DNA from: a virus
Direction: 5' to 3' (one strand)
Length of the DNA stretch: 45,728 bases
IMG/VR virus record: IMGVR_UViG_3300034118_001696
Location: 1 to 45,728 of that record
A program made the translations under genes and the position numbers. Each line of letters opens with the position of its first letter. The first letter of the stretch is position 1. This document shows positions 1 to 45,728 of this stretch, piece by piece. Below the pieces are notes generated by a model. The model was not told the DNA's origin. It worked only from the letters and a program-made list of their open reading frames with translations, and ran no database searches.

Positions 1-28
1 CATCGGCCGGTCCGCGACTCTTCGGCAT
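1..28 (-). CDS. Start of a gene running off the left edge
   Basis: An ATG at 28 on the minus strand opens a frame that leaves the window after nine residues (MPKSRGPAD). It is preceded by a strong ribosome binding site, GGAGG at 40-36, with a 7-nt spacer, and lies 52 bp downstream of the two-HTH gene in the same direction. Too little is visible to name a product. The call rests on the ribosome binding site and on position in a minus-strand series. Confidence 0.5.
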
Positions 29-79
29 CTCTCGGCCTCCGTGGGGCAAGCCGAGATTGTACGGGCACGCCAACGTCGG

Positions 80-505
80 TCAACGCTTGGGACGCGTCCG
101 CTTGACGGGACGCCGAGGCTCCCCGACCCGCCGCTTTCGACCGACGCCTTTCGCGTAGGCGAGGTACTCGCGGATGTTGTCCTCGCACGAGCGGCGGGAG
201 ACGGCCCAACTCTTCTCATTGAGACGAAAGCCGTCGAGCACGCCGGCGGCGAGCATTCGCCCGACCATGCCGTCGGTCACGCACACGATGTCGCACGCCT
301 CCGGCACAGAGATGTAGCCGCTGCACATGCGACGGAAGGCCTTCTCGTCGACCGGCTCGCCGAGCACGGCCTCGTGGGACACCATCCAGCCCTTGTTCGA
401 CAGCGGCACGGCGAGCAGTGTGCCGCGGTTGATTCGTTTCAGCACGGCGACCTTGCTGATGCCGAGGTGATCGGAGGCCTCCGCGATCGAAATTGGCCGT
501 CGCAT
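80..505 (-). CDS. Two-HTH DNA-binding protein, possible excisionase or regulator
   Basis: The 141-residue product has two tandem helix-turn-helix units of the excisionase/MerR type: residues about 4-46 (ISIAEASDHLGISKVAVLKR, then a basic hairpin) and about 64-110 (ISVPEACDIV onwards). Both keep the pattern of an IS-x-xEA start, a recognition helix and a closing W-x-VS hairpin. The last 30 residues are Arg/Lys-rich. ATG 505 has GGAG about 8 nt upstream. It is divergent from the integrase operon across a 185-bp gap that contains a hairpin. Position and fold fit a recombination directionality factor or a repressor of the integrase promoter. The family role is inferred from HTH type and neighbours. 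Confidence 0.65.
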   Translation of the reverse strand: MRRPISIAEASDHLGISKVAVLKRINRGTLLAVPLSNKGWMVSHEAVLGEPVDEKAFRRMCSGYISVPEACDIVCVTDGMVGRMLAAGVLDGFRLNEKSWAVSRRSCEDNIREYLAYAKGVGRKRRVGEPRRPVKRTRPKR

Positions 506-580
506 GTTCGCGTCTCCAGACTATCGCTCCAGAGGGGGGCGACTTCCCTGAACGGTATCCCCCCGTTTTTCGCGGGTCAA

Positions 581-615
581 AAGCCCGGCCGGCGAATTTT
601 TTGCCGACCGGGCTT
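581..615. repeat. Long hairpin in the divergent control region
   Basis: Arms 581-593 and 603-615 pair at 12 of 13 positions around a 9-nt T-rich loop. There is no T-run after either arm, so it is not a simple terminator. The right arm overlaps the possible -35 box at 614-619, so an operator for the divergent HTH protein, or an integrase arm or core site, is more likely. Function is inferred. Confidence 0.5.
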
Positions 616-642
616 GAAACTGAATGGCGGGGACAGGATTAT
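614..642 (+). promoter_or_regulatory. Possible sigma70-type promoter for the integrase operon
   Basis: TTGAAA at 614-619 is separated by 17 bp from GATTAT at 637-642, matching 5/6 and 4/6 of the consensus. The expected start, near 649, leaves about 40 nt of leader before the ATG at 691. The -35 box overlaps the right arm of the 581-615 hairpin, which would suit repression by a protein bound there. Confidence 0.4.
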
Positions 643-690
643 TGCTCCGTCCGCATTGGCAGCGGCGCCAGAAAAACAGGAGCAATCGCC

Positions 691-891
691 ATGGACGGCC
701 GGATCGACACATCCCTCGCAATCGATCACCGCGATCAACTGTGGCTGTTGGAGGAAGCCATCGAGCAGTTCCTAGATCGACTGCCGCCGACACGGGTGCC
801 TCGCCTGCGACAGCAGGGACAGGCGCTCCTGTCGCAGATTACGAATCTGTCGCGAACCCTACAGGTGGACGAACAGACCCCCGCAAGTTAG
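691..891 (+). CDS. Small helical protein upstream of the integrase
   Basis: A 66-residue protein starting MDGRIDTSLA. The start is fixed by AGGAG at 678-682 with an 8-nt spacer; the longer open frame back to 493 lacks such a site and reads through the divergent control region. The sequence is mostly helical (WLLEEAIEQFLDRL, then a Gln/Leu-rich helix) with no motif I recognise. It ends 60 bp before the integrase start on the same strand, so the two are probably co-transcribed. No function assigned. Confidence 0.6.
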   Translation: MDGRIDTSLAIDHRDQLWLLEEAIEQFLDRLPPTRVPRLRQQGQALLSQITNLSRTLQVDEQTPAS

Positions 892-951
892 CGACGCGTG
901 GGGGTTAAGGCCCGCGGATGGACCCGCACACTCCCCAACGGAGGTGCGATT

Positions 952-1848
952 GTGCAGACCAACACAACGCTCGCTGATTTTTTCCGCGATGCGTATCAGC
1001 CGCTGAGACTGCGAGGACGCTCGCAGCAGACGGCCCGACTCTACGGCAACACGATCCGGCAGTTCGCGAGGTGGTTGGAGCGTTCTCCGACGCTCGACGA
1101 CCTCGACGACCTCGTCGTCTCCCGGTACCTCTCGCACCGCGCGGAGACGCGATCGCCGCTGACAGCGGAGAAAGAGCGGACGCAACTCCTCGCGCTCGCG
1201 AGGCTCTCGTCCGACCTCGGCATCCGGAAGACGCGACCATGCGTACCGCCGGCGCCAACTCCTCGCCGCGTGCCTCGCGCGTGGACGATCGAGCAACTCA
1301 AGTCGCTCGTGGCAGCGACGCAGACAGAGCCGGGCACGATCGGTGACGTGCCGGCGAGGGTGTTCTGGACCGGACTCGCGCTGACGCTCTGGGAAAGCGC
1401 CGAGAGAGTCGGCGCCATACTGGCGACGCCGGCGGAGGACTACGTGAGGCCTCGGCTTCTCGTGACGGCGGAGCATCGCAAGGGGCGGCGATCAGACAGG
1501 CTCTACAGCCTCTCGCCGGCGTGCTGCGACATGCTCGACGTTCTGTCGCGAGCCAACGCCGGCAGGTCGCTCTTTCACTGGCCGCTCGCGTACGTGTACC
1601 TGTGGGCGAGGTTCAGTCTGATCATCGAGCGAGCCGGATTGCCGAACGACCGCCGGAACAAGTTCCATGCGATCAGACGAGCGGCCGCGACGCACTACGC
1701 GAGACTCGGAGGCGGGATCGAGGCGGCCGCGAGACTGCTCGATCACAGCAGCACCCGCACGACCCAGCAGTACTACCTCGATCCTCGCTTGCTCGACACC
1801 GGTCCTCCGCCGTGCGACGTGCTTCCTCGGATCGACGGTACGCCTTGA
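952..1848 (+). CDS. int: Tyrosine-recombinase integrase
   Basis: Product of 298 residues. I place the start at GTG 952, preceded by GGAGGT at 940-945 with a 6-nt gap; the open frame from 898 adds 18 unlikely residues. An N-terminal SAM-like core-binding domain (about 5-100) is followed by the catalytic domain. The expected residues are present: Arg152 (SAERVG), Lys177 (HRKGRR), His239-x-x-Arg242 (HAIRR), His265 (LLDHSS) and the nucleophile Tyr274 (TTQQY). It should catalyse site-specific integration and, with a directionality factor, excision. Apart from the 66-residue gene it is the only plus-strand gene here. Its 3' end overlaps a convergent small gene by 176 bp. No att core could be identified. 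Confidence 0.93.
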   Translation: MQTNTTLADFFRDAYQPLRLRGRSQQTARLYGNTIRQFARWLERSPTLDDLDDLVVSRYLSHRAETRSPLTAEKERTQLLALARLSSDLGIRKTRPCVPPAPTPRRVPRAWTIEQLKSLVAATQTEPGTIGDVPARVFWTGLALTLWESAERVGAILATPAEDYVRPRLLVTAEHRKGRRSDRLYSLSPACCDMLDVLSRANAGRSLFHWPLAYVYLWARFSLIIERAGLPNDRRNKFHAIRRAAATHYARLGGGIEAAARLLDHSSTRTTQQYYLDPRLLDTGPPPCDVLPRIDGTP

Positions 1849-1954
1849 TCAAGTGCACGACGTACGCGGCGAGCGTCCCCGACGTCCCGGTCCACGCACC
1901 AGAGAACCGACGCGCGGCTTGCTCCATCACGGCGAGCGTCTCGTCCGATATCAT
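1673..1954 (-). CDS. Small coupled protein overlapping the integrase end
   Basis: A 93-residue frame whose ATG overlaps the stop of the dNMP kinase gene as ATGA at 1954-1951, the coupling arrangement used repeatedly in this phage. The first 45 residues look like a real helical protein (MISDETLAVMEQAARRFSGA onward). The last 40 are Arg/Ser-rich and lie antisense to the integrase, so the C-terminal part may be unconstrained. No family recognised. The main doubt is the 176-bp antisense overlap. Confidence 0.5.
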   Translation of the reverse strand: MISDETLAVMEQAARRFSGAWTGTSGTLAAYVVHLIKAYRRSEEARRTAEDRCRASEDRGSTAGSCGCCCDRAVSRPPRSRLRVSRSASRPLV

Positions 1955-2721
1955 CGCTGCGTGGCCCGGAGGAATGCCGCAGTGACTTGCCCGCGGAGGT
2001 CTTCGGCCGTGCCGGCGTTGTCGATGACGACGTCGGCGTCGATTCCGCCAGACTCGCTGGAGTGATCAGCGGGTGCTTCGGTGCCGGGCCTTCGGACCAG
2101 CCACACGACGCCGCCGCGTCGTCGCACGTACTCGGCCTCGTTTGCGAACCGCACGTCCGCGACCGCGACGACCTGCACGCCTCGCGATTCGAGGTCCGCG
2201 ATGCGTTGATCGAGCAGGCGAATCCAGATGTCGGTCGCAACGGAGTCTCGACCCCACTCAGTTCCCAGCGTCTGGAGCAGCCGCCGCACCGTTACACCGA
2301 ACGGCGGGAGCGGCCTCTCTTTGAGCGAGCGAGCCCGGAGCACAGATTCAGAGACGCCAAACATCGCCGAGATGCCTGCGTAGAGCGGATCGGCGAGGCC
2401 GACGGACACCGCTCCGGGGATCATGGATGCGGCGAGATTCTTCCCTGCACCGGCACGCCCAGCGATGCCGATGACGAGGGCTCGCTGCCGCGTCGGCGGC
2501 ACCCACTCGGAGTACGGGTCAGACCTGTACTCGACGTCGCCGGGCACGGGCGACGCGCTCATGTCCGACGCCTGCTCGACGTCTCCCAGCACCTCACCGT
2601 CCTCGTCAGTGTCGATCGCACGCTGCTTGTTTCTGGCCTCGACGATCTGCCGTATGACGGCGTTCGACGCGGTGAGGTCGGTGACGTGGCCGCCCTCGAC
2701 AGCCGTGACGATGGTGTGCAT
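1951..2721 (-). CDS. Deoxynucleoside monophosphate kinase
   Basis: Residues about 80-256 match the phage dNMP kinase family, which phosphorylates dNMPs to dNDPs for phage DNA synthesis. Visible signs are a P-loop GRAGAGKN at 88-95 (Asn where Ser/Thr is usual; related phage enzymes often have Asp there), an FGV-x-VRRLLQTLGTEWGRD segment, an ADVRFANEAEYVR strand-helix and an RPG...DHSSE segment near the C-terminus. Residues 1-79 form an extra, acidic, probably disordered N-terminal extension. ATG 2721 is preceded by GGAGGG with a 6-nt spacer. It is the first of a two-gene unit with the 93-residue gene. Confidence 0.85.
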   Translation of the reverse strand: MHTIVTAVEGGHVTDLTASNAVIRQIVEARNKQRAIDTDEDGEVLGDVEQASDMSASPVPGDVEYRSDPYSEWVPPTRQRALVIGIAGRAGAGKNLAASMIPGAVSVGLADPLYAGISAMFGVSESVLRARSLKERPLPPFGVTVRRLLQTLGTEWGRDSVATDIWIRLLDQRIADLESRGVQVVAVADVRFANEAEYVRRRGGVVWLVRRPGTEAPADHSSESGGIDADVVIDNAGTAEDLRGQVTAAFLRATQR

Positions 2722-2762
2722 GAGAAACCCTCCGTGGTGACGAGAGGGTGAGTGTACCCAGA

Positions 2763-3041
2763 CTATGGGCCCGGCGGCAACCTATAGCCGAGAGCCCAGA
2801 GGACGCGAGACAGTTCGTGGGCTGATCGCGTCACGCACTCTTCCGACACGATGTCGGGCCCAAGAATGGCATGGAGCGCTTCGTGGCACTCGGTTTCGAG
2901 CCTCGCGCGACCTCTGAGTCTTGAGTCGATCAAGACTTTCCGCTTCGCAAACTCAGTCCAGCCGTCGGCCGTGCCCTTGAGCGGCGAGTATCGCCAGAGC
3001 CAGCGGAGGCCGTTCAGGAGGAAGTGGTGGTCGTCGTGCAT
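2763..3041 (-). CDS. Minimal HExxH putative metallopeptidase
   Basis: A 92-residue protein with HEALH at 53-57, preceded by a basic, conserved-looking stretch (DSRLRGRARLETEC) and followed by a SEECV...AHELSRVLWALGYR helix. This resembles short phage proteins with a zincin-like HExxH core, possibly distant from ImmA/IrrE peptidases. I chose ATG 3041 (MHDDHHFLLN) over 3098 because it avoids overlapping the giant tail gene, which stops at 3049, and begins the conserved region. The substrate is unknown; many such proteins are annotated only by the motif. Confidence 0.7.
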   Translation of the reverse strand: MHDDHHFLLNGLRWLWRYSPLKGTADGWTEFAKRKVLIDSRLRGRARLETECHEALHAILGPDIVSEECVTRSAHELSRVLWALGYRLPPGP

Positions 3042-3048
3042 GATCTCG

Positions 3049-6000
3049 CTATGACCTGTCTGCCGCGAAAAGACCGTTGTATTGGAGCACACCAGCAATC
3101 ATGCCTCGCACTGCGGTCGCCTCCCTCCAAGTCACGCCGTTCACTGTGTAGGTAGCGGCGACGTGCGGGCGACAGCCCGACAGAGGAGACTCCGCAACAG
3201 ACTGTATCTCTTCGCCAGCATACTCCGACGCCACCCCCCCGAGGAGAACGGAGGTTCCGGCTCTTCTAGCGGTCAAAGACTCTATACCGCGTATTCTAAC
3301 AGTCGAGACAGCGCGAGTCGTGCTGTCGTGCACGCGAGCAAAATCCGACTGCGAAATGTCTGTTCTCAGCGACTCCGCCGCACTGCGCTTCCACACCTCC
3401 CAAGCGTGTGGAGACTTGCGGTCTATGTACTCCGCGGTGGCGGCCGTGAAGTTTACCGACAGCCTGCTGTTTCTCTTCAGGTGTGAGTTGAACTGAACGC
3501 AGACATCACTAGAAATGAAGTCGGGCTCTGCGTCGTACACGAAAATAGACGGCGGTTCAGAGCCCACAAATCCAGCACCGCCGCTTGCAACTTCGATTGA
3601 TGATATCCCTCTCGGCCCAACGCCAGACTCAAGGTGAGCCGCAAGAACGCATCCGCCGCCTCGCCCATCGTGAGCAACGGCAACCGGCCTGATGTACCCC
3701 TTGCCCGAATTAGTCACAACGACGTGAGACACAGAACCATCGCCCGCGATCACGGCAGTCGCCTGACACTGCTCGAACAAAAGCGACGCCGATGTGATTT
3801 CTAGGTGGCATGCGGATGTGTAACCCTGCCCTTGCGAAGAAAAAGAAGCCCCTGTGATGAAGCCTTGGCCGTCTATGCTAGCCTGCACGACAGCCCCGCT
3901 CCCGGCGGCGTCCCGCAGCGCGATCGTAGGGGGTTGCGAAAATCGAACCATTGATTCGAGGTCTACACGAACTCCAGAGGCAACCGTCCTGCTGTCTCCG
4001 CGACGCAACGTCGCCGAATGGATAGACTTGCCGTCGACGACAACCACACAGGCCTTCGTGAATCTGTCGAGTTCGCCGCCCCATCGCGACCGGCTGGCTT
4101 GCAGTCCGGAATGCGGAGCCGGAGACTGCGTCACGGGCAGCGGAGAAGAGTCGACGATCGCTGCGCCTGAAGTCCAAGAAAAAGTCTCTCGGTCCATTGA
4201 AACGACGACATCGTCTGGCGCGTAGATGCGAGGCTTTCGGCGAAACTTGCGACTCGTCGTGTCGGTGCCGACAGAAACGCCTCCGCCCGGCGGGGTCGGA
4301 GCGTTAAGAAATAGCGTATCGCTATTCGCCAGACCATCGCTAATCGTGAATACTGGAGGCTTCATAGTAACAGCCTCGACATAAAACTCCTGCGAATCTT
4401 GTATGCCCGATTCCCGCACGTACCCGCTTCCCGCCGATGTGACATTAACTGACGTGACATTTCCTTCAACAATTGCTTTCGCAACGCAGACCGCCGCGTT
4501 CGACTCGTACTCCTCGCGAGTGATATCTCCGGCAGCAAACTCAGCAGCGGCAGCGTCCGCAGCGGAGTTCCCTCCGCCGGTCAGCGTGACATCCGGGGGG
4601 AAGTCGTACAGCGAGCCTGTGTGAACTACGCGAATGTACTTCACCCGACCGTCGATCGACGCAGTAATGCTCCCGCCGCTTCCGACTGACTCGACAGAGG
4701 CCGTAGCCGCCGCCCCAGTGCCTCCGCCGCCTTGGAACAAAATAACCGGAGGAGACTCGTACCCTTCCCCACTCTGCGTCAGCAGCACTTCAGCGACCGG
4801 ACCAGCGATTAGCGCCGACAGTATCGCGCCGCCACCTTGCTGCGACTGAACTTGCACGGCGGGCACTGATTGGTAAAAACTTCCTCCGCTTAGAATCTCA
4901 ACCGAGACAATCTCGCCAGTTTCCGAATCGATGATCGCTCTTGCGGACGCCGCGGCTGCGCCGTCTTGCTGCTCAAAAACAATCGTCGGAGGATCGTCTG
5001 GGGAGTAGTCGCCGCCACCGGATATTACAGTCACCGAGACGACCTGACCGTTTATGCGAGACGAGGCGGCCGCTCCTCCGCTGCGGCCCGTGTTGCAGAT
5101 CACCACAGTTGGCGGACTGAAGTACCCTTCGCCTCCGGCCGTGACGCTTATAGATGCAATTCGCTTGTCTGGGACTATCTCCACGGACGGCGGAGACCTG
5201 TACAGGCCCGGCGAATCGATTGAGACAGAAGAGATATGACCGCCGGCGTCTACCGAGCAACGAGCGGACGCAGGTATACCAGCGCCAGAAAATCTAAGTT
5301 TTGGCGCAATCGAGTATCCTTCCCCGGCATCAGAAATCACGAGCGACGTAACGCCGCCCTCAATCACCGCCTCCGCCTCTGCTCCGCTGCCCCCGCCTCC
5401 GGAGAAAACAACATTCGGAGGTGAGGTGAATCCGCGGCCTTCGGACTCGATCGCTACTGCGATAACCTTTCCGTCAAACTGCGACTCCGCCTTCGCGATC
5501 CTGCCACCAGTGGGAGGGTAGAAGTCGTAGTATGGAATCAGGTCATAGTTACGTCCCTGATTGGAAACAGACAGATCGACAGCGCTCGCCGTGATCGGCC
5601 CGTGAGCCGTGGCAACCCAGACGCTGCCGGCTTTTGTTACGCCTGCGGCAACTCCATACTTCGACGTGTCGGCCTCTGCAAGTGTGTTAACTGGCTGGCC
5701 GTACCTCGAAAGAAACTTGCCCTGAGAGTCGAATGACAAAAATCCATCGTGTCTCGCGATGTCCGAAGAATACCGTAGGTTGTTAAGCGGTCCGACCAGC
5801 GGAGACGTCAGGAAGTAGGGGATGGCCTCGTAGACTGCCCCAGTAGGAGTTGTGATGCGAACAACAGGCGGCGACTCGGGAGGCAGCACCGAGGCCACAG
5901 ATAACAAGTCGGGCGTTCGCCCCGGAGTCCAATACGAAGCAGGGTACAACTCCAGAGTGCCGTACTTCCCCACCCGCGCGGTGCCGGCGAACGGCGCCTC

Positions 6001-9000
6001 GGGATACACAGACTCTCCAACGATCCTTTGTATCGAGGCCACATGCGAGTGACTGCCAGAAACTGGGATCGAGAATTGACTGTACTGACAGGTTCGCAGC
6101 AACTCGCACACAGCCCTGAAAGACACTCCCGTGGAAGGAGCCTGTTGCACGAAAGAATCAAAAAACCAACCGCCAACGGCAGACGTCGGACACGATTGGG
6201 ATGGGAACAGGCCGCCAAAGGCCTCTTGTGTGTACGGCCCACTGCCGTCGACAAAAGTGGCGCCTGACGGGAACGTAATTGGCGGAGTCAGTGGAATGAA
6301 AGGCTCTTGCACAGTCTTCGCCAGCGGTTGCTGATGGGAAACCGTGTTGTTCACAGACTCCTGACGAAGAGAGAAGAAACTAGTGTGCGGTAAGTACAAG
6401 AACATGGACGTTGCATAGGGCGTAGGTGCTGCCTGAGTAGATAATGTTTTCGCGAACGAAGCGTCAACAGTGAAGCCCATTCGAGAAAAGTACCCAATGC
6501 CGCACACGTTGTTTGTGCCGGACTGCCTTATCTCAGTCTCGGTCGTGCGCACGCTAGTTGGGGTGACGGCCCACGATCGCGACGTCGAGTCAGTGGTGAC
6601 TATCGTAACGTCGCGAAGCGGCGCAGATGGAAGCAGGGAAGAGTGACCCTGAAGCAAAGAAAACAGCGACCACGTTTTGCCGTTTGAGTCTTCAACAAGA
6701 TATCCGCCATAACCCGACACGTTGGGCCGCACACGAACTGCAACGTCCGGGCCGATCGTCTGGCATGTCAAGCCGAACGGAACGGTGCTTGGTGCGGACA
6801 AGAAATACGGCGCTCTCAACACAAACACCGGATATCCCGGAGGAAGAACGTAATCTCCACGAGGGTTCTGCGCGCGATACGACCCGGTCTCGTATAGCCC
6901 AAGAAAAGCATTAGCGACGACTGTGTCAGAAACAGACAGGCCGCCGGGTATCTGTATTGATCCGTCGTAACGGCCGCCAGCCGGAGGCCCGCGCTCCAAC
7001 TCATGCTCGACTCGCGGATACGCAAACTTATTGATCGCGAGGTATCGATTTACGTTGTACGGCGGAAGGTCATCCGGAGGGCCGTCTGCGTTTGGAATCA
7101 CAACGCTTCCGTAAGTTTCACCAAAGGGCTCAAGGTGATTGGGGAAGTTATCGTTGAGCAAAGGCGATTGCAGGTGACCGACAACGTCATCTCGGTCAGT
7201 CAGCAACTGAGATACGATGTTACCTATCAGATCGTTGTCGCTTGGTAGTGGGTTTTCTCCGAGACCTTGCCCCGCGTCTCGCCAGTACCCTCGGCCGAAC
7301 TCGCTCGGCAGTTGCCTGTCGGGATCGTAAAAAGCAAGTGCTTTCCCAACAGGTTTCAAAACGCTTGAGTAGACGCGCGTGTTATAATTCCAGTAAGCGC
7401 CGCCGTAATATGCACCGCACGCGTACACCGCTCCATTCTTGACTGCCGCTATTCCGGCTTCAGTACGACCAGCCATGCTTGTAAATCCTTCGCCTATTAA
7501 GCGAGGCGAGAGGATTGCCTGAGTCACCACTATCGTTGGCTCCGCACGGTACCCAGAGCCCGATTCGCTTAACGAGACCGTGGCGGTCATTCCGTCGCTG
7601 CTGAGCGAGGCGAGTACCGCAGCGCTGCTCACCGAGGACTCGTTGCCGTATAGCACAGCCGAAAAGTCGCGGCGTTCTTTGATACGACTCGACGCCAGCG
7701 ACGTCAGAAACGGCACCGACAGTTCCTGCCGAGGAATCGTCTGCTTAAAGCGGAAGTCATGCCATGACTTGACCAGAGCGTGCGTGCTTCCGCTCCACGT
7801 ATAGGCGTGCCATCCAGACGGGGCGTTATTCTGCCCCGCCGAGTTGTGGTAGGAAGGGCCAAAAATACCTTGCAGATAAAATCCACCGCTGTATGTATTG
7901 CTGGCTTTCGTGCGAACACGGCCGCCGCTGTCAAGTGGGCTTGCGGTAAGAATGTCACCGCCGAGCAGTTTGTCTGAAGAAACCTCCCAGCATCCGTGAG
8001 CCCACGGATTCACTTCGACGGCCACGCCGGGTCCGCACCAGAACGGAGTTCGTAGAATCAAATCGACCGGCGCAACAAATGATTCAGAGGCAGACGAAGC
8101 AAGATAATCGCTTGGGCTTGGGACGTCTGATCTTAGTCCAAAGAATCTTGTGGTTTCGGGAACAATCGCCACAACGTACGGCTCACTCTCGTAGTCATTA
8201 ATGTCGACCGGAGACATCACGTACCCGCCTGACGAGACCAACGCAACGGGCGGGCGTGTGTTGCCAGAGAAACGTAGTTCGTACTCTGGTGCGATATTGT
8301 TTTGCGATGGGTTGGTGATATACGAATCAAAGGGATATCCATTGGCGTAAGACCACACGCGAGGTGAGCGTACGTCTTGCGGAAGTGCGTTGTAAATTTG
8401 AGGCACTCCGATCGCGGAAGCAATCGGAGTCATCGCCGGGATAGTTCGCCTTTCCGGCTGTGCCTGCCAAGAGTGCGTCGGATTCTTGATGGAAGCAACG
8501 CCAGACGGAGTCATGGAAAGTCTGGCGATGACGCGATTGCCCACACGGAGTGTGAGCCCAAAGTCAGTGGGGCTTGTGTATCCGCTACCTCCGTTGATAA
8601 CACGGATGTTGTCGACGGCAACGCCTTTGGTCGCGCTTAATGTTGCCTGCGTTCCGCCCTCTAGGTCTGGCGGTGAAAGGTCAAGCGACACACTTCTGCT
8701 TGTGTATCGTCCGGAACTGCGAAGCGTCACGCTAAACACACTTCCGTTGGGCGTGACTTCGGCAACCGCGTTTCCGCCTGTCCCGACAAACCTCGCAGTG
8801 GGCGGCGAAGAGTACTCGCCGCCGTGCGTTATGACGACAGACGAAATGAATCCTGATCCATCGAGCGTGCACTCTGCCGTTGCCGAGTTTCCGCCGTTGC
8901 CGGGCGAGAAGACAACAGAGACGGGGCCCCTGTACGGGCTCGTCTGCTCTGCAACGTGGATCGAATCCACAAAGTACCGCATCTCGCAAGACAGCGACAC

Positions 9001-9699
9001 GTCCTCGACGACTTCACCGGGATTCGAGACAGACGCGACAGGGGGCGCGGAATATCCAGACCCAGCGTTCACGCGAAATGCTGACGTGAATCCGTAGTGC
9101 AGGGAAATGTCAAATGATGCTCCGCTTCCGGGGTCGTCTCCTTGGTGCTTTCCAACCGAGGGTGAGAGCCAGTCAGATTCCGCGATTGTCGAGAAGTTGT
9201 ACGCCGACATCGCGTCGTCGATCAGATGTGCTTTTTCAATCGAAGCGGACAGCATTGCCCTTGGCTGCCAGTAGATGATGCTGCCTTGGTCACCTGAGTG
9301 ATACCCAAGGCCCATGCCGCCGTCCGCCGCCGGCGGGCCCCCCCAGCAATAAATTGACCCATTGGCCTTGAGCGCGTAGTAGATGTCTTTGTTGCTTAGG
9401 TTGATGTTTGTCGAAGCAACATGAACGTCTAGCCAGACCTCGCTGCTGATCTTTCGCCACCGGCCTTGCTCGCCCGCATCGAGAGACACAGTTCCGTCGC
9501 CGGGATAAACCCCTCTGCTCCACAGGTGGCCGCTCTGGTCGATCGCCAAAGTGTCGGCATACTTAGCCCACCGAAAAGCCGAGTCGCGAGGGATGCGAGT
9601 GGCGCCGTCCGTTAAAAAAAGCGGGTACTCGCCGCCTCTCAGGTAGCGATAAGTACTAGGCTCTGCTTCATAGAAGTGCTTTCCGCAGCAGTCAGACAT
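3049..9699 (-). CDS. Giant 2216-residue tail tip or fibre protein
   Basis: Located after the tape measure and two small tail genes, where tail-tip and receptor-binding proteins sit. The N-terminal part has RCC1/BLIP-II-like propeller segments (DQSGHLWSRG, LKANGSIYCWGG, later VKNGAVYACG and TKAGSVWV). Several stretches carry a beta repeat of the form GxGYxSPPxVxFxGGGGxGAxAxA followed by a GxVxSVxV strand; the densest run is about residues 1380-1770. There is no recognisable enzyme motif. Most of the protein should be beta-structured and on the virion surface. Base composition looks less G+C-rich than the flanking genes, hinting at separate ancestry. A single uninterrupted frame of 6.6 kb makes a spurious ORF impossible. 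Confidence 0.85.
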   Translation of the reverse strand: MSDCCGKHFYEAEPSTYRYLRGGEYPLFLTDGATRIPRDSAFRWAKYADTLAIDQSGHLWSRGVYPGDGTVSLDAGEQGRWRKISSEVWLDVHVASTNINLSNKDIYYALKANGSIYCWGGPPAADGGMGLGYHSGDQGSIIYWQPRAMLSASIEKAHLIDDAMSAYNFSTIAESDWLSPSVGKHQGDDPGSGASFDISLHYGFTSAFRVNAGSGYSAPPVASVSNPGEVVEDVSLSCEMRYFVDSIHVAEQTSPYRGPVSVVFSPGNGGNSATAECTLDGSGFISSVVITHGGEYSSPPTARFVGTGGNAVAEVTPNGSVFSVTLRSSGRYTSRSVSLDLSPPDLEGGTQATLSATKGVAVDNIRVINGGSGYTSPTDFGLTLRVGNRVIARLSMTPSGVASIKNPTHSWQAQPERRTIPAMTPIASAIGVPQIYNALPQDVRSPRVWSYANGYPFDSYITNPSQNNIAPEYELRFSGNTRPPVALVSSGGYVMSPVDINDYESEPYVVAIVPETTRFFGLRSDVPSPSDYLASSASESFVAPVDLILRTPFWCGPGVAVEVNPWAHGCWEVSSDKLLGGDILTASPLDSGGRVRTKASNTYSGGFYLQGIFGPSYHNSAGQNNAPSGWHAYTWSGSTHALVKSWHDFRFKQTIPRQELSVPFLTSLASSRIKERRDFSAVLYGNESSVSSAAVLASLSSDGMTATVSLSESGSGYRAEPTIVVTQAILSPRLIGEGFTSMAGRTEAGIAAVKNGAVYACGAYYGGAYWNYNTRVYSSVLKPVGKALAFYDPDRQLPSEFGRGYWRDAGQGLGENPLPSDNDLIGNIVSQLLTDRDDVVGHLQSPLLNDNFPNHLEPFGETYGSVVIPNADGPPDDLPPYNVNRYLAINKFAYPRVEHELERGPPAGGRYDGSIQIPGGLSVSDTVVANAFLGLYETGSYRAQNPRGDYVLPPGYPVFVLRAPYFLSAPSTVPFGLTCQTIGPDVAVRVRPNVSGYGGYLVEDSNGKTWSLFSLLQGHSSLLPSAPLRDVTIVTTDSTSRSWAVTPTSVRTTETEIRQSGTNNVCGIGYFSRMGFTVDASFAKTLSTQAAPTPYATSMFLYLPHTSFFSLRQESVNNTVSHQQPLAKTVQEPFIPLTPPITFPSGATFVDGSGPYTQEAFGGLFPSQSCPTSAVGGWFFDSFVQQAPSTGVSFRAVCELLRTCQYSQFSIPVSGSHSHVASIQRIVGESVYPEAPFAGTARVGKYGTLELYPASYWTPGRTPDLLSVASVLPPESPPVVRITTPTGAVYEAIPYFLTSPLVGPLNNLRYSSDIARHDGFLSFDSQGKFLSRYGQPVNTLAEADTSKYGVAAGVTKAGSVWVATAHGPITASAVDLSVSNQGRNYDLIPYYDFYPPTGGRIAKAESQFDGKVIAVAIESEGRGFTSPPNVVFSGGGGSGAEAEAVIEGGVTSLVISDAGEGYSIAPKLRFSGAGIPASARCSVDAGGHISSVSIDSPGLYRSPPSVEIVPDKRIASISVTAGGEGYFSPPTVVICNTGRSGGAAASSRINGQVVSVTVISGGGDYSPDDPPTIVFEQQDGAAAASARAIIDSETGEIVSVEILSGGSFYQSVPAVQVQSQQGGGAILSALIAGPVAEVLLTQSGEGYESPPVILFQGGGGTGAAATASVESVGSGGSITASIDGRVKYIRVVHTGSLYDFPPDVTLTGGGNSAADAAAAEFAAGDITREEYESNAAVCVAKAIVEGNVTSVNVTSAGSGYVRESGIQDSQEFYVEAVTMKPPVFTISDGLANSDTLFLNAPTPPGGGVSVGTDTTSRKFRRKPRIYAPDDVVVSMDRETFSWTSGAAIVDSSPLPVTQSPAPHSGLQASRSRWGGELDRFTKACVVVVDGKSIHSATLRRGDSRTVASGVRVDLESMVRFSQPPTIALRDAAGSGAVVQASIDGQGFITGASFSSQGQGYTSACHLEITSASLLFEQCQATAVIAGDGSVSHVVVTNSGKGYIRPVAVAHDGRGGGCVLAAHLESGVGPRGISSIEVASGGAGFVGSEPPSIFVYDAEPDFISSDVCVQFNSHLKRNSRLSVNFTAATAEYIDRKSPHAWEVWKRSAAESLRTDISQSDFARVHDSTTRAVSTVRIRGIESLTARRAGTSVLLGGVASEYAGEEIQSVAESPLSGCRPHVAATYTVNGVTWREATAVRGMIAGVLQYNGLFAADRS
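4400..5560 (-). repeat. Protein-coding GYxSPP beta-repeat array
   Basis: About eight diverged repeats of roughly 40-45 codons within the giant tail gene. Each has a Gly-rich loop, a GYxSPP-type turn and two or three hydrophobic beta strands. They are not identical at DNA level, so the array is old rather than freshly duplicated. Confidence 0.7.
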
Positions 9700-9703
9700 A
9701 TCG

Positions 9704-10081
9704 CTACCGGCAGTCGAAGTTCACGAGAATGTATGCGCCTTCAAGAACCGGATGCCGCGATAAGAGGCACTTGCGAACATTCTGTCCGCCGGAGCCGACG
9801 ATATCGAACAGTTCATTTCTCGCGGATGCCGTGTTGGTTACGGCGCCTCCGAGGTGAACAACCTTGTCTTGGTTGGTCAGCCAGTTCGCTAGAAATGTGG
9901 CTGTAACGATTCCGCCGCCGGCGCCGCCCGCCGCCCTCGGCAACTGGCTTGACTTGCGGTCTCGTCGCCCGCCCTCGTGCGCCGCCACGGCGTTCGCGAT
10001 TCGCTGGGCATCGCTGTGGCGAAACGTGACGGGCTGATCTCCGCGGTTCGACGGCTGATTCCTCTGCTTCACGGTCACCAC
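9704..10081 (-). CDS. Tail-associated protein of unknown function
   Basis: A 125-residue protein between the 325-residue tail protein and the giant tail gene. The N-terminal 55 residues are basic and polar. The C-terminal half (GGGIVTATFLANWLTNQDKV to VLEGAYILVNFDCR) is hydrophobic and beta-like. Two adjacent GTG codons at 10081 and 10078 could start it; the second forms a GTGA overlap with the upstream stop at 10075. The stop lies 5 bp before the giant gene start. No family recognised; tail assembly or tip role by position. Confidence 0.65.
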   Translation of the reverse strand: MVTVKQRNQPSNRGDQPVTFRHSDAQRIANAVAAHEGGRRDRKSSQLPRAAGGAGGGIVTATFLANWLTNQDKVVHLGGAVTNTASARNELFDIVGSGGQNVRKCLLSRHPVLEGAYILVNFDCR

Positions 10082-11052
10082 CCGTAGTAGTTCGCGAGGA
10101 CGTTGTACGGGAACGCGTTCGGATACCGAGCCGTGTCAGGAATCGGCTCGAAGATGCCAGTGAACGGAAGCATCGGATAGATGCGAAATACGAGAAGGTC
10201 TGGCGGCTGGCCCGGTGTCTTCGCGACGCCGTTGGTCAGGGCAGCCGGTTCACTCACTGGCTCGCTGCCGGCAAGAATCTTTCGTCGTTGTCCGCCCACG
10301 ATCTCGTTGAATCCGACGTCCCACGTTTGCAAGTCCCAGCCCGTGTTGCGATACCCGAGAGTGATCTGCGTCTCCCAGTAGTAGCCCTTCACGGGACTGC
10401 CGTCTGGCGTGCCCGGCTGGATGAGTTCGTATTTCTGGTTCGCGGTGATGCTCATCACCTTCCAAGTCTTCGGCGACCCACCGCTCCATGTGTCTGAATT
10501 GATCGCGCCGACGTAGAGTTGGGCTCGCTGAAAATTGAACGGAGGTCGCTGGTTGTACGAGATCGTGACATTGAACTCGCCTTCGTCGCGATCAAGCCCC
10601 GACAGCGGATCGCCAGCAGTGTTCGTGATGACCCGCTTCGTGGCGTTGTCGCCAGCGGTGGGGTAGTACCAGAACGCGGGCGCGCTCGCGAGCGAGCCAG
10701 AGAACGAGAACACGGACGGCCGAAGCCATGGAATGCGATCTGTCTCGTCGAGAAACCTGTAGGTGAAGGTGACCCGATAGTGGAACGGCGAGTCGCCGTC
10801 TTGTCTGACGTTGCTATCGACGAGGATGCAGTTCGCGTCGTCGGGGTACGGGTCTCGCCAGTTCGGGCCGGGGGCCGCGGCCACGAGCCGCATGTTCGGC
10901 GCGCCCGTGGACGTTCGCACGAGGAAGTCACGCACGTATGTCGGCGTGCCTTCGAGATTGGCCGTTCTCGCGCGGCCTCGATACAGTTCTCGGCAGTCGA
11001 CGATCCCGGGGATGTTCGGCGTCCAGACTGTCGTGTAGTTGTTCTCTGGCAT
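10075..11052 (-). CDS. Tail structural protein downstream of the tape measure
   Basis: A 325-residue protein starting 4 bp after the tape-measure stop. The sequence is rich in Trp, Tyr, Pro and beta-type strands (CRELYRGRARTANLEG, RVTFTYRFLD, ELIQPGTPDG, KGYYWETQITLGYRNTGWDL), with no transmembrane segment. By position it corresponds to a distal tail or baseplate-hub component. I do not recognise a named family with certainty. Confidence 0.75.
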   Translation of the reverse strand: MPENNYTTVWTPNIPGIVDCRELYRGRARTANLEGTPTYVRDFLVRTSTGAPNMRLVAAAPGPNWRDPYPDDANCILVDSNVRQDGDSPFHYRVTFTYRFLDETDRIPWLRPSVFSFSGSLASAPAFWYYPTAGDNATKRVITNTAGDPLSGLDRDEGEFNVTISYNQRPPFNFQRAQLYVGAINSDTWSGGSPKTWKVMSITANQKYELIQPGTPDGSPVKGYYWETQITLGYRNTGWDLQTWDVGFNEIVGGQRRKILAGSEPVSEPAALTNGVAKTPGQPPDLLVFRIYPMLPFTGIFEPIPDTARYPNAFPYNVLANYYGW

Positions 11053-11055
11053 GGC

Positions 11056-14000
11056 TCATCTCGCGGAGAGTTGTGCGATGACTGGCGCCGCGTCGGGGTC
11101 TTGGGCTGCCTGCGCGAGCAGTCGCGTGTTTCTCGCGATCTCCAATTGAGCCTTGAGCGACGGGTTGTCTCGCCCTTGGAGGATGCGGAAGAACGTGTCC
11201 ACGCCCTCGCGGCTGCGGACGTCCGACGCACCAACCTGCCTGCGGTCTTGCTGGAGATTGTCGAGAGCGGGCTTCATGTTCTCCTGAAGGTCGGCTTGCA
11301 GGTTGAGCCGTCTGGCTGCTCCCTCCTCCTCGCTGATGAGCCCCTCGGACACTGCGCGGCTCACGGCGTCGAGGTCTTCGCGGAACTGAGCGACAGGGCT
11401 CTTTGCCTCGCCGCCGGGCAGCATCGATCGCCGAGCCTCTTCCTGTCCCTTGGCGAACTGCTCCTGAGTGATCAGACCTCGCGAGAAAGCCTCGCGGAGG
11501 TCGTTCATGCGATCACGGAGTGCGTTGACTGGGTCGAGGGGAATGCCAAGGCTCTGAAGGAGCGTGTCGCGGGCCTTCTGGGCCCCCTTCGCGAACTCCT
11601 CCTGCGAAATCTGGCCCTTCGAGAATGCCTCGTTGAGTTTTTGCAGCGACTCAGCCGCCGCTTGCGCTGGCGACTTGTCGATGCCGAGGGCGGACAACAG
11701 TTTGTCCTTGGCCTCCTTCAGACCCTTCGCAATCTCGTCAGGCGACAACGCGGAAGCGTTCTCCCTGATTCGCTCCACGGCGTCTTGGAAGTCTTCGGCC
11801 GGCGACTTGCTGATTCCGAGCGAAGACAGCAGCGAGTCCTTCTGCTTCTTAAACGCCTTATCTCGCTCGTCTGCGGTAATGACGCCGTCTTGGAACGCCT
11901 GATCGAGTTTCTCGCGAGACTCGGCCAGTTTCTGCGCCCCGGTCTTTTCGACGCCGAGGCTCTCCTTCACCTTGTCGGCGTTGTTCTTGATCGCCTTCTG
12001 GTATTCCTCGAACTCCTTCGGCGACAGCGTGGCCTGTATCTCGGCCATCGTTTTGCCGGTCACACCGAAGGCGTCGTTGATCTTGTCGACGCCGGACTGC
12101 ACTTGCTGCGCCGCCGTGTCTTCGACTCCAGCGGCAGAGCGACGATCGGAATCGAGTTTGCGGAGAGCCGCTGCTCCCTGCTCTTTCCCGACGGCGCCGC
12201 TCTCTATACCTGCTTCGATGCGACGCCGCTGCTCGCCGATCTTGTCGGCTGTTGACTGCCCGACGATGCTGTCGGACAAAGCCTTGCGGCCCTGCTCGAA
12301 CTCGTCCTTTGAGATATTCCCGGCGTCCCTCTGACGCTTCAGTTCGTCGAGCCTCTCGGCGTCGACTTGCTCGGCGGCCGGCTTGATCCCGAGGCCTTCA
12401 AGGAAACTCCGGCGGGCTTGCTTGAGCCCATCGGCATGCTGCTCGACGGAAATGACCCCGTCCTTTAGTGCCTGATCAAGGTCAGACACTGCATTCTTCA
12501 TCGCGTTCGCCGGGTCGACGGCAAATCCAAGCGATTGCGCGAGCGCGTCGGCGTTCTTCCTGATCTCGTTTTCGGCCTCACGGTCCGTGATCAGGCCTGC
12601 ATCGCGAGCCTGCGTGACGTCGCGGTTTCTCTCCGTGAACTGCTCGGTTGCAGTCTTGCCGATAATGCCCTCGCGGGCTTTCTTTCGCAGGTCTTTCTCT
12701 GCCTGCTCCTTCTCCTCGGGAGTGAGGTCTGTGTTGTTTCGGACCTTGTCGAGTTCCTTCTGGAACTTCTCGACAGGTGACAGAAACGCCTCTTCAAGAG
12801 TCTTGCGAATGTTGTCCGCGAAATCGAGTTCGACTTTCAGTTTGGCGTTCTTGCGATCGAACTCTCTCTGCACTTCCTCTGCGGCGACCGATGCCTGCTC
12901 TTGGGCGCTTGTCGTGTCCAGTTCCCTCTTGGTGCGATCGAAGGTCTCCCGGTCGATTGCGCCGGAAGCGAACGCCTCGTCGTTCTGCTTCTTCTTCTGA
13001 TCGAGTTCGATCTGGAAGTCGCCAGAGGCGAGCCGCTTCTTGATCTCGTCGAGAGCATCGGCGTACTCCTGCGAGTACTGCTTCGCCCTCGCCTTGACTT
13101 CGTCCGACCTCGGGAACAACTTGTCGCCAATCACAACGCCTGCGCCGATTTCTCTCGCGGACTTCGCGGCTTGCTTCGCTGCGCCGTCGAACTCTTTGAA
13201 GACCTCCAAGTTCCTCTTGAGCGTCTCCTCTGGACTCGCCTTGGCGATCTCTTCGAGGTCGCTCTTGAGGTTCTCGGCGACGGCCGACGACTCTTCGCGG
13301 AACTCTTCGAGCGAAATCTTTCCGTCGCCGAGGTTCTTCTGGAGTTCGGAGAACTTCTCTGTCGCGCTCGCTGCGGCATCTGCGCCGGCCGGGCCTAGTT
13401 GCGCCGCGCGGATGCTGAACTCGCCGAGTTCATTGCGGGCGTTGGCGATGACCTGCTGAGCAGTCTCAAACGAAGTGGCGTCGACCTCGGGCTCGATTGG
13501 GGCGCCGAAAACGTCGCTGACCGAGGCGACGATCTCCTTGATTCTCGCGTCGGCCGCGGCCATCTCCTCTTCGCTCGCGCCGGTTGCTTCGCCGAGCGTC
13601 GCCATGAATGAAGAGAATCCGCTGCCCATGCTCGACGTAAAACTATTCCATGTCTGGTTGAGATCGTCTCGCGTGACGCCGGTTGCCTCGGAGAGCGCCT
13701 CCAAGTCCTTTGCGAATCCGCTTTCAGTGGGCTTTTCGTTTTCCGCAACGACGGCGGCGAGTTCCTCCGTGCTTGCTCTGGCCCCGTCGATCTTTTTCTT
13801 CCCGTCTCCGAAGCCGGAAAAGAAGTCCGCAATACTGCCGCCCATCGCCCACAAGGCGGCAAGTCCAACCACGAGCAACTCGATACCGGCAACAAGAAGA
13901 CCGATCGGGCCAAGCCCGAACAGCCACGCAACGTGCATTGCGGCACACGAAGCAATCGTCGTCGCGGCGGCACTGAGCACCATTGCGACGTAGTACACGC

Positions 14001-16602
14001 CGATCGCCACGCCGGCTGCGAGAACGCCAACTGTGATTGCGGCGGCGGCCGCAACCCACGCGGCTGCCGTGGTGACGGCGCTCGCGACGGCAGTGCCGGC
14101 GCTCGTCGCCATGACCATGGCATATGCCCGCGACGAAGCGGTCAGCCACAATATCGACGCACCGACGGCGAGTATCGGCGTGGTCATTTCGCCAAACACG
14201 TCGCCCAAACCAACAAGCGACGTGATGGCATTCAGGAGTTTGCGGACGTAGTCTCCGACTTGCATGAGTGCCTGCACCGAGTCGCCGAGCGTCGACTGCA
14301 CAATGCCAGCGAAGTGCTCGAAAGCCTCGGCGGCCGTCTCGACGTACTCCCACATCTCCTTGAACTGATCGCCGATGATCTCCGCAATGGCGGCGATCGT
14401 CGCAAATGGCGCGAACACGGCGATGATCTTGACGATCGCGGACCCGACTCGCAGCACGGTCCCGACAATGCGAGCCATCACCTCGACGAATACGGCGATT
14501 GGCGTAGTCGCGTCGGCAACCATTTCGCCGAGTTCGCCAATCAGCGGGGCAATGCCACCTCGCAACTCCGCACCGGCGTTGTTCATCGCCTCTTGCATGC
14601 GAGTGAACGGAATCATCAGGTCATCGGCCAGCGCGCCGCTTGCGACCCGGAGTCTGTCGAAGGATTCGTTGACGTCCGTGAAGCGACCAAAATCCCTGTC
14701 GCTGATAGTGCCACCAAGGCGGCCGACGTCTTCGTTGATTTTTTCAAGACTCTTGAGCAGCGGCATGAGCCTTGGTCCGGTCTTGCCGAACAAGTCCATG
14801 GCAACCTGAGTCCGCTTCGCCGGGTCTTCGATGTCGGCGATTTTCTTGGCGACTTCCTCGAAGACCTCTTGAGGCTTCTTGCTCTGCATGTCCTCGACAC
14901 CGACGCCGAGGGCGTCGAACGCGGCTTTTGCCTCGCGGGCTTGCCTGCTCCCCAATTGGCCGACCTTGACCTTGGACAGGTTGCTCTGAAAGACCTGAGT
15001 AGCCCTCACAACGGAACCAAACTCGACTCCGGTGCTCTGGGCGGCAATTCGCAGTTTCTCGATGTCTTGGACCGGTTGATCAAACCGATCGGATAGGTCT
15101 CCCAATTGCTGCGCCTGCTGCCCAATGTGCTGAAGTTCCTGAGCAAACTTGCCGGTGGCAACAGCGGCTGCCGCGGACAGCGCGATAGTTGCCGGAATCG
15201 CAGCAGCAAATCCGGCGAGTGCTGCTCCAGCGCCTGCCCAAGCGCCGGCAATGGCAGTGCCCCCTGTCGCGGCTGCGGACGCTGCTCCGAGGAGTCCACC
15301 AAGGGCTGTTGTCACGGCACCCGTGGAGACTATCGACGCCGTAAAGTCAAAGATCGTGGTTCGCTCGTTCGCAGCGACCGACACGATAGTGAAGGCGTCA
15401 TAGAGCCTCGTTAATGCGCTGACTGTCGAAGCCACGATTGGGACAGACCTCGCAATCGCTGACACAAACGAGCCGACCGCTTCGCTCGCTTGAGCCATAG
15501 ACGGCAAAAGACGCAAGACGGCAGCGACTGCATCGTCAAACACCGCTCGCAGGCCGCTAACGCCGCCCGTGGACGACGCAATGCTCGACACAAAGTTCGA
15601 GACCGCGCCAGAAACGGCGTCGAACGCGGTGCCGACGGCCGCCGATACCTGCCCCATCAGCCTGCCGCTGGTCAGAAAAGATTCGACCGACTGAACCGCG
15701 GACCTTACAGCCGAGTCGAAAACGCCGGCGACGCGAATGGCTGTCTCAAGTCCGCTGGCAATCGCTTCCGCGGCAGCCCTGCCGGCAGTTGTCTCGGTAA
15801 GGAACCTCGCCAGATACTCAGACGCGGAAGAGTATGCGGATTCGAGCGACGCGAGGGACCGCTGAACAAGACGATGACTCGCGGCGTGCGATACCTGTCG
15901 CGTTACGATGTCAGCGATCACGCCAATGGAAGAGCGAAGGGCATCGTCAGTGACGCCAACGAGCCGCAAGACTCCGCCGAGCGACGACTGAAGCACCCCG
16001 TTGATGTTGTCGACACTGAAGAAGCCCTCGACAACGCCTTGGATGCCGGCCTCAAGTCCCCCAAAAACGGCCCGGAGCGCATCTGCGTCTCCTCGAAGGC
16101 CCCGAAACACAGTCTGCAAGGCGGCAGCGGCACCCTCCATGCCGGTTGCTGTTTCAATGAACGCTACGAAACTCCGACGAAAGTCGGCGTATCGTGCAAC
16201 AGCCTGCTGCGCCGCAACCGCGACTTGGGCTGTCGTCACGACAAGAGAGGCGAGCGAAGACCTCGCAACAGTCGCCCTGTCCCCCGCGTCTTCGACAGCC
16301 TCGGTTAGTTCCTCAGTGGACCGCGCGGCGTCGCCGACCGAAGCGGCGTCCGCGTCAACGGAGATGGTTCCACTGGCCGCCGCAGACTTGCTGCGGAGAG
16401 TGTCGACAGACTTCTTGGCCTCTTCGATCGACGACGTGTCCACCGTCACTGTCACGGTGGACTTCGATATCTCCCCGACACTGTCCTGAAGTTCCCCGAC
16501 AGCGTCCTTGAGTTTGGAAATCTGATCGACAGCCCTCTCGATGCCAGACTCAAGGTCAGACAGATCAGACCGGAAAGCGATCGAGATGCTCCCGATGGTC
16601 AC
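11056..16602 (-). CDS. Tail tape-measure protein
   Basis: An 1848-residue protein starting at GTG 16602, overlapping the GT-type chaperone stop as GTGA. It is Ala-rich and helical, with heptad-like N-terminal segments, hydrophobic regions at about 424-480 and 804-924 (the latter able to form several membrane helices), and a charged coiled-coil C-terminal half. Length sets tail length in this family; at the usual 0.15 nm per residue this implies a tail near 280 nm, assuming no processing. Residues about 1330-1740 contain a degenerate repeat of 40-50 residues. Order chaperone G, GT, tape measure, tail tip is the classic siphovirus order. Confidence 0.93.
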   Translation of the reverse strand: MTIGSISIAFRSDLSDLESGIERAVDQISKLKDAVGELQDSVGEISKSTVTVTVDTSSIEEAKKSVDTLRSKSAAASGTISVDADAASVGDAARSTEELTEAVEDAGDRATVARSSLASLVVTTAQVAVAAQQAVARYADFRRSFVAFIETATGMEGAAAALQTVFRGLRGDADALRAVFGGLEAGIQGVVEGFFSVDNINGVLQSSLGGVLRLVGVTDDALRSSIGVIADIVTRQVSHAASHRLVQRSLASLESAYSSASEYLARFLTETTAGRAAAEAIASGLETAIRVAGVFDSAVRSAVQSVESFLTSGRLMGQVSAAVGTAFDAVSGAVSNFVSSIASSTGGVSGLRAVFDDAVAAVLRLLPSMAQASEAVGSFVSAIARSVPIVASTVSALTRLYDAFTIVSVAANERTTIFDFTASIVSTGAVTTALGGLLGAASAAATGGTAIAGAWAGAGAALAGFAAAIPATIALSAAAAVATGKFAQELQHIGQQAQQLGDLSDRFDQPVQDIEKLRIAAQSTGVEFGSVVRATQVFQSNLSKVKVGQLGSRQAREAKAAFDALGVGVEDMQSKKPQEVFEEVAKKIADIEDPAKRTQVAMDLFGKTGPRLMPLLKSLEKINEDVGRLGGTISDRDFGRFTDVNESFDRLRVASGALADDLMIPFTRMQEAMNNAGAELRGGIAPLIGELGEMVADATTPIAVFVEVMARIVGTVLRVGSAIVKIIAVFAPFATIAAIAEIIGDQFKEMWEYVETAAEAFEHFAGIVQSTLGDSVQALMQVGDYVRKLLNAITSLVGLGDVFGEMTTPILAVGASILWLTASSRAYAMVMATSAGTAVASAVTTAAAWVAAAAAITVGVLAAGVAIGVYYVAMVLSAAATTIASCAAMHVAWLFGLGPIGLLVAGIELLVVGLAALWAMGGSIADFFSGFGDGKKKIDGARASTEELAAVVAENEKPTESGFAKDLEALSEATGVTRDDLNQTWNSFTSSMGSGFSSFMATLGEATGASEEEMAAADARIKEIVASVSDVFGAPIEPEVDATSFETAQQVIANARNELGEFSIRAAQLGPAGADAAASATEKFSELQKNLGDGKISLEEFREESSAVAENLKSDLEEIAKASPEETLKRNLEVFKEFDGAAKQAAKSAREIGAGVVIGDKLFPRSDEVKARAKQYSQEYADALDEIKKRLASGDFQIELDQKKKQNDEAFASGAIDRETFDRTKRELDTTSAQEQASVAAEEVQREFDRKNAKLKVELDFADNIRKTLEEAFLSPVEKFQKELDKVRNNTDLTPEEKEQAEKDLRKKAREGIIGKTATEQFTERNRDVTQARDAGLITDREAENEIRKNADALAQSLGFAVDPANAMKNAVSDLDQALKDGVISVEQHADGLKQARRSFLEGLGIKPAAEQVDAERLDELKRQRDAGNISKDEFEQGRKALSDSIVGQSTADKIGEQRRRIEAGIESGAVGKEQGAAALRKLDSDRRSAAGVEDTAAQQVQSGVDKINDAFGVTGKTMAEIQATLSPKEFEEYQKAIKNNADKVKESLGVEKTGAQKLAESREKLDQAFQDGVITADERDKAFKKQKDSLLSSLGISKSPAEDFQDAVERIRENASALSPDEIAKGLKEAKDKLLSALGIDKSPAQAAAESLQKLNEAFSKGQISQEEFAKGAQKARDTLLQSLGIPLDPVNALRDRMNDLREAFSRGLITQEQFAKGQEEARRSMLPGGEAKSPVAQFREDLDAVSRAVSEGLISEEEGAARRLNLQADLQENMKPALDNLQQDRRQVGASDVRSREGVDTFFRILQGRDNPSLKAQLEIARNTRLLAQAAQDPDAAPVIAQLSAR
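11390..12620 (-). repeat. Coding helical repeats in the tape measure
   Basis: About nine diverged units follow the pattern SLGI-x3-P, a helix, AFxxG-x-I-x2-EEF-x-KG, and a second helix ending LL. Examples are AFSKGQISQEEFAKG and AFSRGLITQEQFAKG. Such units could vary in number and so tune tail length. Confidence 0.65.
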
Positions 16603-17236
16603 TTCTTCTCGCCTCCGAGTCGGGCGAGTTCGGAAAACATCTCAGAAGCAGTCTGGCGACGCTTGCGGTGGCTTGGCATGAGCGTCTCCTCCTTGAGACC
16701 TTTCGCGCCCCATGCCGTGCATAGAGCCGTGGCGAGACGAGCGGCCTGTCGCCACTCATCTCCCCATGGTTCTATTGTCCAGTATGCCTCCCATTCTGCG
16801 AGTTCGGCCGCATCGACCGACTCAAGAAGTTCGGCATGCGACCGCCCCAACGCGAGCGCGAGGCGAAACTCGAACAGGCGTCGTGGGCGGTCTAGGAGTT
16901 TCCCGCCAGTTCCTCGACGTCGCCCTTCGAGAAGCGGTTCAGCCGCATGCACTCGGTGAAGAGCCGGTCGAGCACGCTCGCCGACTTATCACTGAGGCTC
17001 GGAATCTCCGTCTCGGCGAAGAGTCGCTCGCCGTGCTCGTCGACAAGACACTTGGCGACGAGTTTGGCGCGAACCATCTCGACGCTCTTCTTGCCATCGA
17101 CGAAGTCGGCCTCGAACTTGTCCCGCTCGCTCCCGGTCATCACGCGAAGACGAACCGAGCCGCCCCACTCAGGGACGTCGATCTCGATCGACTTCTTATC
17201 GTCCGCGGCCAGAATGGCCGCCTTGCTCAGTGCCAC
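16599..17236 (-). CDS. Tail assembly chaperone GT fusion made by -1 frameshift
   Basis: The downstream frame (16952-16599) has no good start of its own and overlaps the G-type gene in the -1 frame. A slip on GGGAAAC at 16904-16898 joins residue 113 of the first frame to 99 residues of the second (LLDRPRRLFEFRLALALG...), giving about 212 residues. The second part has the ALALG...ELAEWEAYWTIEPWGDEW pattern typical of T-domain chaperones that bind the tape measure. In lambda the G and GT products keep the tape measure soluble and recruit tube subunits; the same job is inferred here. The stop overlaps the tape-measure GTG. Confidence 0.85.
16892..17236 (-). CDS. Tail assembly chaperone, G-type
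   Basis: A 114-residue protein with the MTGSERDKFEADF segment and a C-terminal LFTECMRLNRFSKGDVEELAG, which fits small siphovirus tail chaperones that follow the tube gene. It ends at TAG 16894-16892, two codons after the slippery heptamer, so most ribosomes should make this short form. It starts 14 bp after the second tube protein stop. Confidence 0.85.
   Translation of the reverse strand: MALSKAAILAADDKKSIEIDVPEWGGSVRLRVMTGSERDKFEADFVDGKKSVEMVRAKLVAKCLVDEHGERLFAETEIPSLSDKSASVLDRLFTECMRLNRFSKGDVEELAGNS
16898..16904 (-). promoter_or_regulatory. -1 ribosomal frameshift site GGGAAAC
   Basis: The heptamer reads G GGA AAC in the zero frame, a canonical X XXY YYZ slip site that differs in the last base from lambda GGGAAAG. 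It lies exactly where the -1 frame takes over and two codons before the zero-frame stop. Confidence 0.85.
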
Positions 17237-17250
17237 GAAACTCTGCCTAT

Positions 17251-17700
17251 CTACCCCGTCATCCGAAACGTCGCTGTCCCCCTGACATACTCACCGGTGG
17301 TCGCTGTGATTTGCAGGTTCGCGAGTATCGCGTCGCGGGACCATGCGAATGCGTTTGCTGGGCTCGACGGCTGATTCGTTATGGTCGTTACCGATGCGCC
17401 TGTCTCGCTGTTCGGCATCGATACGGACAGTCCCCTCTTGTGTCCGACAAGGTCTGCGAGATTCGCTCCGGCTGCCGCGAAAAACTCCACGCTCAGTTCG
17501 GCAGCCTCGCCGGCGAAGCACGAGTCGTACTCTCGTGTGACAAACTTCCGCAGCGAGTTGCTTGGGTCTGTTCTCACTGACGACGCGAGCGACGTGATGT
17601 CGATCTCGTCGCCGGCGGACGCCGAGTAGGTGACCGAGGTCGCCTCCAGTTCCACTCCCGCCCAGACCACCACCGTGCCCTGCGACGTGATCCTCGTCAT
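17251..17700 (-). CDS. Tail tube protein, copy 2
   Basis: A 149-residue protein of beta-sandwich character (TVVVWAGVELEATSV, then DITSLASSVRT and a DSCFAGEAAELSVEFFA strand) ending GEYVRGTATFRMTG. The same ending and the middle ELxVEFF strand occur in the next gene upstream, so the two are paralogues. By position, before the G/GT chaperones, at least one is the major tail tube subunit. Gaps of only a few bp on either side show one operon. Which copy forms the tube and which is a terminator or decoration cannot be told from sequence. Confidence 0.75.
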   Translation of the reverse strand: MTRITSQGTVVVWAGVELEATSVTYSASAGDEIDITSLASSVRTDPSNSLRKFVTREYDSCFAGEAAELSVEFFAAAGANLADLVGHKRGLSVSMPNSETGASVTTITNQPSSPANAFAWSRDAILANLQITATTGEYVRGTATFRMTG

Positions 17701-17703
17701 CGG

Positions 17704-18075
17704 TCAGGTCGAGGTCAGCCGGAAAGTAGCGGAGCCACGAATCAGTTCACCAGCAGCCGCCTGCACTGACGCCGACGTGCACAGCGCGGCGGTGGGGAGG
17801 CCCGTCGTGAACGCCGCATTGCTGCCGCTGCCGTCGACCGACCACGTAATCGCGCCGGTTGCGGTCTGCTGCGGGAGAGTCAGGCCGAAGAACTCGACCT
17901 GAAGTTCCGCACCGTCGCGGAGCGGCGAGATGCGGTACGACCGCTGCGAACCGTAGGGCAGTTTGAGGTCCGACGTGTCGACCTCGGCGGCGCCCTTGCT
18001 CACGGAAATCGACGTGAGCAAAAACTCAGAGCCCGAGAAGACGAAACTGATTCCCTGCGACGACTCGTAGGCCAT
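17704..18075 (-). CDS. Tail tube protein, copy 1
   Basis: A 123-residue protein ending GELIRGSATFRLTST, matching the ending of copy 2. Shared features include a start with a hydrophobic strand pair, a VDTSDLKLPYGSQRSYRISP loop equivalent to the DITSL region, and ELQVEFFGLTL. It lies between the tail-completion gene and copy 2 with 3-bp gaps. Tail tube role is inferred from position and fold. Confidence 0.72.
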   Translation of the reverse strand: MAYESSQGISFVFSGSEFLLTSISVSKGAAEVDTSDLKLPYGSQRSYRISPLRDGAELQVEFFGLTLPQQTATGAITWSVDGSGSNAAFTTGLPTAALCTSASVQAAAGELIRGSATFRLTST

Positions 18076-18078
18076 TGG

Positions 18079-18486
18079 TCACGCCCCTCCTTGGACGCTT
18101 TCGTGAAACCGCACCTCGTAGACCTGATCGACCCTGTACAGCGGCTTCGCTTGCCCCTCGTTTGGACGCTCCATGTTGTCCGATTCGGAAACAAGCGATG
18201 TATTTACAATTGTCACACCCGGGTGCGTGCCCGTAAAGTTGTCGACGGCGAGGCGAACGGAATCTGCTATGTCCTTTACTTCGGTATATGTTTCGGCGAC
18301 CAAGGACACCGAAAACGTCGCAACTGGACGGCCGACATTGCCGATCATGTCCCGCTCGCGGCGGGTTCCAGTCCGCCGGTAGACGACAACCGGAAATGCC
18401 ACATTTTGCGGGGCCATGATCGGATGAACCCCGGCCGTCGTAGCGGAGTCGATGCGGCTTCTAAGCCAGACTTCTGGAGACGCCAT
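18079..18486 (-). CDS. Tail completion protein (DUF3168/gp17-like)
   Basis: A 135-residue protein. ATG 18486 (MASPEVWLRS) with GAGGA about 9 nt upstream is preferred over the TTG at 18495. The layout, an N-terminal helix, FPVVVYRRTGTRRERDM, a long beta strand (ATFSVSLVAETYTEVKDIAD), then a helix and a final strand, fits proteins that cap the head-proximal end of siphovirus tails. It overlaps the gp10-like gene by 26 bp and precedes the tube genes, the usual order. Confidence 0.75.
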   Translation of the reverse strand: MASPEVWLRSRIDSATTAGVHPIMAPQNVAFPVVVYRRTGTRRERDMIGNVGRPVATFSVSLVAETYTEVKDIADSVRLAVDNFTGTHPGVTIVNTSLVSESDNMERPNEGQAKPLYRVDQVYEVRFHESVQGGA

Positions 18487-18877
18487 CTGAGACAATCCTC
18501 ACGGATTCCTTTGAGTAATCCTCGAAGGTCTGTTCGAGCACAGAGGCAAGCCGATCGGCGTCCACCCACTCTCGACGAGGCCTTGCCAGCACGCTGCGGC
18601 CACTCGTGCGGGGTCGTGTAACGCTGTCGAGTTGTGGGTCTCCGGCCGACTCGACCCCTCGCTCATAGCCGATCGCAAACTCGCCGGGTGATGCCTGCGA
18701 AAACATCACAGAATCAGGCAGTTTTCTGCTGTACCCCGGCGGCGTATTGTCACGAAGCCGCTCGGCCATGGACTTGGCTGCGGCCGACGTAGACGAATGA
18801 ATGTCGAGGTTGTCGATGAGGCTGCGGAGGGCGGAAAACAACTCCTCGCTGCCCTCAAGAACAAACGACTTGGTCAT
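18461..18877 (-). CDS. HK97 gp10-like head-tail joining protein
   Basis: A 138-residue protein from ATG 18877 (MTKSFVLEGSEELFSAL), which overlaps the previous stop as ATGA; the longer frame from 18976 runs back into the closure gene. An N-terminal GSEEL-x-SALRSL helix, a following helix (AAAKSMAERLRDNTP) and a C-terminal ADRLASVLEQTF helix match the gp10-like family, which joins tail to head connector. Confidence 0.75.
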   Translation of the reverse strand: MTKSFVLEGSEELFSALRSLIDNLDIHSSTSAAAKSMAERLRDNTPPGYSRKLPDSVMFSQASPGEFAIGYERGVESAGDPQLDSVTRPRTSGRSVLARPRREWVDADRLASVLEQTFEDYSKESVRIVSDGVSRSLA

Positions 18878-19215
18878 CCCACCTGCTCCTTGACGACCAG
18901 CCTGTGATATTCGCGGTTGTTTACTTCGGTTATGGAGAGGATGTCGAGCGTTCTGATTGGACTGCGGCTCGTCCAAATCAGCCGCATCGCGTTTGTTAGA
19001 CCAGCGACGTACCTGAACTCAACCTCATGCGTCGCTACCGTATACATCCCCTGAGTCATCATCAGTTCATCGACTCGCAGGCCCCGGACCGCAGCCCGGC
19101 GGCGTGCCTTGATCGACCACGACGCTGTTGTCTCTCCGTAGTCGTTCGTCACCTCGTCCGGCTGCTCGATGATGATCGACTCACGCAAGTCTCCCGCACG
19201 CAGTGGCCTTTCCAT
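18874..19215 (-). CDS. Head closure / head-tail adaptor (SPP1 gp16-like)
   Basis: A 113-residue beta-barrel protein. ATG 19215 (MERPLRAGDLRESIIIEQP) follows the connector stop by one base. The family pattern is clear: AGDLRESIIIEQP, DYGETTASW, ARRRAAVRGL, THEVEFRYVAGLTNAMRLIW and a final REYHRLVVKE. These rings sit below the connector and hold packaged DNA until the tail joins. Confidence 0.85.
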   Translation of the reverse strand: MERPLRAGDLRESIIIEQPDEVTNDYGETTASWSIKARRRAAVRGLRVDELMMTQGMYTVATHEVEFRYVAGLTNAMRLIWTSRSPIRTLDILSITEVNNREYHRLVVKEQVG

Positions 19216-19216
19216 A

Positions 19217-19843
19217 TCAGCGGTACTGCCCCCAGTTAATAGCACCGAGAAGAATCTCGACCGCCATGGGTACCGGATTCATGCCACCTTGAATCACAGA
19301 CTCTCGCGTGGAGTACCAGTGCGACGCGATCATCAAGATGCAGTGCCTTGCCGGGGCAGGGCACGAGATCGAGTCTTCGCCGTATCCTGCCCAGTAGGTC
19401 ACCGTCACGTCGTTCTCGGCACCGCGAGTGGTGGGCCATGTCCCGTTCCACTGCGGGCGAATGACTGCCGGCGTCGCGTCGCGGTCCTCGCGGAAGTTCG
19501 TGTAAGACACGGGCGAGTACACGCCGTCCGAGGGAACGTACGTGACCTCAATCGGGCCGTAGGCGATCGGAGGTCTCGGGAGCGGAATGTCCCACGCGGG
19601 GAACAGATCGAATCGCATGCGGTACTGGCGACGAATGAGAGACCGGTCGGACACTCCCTCGACGTGGTCGGTCGCGGCTGCGACCAGCGACTGGATGTAT
19701 GAATCGTCGTCGAGAAAGTCCTCGTCCACTCGCAGGTGAGACTTGGCCTCGGCGAGCGAGACTGGGTAGATCGCCGGCGGCGTCGCGACAGTGAGCGAGC
19801 GATAGCGAAACGGCCCGATCCCAGACACGAAATACGAGTTCAT
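19217..19843 (-). CDS. Head-tail connector (phage gp6-like)
   Basis: A 208-residue protein with the hallmark SLAEAKSHLRVDEDFLDDDS-type start at about residues 29-48, then YIQSLVAAATDHVEGVSDRS and a beta region ending in a C-terminal amphipathic helix (ARHCILMIASHWYSTRE). This is the adaptor ring that binds the portal. ATG 19843 overlaps the stop of the upstream 68-residue gene as ATGA. Confidence 0.88.
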   Translation of the reverse strand: MNSYFVSGIGPFRYRSLTVATPPAIYPVSLAEAKSHLRVDEDFLDDDSYIQSLVAAATDHVEGVSDRSLIRRQYRMRFDLFPAWDIPLPRPPIAYGPIEVTYVPSDGVYSPVSYTNFREDRDATPAVIRPQWNGTWPTTRGAENDVTVTYWAGYGEDSISCPAPARHCILMIASHWYSTRESVIQGGMNPVPMAVEILLGAINWGQYR

Positions 19844-20046
19844 TTCCGCTTCGGGCGTCGGTCAGCCCGCTCGACGTCCTCCGGCTCGATCGCCTCGGCG
19901 GCCTCGACCACAGGCTCAGGGGCAGCGACCGCCGGGGCAGGCTCAGCGATGCCATTCAGCATCCAGTTCTGCGCCGTGGGCTCCCACACCTCGACCACGT
20001 CGCCTTGCTTGTGGTACGACCAGTCGCGAAGCATTCGCATCTGCAT
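19840..20046 (-). CDS. Small acidic-tail protein of the connector operon
   Basis: A 68-residue protein (MQMRMLRDWS...). ATG 20046 has GAGGAGGT close upstream and overlaps the glycosyltransferase stop; GTG 20049 is an alternative. A short SH3-like front half (HKQGDVVEVWEP...NWMLNGIAEP) is followed by an Ala/Pro/Glu-rich linker and a basic end. Proteins of this shape are common between capsid and connector genes; role unknown. Confidence 0.7.
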   Translation of the reverse strand: MQMRMLRDWSYHKQGDVVEVWEPTAQNWMLNGIAEPAPAVAAPEPVVEAAEAIEPEDVERADRRPKRK

Positions 20047-20834
20047 CACTCACCTCCTCGCTTCTGTGACGACACGGCTGCGTGCTCAGGTGAGCCCCAA
20101 GCCTCAGCCGGCCTCCGGCCGCCCGAATGCCAGTAGTGCGTCGGGTACTGATGGATGGCCTTGAGTCGCTGGTCGGGCCATGTGATCACGAGTTCGGCAT
20201 GGCCGATCGAAATCTGCGGGCTGATCGCCAGCGTGTTTCCGCAGGCTCGCCACTGACGCCAGAAGTGGATGTCTGGGTCGCATCTCGCTGTGTCGCCTTC
20301 GCCGACGTCGCCCCAGTCTCCACGACTGTTGGGCGTGCCGAGGAACCACGGCTTCGGAAGCCGCCTGATGGCTTCACACCGCAGGACGGTCAGGCCGAAG
20401 TGGGCCGTGTCGGCCGGCTGTGCGGGCTTCTCCCACCAGTCCAGCGGGAGCGTCACCTCGCCTGTGTGCCCGGCCATTCCGGACGGCGTGAACATGAGTT
20501 TCTGGTCGTCTCGCTTCGTCTGGAGCGGCGCCACAGCGTCGAACCCAGAGATCAGGGCAGTCGAGACGAGACGCGAGACACACTCGGGCTCGAACACGGA
20601 GTCGTAGTCCATCGTGACCACGAACGTGTTGCCGTGCTCAGGCTTCGACGCCTCGTCGAGCAGGCGGGACATGGTCTGGTCCCAGAACGCGCCAGTTCCC
20701 TTCGTGATGGGAATCTGGTACTGCGTGAACGCCTGCACGGAGCAGTAGTAGTTATCCATGAAACCAAGTCGCGGGGCCGAGAGGACCGCCGCGATCTTGA
20801 TGTCATGCTCGACGTTGCCAACGATGATGCGCAT
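20046..20834 (-). CDS. GT-A type glycosyltransferase-like protein in the head operon
   Basis: A 262-residue protein with an N-terminal nucleotide-sugar-type fold: KIAAVLSAPRLGFMDN, then NTFVVTMDYDSVFEPEC at about 70-86, where the DYDS matches a DxD metal-binding site. Later it has WFLGTPNSRGDWGDVGEGD, HFWRQWRACGNTL and Trp/His-rich segments. It would transfer a sugar or act as an inactive relative. Its place between capsid accessory and connector genes suggests it modifies virion proteins or was captured there. Substrate unknown. A 97-bp gap upstream has a weak GC hairpin but no T-run. Confidence 0.68.
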   Translation of the reverse strand: MRIIVGNVEHDIKIAAVLSAPRLGFMDNYYCSVQAFTQYQIPITKGTGAFWDQTMSRLLDEASKPEHGNTFVVTMDYDSVFEPECVSRLVSTALISGFDAVAPLQTKRDDQKLMFTPSGMAGHTGEVTLPLDWWEKPAQPADTAHFGLTVLRCEAIRRLPKPWFLGTPNSRGDWGDVGEGDTARCDPDIHFWRQWRACGNTLAISPQISIGHAELVITWPDQRLKAIHQYPTHYWHSGGRRPAEAWGSPEHAAVSSQKRGGE

Positions 20835-20931
20835 AGATGCCCTGAGCCTGTGAGGAAACGGCTCGGGCGTCCTTGCCCGCTGTGACCCTCCGTGGCCTAG
20901 CCGTCCTTGGCTCGACCTAGAGTCCCTGCGA

Positions 20932-21357
20932 TCAGCCGCTGACGTAGTTGCTCACGCCAGCCTTGGCAGCGGTCGTCGGCATGTCCTCGGTCTTGGACAG
21001 GTGCGCGACACTCGCCACCGTCGCCGGCTTGGCGGGATTGGCGACGACCGTGAGGTATCGCTTCTTCCCACGCATGTCGACATTGAACCGGCAGATGTGG
21101 TTGCCGGTGGTCACGCCAGCGACCGGAGTCACGGTGAACACGCCGCCGATGTCCGTCTGGCCGCTGCCCGCCGAGTCGCTCTGCTGGAGTTTCAGGCTCG
21201 TCGAGTACGCCGCCGCGGTCGCGGTCAGCGTCGAGTAGACGACGTCGATCGTGACGTAGTCGCTGTAGAGCGTGTCGATCTCGTGCGAGAACGATCCGCC
21301 GTCGGCGGCCACGGTTGCGATCTTCGCGACGGTCTTGGTGCCTTCCGTATGATTCAC
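20932..21357 (-). CDS. Capsid accessory or decoration protein
   Basis: A 141-residue beta-rich protein directly after the major capsid gene. GTG 21357 (VNHTEGTKTVAKIA) with GGAG 9 nt upstream is the best start; the frame upstream overlaps the capsid gene with Arg/Ser-rich filler. Strands such as HEIDTLYSDYVTIDVVYS, TGNHICRFNVDMRGKKRYLTV and a C-terminal VSNYVSG suggest a structural protein. The position suits a decoration protein. I do not recognise the family. Confidence 0.7.
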   Translation of the reverse strand: MNHTEGTKTVAKIATVAADGGSFSHEIDTLYSDYVTIDVVYSTLTATAAAYSTSLKLQQSDSAGSGQTDIGGVFTVTPVAGVTTGNHICRFNVDMRGKKRYLTVVANPAKPATVASVAHLSKTEDMPTTAAKAGVSNYVSG

Positions 21358-21379
21358 GTTCAGAGTCTCCAGAGAGTTA

Positions 21380-22915
21380 TCACGAAGCCGCAGTCTTGAG
21401 AGCCACGATCGGTCCAGCCTTGACGTTGTCGCCGCAGTCATGCGTGACGGCATCGAAACGCATGGTGCAGACGACCAACGACTGATCCTGCTCGATGTAC
21501 CGTTCGTCGGACTTCTTGATCGTCAGGCCCCGACGAGTCGCGTACATGGCGGCCTGCGAGAGGTCGCCGTACAGAAACTTGACCACGCCCGGGTCAGCGC
21601 CGATCACGCTCGACATGGTGTGCACGAACACGACCGGCGCACCGAGCAGACGAAGTTCGGCCGGAGCCGCGAGGTTCGCTGCCGTGTTGCCGCCGGCGAG
21701 TCCGACGTTGTTCACGAGACCGAGACGCTGCACGCTCGCCGCGAAGACCGCCGGATTCACGTACCACTTCGCATTAGCACGACTGTAAAGCGGAAGCCGG
21801 CCTGCACAGGCAATCAGGTCGTCGATGTCGAGAGTCAGAGCCGAAGTGTTGCCGGCGGCGGCAGTCACGACACTCGCCTCGTGCGTGCCGTCGACGATCT
21901 TCGTGCATGCGCCGACCATTCCACCGTGGTCCCCGCTCCCGGTCCCCACAAACCCGACGGTGTCCACGAGTTCGCTGAGGCTCCTGCTGATCTCTCCGAC
22001 CAGATAGTCGGCAAGATTCAGTACGGAGTCCTCCATCACCTCGGTCGAAAGCCGGTTCGAGACGGCCGCCTTCTTGCAGACGAGTTGGACGCGATCCCAG
22101 TTCGCATCGGAATCAGGGATGGTCGAGTTCTCGCCGACAAAATACGCGGTGAGGCCGCCGGTTCGCCGGGGCACCACGAGGGTGTCCGACTTCATCTGGA
22201 CGTTGCGAGCGTTGGCAGGGTAGGCCCCATACTCCTCGACGAGCACGATCACCTCGTTGAGCACCTCTTCCTGCAAAAAGATGCCGCCCTTCGAGTTCAC
22301 ACCTTCGGACTGAGCACGGGCCTCGACGCCGTGGTCGGCACACCAGCGGGCGGCGGTCTTGTCGCCGAGCAGCGTCGCGCGGAAGTACTGACCCGCGCGG
22401 TAAGCCCGCTCCTCGGCGTTCGCACCGCGGAAGTTTTTGAGACGACCGGCGCCCGGCAGGTTGTGATAGATGTGCACGGACCGCTTCTCCTGTCTGCCGC
22501 GTGGTGAGTAACCGGCGACCTCGGCAGGAGTCGCCTTGTCAAGGACTGACCGAAGTTCGAGTTCCTTCTTCGAGATGCCCTCGTAGAACTTGATCTTTTC
22601 GCGAAGTTTTTCGGCGCGAGAGCACAGGCAGCGGAGTTTCCGCTCCTTCTCGTCGTCTCCCTCGGCAGGAGTCGCCTCGGTGTCCTCGACGTCCTTGGGA
22701 GCGTAGGCCTTCTCCTCGGCCACCTCCTCCTCGTCGTCGTCCTCGGACTCGTCGTCGTCCTCGGCGGCCGGCATCTCCCGCTTCTCGTCTTCCTTCTCGG
22801 CGTCCTCGCCGTACATCCGCTCGGCAGGCATCTCCTCGTCCTGCATCGCGCCCATCTCTGCGAGGACGGCGGCGAGTTCGTCGAGGAGCGACTTGATCTT
22901 GGCGGACGATTCCAT
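21380..22915 (-). CDS. HK97-fold major capsid protein with N-terminal scaffold domain
   Basis: A 511-residue protein. Residues 1-28 are helical, 28-92 very acidic (Asp/Glu runs), 92-130 a coiled coil; together they look like the delta/scaffold domain removed by the prohead protease. From about 165 the HK97-fold capsid begins: AYRAGQYFRATLLG, NSKGGIFLQEEVLNEVI, the E-loop region with VVPRRTGG, STEVMEDSVLNLADYLVGEI (spine helix), GDHGGMVGACTKI, and a C-terminal LYGDLSQAAMYATRRGL / MRFDAVTHD pattern. Cleavage probably falls between about 130 and 200. The protease is encoded two large genes upstream rather than next to it. Confidence 0.92.
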   Translation of the reverse strand: MESSAKIKSLLDELAAVLAEMGAMQDEEMPAERMYGEDAEKEDEKREMPAAEDDDESEDDDEEEVAEEKAYAPKDVEDTEATPAEGDDEKERKLRCLCSRAEKLREKIKFYEGISKKELELRSVLDKATPAEVAGYSPRGRQEKRSVHIYHNLPGAGRLKNFRGANAEERAYRAGQYFRATLLGDKTAARWCADHGVEARAQSEGVNSKGGIFLQEEVLNEVIVLVEEYGAYPANARNVQMKSDTLVVPRRTGGLTAYFVGENSTIPDSDANWDRVQLVCKKAAVSNRLSTEVMEDSVLNLADYLVGEISRSLSELVDTVGFVGTGSGDHGGMVGACTKIVDGTHEASVVTAAAGNTSALTLDIDDLIACAGRLPLYSRANAKWYVNPAVFAASVQRLGLVNNVGLAGGNTAANLAAPAELRLLGAPVVFVHTMSSVIGADPGVVKFLYGDLSQAAMYATRRGLTIKKSDERYIEQDQSLVVCTMRFDAVTHDCGDNVKAGPIVALKTAAS

Positions 22916-23007
22916 GTTCGTTGACCCTGCGGGTGTGTGAGATCGCCCGGTGGCGGGCTTTCCTCAAACTACATCTAGCAGCGTGTCGCCCCCAAGAAGG
23001 CGATGCG

Positions 23008-23035
23008 AAAAAAAAGTTGTTTCACACAACTTTTT
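23008..23035 (-). terminator. Intrinsic terminator embracing the zinc-ribbon stop codon
   Basis: Arms 23012-23020 and 23026-23034 pair perfectly over 9 bp around a 5-nt loop. On the minus strand the hairpin is followed by eight T. The TGA of the small gene sits in the loop region. It separates the giant head genes from the capsid gene, so the latter probably has its own promoter in 22916-23007, though I found no convincing -35/-10 pair there. Confidence 0.7.
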
Positions 23036-23195
23036 CTGACCGACGCCACGCGCGGTCGAGCGGCACAACCGACCTCGCCTGAGCACCGCAGCACGCGCAT
23101 CGCAGATAGCGGACCTGATTCTCGCCGGCTGGCTTACTGGTCCGCGTGGTCATGCGGCCCTTGCCGCAGATGCGACACTTGTCGCCTGATTGCAC
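23022..23195 (-). CDS. Small zinc-ribbon protein
   Basis: A 57-residue protein starting at GTG 23195 with GGAG 8 nt upstream. It has Cys7-x2-Cys10 and Cys33-x2-Cys36, with an extra Cys35, and conserved-looking basic residues between them (CGKGRMTTRTSKPAG). Such four-cysteine proteins include phage Ogr/Delta-type activators and Com-like regulators, so control of late transcription or translation is possible. It lies between the 666-residue head protein and the capsid gene, ending inside a terminator. Regulatory role is inferred from size and motif only. Confidence 0.68.
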   Translation of the reverse strand: MQSGDKCRICGKGRMTTRTSKPAGENQVRYLRCACCGAQARSVVPLDRAWRRSEKVV

Positions 23196-23210
23196 AGTGT
23201 TTGCTCCGCG

Positions 23211-25211
23211 TTACACGCCGAACACTCTGTCGAGTGGCTTGAGGATGCCGCTCGACTCAAGGTTGACTCCGGTCGCTTCGATGGCGGTGCCGGCGACGGC
23301 TGGAATCATCGGAACGAGAAGCCCGGCCGCCATCGCGCCGGCTGCCGACATGCCAATCTTGAACCCGGCCTTCGCGAGTTTCGCCATTGTCGATGCCGGA
23401 GACTTGTCGACGTTGACAGTCACCTCACGTCCGGCGTGCTCCTCGGCGGTCTTGCGGATAGCCGCGACCTGCGAGTCAGTCAGCGTGCCCTTGGACGGAG
23501 TGACGGTCACAGAAGTCTTGTCGATCTCGACCGTGAACGACGACTCGCCCTTGCTGTTTTTGATGTTGAGGGACAGTCGCTTTCCATCCTTTGACGTTGC
23601 CACTGACTGTGGGGAACCGCCAAGGCCCTTGACGAGGGCGGCGACCTTATCGTCGCTGCTGCCGACGGCCGTGATCGCCTTACCGGCGCGGGTTGGGGAC
23701 ATCGAGGCGTCGTAGAGGCCGGTCACAACGCCTGCGGCTGCTCCGACAGCGGCGCCGGCCGCCATGGTCGGCGGGAAAAATGCCGTCTTGCCGCCGGCTG
23801 CTGCCGCGCCAGTGATGGCGCCTTTCGCTGCCGAAGCGGCCACGTCAGCGGCCGCGCCGCTGCATGTGTTGCCCTTTTGGAAGCCACCCGCTCCTGTTCC
23901 GCAGTTGCGAGACTCACGAAAGAACAACTCCGGTGACTCGCGGAACTCGGTCTCCCAGAGCCACTCGTAGAACTGCCTTTCGGACCCCTGTAGCCGGGCC
24001 CGTCGCTTGCTGGACTTGAACTCCTGAAACTTCTTGTAGCCCTTCGATTCCTTGTCTCGGAAGTCGAGAATTAGCCTCGCGCTTCTTCCGTGGTCCCGCC
24101 AGAGGCGTTCGCCCTGCTTCGTCTCGACGATGTCCTGCACTGACATCGAGTCGAAAATCCGTCGCACGAAGTCGTACTCGTCTGTGGCGGCGGCCTTTGC
24201 GGTCGCGAACTTGCTCCATCCATCTTCGGAAAGAACGCCGCGTCGCAGCGAACTTTCTCCCTCGGCGTATATCGAGTCGAGAATCGGCGCGATCTTTGCG
24301 ATCGTCTGCTCTGGAATCTTCCCGTCGAAGCCGAAACGCACCCACAGGGAGTATCCCTTGTAGGTGAATGTGTCCGCCGCCCCCGCACCACGACCGTCAC
24401 CTCGCCCAAGGCCAGCGGCGTAAGTCTCCGCGCGAGCCGCGCCCATAGCCTCGGCCTCGATCAAGGACTGGCCCATGCGACCGAGGATCGCGCCTCCGAG
24501 AAACGTGTTGGCGGCACGGCCGAACTCTGCAAAAGCCTTGTCCTCGTTGCTCCAGTCGAGGCTTGGTTGAGCCTGAACCCTCGCCGCCATTGCAATGCCG
24601 GCCTGAATGTCGCCACTGATGCTGAAGTTGCCGTAGTCGACTTCGACTCCTTGGTCAGTCTTGCTGATGCTGACCTTGACCTTCGCGCCAGTGCCGTCCG
24701 AGTAGGCGTGGCTCGGAGGAGGCGCGCGGTCGTATGGAATCGTCGAGAGCACTGTCATTTCGCTGTCGCTGTAGGAGGAGATTACCACCTTCGCGTCAGG
24801 CTCTTCAGCGACGCCGATCCTTGCAATCTGCTTGGTATTGAGTCCGATGTTCTCCATCGCGGCGGCCACTTCGCGAGGATTCTTCACGGTCACAGACGAG
24901 GCTCTCGTCATGCCGGGGACTCTGACTCGTCCGCGAAAAGGCTTCATCGTCACTGGCGAGTCGCCGTCGAGTCTCGCAACGAAGTCCTCGTGCGCCTCTG
25001 ACTCCGACGAGTTCAACGACGTGCTGCCTCGGTCGCCCTGACACTGATTACCCGGCTTGAATCCGCCGCTTCCGGTGCCGCAGTTGTCGCCGCTCAGGGG
25101 CAGTTGCATCTGACCCGGCATCGACGGCCGCTGCCTGATCGGCCTGATCTCTCGGGCTTCGGCGAACGCGGCAAGACTCGCGATGCGGGCCCGCGTTGAC
25201 AGTGAAGGCAT
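23211..25211 (-). CDS. Head-cargo polyprotein, two cassettes (666 residues)
   Basis: Order of parts: a short leader (1-43), cysteine element at Cys44-Cys57, an unknown module with GYSLWVRFGFD at about 286-296 and a C-terminal GERLWRDHG segment (60-410), a helical spacer ending FRESRN, a second cysteine element at Cys437-Cys450, then a C-terminal region. That last region has an Ala/Gly-rich, glycine-zipper-like stretch (452-500), a beta domain (about 540-600) and a hydrophobic segment at 612-645. The end could insert in or line a membrane. ATG 25211 overlaps the protease gene stop. No enzyme activity can be assigned. It is probably packaged in the head, by analogy to its neighbours. Confidence 0.75.
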   Translation of the reverse strand: MPSLSTRARIASLAAFAEAREIRPIRQRPSMPGQMQLPLSGDNCGTGSGGFKPGNQCQGDRGSTSLNSSESEAHEDFVARLDGDSPVTMKPFRGRVRVPGMTRASSVTVKNPREVAAAMENIGLNTKQIARIGVAEEPDAKVVISSYSDSEMTVLSTIPYDRAPPPSHAYSDGTGAKVKVSISKTDQGVEVDYGNFSISGDIQAGIAMAARVQAQPSLDWSNEDKAFAEFGRAANTFLGGAILGRMGQSLIEAEAMGAARAETYAAGLGRGDGRGAGAADTFTYKGYSLWVRFGFDGKIPEQTIAKIAPILDSIYAEGESSLRRGVLSEDGWSKFATAKAAATDEYDFVRRIFDSMSVQDIVETKQGERLWRDHGRSARLILDFRDKESKGYKKFQEFKSSKRRARLQGSERQFYEWLWETEFRESPELFFRESRNCGTGAGGFQKGNTCSGAAADVAASAAKGAITGAAAAGGKTAFFPPTMAAGAAVGAAAGVVTGLYDASMSPTRAGKAITAVGSSDDKVAALVKGLGGSPQSVATSKDGKRLSLNIKNSKGESSFTVEIDKTSVTVTPSKGTLTDSQVAAIRKTAEEHAGREVTVNVDKSPASTMAKLAKAGFKIGMSAAGAMAAGLLVPMIPAVAGTAIEATGVNLESSGILKPLDRVFGV

Positions 25212-27967
25212 CAGTGTCGCTCCCTCAGAAACCGCATCGTCTCGGCGATCTGAGTTGCCACGAGCGATCGCGTGTCTGTTTTTCGTCGCTTCAGTTCATC
25301 GCGAAGACCAGCGATCGCGGAGGTCGTGTCGCCGCCTGAGAACGGATACTTCTCGGTCTTCGATCCGTCTGGATGCTGGGCTTGCAGGTAGCCCTCGTCT
25401 GTCCCCACCTGCTGTGTCGTCCACGGAAAGTCGTCACCCTTGCTCCACGTCTGGACGCCGCCACCGTCGTCGGACTTGCCGCCGCCCTTGCCGCCGCGGG
25501 CCAGTTGGCCCTCGCGGGCGTCGTCGATGAACTTCTGGGCCTTCTTGTCGTCGCCCTTCTTCCACTCCATGTAGGGAGACTTCTTCGTGCCCTCGGGAGT
25601 ACCTCCGGTTCCTTCCTTGGCAACACGATCAAGCATCTTGCCGAGTACTGCCGACGAAGGAGGCTTCTTCGTGCCCTCGGGAGTACCTCCGGCTCCTTCC
25701 TTGGCAACACGATCAAGCATCTTGCCGAGTACTGCCGACGAAGGAGGCTTCTTCGTGCCCTCGGGAGTACCTCCGGTTCCTTCCTTGGCAACACGATCAA
25801 GCATCTTGCCGAGTACTGCCGACGAAGGAGGCTTCTTCGTGCCCTCGGGAGTACCTCCGGTTCCTTCCTTGGCAACACGATCAAGCATCTTGCCGAGTAC
25901 TGGAGACTTCTTCGCGCCTACAGGCTCGGCAGTGGCCGCTGCCTCGTCCTCTTGGCACTTATTGCCCGAACCGAACCTTCCGCCTTCGTCTCGCCCGCAG
26001 TCGCGACGCTCAGAGCGAGACGATTTCTTCGAGAGGTCTTTGATCCACACGTCGTGGTCTTCAGACTTTGTGAACGCTCCACCTGTCTTCTTAAATCCGT
26101 TTTCCTTCAGGGCCGCGTCGTGCTCAGGGCTCCACGACTGGACAGAGACCGTCTCAGAGCCTGTCGCGCGTGCTGCATCAAGGGCTAGTTGAACGACTTC
26201 CTTGCCTCCTCCATCGGGGTTGAAGTGAATGTTGCTTTTGCCCTTCACGCCGAACGGAGGAGAGGCCTTGCTGACGGTAAACTGCCCAGCCTTGCCGCTG
26301 ACACTGACACTGCCGTCGTCGAGCGATTGAGACTTCCATCCTCGAAACGCTCCGCCGGTTGACGCAACCTGCGCAGCAACCTTGTTTCTGTCCAATGCCG
26401 GCGACTTCTCCGACGTGCCTCCGCCTTGGCACTTGTTTTCGTTGTCAAACTTACCGCCTTCGTCTCGCCCGCAGTCGCGACGCTCGGCCAGAAACGACCG
26501 CAGGCCCCTCGCTCGCTCGACCACGTCGGATAGATCACGACGCTTCACGGGTCGAGCGGTCGCGACGTGCGCTTCGTAACTACGCTTCGCGACAGAGACG
26601 GAAGCATCGCCGTAGGCCGGGTAGGTCACGGGTCCGCAGTCCAGCAGCGCACGAATTTTTTTTACAATCCTAATTGACTGACCGTTTTCGGTCTTCCACT
26701 CCTCGCCGCCGTCAGGGCTCACGACGAACGAGAAACTTGAGCCCTTGAGGTCGCCTCTCTGCACGAGTTCAGCGAGATCGCCTCGCGACTCCGGAAGCAG
26801 GCATTCGTATCGCAGCCCCTTGTCGTCGACCGTCATCCGCATGGTTGTCGGGAAGCGGCCGAGGAGGTGGTCCGGCGAATGGTTGAAGAGACACCGCGTC
26901 TCCAGAGGCTTGCCGTCTTCGTCCTGCCGGTCCTTCACGATCTGAAATGCGTCGGGGTGGATTCGCTCAATGAAGTCCCCGAGCATCAAAGAATCCTTGC
27001 CGAACACGGCCGCGTACCCCACAAGGTACGTGCGAGGCTTTCCGGTCTCAGGATCAGCGCGTCGCTCGACGCGGAGCAGGTTGGGGTCGGCCTTTTCGGT
27101 GTAGGAGAAGTTGCCGAGGTATCGACGCTCCACTCCGGGGCGGACGTCGACGGCACGCTGCTCTTCACGCTCGGCGAAGTATTCGTCGATCACTTGCTTG
27201 ATCTCCTCGATGACCGGCTGCCACTCGGGCGACTCGCTCACTCGCTTCAGGCACTCGTCCTTCGTCGCCGGCATCTCGATGTACTCAACGGGAATGTCAC
27301 TGAGCATTCCCGAGAAGTCGTCACCGAGTCGTGTCGTGATGATCCATGTCGTGCCGACGTTCGCGTGTCCGTACAAAGCCTTCTTCAGGATAAGCGTTCG
27401 TATGTCGGTGCAATAAGAGATGAGATGCTTGTTGCTCTGGCGGTACGGCAGGCCAGAGAGAGCCGACATGACCCTGTCGAAGTCGAACACCACGTCGTCT
27501 TCGCCCTTGCTCGACCATACGTACTCGCTCTTCCCAGAGCCCGGCGCGCCGTGAACGACTTTCACGCGAGGCTTCATGCCGTGCGTCGAGCCGAATGGGC
27601 GTAGCGAGCGGCTGTCTTTGCGATCGGCCGCCTCCATCTGCTCGACGACCTTCTTGGCCCACGAGTAGCCGCTCGGACCACCCCACAGTAAATTCGCGAT
27701 TTTTCCATTTGATGGGTACCCGGCGTCGCCGCGGTTGAATCCGTCCGCTTTCTCGTCCGACTGATGTCGGTCGAAGAACGCCTTCATGCGTCGCACCGTG
27801 CTCGGCGAGACCTCGACGCCGTTCGACAAGTCTCTCGCGCGAGCGATGCCGACAGCGGTGCCGCCTCTGCCGTGCTCGCGGCGGAGTTTCAGGCCGTACT
27901 CCGCCTCGCGGCGGACGCCGTTTGGGGGCTTGAAGTCAATGTGCTTGTACTTCTCAGGCTTTGCCAT
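25211..27967 (-). CDS. Prohead protease polyprotein with kinase-like and GNAT-like domains
   Basis: I place the start at ATG 27967 (MAKPEKYKHIDFKPP), giving 918 residues; it has GAG 7 nt upstream and overlaps the previous gene by 14 bp. Domains: a conserved basic phage domain (1-115) with GGTAVGIARARDLSNG and NLLWGG; a P-loop domain (132-275, GAPGSGKS at 140-147); an HK97-type prohead protease (about 280-460, His363 in FNHSPDH and Ser411 in LKGSSFSF); cysteine element 499-513; a GNAT-like domain (about 530-645, ALKENGFKKTG); cysteine element 657-671; four near-identical 28-residue repeats (690-796); a Lys/Gly-rich tail ending MRFLRERH. The protease should cleave the capsid scaffold. That it also cleaves the cargo strings is inference. 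Confidence 0.88.
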   Translation of the reverse strand: MAKPEKYKHIDFKPPNGVRREAEYGLKLRREHGRGGTAVGIARARDLSNGVEVSPSTVRRMKAFFDRHQSDEKADGFNRGDAGYPSNGKIANLLWGGPSGYSWAKKVVEQMEAADRKDSRSLRPFGSTHGMKPRVKVVHGAPGSGKSEYVWSSKGEDDVVFDFDRVMSALSGLPYRQSNKHLISYCTDIRTLILKKALYGHANVGTTWIITTRLGDDFSGMLSDIPVEYIEMPATKDECLKRVSESPEWQPVIEEIKQVIDEYFAEREEQRAVDVRPGVERRYLGNFSYTEKADPNLLRVERRADPETGKPRTYLVGYAAVFGKDSLMLGDFIERIHPDAFQIVKDRQDEDGKPLETRCLFNHSPDHLLGRFPTTMRMTVDDKGLRYECLLPESRGDLAELVQRGDLKGSSFSFVVSPDGGEEWKTENGQSIRIVKKIRALLDCGPVTYPAYGDASVSVAKRSYEAHVATARPVKRRDLSDVVERARGLRSFLAERRDCGRDEGGKFDNENKCQGGGTSEKSPALDRNKVAAQVASTGGAFRGWKSQSLDDGSVSVSGKAGQFTVSKASPPFGVKGKSNIHFNPDGGGKEVVQLALDAARATGSETVSVQSWSPEHDAALKENGFKKTGGAFTKSEDHDVWIKDLSKKSSRSERRDCGRDEGGRFGSGNKCQEDEAAATAEPVGAKKSPVLGKMLDRVAKEGTGGTPEGTKKPPSSAVLGKMLDRVAKEGTGGTPEGTKKPPSSAVLGKMLDRVAKEGAGGTPEGTKKPPSSAVLGKMLDRVAKEGTGGTPEGTKKSPYMEWKKGDDKKAQKFIDDAREGQLARGGKGGGKSDDGGGVQTWSKGDDFPWTTQQVGTDEGYLQAQHPDGSKTEKYPFSGGDTTSAIAGLRDELKRRKTDTRSLVATQIAETMRFLRERH
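25580..25900 (-). repeat. 84-bp coding tandem repeat, four copies
   Basis: Four copies of a 28-codon unit (VLGKMLDRVAKEGTGGTPEG, then TKKPPSSA) with almost no DNA differences; one copy changes Thr to Ala. Near identity points to recent expansion or gene conversion. Each unit has a short amphipathic helix and a Gly/Pro-rich hinge. Confidence 0.92.
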
Positions 27968-30900
27968 CTTCCCACTCGTACTCGTCGAGGTCTCCTTCGT
28001 CCCAAATCTCTTCCCACAACTCGTCGAACCTTGCGAGGTCCGCTGGAGAGAGCCAGCCATCGCCGGCGCCGAGCGGCATGTCACGACGACTCGTGCCGAA
28101 CTTCTTCAGCCACCTCGCCATGATCTTGGCCTGCGGAGAGCCCGGGTCTCCGAGACGGAACGAGATGTCGACCTCGCGGCCGTTATTTGCCCACCACTCC
28201 GTGCCCTCGCGGGTGGCGTGCAGATCGAGAAGGCTCTTCGCGTGCGAGAGCGAGTCGGGGAGTTTTTCGCGGATGTCGCCCGGGATAGGCGCGTCGAAAC
28301 CCATCCGAGGCCAGATCGTGTATCCCTTCCAAGACTTGTCAGACTTGCTGCCGGCGGCGTTGAACCGGACCTCGGAGAAGCCCGAATTTCTCGCCTCTTC
28401 AAGGCTCTTCGCCATCACTTCATAGAAGGCCCTCGCCGCTGCGTGCTTCTTGGCGGGAGTGTCCGCCGCGCCGGGCTCGACCGTGATCGTGCTGTGGTAC
28501 AGGACAGGCTCGCCGTCGCTGTTCGTTCCGACCGCGGATGACCCACTCAATCCGTAGTCGATGCCGCCGAGCGGCTTCTCCCAACTCACGAGCACAGGCA
28601 TGCTCGCGCCGGAGAACGATGTCGCCATGTCCGGTGCCGGCCGCATGAAGACTGAGCCGCCCTCGGCTCCGGCAATGCGAACGACGTCTGACTGATCGAT
28701 CTTCAGCGTATCCAGACTCTTGGAGACGTCGCCGCTGACTCGAACGCTCGCGGCGGGCTGTGAGTCGCCTTCCTCTTGGCACTGATTCCTCGGACCGAAC
28801 CTGCCGCCTTCGTCGCGGCCGCAGTCGGCCGCACGGCCTTCCTTCTTTGGCTTTGGATCGTAGCCCCACTCGTGAATGCTGTTCCCGTCATTGAATATGT
28901 GACGGGCGGGCACGACCGCTGACACGATCTTGTAATTCCCGCCAAGGGTCGACTCTCCGTGCTGCTTGGCGTACTGCTTGTTGATCGTGACCCAGTCTCC
29001 GGGAGATATAGCGTCGTCTGCAATCTCGGGGACCGCGCGGAAAATTCTCACCGGCTCGTCCGGCTTGCCTTTGAGTCGCCGAACCACTCTGGCCGACTCG
29101 TCGTCGAGCGACTTATCTCCGTGCCCGTAGAGTCTGCCGGCGTCGTCTGAGTACACGTCGTCCGGGTAAATGCCCGCAAGGCTGTCGGCCGACTTGGCGT
29201 AGCCGTCCGCCTGCGGAGCCTTGTGACTGCCTCTGTATCCGGCGCATTCATTGCCGGCACCGAACCTGCCGCCTTCGTCGCGGCCACAGTCGGCATCTCG
29301 CGACTCAAGGTCATCGATCCAGCCGACCCAGTCGCGGGACTTGTTTCGCTCTCGAAGGCGAGGAAGCAGCCTCTGCATTTTCTGGTACTGGCGATAGCCG
29401 GCGCTGTCTTTCTTCGAGAAGTCAATACTCATGCCAGTCGAAGTGCCGTTGGCATCCCACCAGAGGCGGCCCTCGCGAGTGGAGACGATGTCCTGCACGT
29501 TCAGCGGCTCGCCGGCGTCCCACTTCGCTCGGGCATCATCCGACAGTCCGACAGAATCAACGTCTTCCTCGATCCGACTGCTCGTGGTTGAGTTAATCTC
29601 CCCGTCGAAGCCGAACTGCGGCCAGAGCCTGTAGCCCTTGAACTTGTCCAACTCGTCGCCCGTCCCGACGGCCACAGTTTCTGCCGCCGTAGCGCCGAGC
29701 CTTTCTGCCGTCATCAGCGAATCGAGCATTCGCTCCATCATTATCGACGAGATTCTGCTCGTCATTGCGTCATCTGGCGAGTCTGTGTTCAGCACACTCT
29801 CGGCGCCATCTCCGGGCGGCCAGACGTCGAGCAAGTCGTAGTTGACAAAGAACCCTCCGTCTCCGTTGTCGAGCACGGAGACGCCCGAATAGACCTTCCA
29901 TTCGTCGGGCTTGTCTGGGCTCACTGGCATCAACAACTCGACCTTGATCTCGCCGCTGTTTTTCTCAGACGAGATCGTCATTTCGCCGGCCCTGACGGCT
30001 CCGCCGCCAATAGTCGCGACGTCGTCGATCGTCGCCCGGCCCGGAAGAATCTCGCTCATCGTCTTGGCGATCTGCTTTGGGCCCTCAAATTTCACCGACG
30101 CCATCGCCTCTCCGCCCTTGATTGGCGAAGACTTCTTCAGACGCCGCGAATCCCACGCCTTGTCGCGGCCGCTCGCCTTCCAAGACTCATCCGGCTTGGC
30201 AGTGGCAGTCCCTGCGCCGGCTTGGCAGTCGTTGTCGTTGCCGAATCGCCCGCCCTCGTCGCGTCCACAGTCGGCTTCGCGGGATTCGGCGTCCTCGAAG
30301 AACGCCCGCGACTTGTTTCGCTCCTTGAGTCTGGCGAGTCGCTTCTTTGACTCTTGGAATCTGCGGTACCCGAGCGAGTTCTTGTCCTTCAGGTCGAGCG
30401 TGAGGGTCACGTCACTGCCGTTCTTGTCCCACCACCTCTCGCCTTCGCGAGTCGAGATTAACTGCTGGATGGTGAGATTCTTCACGCGGGCGCGCAGGCC
30501 TCGCAGGACTGTCTCCTGCGGGATTCGAGTCGATCCGGCGGGCGGGATCGGCACGCCGGCAGCCTTCAGCACGATCTCGTCCGGAACCTTGCTCAACTCT
30601 CGCAGTGGTACGGGCGCGTCGAACCCGAACTGCGGCCAGAGTCGGTAGCCCTGCACGAACACATCCGTGGAATCGCCGGCGGCTTGCATCAAGGCAGAAG
30701 AGACTCCGGCCGATTCGGCGGCCGACAGCGACTCGACGAACTGCTCGCTGAGCAGGCTCGCCACGCGGAGCCGGTCCTTCTGGTTTGCGTTAGGCGACCC
30801 GGAGACAGACATCGGCGTTGAGAGGCTGACGTAATTCAGCACCGTCTCGCCGTTGCGGTCGCGAGAGAGCATCGTGTTCGTCGTGACGTACCCCTCGTCC

Positions 30901-33287
30901 GGATCGGCAACGTCCGAGGCGGGGTCGATTGGTATCGACGCTGTGACGAACACCTCGGTGTCGCTGTACGGAGCGACGCGAACGGCGGCGCCGCGAGTCT
31001 TGCCACCTCCGATCGCGACGATGCTATCGAGCGAGTCGACGCCGAGCGTGCTCATCGCGCTCGCGAGTTCGCCGGCGCCTTCGATCTTCAAAGACCGAAG
31101 TTTGTCACCGCCTCTGATGGGAGGCTTCTCGGCGAGTTCCGACGACGACCACGAAACAGTGCCGGTCTGCTCCTTCCACGAGTCGTCTTGCTTTTCCGGA
31201 GCGGCCACTCCGTCGCCGTCGGCTTGGCACTTATTGCCCTCGCCGAACCGGCCGCCGGGTTGCCGGATGCAGGCGGCATCGCGTTGCTCGAAGTCAAGGG
31301 CCGCGAAGTTCGCTCGCTCCTCGACGTCCTCTTCGAGTGCCTTCAGGACGTCGATCATGTCGACGCCCAGTTCGTCGAAGTTCGACTCCCAAGCCGCCTG
31401 CTCGGCGTCGAAAGACGAGTTGTCGAAGTCGTCGACCCCTCCGTCTGCGTCTCGTCGCGACGCGGGTTGGAAAGGCTTCTCCCTCTTGATCCTTCCGGAA
31501 ATCACGCCCTCAGCCGCGGCGGAGAAAAGAGAGTTCTCGGTGATATTCGTCTTCGCGCCGAGGTGCTTCCAGAGACGCTTCTCGTACTGCCACAACGCTG
31601 CCTGTATCTCGTCGATGTCGGCTCGACGGCCGGTGCGTCGCTCGACCTCGTCTTGAACCCTGCGAAACACCTCGCGGATGTTTCGCCTCGCCCTGTCTGT
31701 CTTTGGGTCTTGCTGTTCAAGGATCAGGCTCTTGAAAAGAGAGTTGCCAGCCTGATGCATCGAATGGACAGCCGGGTCCGGGTGCTCGCCGTACCCGCCA
31801 CCGCTCGGCCTTTTCACCTTCTGGTGAGATCGCTCGGCGGCCGTCGCCCAGATGAACGCAGCGCCGTTTTCCTCGATCACTCCTGTTCTTTGCTGAATCT
31901 TGAGCGACCTGATCAGATCAGCCTTCGTTATGCCGTGAGACTTGTCGACACCGAACAGGAACGCCTTGCTCCACGACCTGCCCTCAAGCGCGGTCAAGGC
32001 CGCTTCGGCTCGCTTCTTTGCAGATTCTGGGGTCGATCTCGTGATGAGTTCGCCGCTCACTCGCCCGACCGATCGCATGAGCCAGCGATCCATCGTCAGA
32101 AACTCGTGTCGCCCGGACAGATTCGCAAAGAATGAGCCGATCTTCGGGCCGAAGATTGCGGCAACCGGCACGACTTCGTCACGGAGTTCTCCGGACGTCA
32201 TCGTCTTTTTCTTGCCCTGCTTGTCGACCGGCATAGACCACGGCGCGGAGCCAGTCTTGGCTCTCCACTCGTCGACCTTTGATTTGCCGGCGAGCCTCTC
32301 CAGTGTCTTTTCGATCGTTCCGGCCGGAGCGTATCCAGACAACAGGCGACGCGTTCTGTCCTTGCCGAATGAATCAAGAAGCCCTTGAAACACCTTGAGG
32401 GACGTCGTGACATCGCGAGCGCCTCCGCCGTAGTCCGAAGGAACCACGGTTCCGTGTTCCTTGAACATGCGATACAGGTCGTCTGCGTCCCGCAGGTTTG
32501 CGTCCGGCCCCTGTCCGCTGCTTGTGATCGCGAGCAGCGTCGTGAAAATGAATCGCGAGTTTTCGTCTGACTCGAACTCGGGATGCCGAGTCGTCATCTG
32601 ACGCATCGTGCTTTCGAGGTCGGTGCTGTAGAAGCCCGGATCAACACCTAGCACGTCGTACGCGTGAATCGCGTCTTCTGTCAGCGAGTCGGCGAGATAC
32701 GCAATCTGCTGCTCTGGCATCTCGGTCGCGGCCGTGTCGATGATCGAGCCGGGGCCGGACGCTCCCGTCTTCCTTCGCTCCTCTTCGTGCCGATTGGACA
32801 AGTACAGCGCGACTGATTCGTGAGCGACGAACTGATCGTTCTGCCTCAAGTCCTCTGGCGTGAACACGTCGTCCGTTGAAGCAATCTTGCCGTCGCTGAC
32901 GTACGGAGGGCTGCCGTCTTTCGGCTTCTGGACGCGGCCCTTCGCTCTCCTTATGAACTCTCTGTCCCACAGGTCTGTCGTCGACCCGGGCGCAGAGCCC
33001 TCCGGCTTGGGGTTCTCCTTGAAGTCATCGATTGCTCGCTGCCTCGCCTCTTCGTCCATCACGGCGACCCGCTTGCCGCCGCCGAGCATCACGTCGACGT
33101 TTCTCTCTTTGGCTTTCTTCGCGGCCACGGCGACGTCTTGTCCACCGCCATTCGTCGCGCCGCAGTCGTTCCCGTCGCCGAAACGCCCGCCGTCTTGGCG
33201 GTCTGCGTCCGTGCATTGGCCTGAGTTGCGAGCCTCGACGAGGCCGCGATACTCGGCGAACGAGAACTTCTTCTCAAGAAAGATCAT
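27954..33287 (-). CDS. 1777-residue head-cargo polyprotein
   Basis: Starts with ATGA overlap to the portal stop. Order: leader 1-24; degenerate cysteine element 25-42; a large domain (45-612) with a helix-hairpin-helix-GPD-like centre at 377-409 (GPKIGSFFANL, then TMDRWLMRSVGR, Asp400 at the glycosylase aspartate position); element 673-687; unknown module A1 (700-1000, GYRLWPQFGFD); element 1007-1021; module A2 (1035-1325); element 1334-1348; an ADP-ribosyltransferase-like domain (1350-1480: FRAVP, GDWVTINKQYA, IHEWGYD); element 1489-1503; module A3 (1510-1777, GYTIWPRMGFD). The helix-strand before each GYxxWP (for example FYEVMAKSLEEARNSGFSEV) resembles the C-terminal half of GNAT folds. Probably packaged and injected; activities untested. 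Confidence 0.8.
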   Translation of the reverse strand: MIFLEKKFSFAEYRGLVEARNSGQCTDADRQDGGRFGDGNDCGATNGGGQDVAVAAKKAKERNVDVMLGGGKRVAVMDEEARQRAIDDFKENPKPEGSAPGSTTDLWDREFIRRAKGRVQKPKDGSPPYVSDGKIASTDDVFTPEDLRQNDQFVAHESVALYLSNRHEEERRKTGASGPGSIIDTAATEMPEQQIAYLADSLTEDAIHAYDVLGVDPGFYSTDLESTMRQMTTRHPEFESDENSRFIFTTLLAITSSGQGPDANLRDADDLYRMFKEHGTVVPSDYGGGARDVTTSLKVFQGLLDSFGKDRTRRLLSGYAPAGTIEKTLERLAGKSKVDEWRAKTGSAPWSMPVDKQGKKKTMTSGELRDEVVPVAAIFGPKIGSFFANLSGRHEFLTMDRWLMRSVGRVSGELITRSTPESAKKRAEAALTALEGRSWSKAFLFGVDKSHGITKADLIRSLKIQQRTGVIEENGAAFIWATAAERSHQKVKRPSGGGYGEHPDPAVHSMHQAGNSLFKSLILEQQDPKTDRARRNIREVFRRVQDEVERRTGRRADIDEIQAALWQYEKRLWKHLGAKTNITENSLFSAAAEGVISGRIKREKPFQPASRRDADGGVDDFDNSSFDAEQAAWESNFDELGVDMIDVLKALEEDVEERANFAALDFEQRDAACIRQPGGRFGEGNKCQADGDGVAAPEKQDDSWKEQTGTVSWSSSELAEKPPIRGGDKLRSLKIEGAGELASAMSTLGVDSLDSIVAIGGGKTRGAAVRVAPYSDTEVFVTASIPIDPASDVADPDEGYVTTNTMLSRDRNGETVLNYVSLSTPMSVSGSPNANQKDRLRVASLLSEQFVESLSAAESAGVSSALMQAAGDSTDVFVQGYRLWPQFGFDAPVPLRELSKVPDEIVLKAAGVPIPPAGSTRIPQETVLRGLRARVKNLTIQQLISTREGERWWDKNGSDVTLTLDLKDKNSLGYRRFQESKKRLARLKERNKSRAFFEDAESREADCGRDEGGRFGNDNDCQAGAGTATAKPDESWKASGRDKAWDSRRLKKSSPIKGGEAMASVKFEGPKQIAKTMSEILPGRATIDDVATIGGGAVRAGEMTISSEKNSGEIKVELLMPVSPDKPDEWKVYSGVSVLDNGDGGFFVNYDLLDVWPPGDGAESVLNTDSPDDAMTSRISSIMMERMLDSLMTAERLGATAAETVAVGTGDELDKFKGYRLWPQFGFDGEINSTTSSRIEEDVDSVGLSDDARAKWDAGEPLNVQDIVSTREGRLWWDANGTSTGMSIDFSKKDSAGYRQYQKMQRLLPRLRERNKSRDWVGWIDDLESRDADCGRDEGGRFGAGNECAGYRGSHKAPQADGYAKSADSLAGIYPDDVYSDDAGRLYGHGDKSLDDESARVVRRLKGKPDEPVRIFRAVPEIADDAISPGDWVTINKQYAKQHGESTLGGNYKIVSAVVPARHIFNDGNSIHEWGYDPKPKKEGRAADCGRDEGGRFGPRNQCQEEGDSQPAASVRVSGDVSKSLDTLKIDQSDVVRIAGAEGGSVFMRPAPDMATSFSGASMPVLVSWEKPLGGIDYGLSGSSAVGTNSDGEPVLYHSTITVEPGAADTPAKKHAAARAFYEVMAKSLEEARNSGFSEVRFNAAGSKSDKSWKGYTIWPRMGFDAPIPGDIREKLPDSLSHAKSLLDLHATREGTEWWANNGREVDISFRLGDPGSPQAKIMARWLKKFGTSRRDMPLGAGDGWLSPADLARFDELWEEIWDEGDLDEYEWEDGKA

Positions 33288-33694
33288 CGCCAGACAGACC
33301 TTGCGATCGCCGTGATCTCAGGCGAGTACGTCTTCCCAGACAATTGCCCAGCGATGTACTCGGCGATGAACTCACGGCCATTGACGGCTGCGTATCGAGA
33401 CACCTGCGACTCGATGAGAGATCGCTGCTCGTCGGAGAACGTCACCAGTTCAGACTTTCGGTATGACTCAGGGTCTGACTGGTAGTGAAGCCTGTGGCAC
33501 GCCTCGTGGAGAAGGGGGTTGCCGCTCGAAGTCCAACCGTCGGAATCATCGGGCTCACCGGCTTCCGGTGACACATAGAGCGTGTCGTCGTCTGGCGAAT
33601 ACACGGCGTAAGCATCGCCAATGTCACGGCACTCGACGCGAGGGAAGTAGCCCCCAAGATGATCGCGGCATGCCGCCTCGGCGGACGAGATCAT
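33284..33694 (-). CDS. HExxH peptidase domain, possible separate product
   Basis: An internal ATG at 33694 is in the portal frame and overlaps the stop of the nested small gene as ATGA. It would give a 136-residue protein (MISSAEAACRDHLGGYFPRV) with HEACH at 63-67 and a downstream REFIAEY helix that can supply the third zinc ligand, typical of gluzincins. Coupled start is plausible, but there is no good ribosome binding site of its own. A fused-only product remains possible. Confidence 0.5.
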   Translation of the reverse strand: MISSAEAACRDHLGGYFPRVECRDIGDAYAVYSPDDDTLYVSPEAGEPDDSDGWTSSGNPLLHEACHRLHYQSDPESYRKSELVTFSDEQRSLIESQVSRYAAVNGREFIAEYIAGQLSGKTYSPEITAIARSVWR

Positions 33695-36451
33695 TCGGGA
33701 GACGGCTTCTGATCTTTGTAGAGTTGCGGCATCTGGTCCGGGCCGTCCTCGTACCAACTCGGATCGAGGCTCTCGCCCTGACTCTTCGCCACTCGCTCGA
33801 AGTACGCCCGCATCGCGCGGTACTTCTCCAGCAACGTCCTCTTCGCCATCGGCACGTCGAACCGCTGCGGATCGCTGCTCATGCTCATTCTCCTCGGCGG
33901 GATTATACGCTCGGACGGTCTTTTTGCCGTGCTTTGACAACTCGGCAGCGTTGTCTGCCTCTTGCAGATCAGGGCCGTCGCCATAGACCTGACTGACCTG
34001 AGCGTCTTTCCTCGCGCGAGCGAAACCGCGGTCCCAGTTGTCCGGCTTCCGCGAGTCGCCGCTCTCGTACTGGACCCAAGTCTCCTTGAAAGTTCCGAGG
34101 TTGAACACGGCGAGTTGCCCGGCCTTGCGTCCGGTTTCGAGGGCATCCTCGGCCCTGTCGGGCGAAAACCTTGTGGCAATGTCGATGTAGAAATCGTCTC
34201 CTGCTCGCCAGCCGCCAACGTACCGATCGGCATTGTCGAGCACGTCTTCGTTATCGCTGAGCCACGACGCGAATGCGTCGCGTCCTTCTCTCGTGCTGAT
34301 CTCGCTGGCCTTGATCTGTAACGACCGTCTGCTGTCGTTCTGGAACTCGCTGACCATGATTCCGTCCGACGGCGACTCGGCGGAACTCGGGTCAAGCGTG
34401 AAGCCATCTGGGTTCTGCGAGATTTTGTCGAGCAGTTTCTCGACGTCGTCGCCGCTGACGCGTCGCGATGGTGTCTTCGTCGCAGAGGGTGGCTTCTCGG
34501 AGGCAACGGCACCGCCGCCGCCTGTGCCATCAGCCTGACACTGATTCTTCGGCCCGAACCGGCCGCCGTCGTCTCGCCCGCAGTTGTCGCCGAAGACTCG
34601 CTGCTCTGTTTCTTCCGGAGACCTCGCCTCGATGAGTTTCTCCGAGGGAATCACCCACAGTTTGCAGATGCCGTCCGGATTGATTCCGCCCTTGACGATC
34701 TCGCACGCGCCGCCTTCCTCGTAGTACACGCAATTGCGGCACACCATTCCGCGATTCGCGAACGGCGAACGAGGCGAGTAGTGAGCGTCGACCTGCGTCC
34801 ACCGGCCTTGCTTCCTCGCGATCTCCTCCTGAGCCTTGTAGAGCGCCTCGCTCTGCGGCGTGAGCCCTCGGCTCTCCTCGACCGCTGGCTTCTCCTCCGC
34901 CGGCTTGAGTTTCGACGCCTCGATGCCAACCTCGTCACCCGTCTCCTCGTCGACGACGAGAGCGAGCGGCTTGCCGGGCTCGACCTCGATCTTCTCGCCC
35001 GACTTTAGATCGAGCGTGCCTTGCTCCATCACATGCTTGACGCGACCAAACTTGCCCTTCGCGTACTCGACGAGCGGCTCGGCCTTCTTCTCGGACGGCT
35101 CGCCTTGCTCAGACTCCATCGGAGTCTTGCCAGTCTTGACCCCGGGCAGGCTCGGCACGCCACCTGCGGCCTCTGGCGGGGGTCCGGGCATACCGGGCAT
35201 GCCGCCGGGCTGCTCCTTGGGCTTGAGTGCCTCCTCGATCGGCTGAAGGTTCATCGCGACCAGATGATGATCGCCGATCTCGCCCATGGGCGGCAGATTC
35301 TCGGCCCTGCGGCACTCGTTGTGCGTCATCAGTCCGAGGTTGAGCATCGTGGAATAAAACGCGGCACGCGCGTTCGAGTTACCTCGCATCAGGCCGCGAG
35401 TGTCGAACTCAGCGAAGAACACGTCGTCGTTGTAGATCAGGCTGCGGGAGATCGCGCTCTCGATTCGACGCAGCCACGGCACGAGCGTGTACGTGACGAA
35501 CTCTTGTCCGTTCTCCTCGATGCTGCCGGACGACTGGCCCTGAATCAGCGAAAGAGGCAACCTGTAGACCCTCGCGATCTCCTCGGACTGGAAGCGTCGC
35601 GTGGACTCGTACTGACTCTGCTCCGCATTGAAGCCGACCTGCTCGACTCGCAGTCCATTAGTGAGGATCGCCGTTCGGCTCGCTCGGTCAACGCCCCTGT
35701 GAATCCTCTCCCAGTTGTCACGAAGACGCTCGGCCGCCTCCGGAGAAAGCGAACTGTCCGTCTGAAGCACGATCCCCGGGCGAGCGGAGTTCGCCCAGAA
35801 CCTGCCGGCGTGAATCTCGCAGGCTCTCGCGAGCGCGATCGCCTCGCGGGCGATCTCCACCGGGACCATGCCCTTGATGCCGTCCGGCTCCGGAGTCCAC
35901 CGGACGTGCATGATGTCGTCCTGAGTGTATTTCTCGGCGTGGCCGTTCTCGGGATTCATGTACGAATACCGCAGCCGGCCGTTCTCCAGCCGCTCCACGT
36001 CCATGTTCGACGGGTGAAGATTGTCGAGCGCTGACACGGCTCCGTACCTTCCCGATCGAATGCGGCTATAAGAATTACCCCAAAGGGTAAGGTTCATAAC
36101 CATCTGCTCGAAGAACTCGAACTTGGTCTGCCATTCGTTCGGCGCGAACGACAAGACCTTGTACAGAGGAATGTCCGAGGCGAGTTCCTTGTACCCGTCC
36201 TTGGTGCGGCGATAGACATGCAGAGGCATGGCCGCGATGGTCTCGGCCAGAATGCGACACGCGGCGAGCACGACAGTGCTCTGGAGGGCCGTGTCCGGCG
36301 TGATCCGGATGTCGGCAGACGTCTGCGTCTTGCCAGTGAAGCCGTCTTCTCCGAAGAGAAGATTGTTCCAGTACATGGAGCGAATCTCGGGCTCCGCGTG
36401 CCCGCGTTCCGGTGTCCAGACAATGTCGGACAAGACCCGCTCTTCGCTCAT
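33284..36451 (-). CDS. HK97-type portal with long C-terminal fusion
   Basis: The frame encodes 1055 residues. Residues 1-405 are the portal: VVLAACRILAETIAAMPLHVY, TLWGNSYSRI, SARPGIVLQTD, SSGSIEENGQEFVTYTLVPW. Then a Gly/Pro linker, a four-cysteine HiPIP-like patch (Cys571, 574, 583, 596), the cysteine element at 624-638, a recognisable but unnamed phage domain (670-800, DGFTLDP...DGIMVSEF...YVGGWRAGDDFYID), and an HExxH domain (920-1055, HEACH at 982-986, Glu1027 or Glu1031 as third ligand). Residues 860-919 look like out-of-frame translation and overlap a separate small gene, so the portal and peptidase parts may be made as one chain or separately. Usual portals are 400-500 residues. Confidence 0.85.
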   Translation of the reverse strand: MSEERVLSDIVWTPERGHAEPEIRSMYWNNLLFGEDGFTGKTQTSADIRITPDTALQSTVVLAACRILAETIAAMPLHVYRRTKDGYKELASDIPLYKVLSFAPNEWQTKFEFFEQMVMNLTLWGNSYSRIRSGRYGAVSALDNLHPSNMDVERLENGRLRYSYMNPENGHAEKYTQDDIMHVRWTPEPDGIKGMVPVEIAREAIALARACEIHAGRFWANSARPGIVLQTDSSLSPEAAERLRDNWERIHRGVDRASRTAILTNGLRVEQVGFNAEQSQYESTRRFQSEEIARVYRLPLSLIQGQSSGSIEENGQEFVTYTLVPWLRRIESAISRSLIYNDDVFFAEFDTRGLMRGNSNARAAFYSTMLNLGLMTHNECRRAENLPPMGEIGDHHLVAMNLQPIEEALKPKEQPGGMPGMPGPPPEAAGGVPSLPGVKTGKTPMESEQGEPSEKKAEPLVEYAKGKFGRVKHVMEQGTLDLKSGEKIEVEPGKPLALVVDEETGDEVGIEASKLKPAEEKPAVEESRGLTPQSEALYKAQEEIARKQGRWTQVDAHYSPRSPFANRGMVCRNCVYYEEGGACEIVKGGINPDGICKLWVIPSEKLIEARSPEETEQRVFGDNCGRDDGGRFGPKNQCQADGTGGGGAVASEKPPSATKTPSRRVSGDDVEKLLDKISQNPDGFTLDPSSAESPSDGIMVSEFQNDSRRSLQIKASEISTREGRDAFASWLSDNEDVLDNADRYVGGWRAGDDFYIDIATRFSPDRAEDALETGRKAGQLAVFNLGTFKETWVQYESGDSRKPDNWDRGFARARKDAQVSQVYGDGPDLQEADNAAELSKHGKKTVRAYNPAEENEHEQRSAAVRRADGEEDVAGEVPRDAGVLRASGEESGREPRSELVRGRPGPDAATLQRSEAVSRMISSAEAACRDHLGGYFPRVECRDIGDAYAVYSPDDDTLYVSPEAGEPDDSDGWTSSGNPLLHEACHRLHYQSDPESYRKSELVTFSDEQRSLIESQVSRYAAVNGREFIAEYIAGQLSGKTYSPEITAIARSVWR
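33691..33882 (-). CDS. 63-residue gene nested in the portal frame
   Basis: In the +1 frame relative to the portal. ATG 33882 (MSSDPQRFDVPMAKRTLLEK) has GAGGAG at 33895-33890 with a 7-nt spacer, one of the best sites in the window, and the stop overlaps the peptidase ATG. The product looks natural (helical, with SWYEDGPDQMPQLYKDQKP at the end), while the portal frame over the same bases gives Arg/Gly/Glu-rich filler. Function unknown. Confidence 0.6.
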   Translation of the reverse strand: MSSDPQRFDVPMAKRTLLEKYRAMRAYFERVAKSQGESLDPSWYEDGPDQMPQLYKDQKPSPE

Positions 36452-38067
36452 AGCACGAGAATCTCCGGCTCGGGAGTCTTAGCGGCGGCCTCGGCGTCGC
36501 TGGCCCCGGCAAGTGCCATGACGAGCGCGACGATGCCGTCAACTCGGGCAGGGCTTGTGCTGGATGGCTTCACGACCTTGATGTACCCCTCGGCCGACGT
36601 CTTCGTCACCGCGTTGCCGGCCATCCAGTTGATGATCGGGTTGTCTTGAGTCCTCAGCCGGCCCTGACTGATCAATGTTTCGAGCAGACGCGTCGACGAG
36701 TTCATCGAGGCGAACGACTGTGAAAAGCCTAGCACGGTCAGGCCTTCCGCCTGAAGTTGTTGCGTCAGGTAATGGGCGTTGTGTGGGTCGCAGAGAATCT
36801 TCGCGACCTGACGCTCCTTCGCGAACGCGAGGATGTCTCGCTTGATGAACTCGTAGTCGCACGTATCTCCCGGCGTCATCACCAAGCCTGTCGACGCGTC
36901 TTTCGCCCACACCGTGTACGGCACTTCTTCTTTTCGCTGGTGCGCGTTGTCGGCTGGTATCCAGAACTTGAACAGGCAGTCGTAGACGTCGTCGTGGGCC
37001 TTCGAGACCGCCACCAACGCGTTGACGTCCCATGTCTGGGCGAGGTCGAGCCCGCAGTACCAGACGCGAGACTTGTCGAGGTGTCCCGACTTGCCCTTGC
37101 ACTTCTCCCACTGGGTCAAGTTCACGAACTTGTTTTCGCCGTGCACCCAGACGTTGAGGCGGTATCTCAAGAAGCCGGCGAGTTTCGAGCCGCCAGACCG
37201 CTCGGCTTCCAGCACGTCGGCTTTGAAAGTCTCCTCGTCCATCGTGACACCGAACGACGGATTCGCGGCACGCCAGACGCTCGGACTCCTGTAGTCGTCG
37301 TCCGGGGAGGCCGCGCGGACGTATGCGAAAAACTGCGAGTCGTACGACGGGTCTTCCATGACCTTGATCGCCTGATCATGCAGTTCGTAGCCGATCGAGT
37401 CTCGGTCGATGCCGGCTGTTGTAATGGCGAGCACGAGGCCCTGACTTCGAGAAATCGAACCGTAGCGGACGGCGTCCCATAGGGCCCGGTCGCGGCTCTG
37501 ATGTATCTCGTCATAACAGAGCGAGTGGATGTTCAAGCCTTCCTGACGGCCGGCGTCCGACGAGATCACCCGCCAGAAAGAGTTTGTCGGGACGCAGGCG
37601 ATCGTCTTGCGAGAGTCGACGATCTCCAGCATCGACGACAGGTACGGGCTCGCCTGTACCAACTCCTTCATTTGCTTGTAGACGATGCTCGCCTGATCTC
37701 GCGAGTTTGCAGCACCGAAGCACTCGGCCGATGGCTCGCCGTCTGCGACGAGCATGTAGAGGCCGATGCCGGAGAGGAGGGTCGACTTGCCGTTTTTCTT
37801 CGGCACCTCGATGTACCCGACACGATACTTTCGCGTGTCGGAGTCAGTTCGCATCCACCCGAAGAGTTCCTCGATGACGTCATGCTTCTGCCACGGCAGC
37901 AGCGTGAACGGCTTGCCGGCGAAGCGACCCTTCGAGTGGATCAGAAACTTCTCGAAGAACCCGACCGCGTGCGCGGCCTTGGTCTCGTCGAAGTAGAACG
38001 GCTCGCCTTGTTCAACCGCCTCGTCGCGAGATATACGCGGCAAGAGGATTTTCGGGGGCAGAGGCAC
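36448..38067 (-). CDS. terL: Terminase large subunit
   Basis: A 539-residue protein of the HK97/P27-associated large-terminase type. The ATPase has an atypical Walker A EVPKKNGKS at 87-95 and Walker B SLCYDEIH with Asp186-Glu187, then the ITTAGI coupling motif. The C-terminal nuclease shows CGLDLAQTWDVNALV and later acidic residues. It pumps DNA into the prohead and cuts concatemers. Its start overlaps the small terminase by 56 bp, and its stop overlaps the portal ATG as ATGA. Confidence 0.95.
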   Translation of the reverse strand: MPLPPKILLPRISRDEAVEQGEPFYFDETKAAHAVGFFEKFLIHSKGRFAGKPFTLLPWQKHDVIEELFGWMRTDSDTRKYRVGYIEVPKKNGKSTLLSGIGLYMLVADGEPSAECFGAANSRDQASIVYKQMKELVQASPYLSSMLEIVDSRKTIACVPTNSFWRVISSDAGRQEGLNIHSLCYDEIHQSRDRALWDAVRYGSISRSQGLVLAITTAGIDRDSIGYELHDQAIKVMEDPSYDSQFFAYVRAASPDDDYRSPSVWRAANPSFGVTMDEETFKADVLEAERSGGSKLAGFLRYRLNVWVHGENKFVNLTQWEKCKGKSGHLDKSRVWYCGLDLAQTWDVNALVAVSKAHDDVYDCLFKFWIPADNAHQRKEEVPYTVWAKDASTGLVMTPGDTCDYEFIKRDILAFAKERQVAKILCDPHNAHYLTQQLQAEGLTVLGFSQSFASMNSSTRLLETLISQGRLRTQDNPIINWMAGNAVTKTSAEGYIKVVKPSSTSPARVDGIVALVMALAGASDAEAAAKTPEPEILVL

Positions 38068-38476
38068 CGGGAGCCTTGATCGAGGAGCGTGCGGCGGGTG
38101 TCATGCCGAACTGTCGCTCGATCGCGAGCATGTCGGCCCGAAGAGATTTGATCAGCGTGGCCTCCGCGGTGATCTGGCTGTAGCCAGTCTGTGTCACCTG
38201 CGTCCAACCATGTTCCTTGCAGTGCGCTTCGAGCGCGAGCCACTGCTCGTACATCAGGCAGTAGCGTTGAAGCGGCTGCCGATCAGCCTGCGTGAACACG
38301 CCCATCTTCGAGAGCAGGTCGACCATCTCGTCCCACTTGTCGAGCGCGATTCCGGCAAGGCCAGCCGGCGGGTTGGGGTCAGCGGGCGGCGGCTGCGGCT
38401 CGTCGGCGTTCAGCGGGCGCTGGCCCGGGTTGCCGCGAAGAACCTTGAGCGACGTCGGAGTCGGGTGTCGTCCCAT
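38012..38476 (-). CDS. terS: Terminase small subunit, P27 family
   Basis: A 154-residue protein. ATG 38476 (MGRHPTPTSLKVLRGNPGQR) matches the usual family start; the frame back to 38716 crosses repeat-rich DNA and is not family-like. Helical residues LDKWDEMVDLLSKMGVFTQADRQPLQRYC form the core. It binds the packaging site and recruits the large subunit. The first gene after the 0.7-kb non-coding locus. Confidence 0.9.
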   Translation of the reverse strand: MGRHPTPTSLKVLRGNPGQRPLNADEPQPPPADPNPPAGLAGIALDKWDEMVDLLSKMGVFTQADRQPLQRYCLMYEQWLALEAHCKEHGWTQVTQTGYSQITAEATLIKSLRADMLAIERQFGMTPAARSSIKAPGASAPENPLAAYISRRGG

Positions 38477-38743
38477 TTTGCCTGTTTTTGGCCTCGAAAC
38501 CCCTACCCCAAAATTCTGCGGGCGTTCACGCTGTCGCGCAGCGTGGGGCTTGCGTTTGAAACCCCCGGAAAAACCGACACTCCCCGGGGGTGGGTCGCCA
38601 TATGCATTCTCAGGCGTCGAGGTGGCGACGTAAAGTTCCCAACGCATATCGAAAAGTCGACGTTTCGCGCTTTGTTTTCGATATGACTGGGGCGAGAGAC
38701 TTCGAGGTTGCAGCACCTTCGAGGTTCTGCACGCATCGACCTT

Positions 38744-38778
38744 GCTTGTAAGAAAAAGCGCGCGTTTTTCTTACAAGC
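38744..38778. repeat. Perfect 14-bp-arm hairpin
   Basis: Arms 38744-38757 and 38765-38778 are perfectly complementary around the 7-nt loop GCGCGCG. The arms end in five A and five T. It could be a two-way terminator protecting the locus or a protein-bound cruciform. Confidence 0.75.
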
Positions 38779-38971
38779 GTCCTCTGGTGTCGCGACTGGC
38801 ACTCTCGACCCTTGCCCTCACACGCACAGGCGCGAGTGCATGCCTGCCCGCGCGCGTGCGTTGCTTCGGAGGTTTGTGTTTCCCGGGAAATCGAGGGTGT
38901 GTGACAGATTTCTGTCAGAGCGATGACAGGGACCAGCGGGACCAAATTTGGATTTCGATTTTGGTCCCCCA

Positions 38972-38996
38972 TAAGTCCTTGTCAGATAACGACTTA
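38972..38996. promoter_or_regulatory. Dyad TAAGTC-N13-GACTTA, copy 1
   Basis: Perfect 6-bp inverted arms at 38972-38977 and 38991-38996 with a 13-bp spacer, 3 bp after a GGTCCC hexamer. The same arms and spacing occur again 116 bp away. Operator-like or packaging-protein site. Confidence 0.7.
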
Positions 38997-39087
38997 CGTC
39001 ACGAAAATGCCTCTGGGACCGGGGACCACTCGTGCGCACGCCTACGCGTGTGTACGCGCATGCGTGGTTTTTTGGTCCCACAGCACT

Positions 39088-39112
39088 TAAGTCCAATGCT
39101 GGCAATGACTTA
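39088..39112. promoter_or_regulatory. Dyad TAAGTC-N13-GACTTA, copy 2
   Basis: Arms 39088-39093 and 39107-39112 with the same 13-bp spacing as copy 1 but a different spacer sequence, so the arms are what is conserved. Offset from copy 1 is 116 bp, close to 11 helical turns, which places both on the same DNA face. Confidence 0.7.
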
Positions 39113-39187
39113 GGAGATACCAGATCGCTCAAAATCCTTTGGTCCCTTTGGTCCCTTCATTATTTGAGTTCTAGCACCCCGATTTTT

Positions 39188-39532
39188 TCAGGCTACCTCG
39201 ACACTCCCATCAACCTGATCAGGCTTCTCAGGGCACGCTGGGGCCCTCAGATCGCGTTTTGTCTTCTTCCCATGGCACCTCCTACAGAGGGTCTGTAGGT
39301 TGTCCAGTGAGTCTGCCCCACCTGCCCGTTTTGCCAAGACGTGGTCAACTTGCGCATCTCCACTATCTTCGCAAATCTTCCCACAGTGCCTACATTGCCA
39401 AGCGTCCCTGACGAGCACCTGACGTCGGAGCGACGACCATTCGGGCCCTCCATACCCTCGGACGTACGACGAGGGCCTCGCCTCGCGATACCGGGGCTTC
39501 TTCGCGCGATGGAACTCAAGTCGCTTGGGCAT
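39188..39532 (-). CDS. HNH endonuclease
   Basis: A 114-residue protein with a zinc-bound HNH fold: Cys47-x2-Cys50, AQVDHVLAKRAGG with catalytic His64, Asn79 in SLDNLQ, and Cys83-x2-Cys86-His87. HNH proteins beside terminase genes help cut cos sites in HK97-type phages; the same role is inferred. ATG 39532 overlaps the previous stop as TGATG. The gene ends where the non-coding repeat locus begins. Confidence 0.9.
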   Translation of the reverse strand: MPKRLEFHRAKKPRYREARPSSYVRGYGGPEWSSLRRQVLVRDAWQCRHCGKICEDSGDAQVDHVLAKRAGGADSLDNLQTLCRRCHGKKTKRDLRAPACPEKPDQVDGSVEVA

Positions 39533-39885
39533 CAGACGATCCAGACGAGGAGTTCGCCTGCTTGGAACTCGCCGTACGACTCAATTCGGATCGAGTCGCC
39601 GTAACCGACCGAGATGGCTGTTTCTAGGCGTTCGTCCAGTGTGGTGTACACCATGCTGCCGTTACGTTTCACGCTGGAAGAGAACACCCCTTCGAGTTGC
39701 CCGTACACATTGAAAGTTCCGGACTCCATGGCGGTGAAGGTAATGTCGGATGTCGCCGAGCCAGTCATCTCGTCGCCGACAACGCCGCTCCCAGACCACC
39801 CGGAGGCAGTTGTTGTCACTCTGTTCTGTGGCGTGCCGGCTGGAGACTCTTCCCTCGAACCTCTCAGGAGCAGCATGTGGATCAT
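39532..39885 (-). CDS. Small beta-rich virion-type protein
   Basis: A 117-residue protein; ATG 39885 has GAGGT 7 nt upstream. Strands such as SDITFTAMESGTFNVYGQLE and the ending GDSIRIESYGEFQAGELLVW resemble small beta proteins that accompany tail-fibre genes, including the 70-residue protein at the right edge. It lies between methyltransferase and HNH genes. Function unknown. Confidence 0.6.
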   Translation of the reverse strand: MIHMLLLRGSREESPAGTPQNRVTTTASGWSGSGVVGDEMTGSATSDITFTAMESGTFNVYGQLEGVFSSSVKRNGSMVYTTLDERLETAISVGYGDSIRIESYGEFQAGELLVWIV

Positions 39886-39890
39886 GGGCT

Positions 39891-40436
39891 CTACCTCGTC
39901 TTGAGCACGGCGACCTGTGCCGTACGGTGAAGGACTTGCATTCTCAGGCAGTAGCAGGACAGAAACGCGTCGATTCCGAAGTGCGTGTCGATCGCGCCGA
40001 TCGAGTACTCGACTGGGATTTTGTATCGGTAGTCGTCAAACACCAAGACTCCACCGACCGACAACACCATCCACGCGAGCACCGCGTTTTCGAGCACGAC
40101 ACGACCGTCGTGATTCCCGTCGATGTAGACGCAGTCGAACTTCTCTCGCTGTGACACGAGCCCGAGCAACGCCTCGGTGATGTCGCTCTTAACCGCGCGA
40201 GCACGCCCATTGACGTTGCCCGCGAATCGCCTCTCCACGGGCTCGCTTTTCCACATGTCGACGCACGTCAGTTCGTCTCCGGGCCGCATGGCATGTTCGA
40301 GGAACCATACGGCAGACCTCCCCTCGTGAGAGCCCAGTTCGAGGAACTTGCGAGTGCCTGACGGCAGCCGCGGCAGGACGACCTTCTCCCAGACAGGTAT
40401 CGAGTAAGAGAACCAGTCGGCTGTGTATTCTGGCAT
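39891..40436 (-). CDS. Class I SAM-dependent methyltransferase
   Basis: A 181-residue protein from ATG 40436 (MPEYTADWFSYSIPVWEK), which overlaps the glycosyltransferase stop as TAATG; the longer frame from 40502 overlaps that gene further. Motif I is FLELGSHEGRSA (about 31-42), followed by TCVDMW, then FDCVYIDGNHDGRVVLENAV and GGVLVFDDY. This matches the Methyltransf_24-type enzymes that often modify sugars or small groups alongside glycosyltransferases. With its neighbour it may build or cap a glycan on the tail fibre, or act on host surface sugars. Substrate not readable from sequence. Confidence 0.85.
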   Translation of the reverse strand: MPEYTADWFSYSIPVWEKVVLPRLPSGTRKFLELGSHEGRSAVWFLEHAMRPGDELTCVDMWKSEPVERRFAGNVNGRARAVKSDITEALLGLVSQREKFDCVYIDGNHDGRVVLENAVLAWMVLSVGGVLVFDDYRYKIPVEYSIGAIDTHFGIDAFLSCYCLRMQVLHRTAQVAVLKTR

Positions 40437-41557
40437 TAGCCGTCCTCGTGCCTTGCGAGAAAGTACTTCATAGCGAGATCGCTGCTCTCTCGCGTGCTCC
40501 ACACGAGAAGTCCGTCTTCTCTATGCATCAACGGGTACTCGCCGCCTTGCATTGGCGGCATGAACTTGTATCGCTCCTCGTATTTTCTATTTTCTCTTGT
40601 CCCGTGCCACCTGTGATACACAGTTCCCGACACATGACCGACTCTTGCTTTGAGTGACAGCATGTGTGCTCTGTAAGACTTGTACGAATCAGTCTCGGAA
40701 AACGCGTGGCTATCGCTCTTGGGAAGTCTCGGCACGCCCGGCGTCATGGCGAAGACAAACGCCGCATCGCCGCCGCCAAGTGGATGCCGCTCGTAAAAGC
40801 CACCGCAGCGATTGAAAAAGTCGCGAGTCATACCCCACGCGAAGCCCGGGTGGTATCGTCCGAGAAGCGGCTGCTCGCCTTTCTCGATGGCGAACACAGA
40901 GGGCTCTCTCGTGAGTTCGATTCTTCCGTCCCGAGAGAGCCACGCGGCGTTCGTGAATGGCTGGATGACGTCGTGAGATTCGAGCGATTCGCTGATTGCG
41001 TCGAAGACGTCGCGGCGAGTGAAGAAGATGTCAGCGTCAAGGAACAGGATTTTGCTGCGAGAGCCCATTCTCGCCGCTATGTTCCAGACGTTTTCCTTCA
41101 AGAAGAGCACAGAGTCGCTCTCGAACAGGACACACTCAGCACCGGGCGGAAGTTCGGCCGGCTTTTGCCCCGGGAGCGTCACCTGCACGACGACTGGCCT
41201 CAGGCCCGCCTCGATCACGGACTTGCATGTCTCGTACAGGAGCACCGGCGTCGTCTTCCATCCGGCCGGGTTGTAGTGGCACATGACAACGTCGAGGTCT
41301 CCACGCGTTGCCTGCCAGTAGCCGCCGCCTCGCCTGCGGCTCGCGGCTGAGATGAGGCGTTCTGCCGTGTCATTGCCGATCGAGAAGCCTCGCTTGGAGG
41401 CCTCTTCGATAACCCACGACGAGAGCCTCTCGTCCGAGTTTCCAGAGTCGGCGACGCGGATTCGTGCTTCGAGCGTCTTGCCAGTCAGGCGAGACTTCGT
41501 GAGTCGCTCGCATATCCTGCGAAGCCTGCTGCCGATCAACTGCTGACGCCGCAGCAT
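40436..41557 (-). CDS. GT-A glycosyltransferase
   Basis: A 373-residue protein. ATG 41557 (MLRRQQLIGSRL) is preferred over 41572 because GGAGAG lies 7 nt before it. After an N-terminal helical region of about 75 residues, a GT-A domain starts: LDVVMCHYNPAGW, RPVVVQVTLPGQ, KILFLDADIFF with the DxD at 174-176, HPGFAWGMTRDFF and GGGDAAFVFAM with an acidic residue for catalysis. It overlaps the fibre gene by 22 bp and the methyltransferase start by one base, so the three are translated together. Confidence 0.85.
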   Translation of the reverse strand: MLRRQQLIGSRLRRICERLTKSRLTGKTLEARIRVADSGNSDERLSSWVIEEASKRGFSIGNDTAERLISAASRRRGGGYWQATRGDLDVVMCHYNPAGWKTTPVLLYETCKSVIEAGLRPVVVQVTLPGQKPAELPPGAECVLFESDSVLFLKENVWNIAARMGSRSKILFLDADIFFTRRDVFDAISESLESHDVIQPFTNAAWLSRDGRIELTREPSVFAIEKGEQPLLGRYHPGFAWGMTRDFFNRCGGFYERHPLGGGDAAFVFAMTPGVPRLPKSDSHAFSETDSYKSYRAHMLSLKARVGHVSGTVYHRWHGTRENRKYEERYKFMPPMQGGEYPLMHREDGLLVWSTRESSDLAMKYFLARHEDG

Positions 41558-44292
41558 GGCGTCACTCTCCATCGCGACGAGATCGGGTCGTACAGAAGTT
41601 CTGCTTGGTCGTTCTCTTGGAGAGCCCTGTCGGTCCCCGCGTCGAGCAAGAGCCTGTTGGCCGCATCGCTGCTGCTGCTCTCGTGATACAGGGTCAGGTT
41701 GTTTGTCGAGATATTGATGACTCGCAGGGCCTTGTTTGGCCCGCCGCCCGAGAAGCCGCTGATGAATCTGTTGCCGCCACTGGCGACGACTCTCAGCACG
41801 GTGGCCGTGCCCGGCGAGTAGTTGTTAAGCGTGCTCGTCGCCGTCACTGTCGCCCAGTGATATGGCGGGGCGGCCGGCTCGTCGGCGATGAGTCTCCATC
41901 GCTGGCTCGTGCTGTCGTAGAACGTCGACGCAGAGTCGTTCTCGGACAAGACTCTGTCGGAGCCCGTGAACAAAAACCTGTTCGTCGAGTTGCTGTTCGT
42001 GTTCGACGAACTCAGGAGCACGTTGTGCGTGCTGACGTTGACGAGCAGTTTCACGACGCCAGACACGCCGCCGGCAAGGCCCGTGATGGTCAAGCCCGTA
42101 GTCGGGTCGACACGCACGACGTCTGTCGTCCCTGCGTCGTAATCGTTGCTCGGGTTGCTGCTTGGAGACTTCGTGCCAATAGAAGCGGCGCCGCCTCCTC
42201 CTGATGTCGAGATCGTGACGGCCCCCGTGAGCCCGTTGACCGAGACCACGTTTGCGACGTTCGTGAGGTCTGTGACGCTGGCGGCGAGGTGCGTGTGCGA
42301 CGTACTGGCGGCAGAGACGTCGACATTGTTCAGGACGACGACGCCTGTCTTGCCATTGACCGATACGACATTGTTCTCGCCAGAGATGGCGATCGAGCCG
42401 GCAGATGTCGACACGGTGATGTTCGAGCCCGCAACGACGCTCAGCGAGCCTGTCTGGCCGTTGAGCGACGAGACGTACACGAGCCCGCTCACGTCAGACG
42501 TCGAGTGCGTATGGACTGCCGGAGCAGCTGTCAGGTCTGCCACGCTGAGGACGACAGTCCCGACCTTCCCCTGCACGCTGGACACAGGAGAGTTCGCGGC
42601 GATTGCGGCTGTCAGGCCGCTCACGTCAGTGGTCGAGTGCGTATGAACTGCCGCCGCCGCCGTGATGTCGGAGATCGTCGGGATTTCGTGAACGTGGTCT
42701 TCCCGAGAAGCGAAACTCGACGTGCCAGCCGCTGCCACGCCAAGCGGAAGAGGAGTGCTGCTCCCGACGCTCACTCCAGACGTGCCGCCGGCCGCCTCGA
42801 TCGTGATGCTGCCGGACGTCGTGTCACGAGTCAGCGTGATGCCGCCGCCTTGCACGAGCACAGGGTCGACGACGCTATATCGCGTCACCCACGTCGCCGC
42901 GGTGCCGTCTGTCGAGAGCAGTCGATTCGCGTTGCCGCCCTGCTGCGGCAGGCCGTCGCCGGCTGCGATCTGGATGTTCGAGCCACTCGTGCTGACTGTG
43001 ATTCCCTGCCCGGCGACCACGACGGGAGTGCCTGTGATCCCGTTGACGCTCACGACGTTGGCGACGGCCGTTAGGCCGCTCACGTCAGCCGTCGAGTGCG
43101 TGTGCGACACGCTCGCCGCCGACAGGTCTGCAACGCTGACGACGACCTGACCTGTCCTCCCTTGCACGCTGACGACGGGAGAGTTCGCGGCGATTGCAGT
43201 CGCCAGCCCGCTCACGTCGCTCGTGGAATGAGTGTGAACTGCGGGGGCGGCCGTCAGATCAACGACGCCGAGGACGACGACGCCAGTCTTCCCTTGCACA
43301 CTGGATACAGGCGAGTTCGCGACGATTGCAGTCGTCAGCCCGCTCACATCACTCGTGGAGTGCGTATGGACGGCTGCCGCGGCAGTCAGGTCTGTGGCCC
43401 CGAGCACAACCACGCCGACCTTCCCCTGCACGCTCGACACTGGCGAGTTCGCGACGATTGCGGTCGTCAGGCCGCTCACATCACTCGTGGAGTGTGTGTG
43501 GACGGCGGCTGCGGCAGTGATGTCTGCGATGCTGAGGACGACAGTGCCGACTTTGCCCTGCACGCTCGATACAGGCGAGTTCGAGACGATCGCTGTCGTG
43601 AGCCCGCTCACTTCGCTAGTCGAGTGCGTGTGAACAGCGGGGGCAGCCGTCAGGTCTGAGACGCCGAGAACTACAACGCCGACCTTCCCCTGCACGCTCG
43701 ATACAGGCGAGTTCGCGACGATTGCAGTCGTCAGCCCGCTCACATCACTCGTCGAGTGCGTATGGATAGTAGCCGCGGCAGTCAGGTCCGAGACGCCGAG
43801 CACTACAGCGCCGACTTTGCCCTGTACGCTAGAGACAGGGGCATTGACTGCGATCGCAGCCGTCAGGCCGCTCACGTCAGTTGTCGAGTGCGTGTGAACG
43901 CTGGCAGCGGCCGTCAGGTCGGCTATTCCAAGCACCACAGCGCCGACCTTGCCCTGCACGCTCGACACGGGCGAGTTTGAGACGATCGCTGTCGTGAGAC
44001 CACTGACTTCGCTGGTCGAGTGCGTATGGACTGCCGGGGCTGCCGTCAGGTCGGCGAGACTGAGCACGACGTTGCCCGTCCTGCCCTGCACAAGGCTGAC
44101 AGGAGGATTCGCCGACGAGATCGTGATCCCAAGACTCGACGTGGCGATCGAGATGTTCGCACCGGCGATGAATGGATTGACGCCAATGACGCCAACGATG
44201 TTCGTCGCCGAGCCATCGACGATGATCGCCGGGCCGATGCCACCAGACACGGTGACGTTGATGGGCGATACGTTTGGAAGAATGACTGACAT
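41536..44292 (-). CDS. Tail fibre with HxH repeats
   Basis: A 918-residue protein. After an N-terminal beta region (1-64), eight contiguous 44-residue repeats run from 65 to about 416, each with VSSVQGK-x-G-x-VVL...DLTAA and an HTHS motif; three further partial repeats follow. In T4 gp37-like fibres HxH motifs from three chains bind metal ions inside a trimer, and a similar fibrous trimer is inferred. The end has two tandem domains of about 75 residues (both closing on YD-x-S-x-RWR), likely receptor-binding or tip units. Confidence 0.85.
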   Translation of the reverse strand: MSVILPNVSPINVTVSGGIGPAIIVDGSATNIVGVIGVNPFIAGANISIATSSLGITISSANPPVSLVQGRTGNVVLSLADLTAAPAVHTHSTSEVSGLTTAIVSNSPVSSVQGKVGAVVLGIADLTAAASVHTHSTTDVSGLTAAIAVNAPVSSVQGKVGAVVLGVSDLTAAATIHTHSTSDVSGLTTAIVANSPVSSVQGKVGVVVLGVSDLTAAPAVHTHSTSEVSGLTTAIVSNSPVSSVQGKVGTVVLSIADITAAAAVHTHSTSDVSGLTTAIVANSPVSSVQGKVGVVVLGATDLTAAAAVHTHSTSDVSGLTTAIVANSPVSSVQGKTGVVVLGVVDLTAAPAVHTHSTSDVSGLATAIAANSPVVSVQGRTGQVVVSVADLSAASVSHTHSTADVSGLTAVANVVSVNGITGTPVVVAGQGITVSTSGSNIQIAAGDGLPQQGGNANRLLSTDGTAATWVTRYSVVDPVLVQGGGITLTRDTTSGSITIEAAGGTSGVSVGSSTPLPLGVAAAGTSSFASREDHVHEIPTISDITAAAAVHTHSTTDVSGLTAAIAANSPVSSVQGKVGTVVLSVADLTAAPAVHTHSTSDVSGLVYVSSLNGQTGSLSVVAGSNITVSTSAGSIAISGENNVVSVNGKTGVVVLNNVDVSAASTSHTHLAASVTDLTNVANVVSVNGLTGAVTISTSGGGGAASIGTKSPSSNPSNDYDAGTTDVVRVDPTTGLTITGLAGGVSGVVKLLVNVSTHNVLLSSSNTNSNSTNRFLFTGSDRVLSENDSASTFYDSTSQRWRLIADEPAAPPYHWATVTATSTLNNYSPGTATVLRVVASGGNRFISGFSGGGPNKALRVINISTNNLTLYHESSSSDAANRLLLDAGTDRALQENDQAELLYDPISSRWRVTPCCGVSS
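43050..44100 (-). repeat. 132-bp coding tandem repeats in the fibre
   Basis: Eight units of 44 codons. Pairs such as units 5 and 6 are closely alike while the edge units are more diverged, suggesting expansion from the middle. Repeat number would set fibre length. Confidence 0.88.
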
Positions 44293-45266
44293 CAGTGCTC
44301 CAGCAAGATCGAGTCAACCATCGATGTTGTGGACCCAGCGAACACGTATCCAATCGTCGAGGCTCCGTCAGACTGCACGGCCGGGGCCTGAGCGTCAGAG
44401 TAGGCGTAGATTTCTCGGAGCCTGCCGATGTAGTTGTCCGGCGACGCTGAACGCATGATGATCGCTGTTCTCGCGAACCTCCCGGAGCGAGTCTTGAGCC
44501 CGGTCGACGACGGCGAAGCAACAAACTGCTGCGTCGGCGAGATATTGATGACTGTCGAGGACGCAGGCGAGAACACTCCGGCGTGCGGCTGCGTGTCGCT
44601 TCCTGAGTGCCCAAGAAACACGGCACTGAATTGGCCCTGACCAGTCCAGAACGCCGTGCTAATAGCCGTCGTCCCGCTCGTCACGATGCCATAGAGAGCA
44701 CCGTCTGTCTCTGAGTCCACTGTCGTGTCGCTCGACTCGGAGTCGATGATCGCTCCGGCAATGCACCCATACGTCGTGCCCGACGAGGTGTTGATCAGCA
44801 CGGCGACAGAGTCCTTGGACTCCCACAGGTAGACGTTGCCCGCACCTGCCGTCGTCGGCCACAACTTCCAGAAGCCGAAGTTTTCGCCAGACGTGAAGGG
44901 GGCCGCGGCGTTCCACGACGCGAACGCCCCCGCGTTCTTCACGACGTTGACCATGAGCGTGTTCGCCGCATAGGAATCGGGCGTCCGCATCGTCGGGGAA
45001 GGCGTCGGCGTGTATGACGTGCCGCCGAACATAATGCGATGCGAGAGAGGCGACGTGACTGGCGTGACGTAGACACACTCCGTGGTGCCTGCCACCTGCA
45101 CCTTCGTCCAAGTTCCGGCCGACCCAGAGCCGACAGTTCGAGTGGTGGCGTTGGCGTATTGGTTTTTCGTCCCGAGCGTATGGAGAGCGTCCATCACGCC
45201 GGCCACCGACGACACTGAAAAAGCCTGCGATCCGACGTATCGCCAATTCGAGTGTGCAAGACTCAC
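44292..45266 (-). CDS. Tail fibre-associated structural protein
   Basis: A 324-residue protein starting at GTG 45266 in a GTGA overlap and ending one base into the fibre gene start (TGATG). It is Ser/Thr/Gly-rich and beta-like throughout (SGSAGTWTKVQVAGTTECVY, ENFGFWKLWPTTAGAG, GRLREIYAYSD). The end GSTTSMVDSILLEH is typical of virion surface proteins. Related in style to small carbohydrate-binding or jelly-roll phage proteins; no named family recognised. Confidence 0.72.
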   Translation of the reverse strand: MSLAHSNWRYVGSQAFSVSSVAGVMDALHTLGTKNQYANATTRTVGSGSAGTWTKVQVAGTTECVYVTPVTSPLSHRIMFGGTSYTPTPSPTMRTPDSYAANTLMVNVVKNAGAFASWNAAAPFTSGENFGFWKLWPTTAGAGNVYLWESKDSVAVLINTSSGTTYGCIAGAIIDSESSDTTVDSETDGALYGIVTSGTTAISTAFWTGQGQFSAVFLGHSGSDTQPHAGVFSPASSTVINISPTQQFVASPSSTGLKTRSGRFARTAIIMRSASPDNYIGRLREIYAYSDAQAPAVQSDGASTIGYVFAGSTTSMVDSILLEH

Positions 45267-45508
45267 GAGAGCGTTCCTCCGCTGACAAAAACCGGCCCGG
45301 ACGGCCTGACATGGGCAGGCGAGTGAAAGAAAATGCCGACGCCGCCGCTGGAAGGGGCAGGCGGCTGGACAGGCTGCGTGTGCGTGTCAGGCCAAGACCT
45401 GCCCTTGAGTTTGGTCTCAGCAACCTCACCGAGGCTAAAGACCCCGGTCACGCTTCCGGTGAGCGTTGCGGTCTTGAGACCTGTTCTTCCGGCGAACTTG
45501 CCACGCAT
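45263..45508 (-). CDS. Small protein of the fibre operon
   Basis: An 81-residue protein coupled on both sides (TGATG at 45510-45506 and GTGA at 45266-45263). The front half is beta-like (GRTGLKTATLTGSVTGVFSL) and the middle is a Pro/Gly-rich linker. Function unknown; probably a minor tail or fibre-attachment protein. Confidence 0.6.
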   Translation of the reverse strand: MRGKFAGRTGLKTATLTGSVTGVFSLGEVAETKLKGRSWPDTHTQPVQPPAPSSGGVGIFFHSPAHVRPSGPVFVSGGTLS

Positions 45509-45728
45509 CAGGAGATGTCCTCGTACGAGCAGATGCCCTGAGCCGAGCCTGCACTGACTGCCGAAAGCCTGATCGAGTCGCCTTCTTCGAGGTACACTGG
45601 ATTTTCTTTGGCGACGATCGCGATCGATGACCCCAGCGGCACAGTCAGACTCTTGGCGAGGTGATAGGCGGTCGAGCCCCGATATATGTCCGCCGTGACA
45701 ACGGCGTCGCTCGCGCCCACAGATGACA
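45508..45728 (-). CDS. Small tail-type protein, probably 5'-truncated by the window
   Basis: The visible frame has a GTG at 45720 giving 70 residues, but it stays open to the edge and no ribosome binding site is visible, so the true start may lie outside. AYHLAKSLTVPLGSSIAIVA, then YLEEGDSIRLSAVSAGSAQG and a final SYEDIS match a common small beta protein found with phage tail-fibre genes. Confidence 0.65.
   Translation of the reverse strand, partial: SSVGASDAVVTADIYRGSTAYHLAKSLTVPLGSSIAIVAKENPVYLEEGDSIRLSAVSAGSAQGICSYEDIS

Follow-up and report, generated by a model that had tools for sequence, protein, structure and literature searches.

In phage lambda, the R sites are located between cosN and terS. 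The cos site of phage HK97 has 10-nt 3' overhangs (PMC9410871; one sentence there gives 12), and HK97 TerS binds 15 bp at +15..+29, with C:G at +21 and then an A-tract (PMC11331095).

The DNA analyzed here, referred to as the window, is one entire IMG/VR contig of 45,728 bp. Its large terminase matched HK97 TerL (6z6d, E 1e-50) and was of the TerL_ATPase/TerL_nuclease type, and a portal gene was located downstream of TerL in the packaging region. The gene order HNH - cos - terS - terL was that of HK97, with the HNH gene adjoining cos and terS, and terS beginning ~50-60 nt after the cut. Unlike HK97, TerS of the window is a Terminase_4 protein without a detectable match to the HK97 TerS structure (gp1), the two being compared by sequence alone, and the gap between HNH and cos measures approximately 400-1030 bp here and carries repeat arrays. 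The structural region also contained very large open reading frames (33284-36451, 27954-33287, 11056-16602 and 3049-9699), and the portal domain made up only residues 60-385 of a 1055-aa protein. Coordinates of the features discussed below are listed in Table 1.

Table 1. Features of the packaging region and of the terL insert in relatives. Positions refer to the window unless a relative is named.
Feature	Position	Strand	Basis
Large terminase, HK97 type	36448..38067	-	Profile and structure-sequence match
Small terminase (PF05119 Terminase_4)	38012..38476	-	Profile match
Predicted TerS recognition block (GCCCGCAGAATTTTGGG region)	38508..38524	-	Conserved GCCYGC and A/T tract at +13..+27
Predicted 10-nt 3' cos overhang (CCACGCTGCG on - strand)	38537..38546	-	Contig ends of relatives (8 left, L063 right)
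Conserved dyad CCCACCCCCGGGGAGTG, between promoter and cut	38578..38594	-	Alignment
Sigma70-like promoter TTTACG-N17-GAGAAT before cos/terS	38606..38634	-	Spacing read from sequence
Nested 229-bp inverted repeat containing all 8 hexamers	38928..39156	-	RNA and DNA folds
Outer hexamer pair GGGACC-AGC-GGGACC	38929..38943	+	Hexamer search; pairs with 39141-39155 in fold
Single GGTCCC (+ strand letters)	38963..38968	-	Predicted pairing partner in L007 likewise a hexamer
25-bp element TAAGTC-N13-GACTTA, copy 1	38972..38996	.	Motif search
Inner hexamer pair (start-to-start spacing 7 bp)	39015..39027	+	Invariant in L006 and L007
Single GGTCCC (+ strand letters), inner arm	39074..39079	-	Invariant in L006 and L007
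25-bp element TAAGTC-N13-GACTTA, copy 2	39088..39112	.	Motif search
Outer pair GGTCCC-TTT-GGTCCC	39141..39155	-	Hexamer search
HNH endonuclease, packaging-associated	39188..39532	-	Profile match
terL hairpin in relatives	L010:755-834; L013:737-813; L015:733-811; L019:6265-6343; L028:2396-2471; L057:3736-3810; and others		

The position of the cut was taken from the ends of relative contigs. Eight of these (L010, L011, L013, L015, L016, L017, L021 and L023, from seven metagenome projects, with L010/L011 and L015/L016 near-duplicates) started at one identical column of the upstream alignment, which indicates fixed genome ends as in HK97. Their clades have TerS/TerL 61-73% identical to those of the window, and the shared column corresponds by homology to window 38536 on the - strand. 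Since none of the contigs from the window's own clade stops at 38536, cos in the window is positioned by homology. In L138, whose phage type is that of L015/L016, the sequence runs on across the cut and includes the one at which those two contigs start. The right end was represented by a single contig, L063 (75.6 kb), which ends ...GCTTACCGGC; in L146, GCTTACCGGC is followed by CCACACCGGG and then by the cut column. L063 stops ten bases before the left-end column, which is the gap that would result from the loss of a 10-nt 3' overhang during end repair. The predicted likeness to the HK97 overhang depends on this one contig. G004 was dropped as a right cos end because its far end stops short of HNH, and the ends of G036 were dropped as physical ends because the assembly is permuted.

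Conserved blocks were found on both sides of the cut. In almost every member, the family block at +13..+27 is GCCYGC(A/G)AAATTTT or close to it, and in the window it includes GCCCGC and the A/T tract; its C/G run and A/T tract resemble the HK97 TerS site in composition and predicted distance, and it is likely the TerS site of this phage. The dyad has the family form CCCACCCC(C/G)GGGGAGTG. Most relatives have a CTTTAC box whose distance from cos hardly varies (family promoter form TTTAC[TG]-N17), and terS starts approximately 45-85 nt after the cut across the family (window: cut 38536, terS start 38476). GGGACC was absent from all of the conserved cos blocks (promoter, dyad, cut and TerS-site block). 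Based on these alignments, an HK97-type cos with a 10-nt 3' overhang is predicted at 38536/38546 in the window phage, and the cos module, as far as its sequence goes, is a further member of the HK97 kind with a different TerS sequence. The preliminary description had placed the region of interest in the gap where HK97-type phages carry cos, and by homology this gap does hold cos. A cos site can be placed to the base in an uncultured phage group of ~90 kb from contig ends alone, and the use of relatives' contig ends as a cos map is reusable for other uncultured phages.

The second element of the gap is a cluster of hexamers, from which the cut maps by homology about 390 bp away. GGGACC/GGTCCC occurred 19 times in the window, with 8 of the 19 copies within 38929-39155, four per orientation (+ at 38929, 38938, 39015 and 39022; - at 38963, 39074, 39141 and 39150). 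The hexamer was not enriched over the whole window (19 vs. a shuffle mean of 26.8 ± 4.7), so eight copies in 227 bp are far above chance (Poisson P ~2e-12; ~8e-7 corrected for all hexamers and places). Within the window, a higher density was found only for a coding repeat at 22683. The cluster is non-coding and lies between HNH and TerS. Its count, its position next to the terminase genes and its excess over chance had all been stated in the preliminary description and were reproduced here from gene coordinates and statistics; the pair spacing of 7-9 bp given there is right, start to start, for three tandem pairs. A DNA search of the cluster region against named phages returned no match.

The hexamers are mutually inverted rather than independent tandem sites, and base-pair as one nested hairpin, which had previously been missed. 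The 229-bp repeat folded at -109.8 kcal/mol as RNA (z -8.0) and with z -7.0 as DNA, and its outer arms (38928-38946 and 39138-39156) were 89% complementary. TAAGTC-N13-GACTTA occurred twice in the window, both times inside the hexamer cluster. Position 1 of L004, a contig of the window's clade, corresponds to window 38928, exactly at the foot of the hairpin; such a start may reflect a stop of the assembly or of a polymerase. A separate perfect 14-bp inverted repeat (GCTTGTAAGAAAAA, 7-nt spacer) was noted on the cos side of the array at 38744-38778, and is partly degenerate in L006.

Among close relatives, all 8 hexamers were kept in L034 and 7 in each of L006 and L008. The more diverged L007 is borne by a 90,351-bp contig, G001, whose ends overlap by ~176 bp and which is accordingly taken as a complete genome of ~90.2 kb. 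In the main blocks of the alignment, the DNA of G001 and that of the window were 70-81% identical. The cluster of G001 is at the matching place, with eight hexamers at 40769-40984 and a further copy at 41095, and elsewhere in that genome there were scattered singles only; TAAGT-N15-ACTTA was confined to the cluster in G001 and the window alike. Identical columns between the window and L007 were 23/24 in the TAAGTC/GACTTA arms, 32/48 in the hexamers and 75/185 (41%) in the rest of the cluster. Hexamer offsets 0, 76, 128 and 187 were exactly common to both. L007 is without the window's second hexamer and instead has one at offset 34. To judge from these comparisons, the hexamers, the TAAGTC/GACTTA elements and their geometry are under constraint, on DNA or RNA.

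More distant members of the family have arrays of other motifs. The expectation that related phages would carry the hexamer cluster at the same place held for close relatives, including G001/L007, and failed for relatives with 60-70% identical TerS, in which GGGACC was absent from the HNH-terS gap. Many relatives have tandem pairs of another motif in this gap, mostly 8-10 bp apart (about 9): AGGTCTAAG in L025, AGGTTTAAG in L028, GGGGTATCA in L047, AGATTCCAG in L063, AGAATCCA in L009 and GAGGTCTCCC in L143. Shuffles of the relatives' gaps gave 0.1-0.3 pairs on average. Pairs were weak or absent in L035, L138, L145 and L055, with no exact 7-mer pair. TAAGT-N15-ACTTA recurred in L019 (two copies), L022 and L138. 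In most relatives, the pairs are flanked on one side or both by CCCTATATAGGG-like boxes; these palindromes, of which a gap often had two, were noted next to the pairs in L019, L022, L028, L033, L065, L138 and L146, and none was present in the gap of the window or L007. A fold scan found strong long hairpins in some family members only. Paired repeats in a constant position are more widespread in the family than the hairpin is, as would fit a DNA-binding protein with drifting specificity. The array, its conserved geometry, the turnover of its motif and the homologous contig ends are direct observations. An MT-A70-like methyltransferase reading frame (DPPW motif, identified by eye) was also present between array and cos in L025 (4846-5463) and in the same region of L035, with a possible remnant in L028.

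On the sequence comparisons above, the cluster is read as a fast-evolving, single-copy, putative protein-binding array, iteron- or operator-like. The main rival to a DNA-binding array is an RNA element, in which the region would encode a structured RNA, a hairpin of ~229 nt within the 3' part of the HNH transcript (for example a small RNA or a site of RNase III processing), with the hexamers as its helices. The L007 equivalent folds with z -6.2 in the same nested layout, its hexamer at offset 34 occupies exactly the site that, according to the window fold, should pair with the hexamer at 187, and several window-to-L006 changes preserve pairing through G-U. However, distant relatives keep the tandem pairs with weak folds (L009, L025, L028 and L047), and their copies can all face one direction; there was no Rfam match at gathering score, and the RNAalifold covariation term was unfavourable (+2.93, on only three sequences). 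A structured RNA is considered an unlikely explanation.

Recognition by the terminase was proposed in the preliminary description, where the hexamers were taken as sites comparable in concept to the R sites of lambda cosB that may define the packaging start. Such cosB/R-like sites, defining or enhancing the start, would suit short repeated motifs in the same intergenic region as cos, and the hexamers are conserved in relatives with at least 95% identical TerL. L004, which starts at the cluster edge, has the only contig end that could favour this view. The cluster, however, is on the HNH side of the cut, so that terS is on the opposite side and, unlike in lambda, the repeats are across the cut from it. 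Relatives whose TerS is 60-70% identical have the cos core in common with the window and are without GGGACC there, the motif not being conserved along with the terminase, and HK97 TerS needs just its 15 bp (PMC11331095). The location of the cut, the block that resembles a TerS site and the turnover of the motif all speak against terminase recognition, which we regard as improbable; given the distance of the cut and the known HK97 arrangement, the repeats most likely serve in control or replication as a site of their own, and not as a packaging signal. A MITE-like mobile element or decayed insertion with flanking inverted repeats is suggested by the 229-bp unit and its 19-bp imperfect terminal inverted repeats, and is very improbable with place and geometry kept in a diverged genome. 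Other IMG/VR occurrences of the 18-mer GGGACCAAAGGGACCAAA were unrelated: the sequences in question had no such cluster and matched none of HNH, TerS and TerL.

The reading that we prefer is that the HNH-terS gap probably holds two separate cis elements, an HK97-type cos and a lineage-specific paired array likely bound by a phage protein. The cos site and the repeat array, which had been merged, are now told apart. From these comparisons we infer an overhang in the window's phage, protein binding to the array and a role for the array, as follows. Downstream of a late promoter and the dyad block, the DNA would be cut with its 10-nt 3' overhang, TerS would recognize the A/T tract just downstream of the cut, and packaging would start at this cos. 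Next to HNH, the array would present a single-copy set of lineage-specific motif pairs ~9 bp apart (GGGACC in the window), in the window accompanied by the two TAAGTC-N13-GACTTA elements and arranged as a nested inverted repeat. Cooperative binding of the paired units by a phage-encoded DNA-binding protein is the likeliest mechanism, and the bound array could serve as a replication origin of the iteron type or regulate the boundary of the upstream and late operons. The array is a lead to a DNA-binding protein or an origin. More tentatively, such arrays may form a new class of fast-evolving paired repeats, in which the motif turns over, position and approximate spacing persist, and an origin or switch is coupled to the packaging locus; we consider this possible and rather doubtful.

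A further element was observed within terL of many relatives and is absent from the window itself. An insert of 46-51 nt interrupts the Walker A codons directly after PKKN-Gly and forms a hairpin with an 18-22 bp stem and a 5-6-nt loop. Pairing held in 96% of cells across 14 sequences, nine pairs were changed on both sides, and this covariation was reached by 0 of 500 shuffles. Insert lengths span all three frames; where the length is a multiple of three there is an in-frame stop (L010, L012 and L013), and in most relatives the frame resumes at a Gly codon (GGC/GGA/GGT) after the insert. Exact matches to a 33-mer of the hairpin were limited to 13 IMG/VR contigs, of which 12 were known relatives already. 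The insert is a candidate translational bypass, similar to T4 gene 60, in which matched GGA codons flank the 50 nt that are bypassed. In Streptomyces phage Hau3, a bypass in the terminase has been suggested (PMC5009743).

The array itself was compared with iteron origins of plasmids and P4-like elements, as generally known. A literature search for iterons near cos found nothing specific, and a scan of the genome contigs with TerL for prophages or hosts found none. Detrended GC-skew extremes of two complete relatives were not at the array, so that skew, unlike at an iteron origin, gives it no support, and initiator binding is putative here; the array was the lowest-GC stretch in G017 and not outstanding in G001. 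Like iteron origins, it has short direct repeats that are paired in tandem and occur in both orientations, palindromic boxes, a lineage-specific motif and one locus per genome, and the genome encodes a Prim-Pol. Repeated binding sites near a phage functional locus are known in general, and the array is a variant of these.
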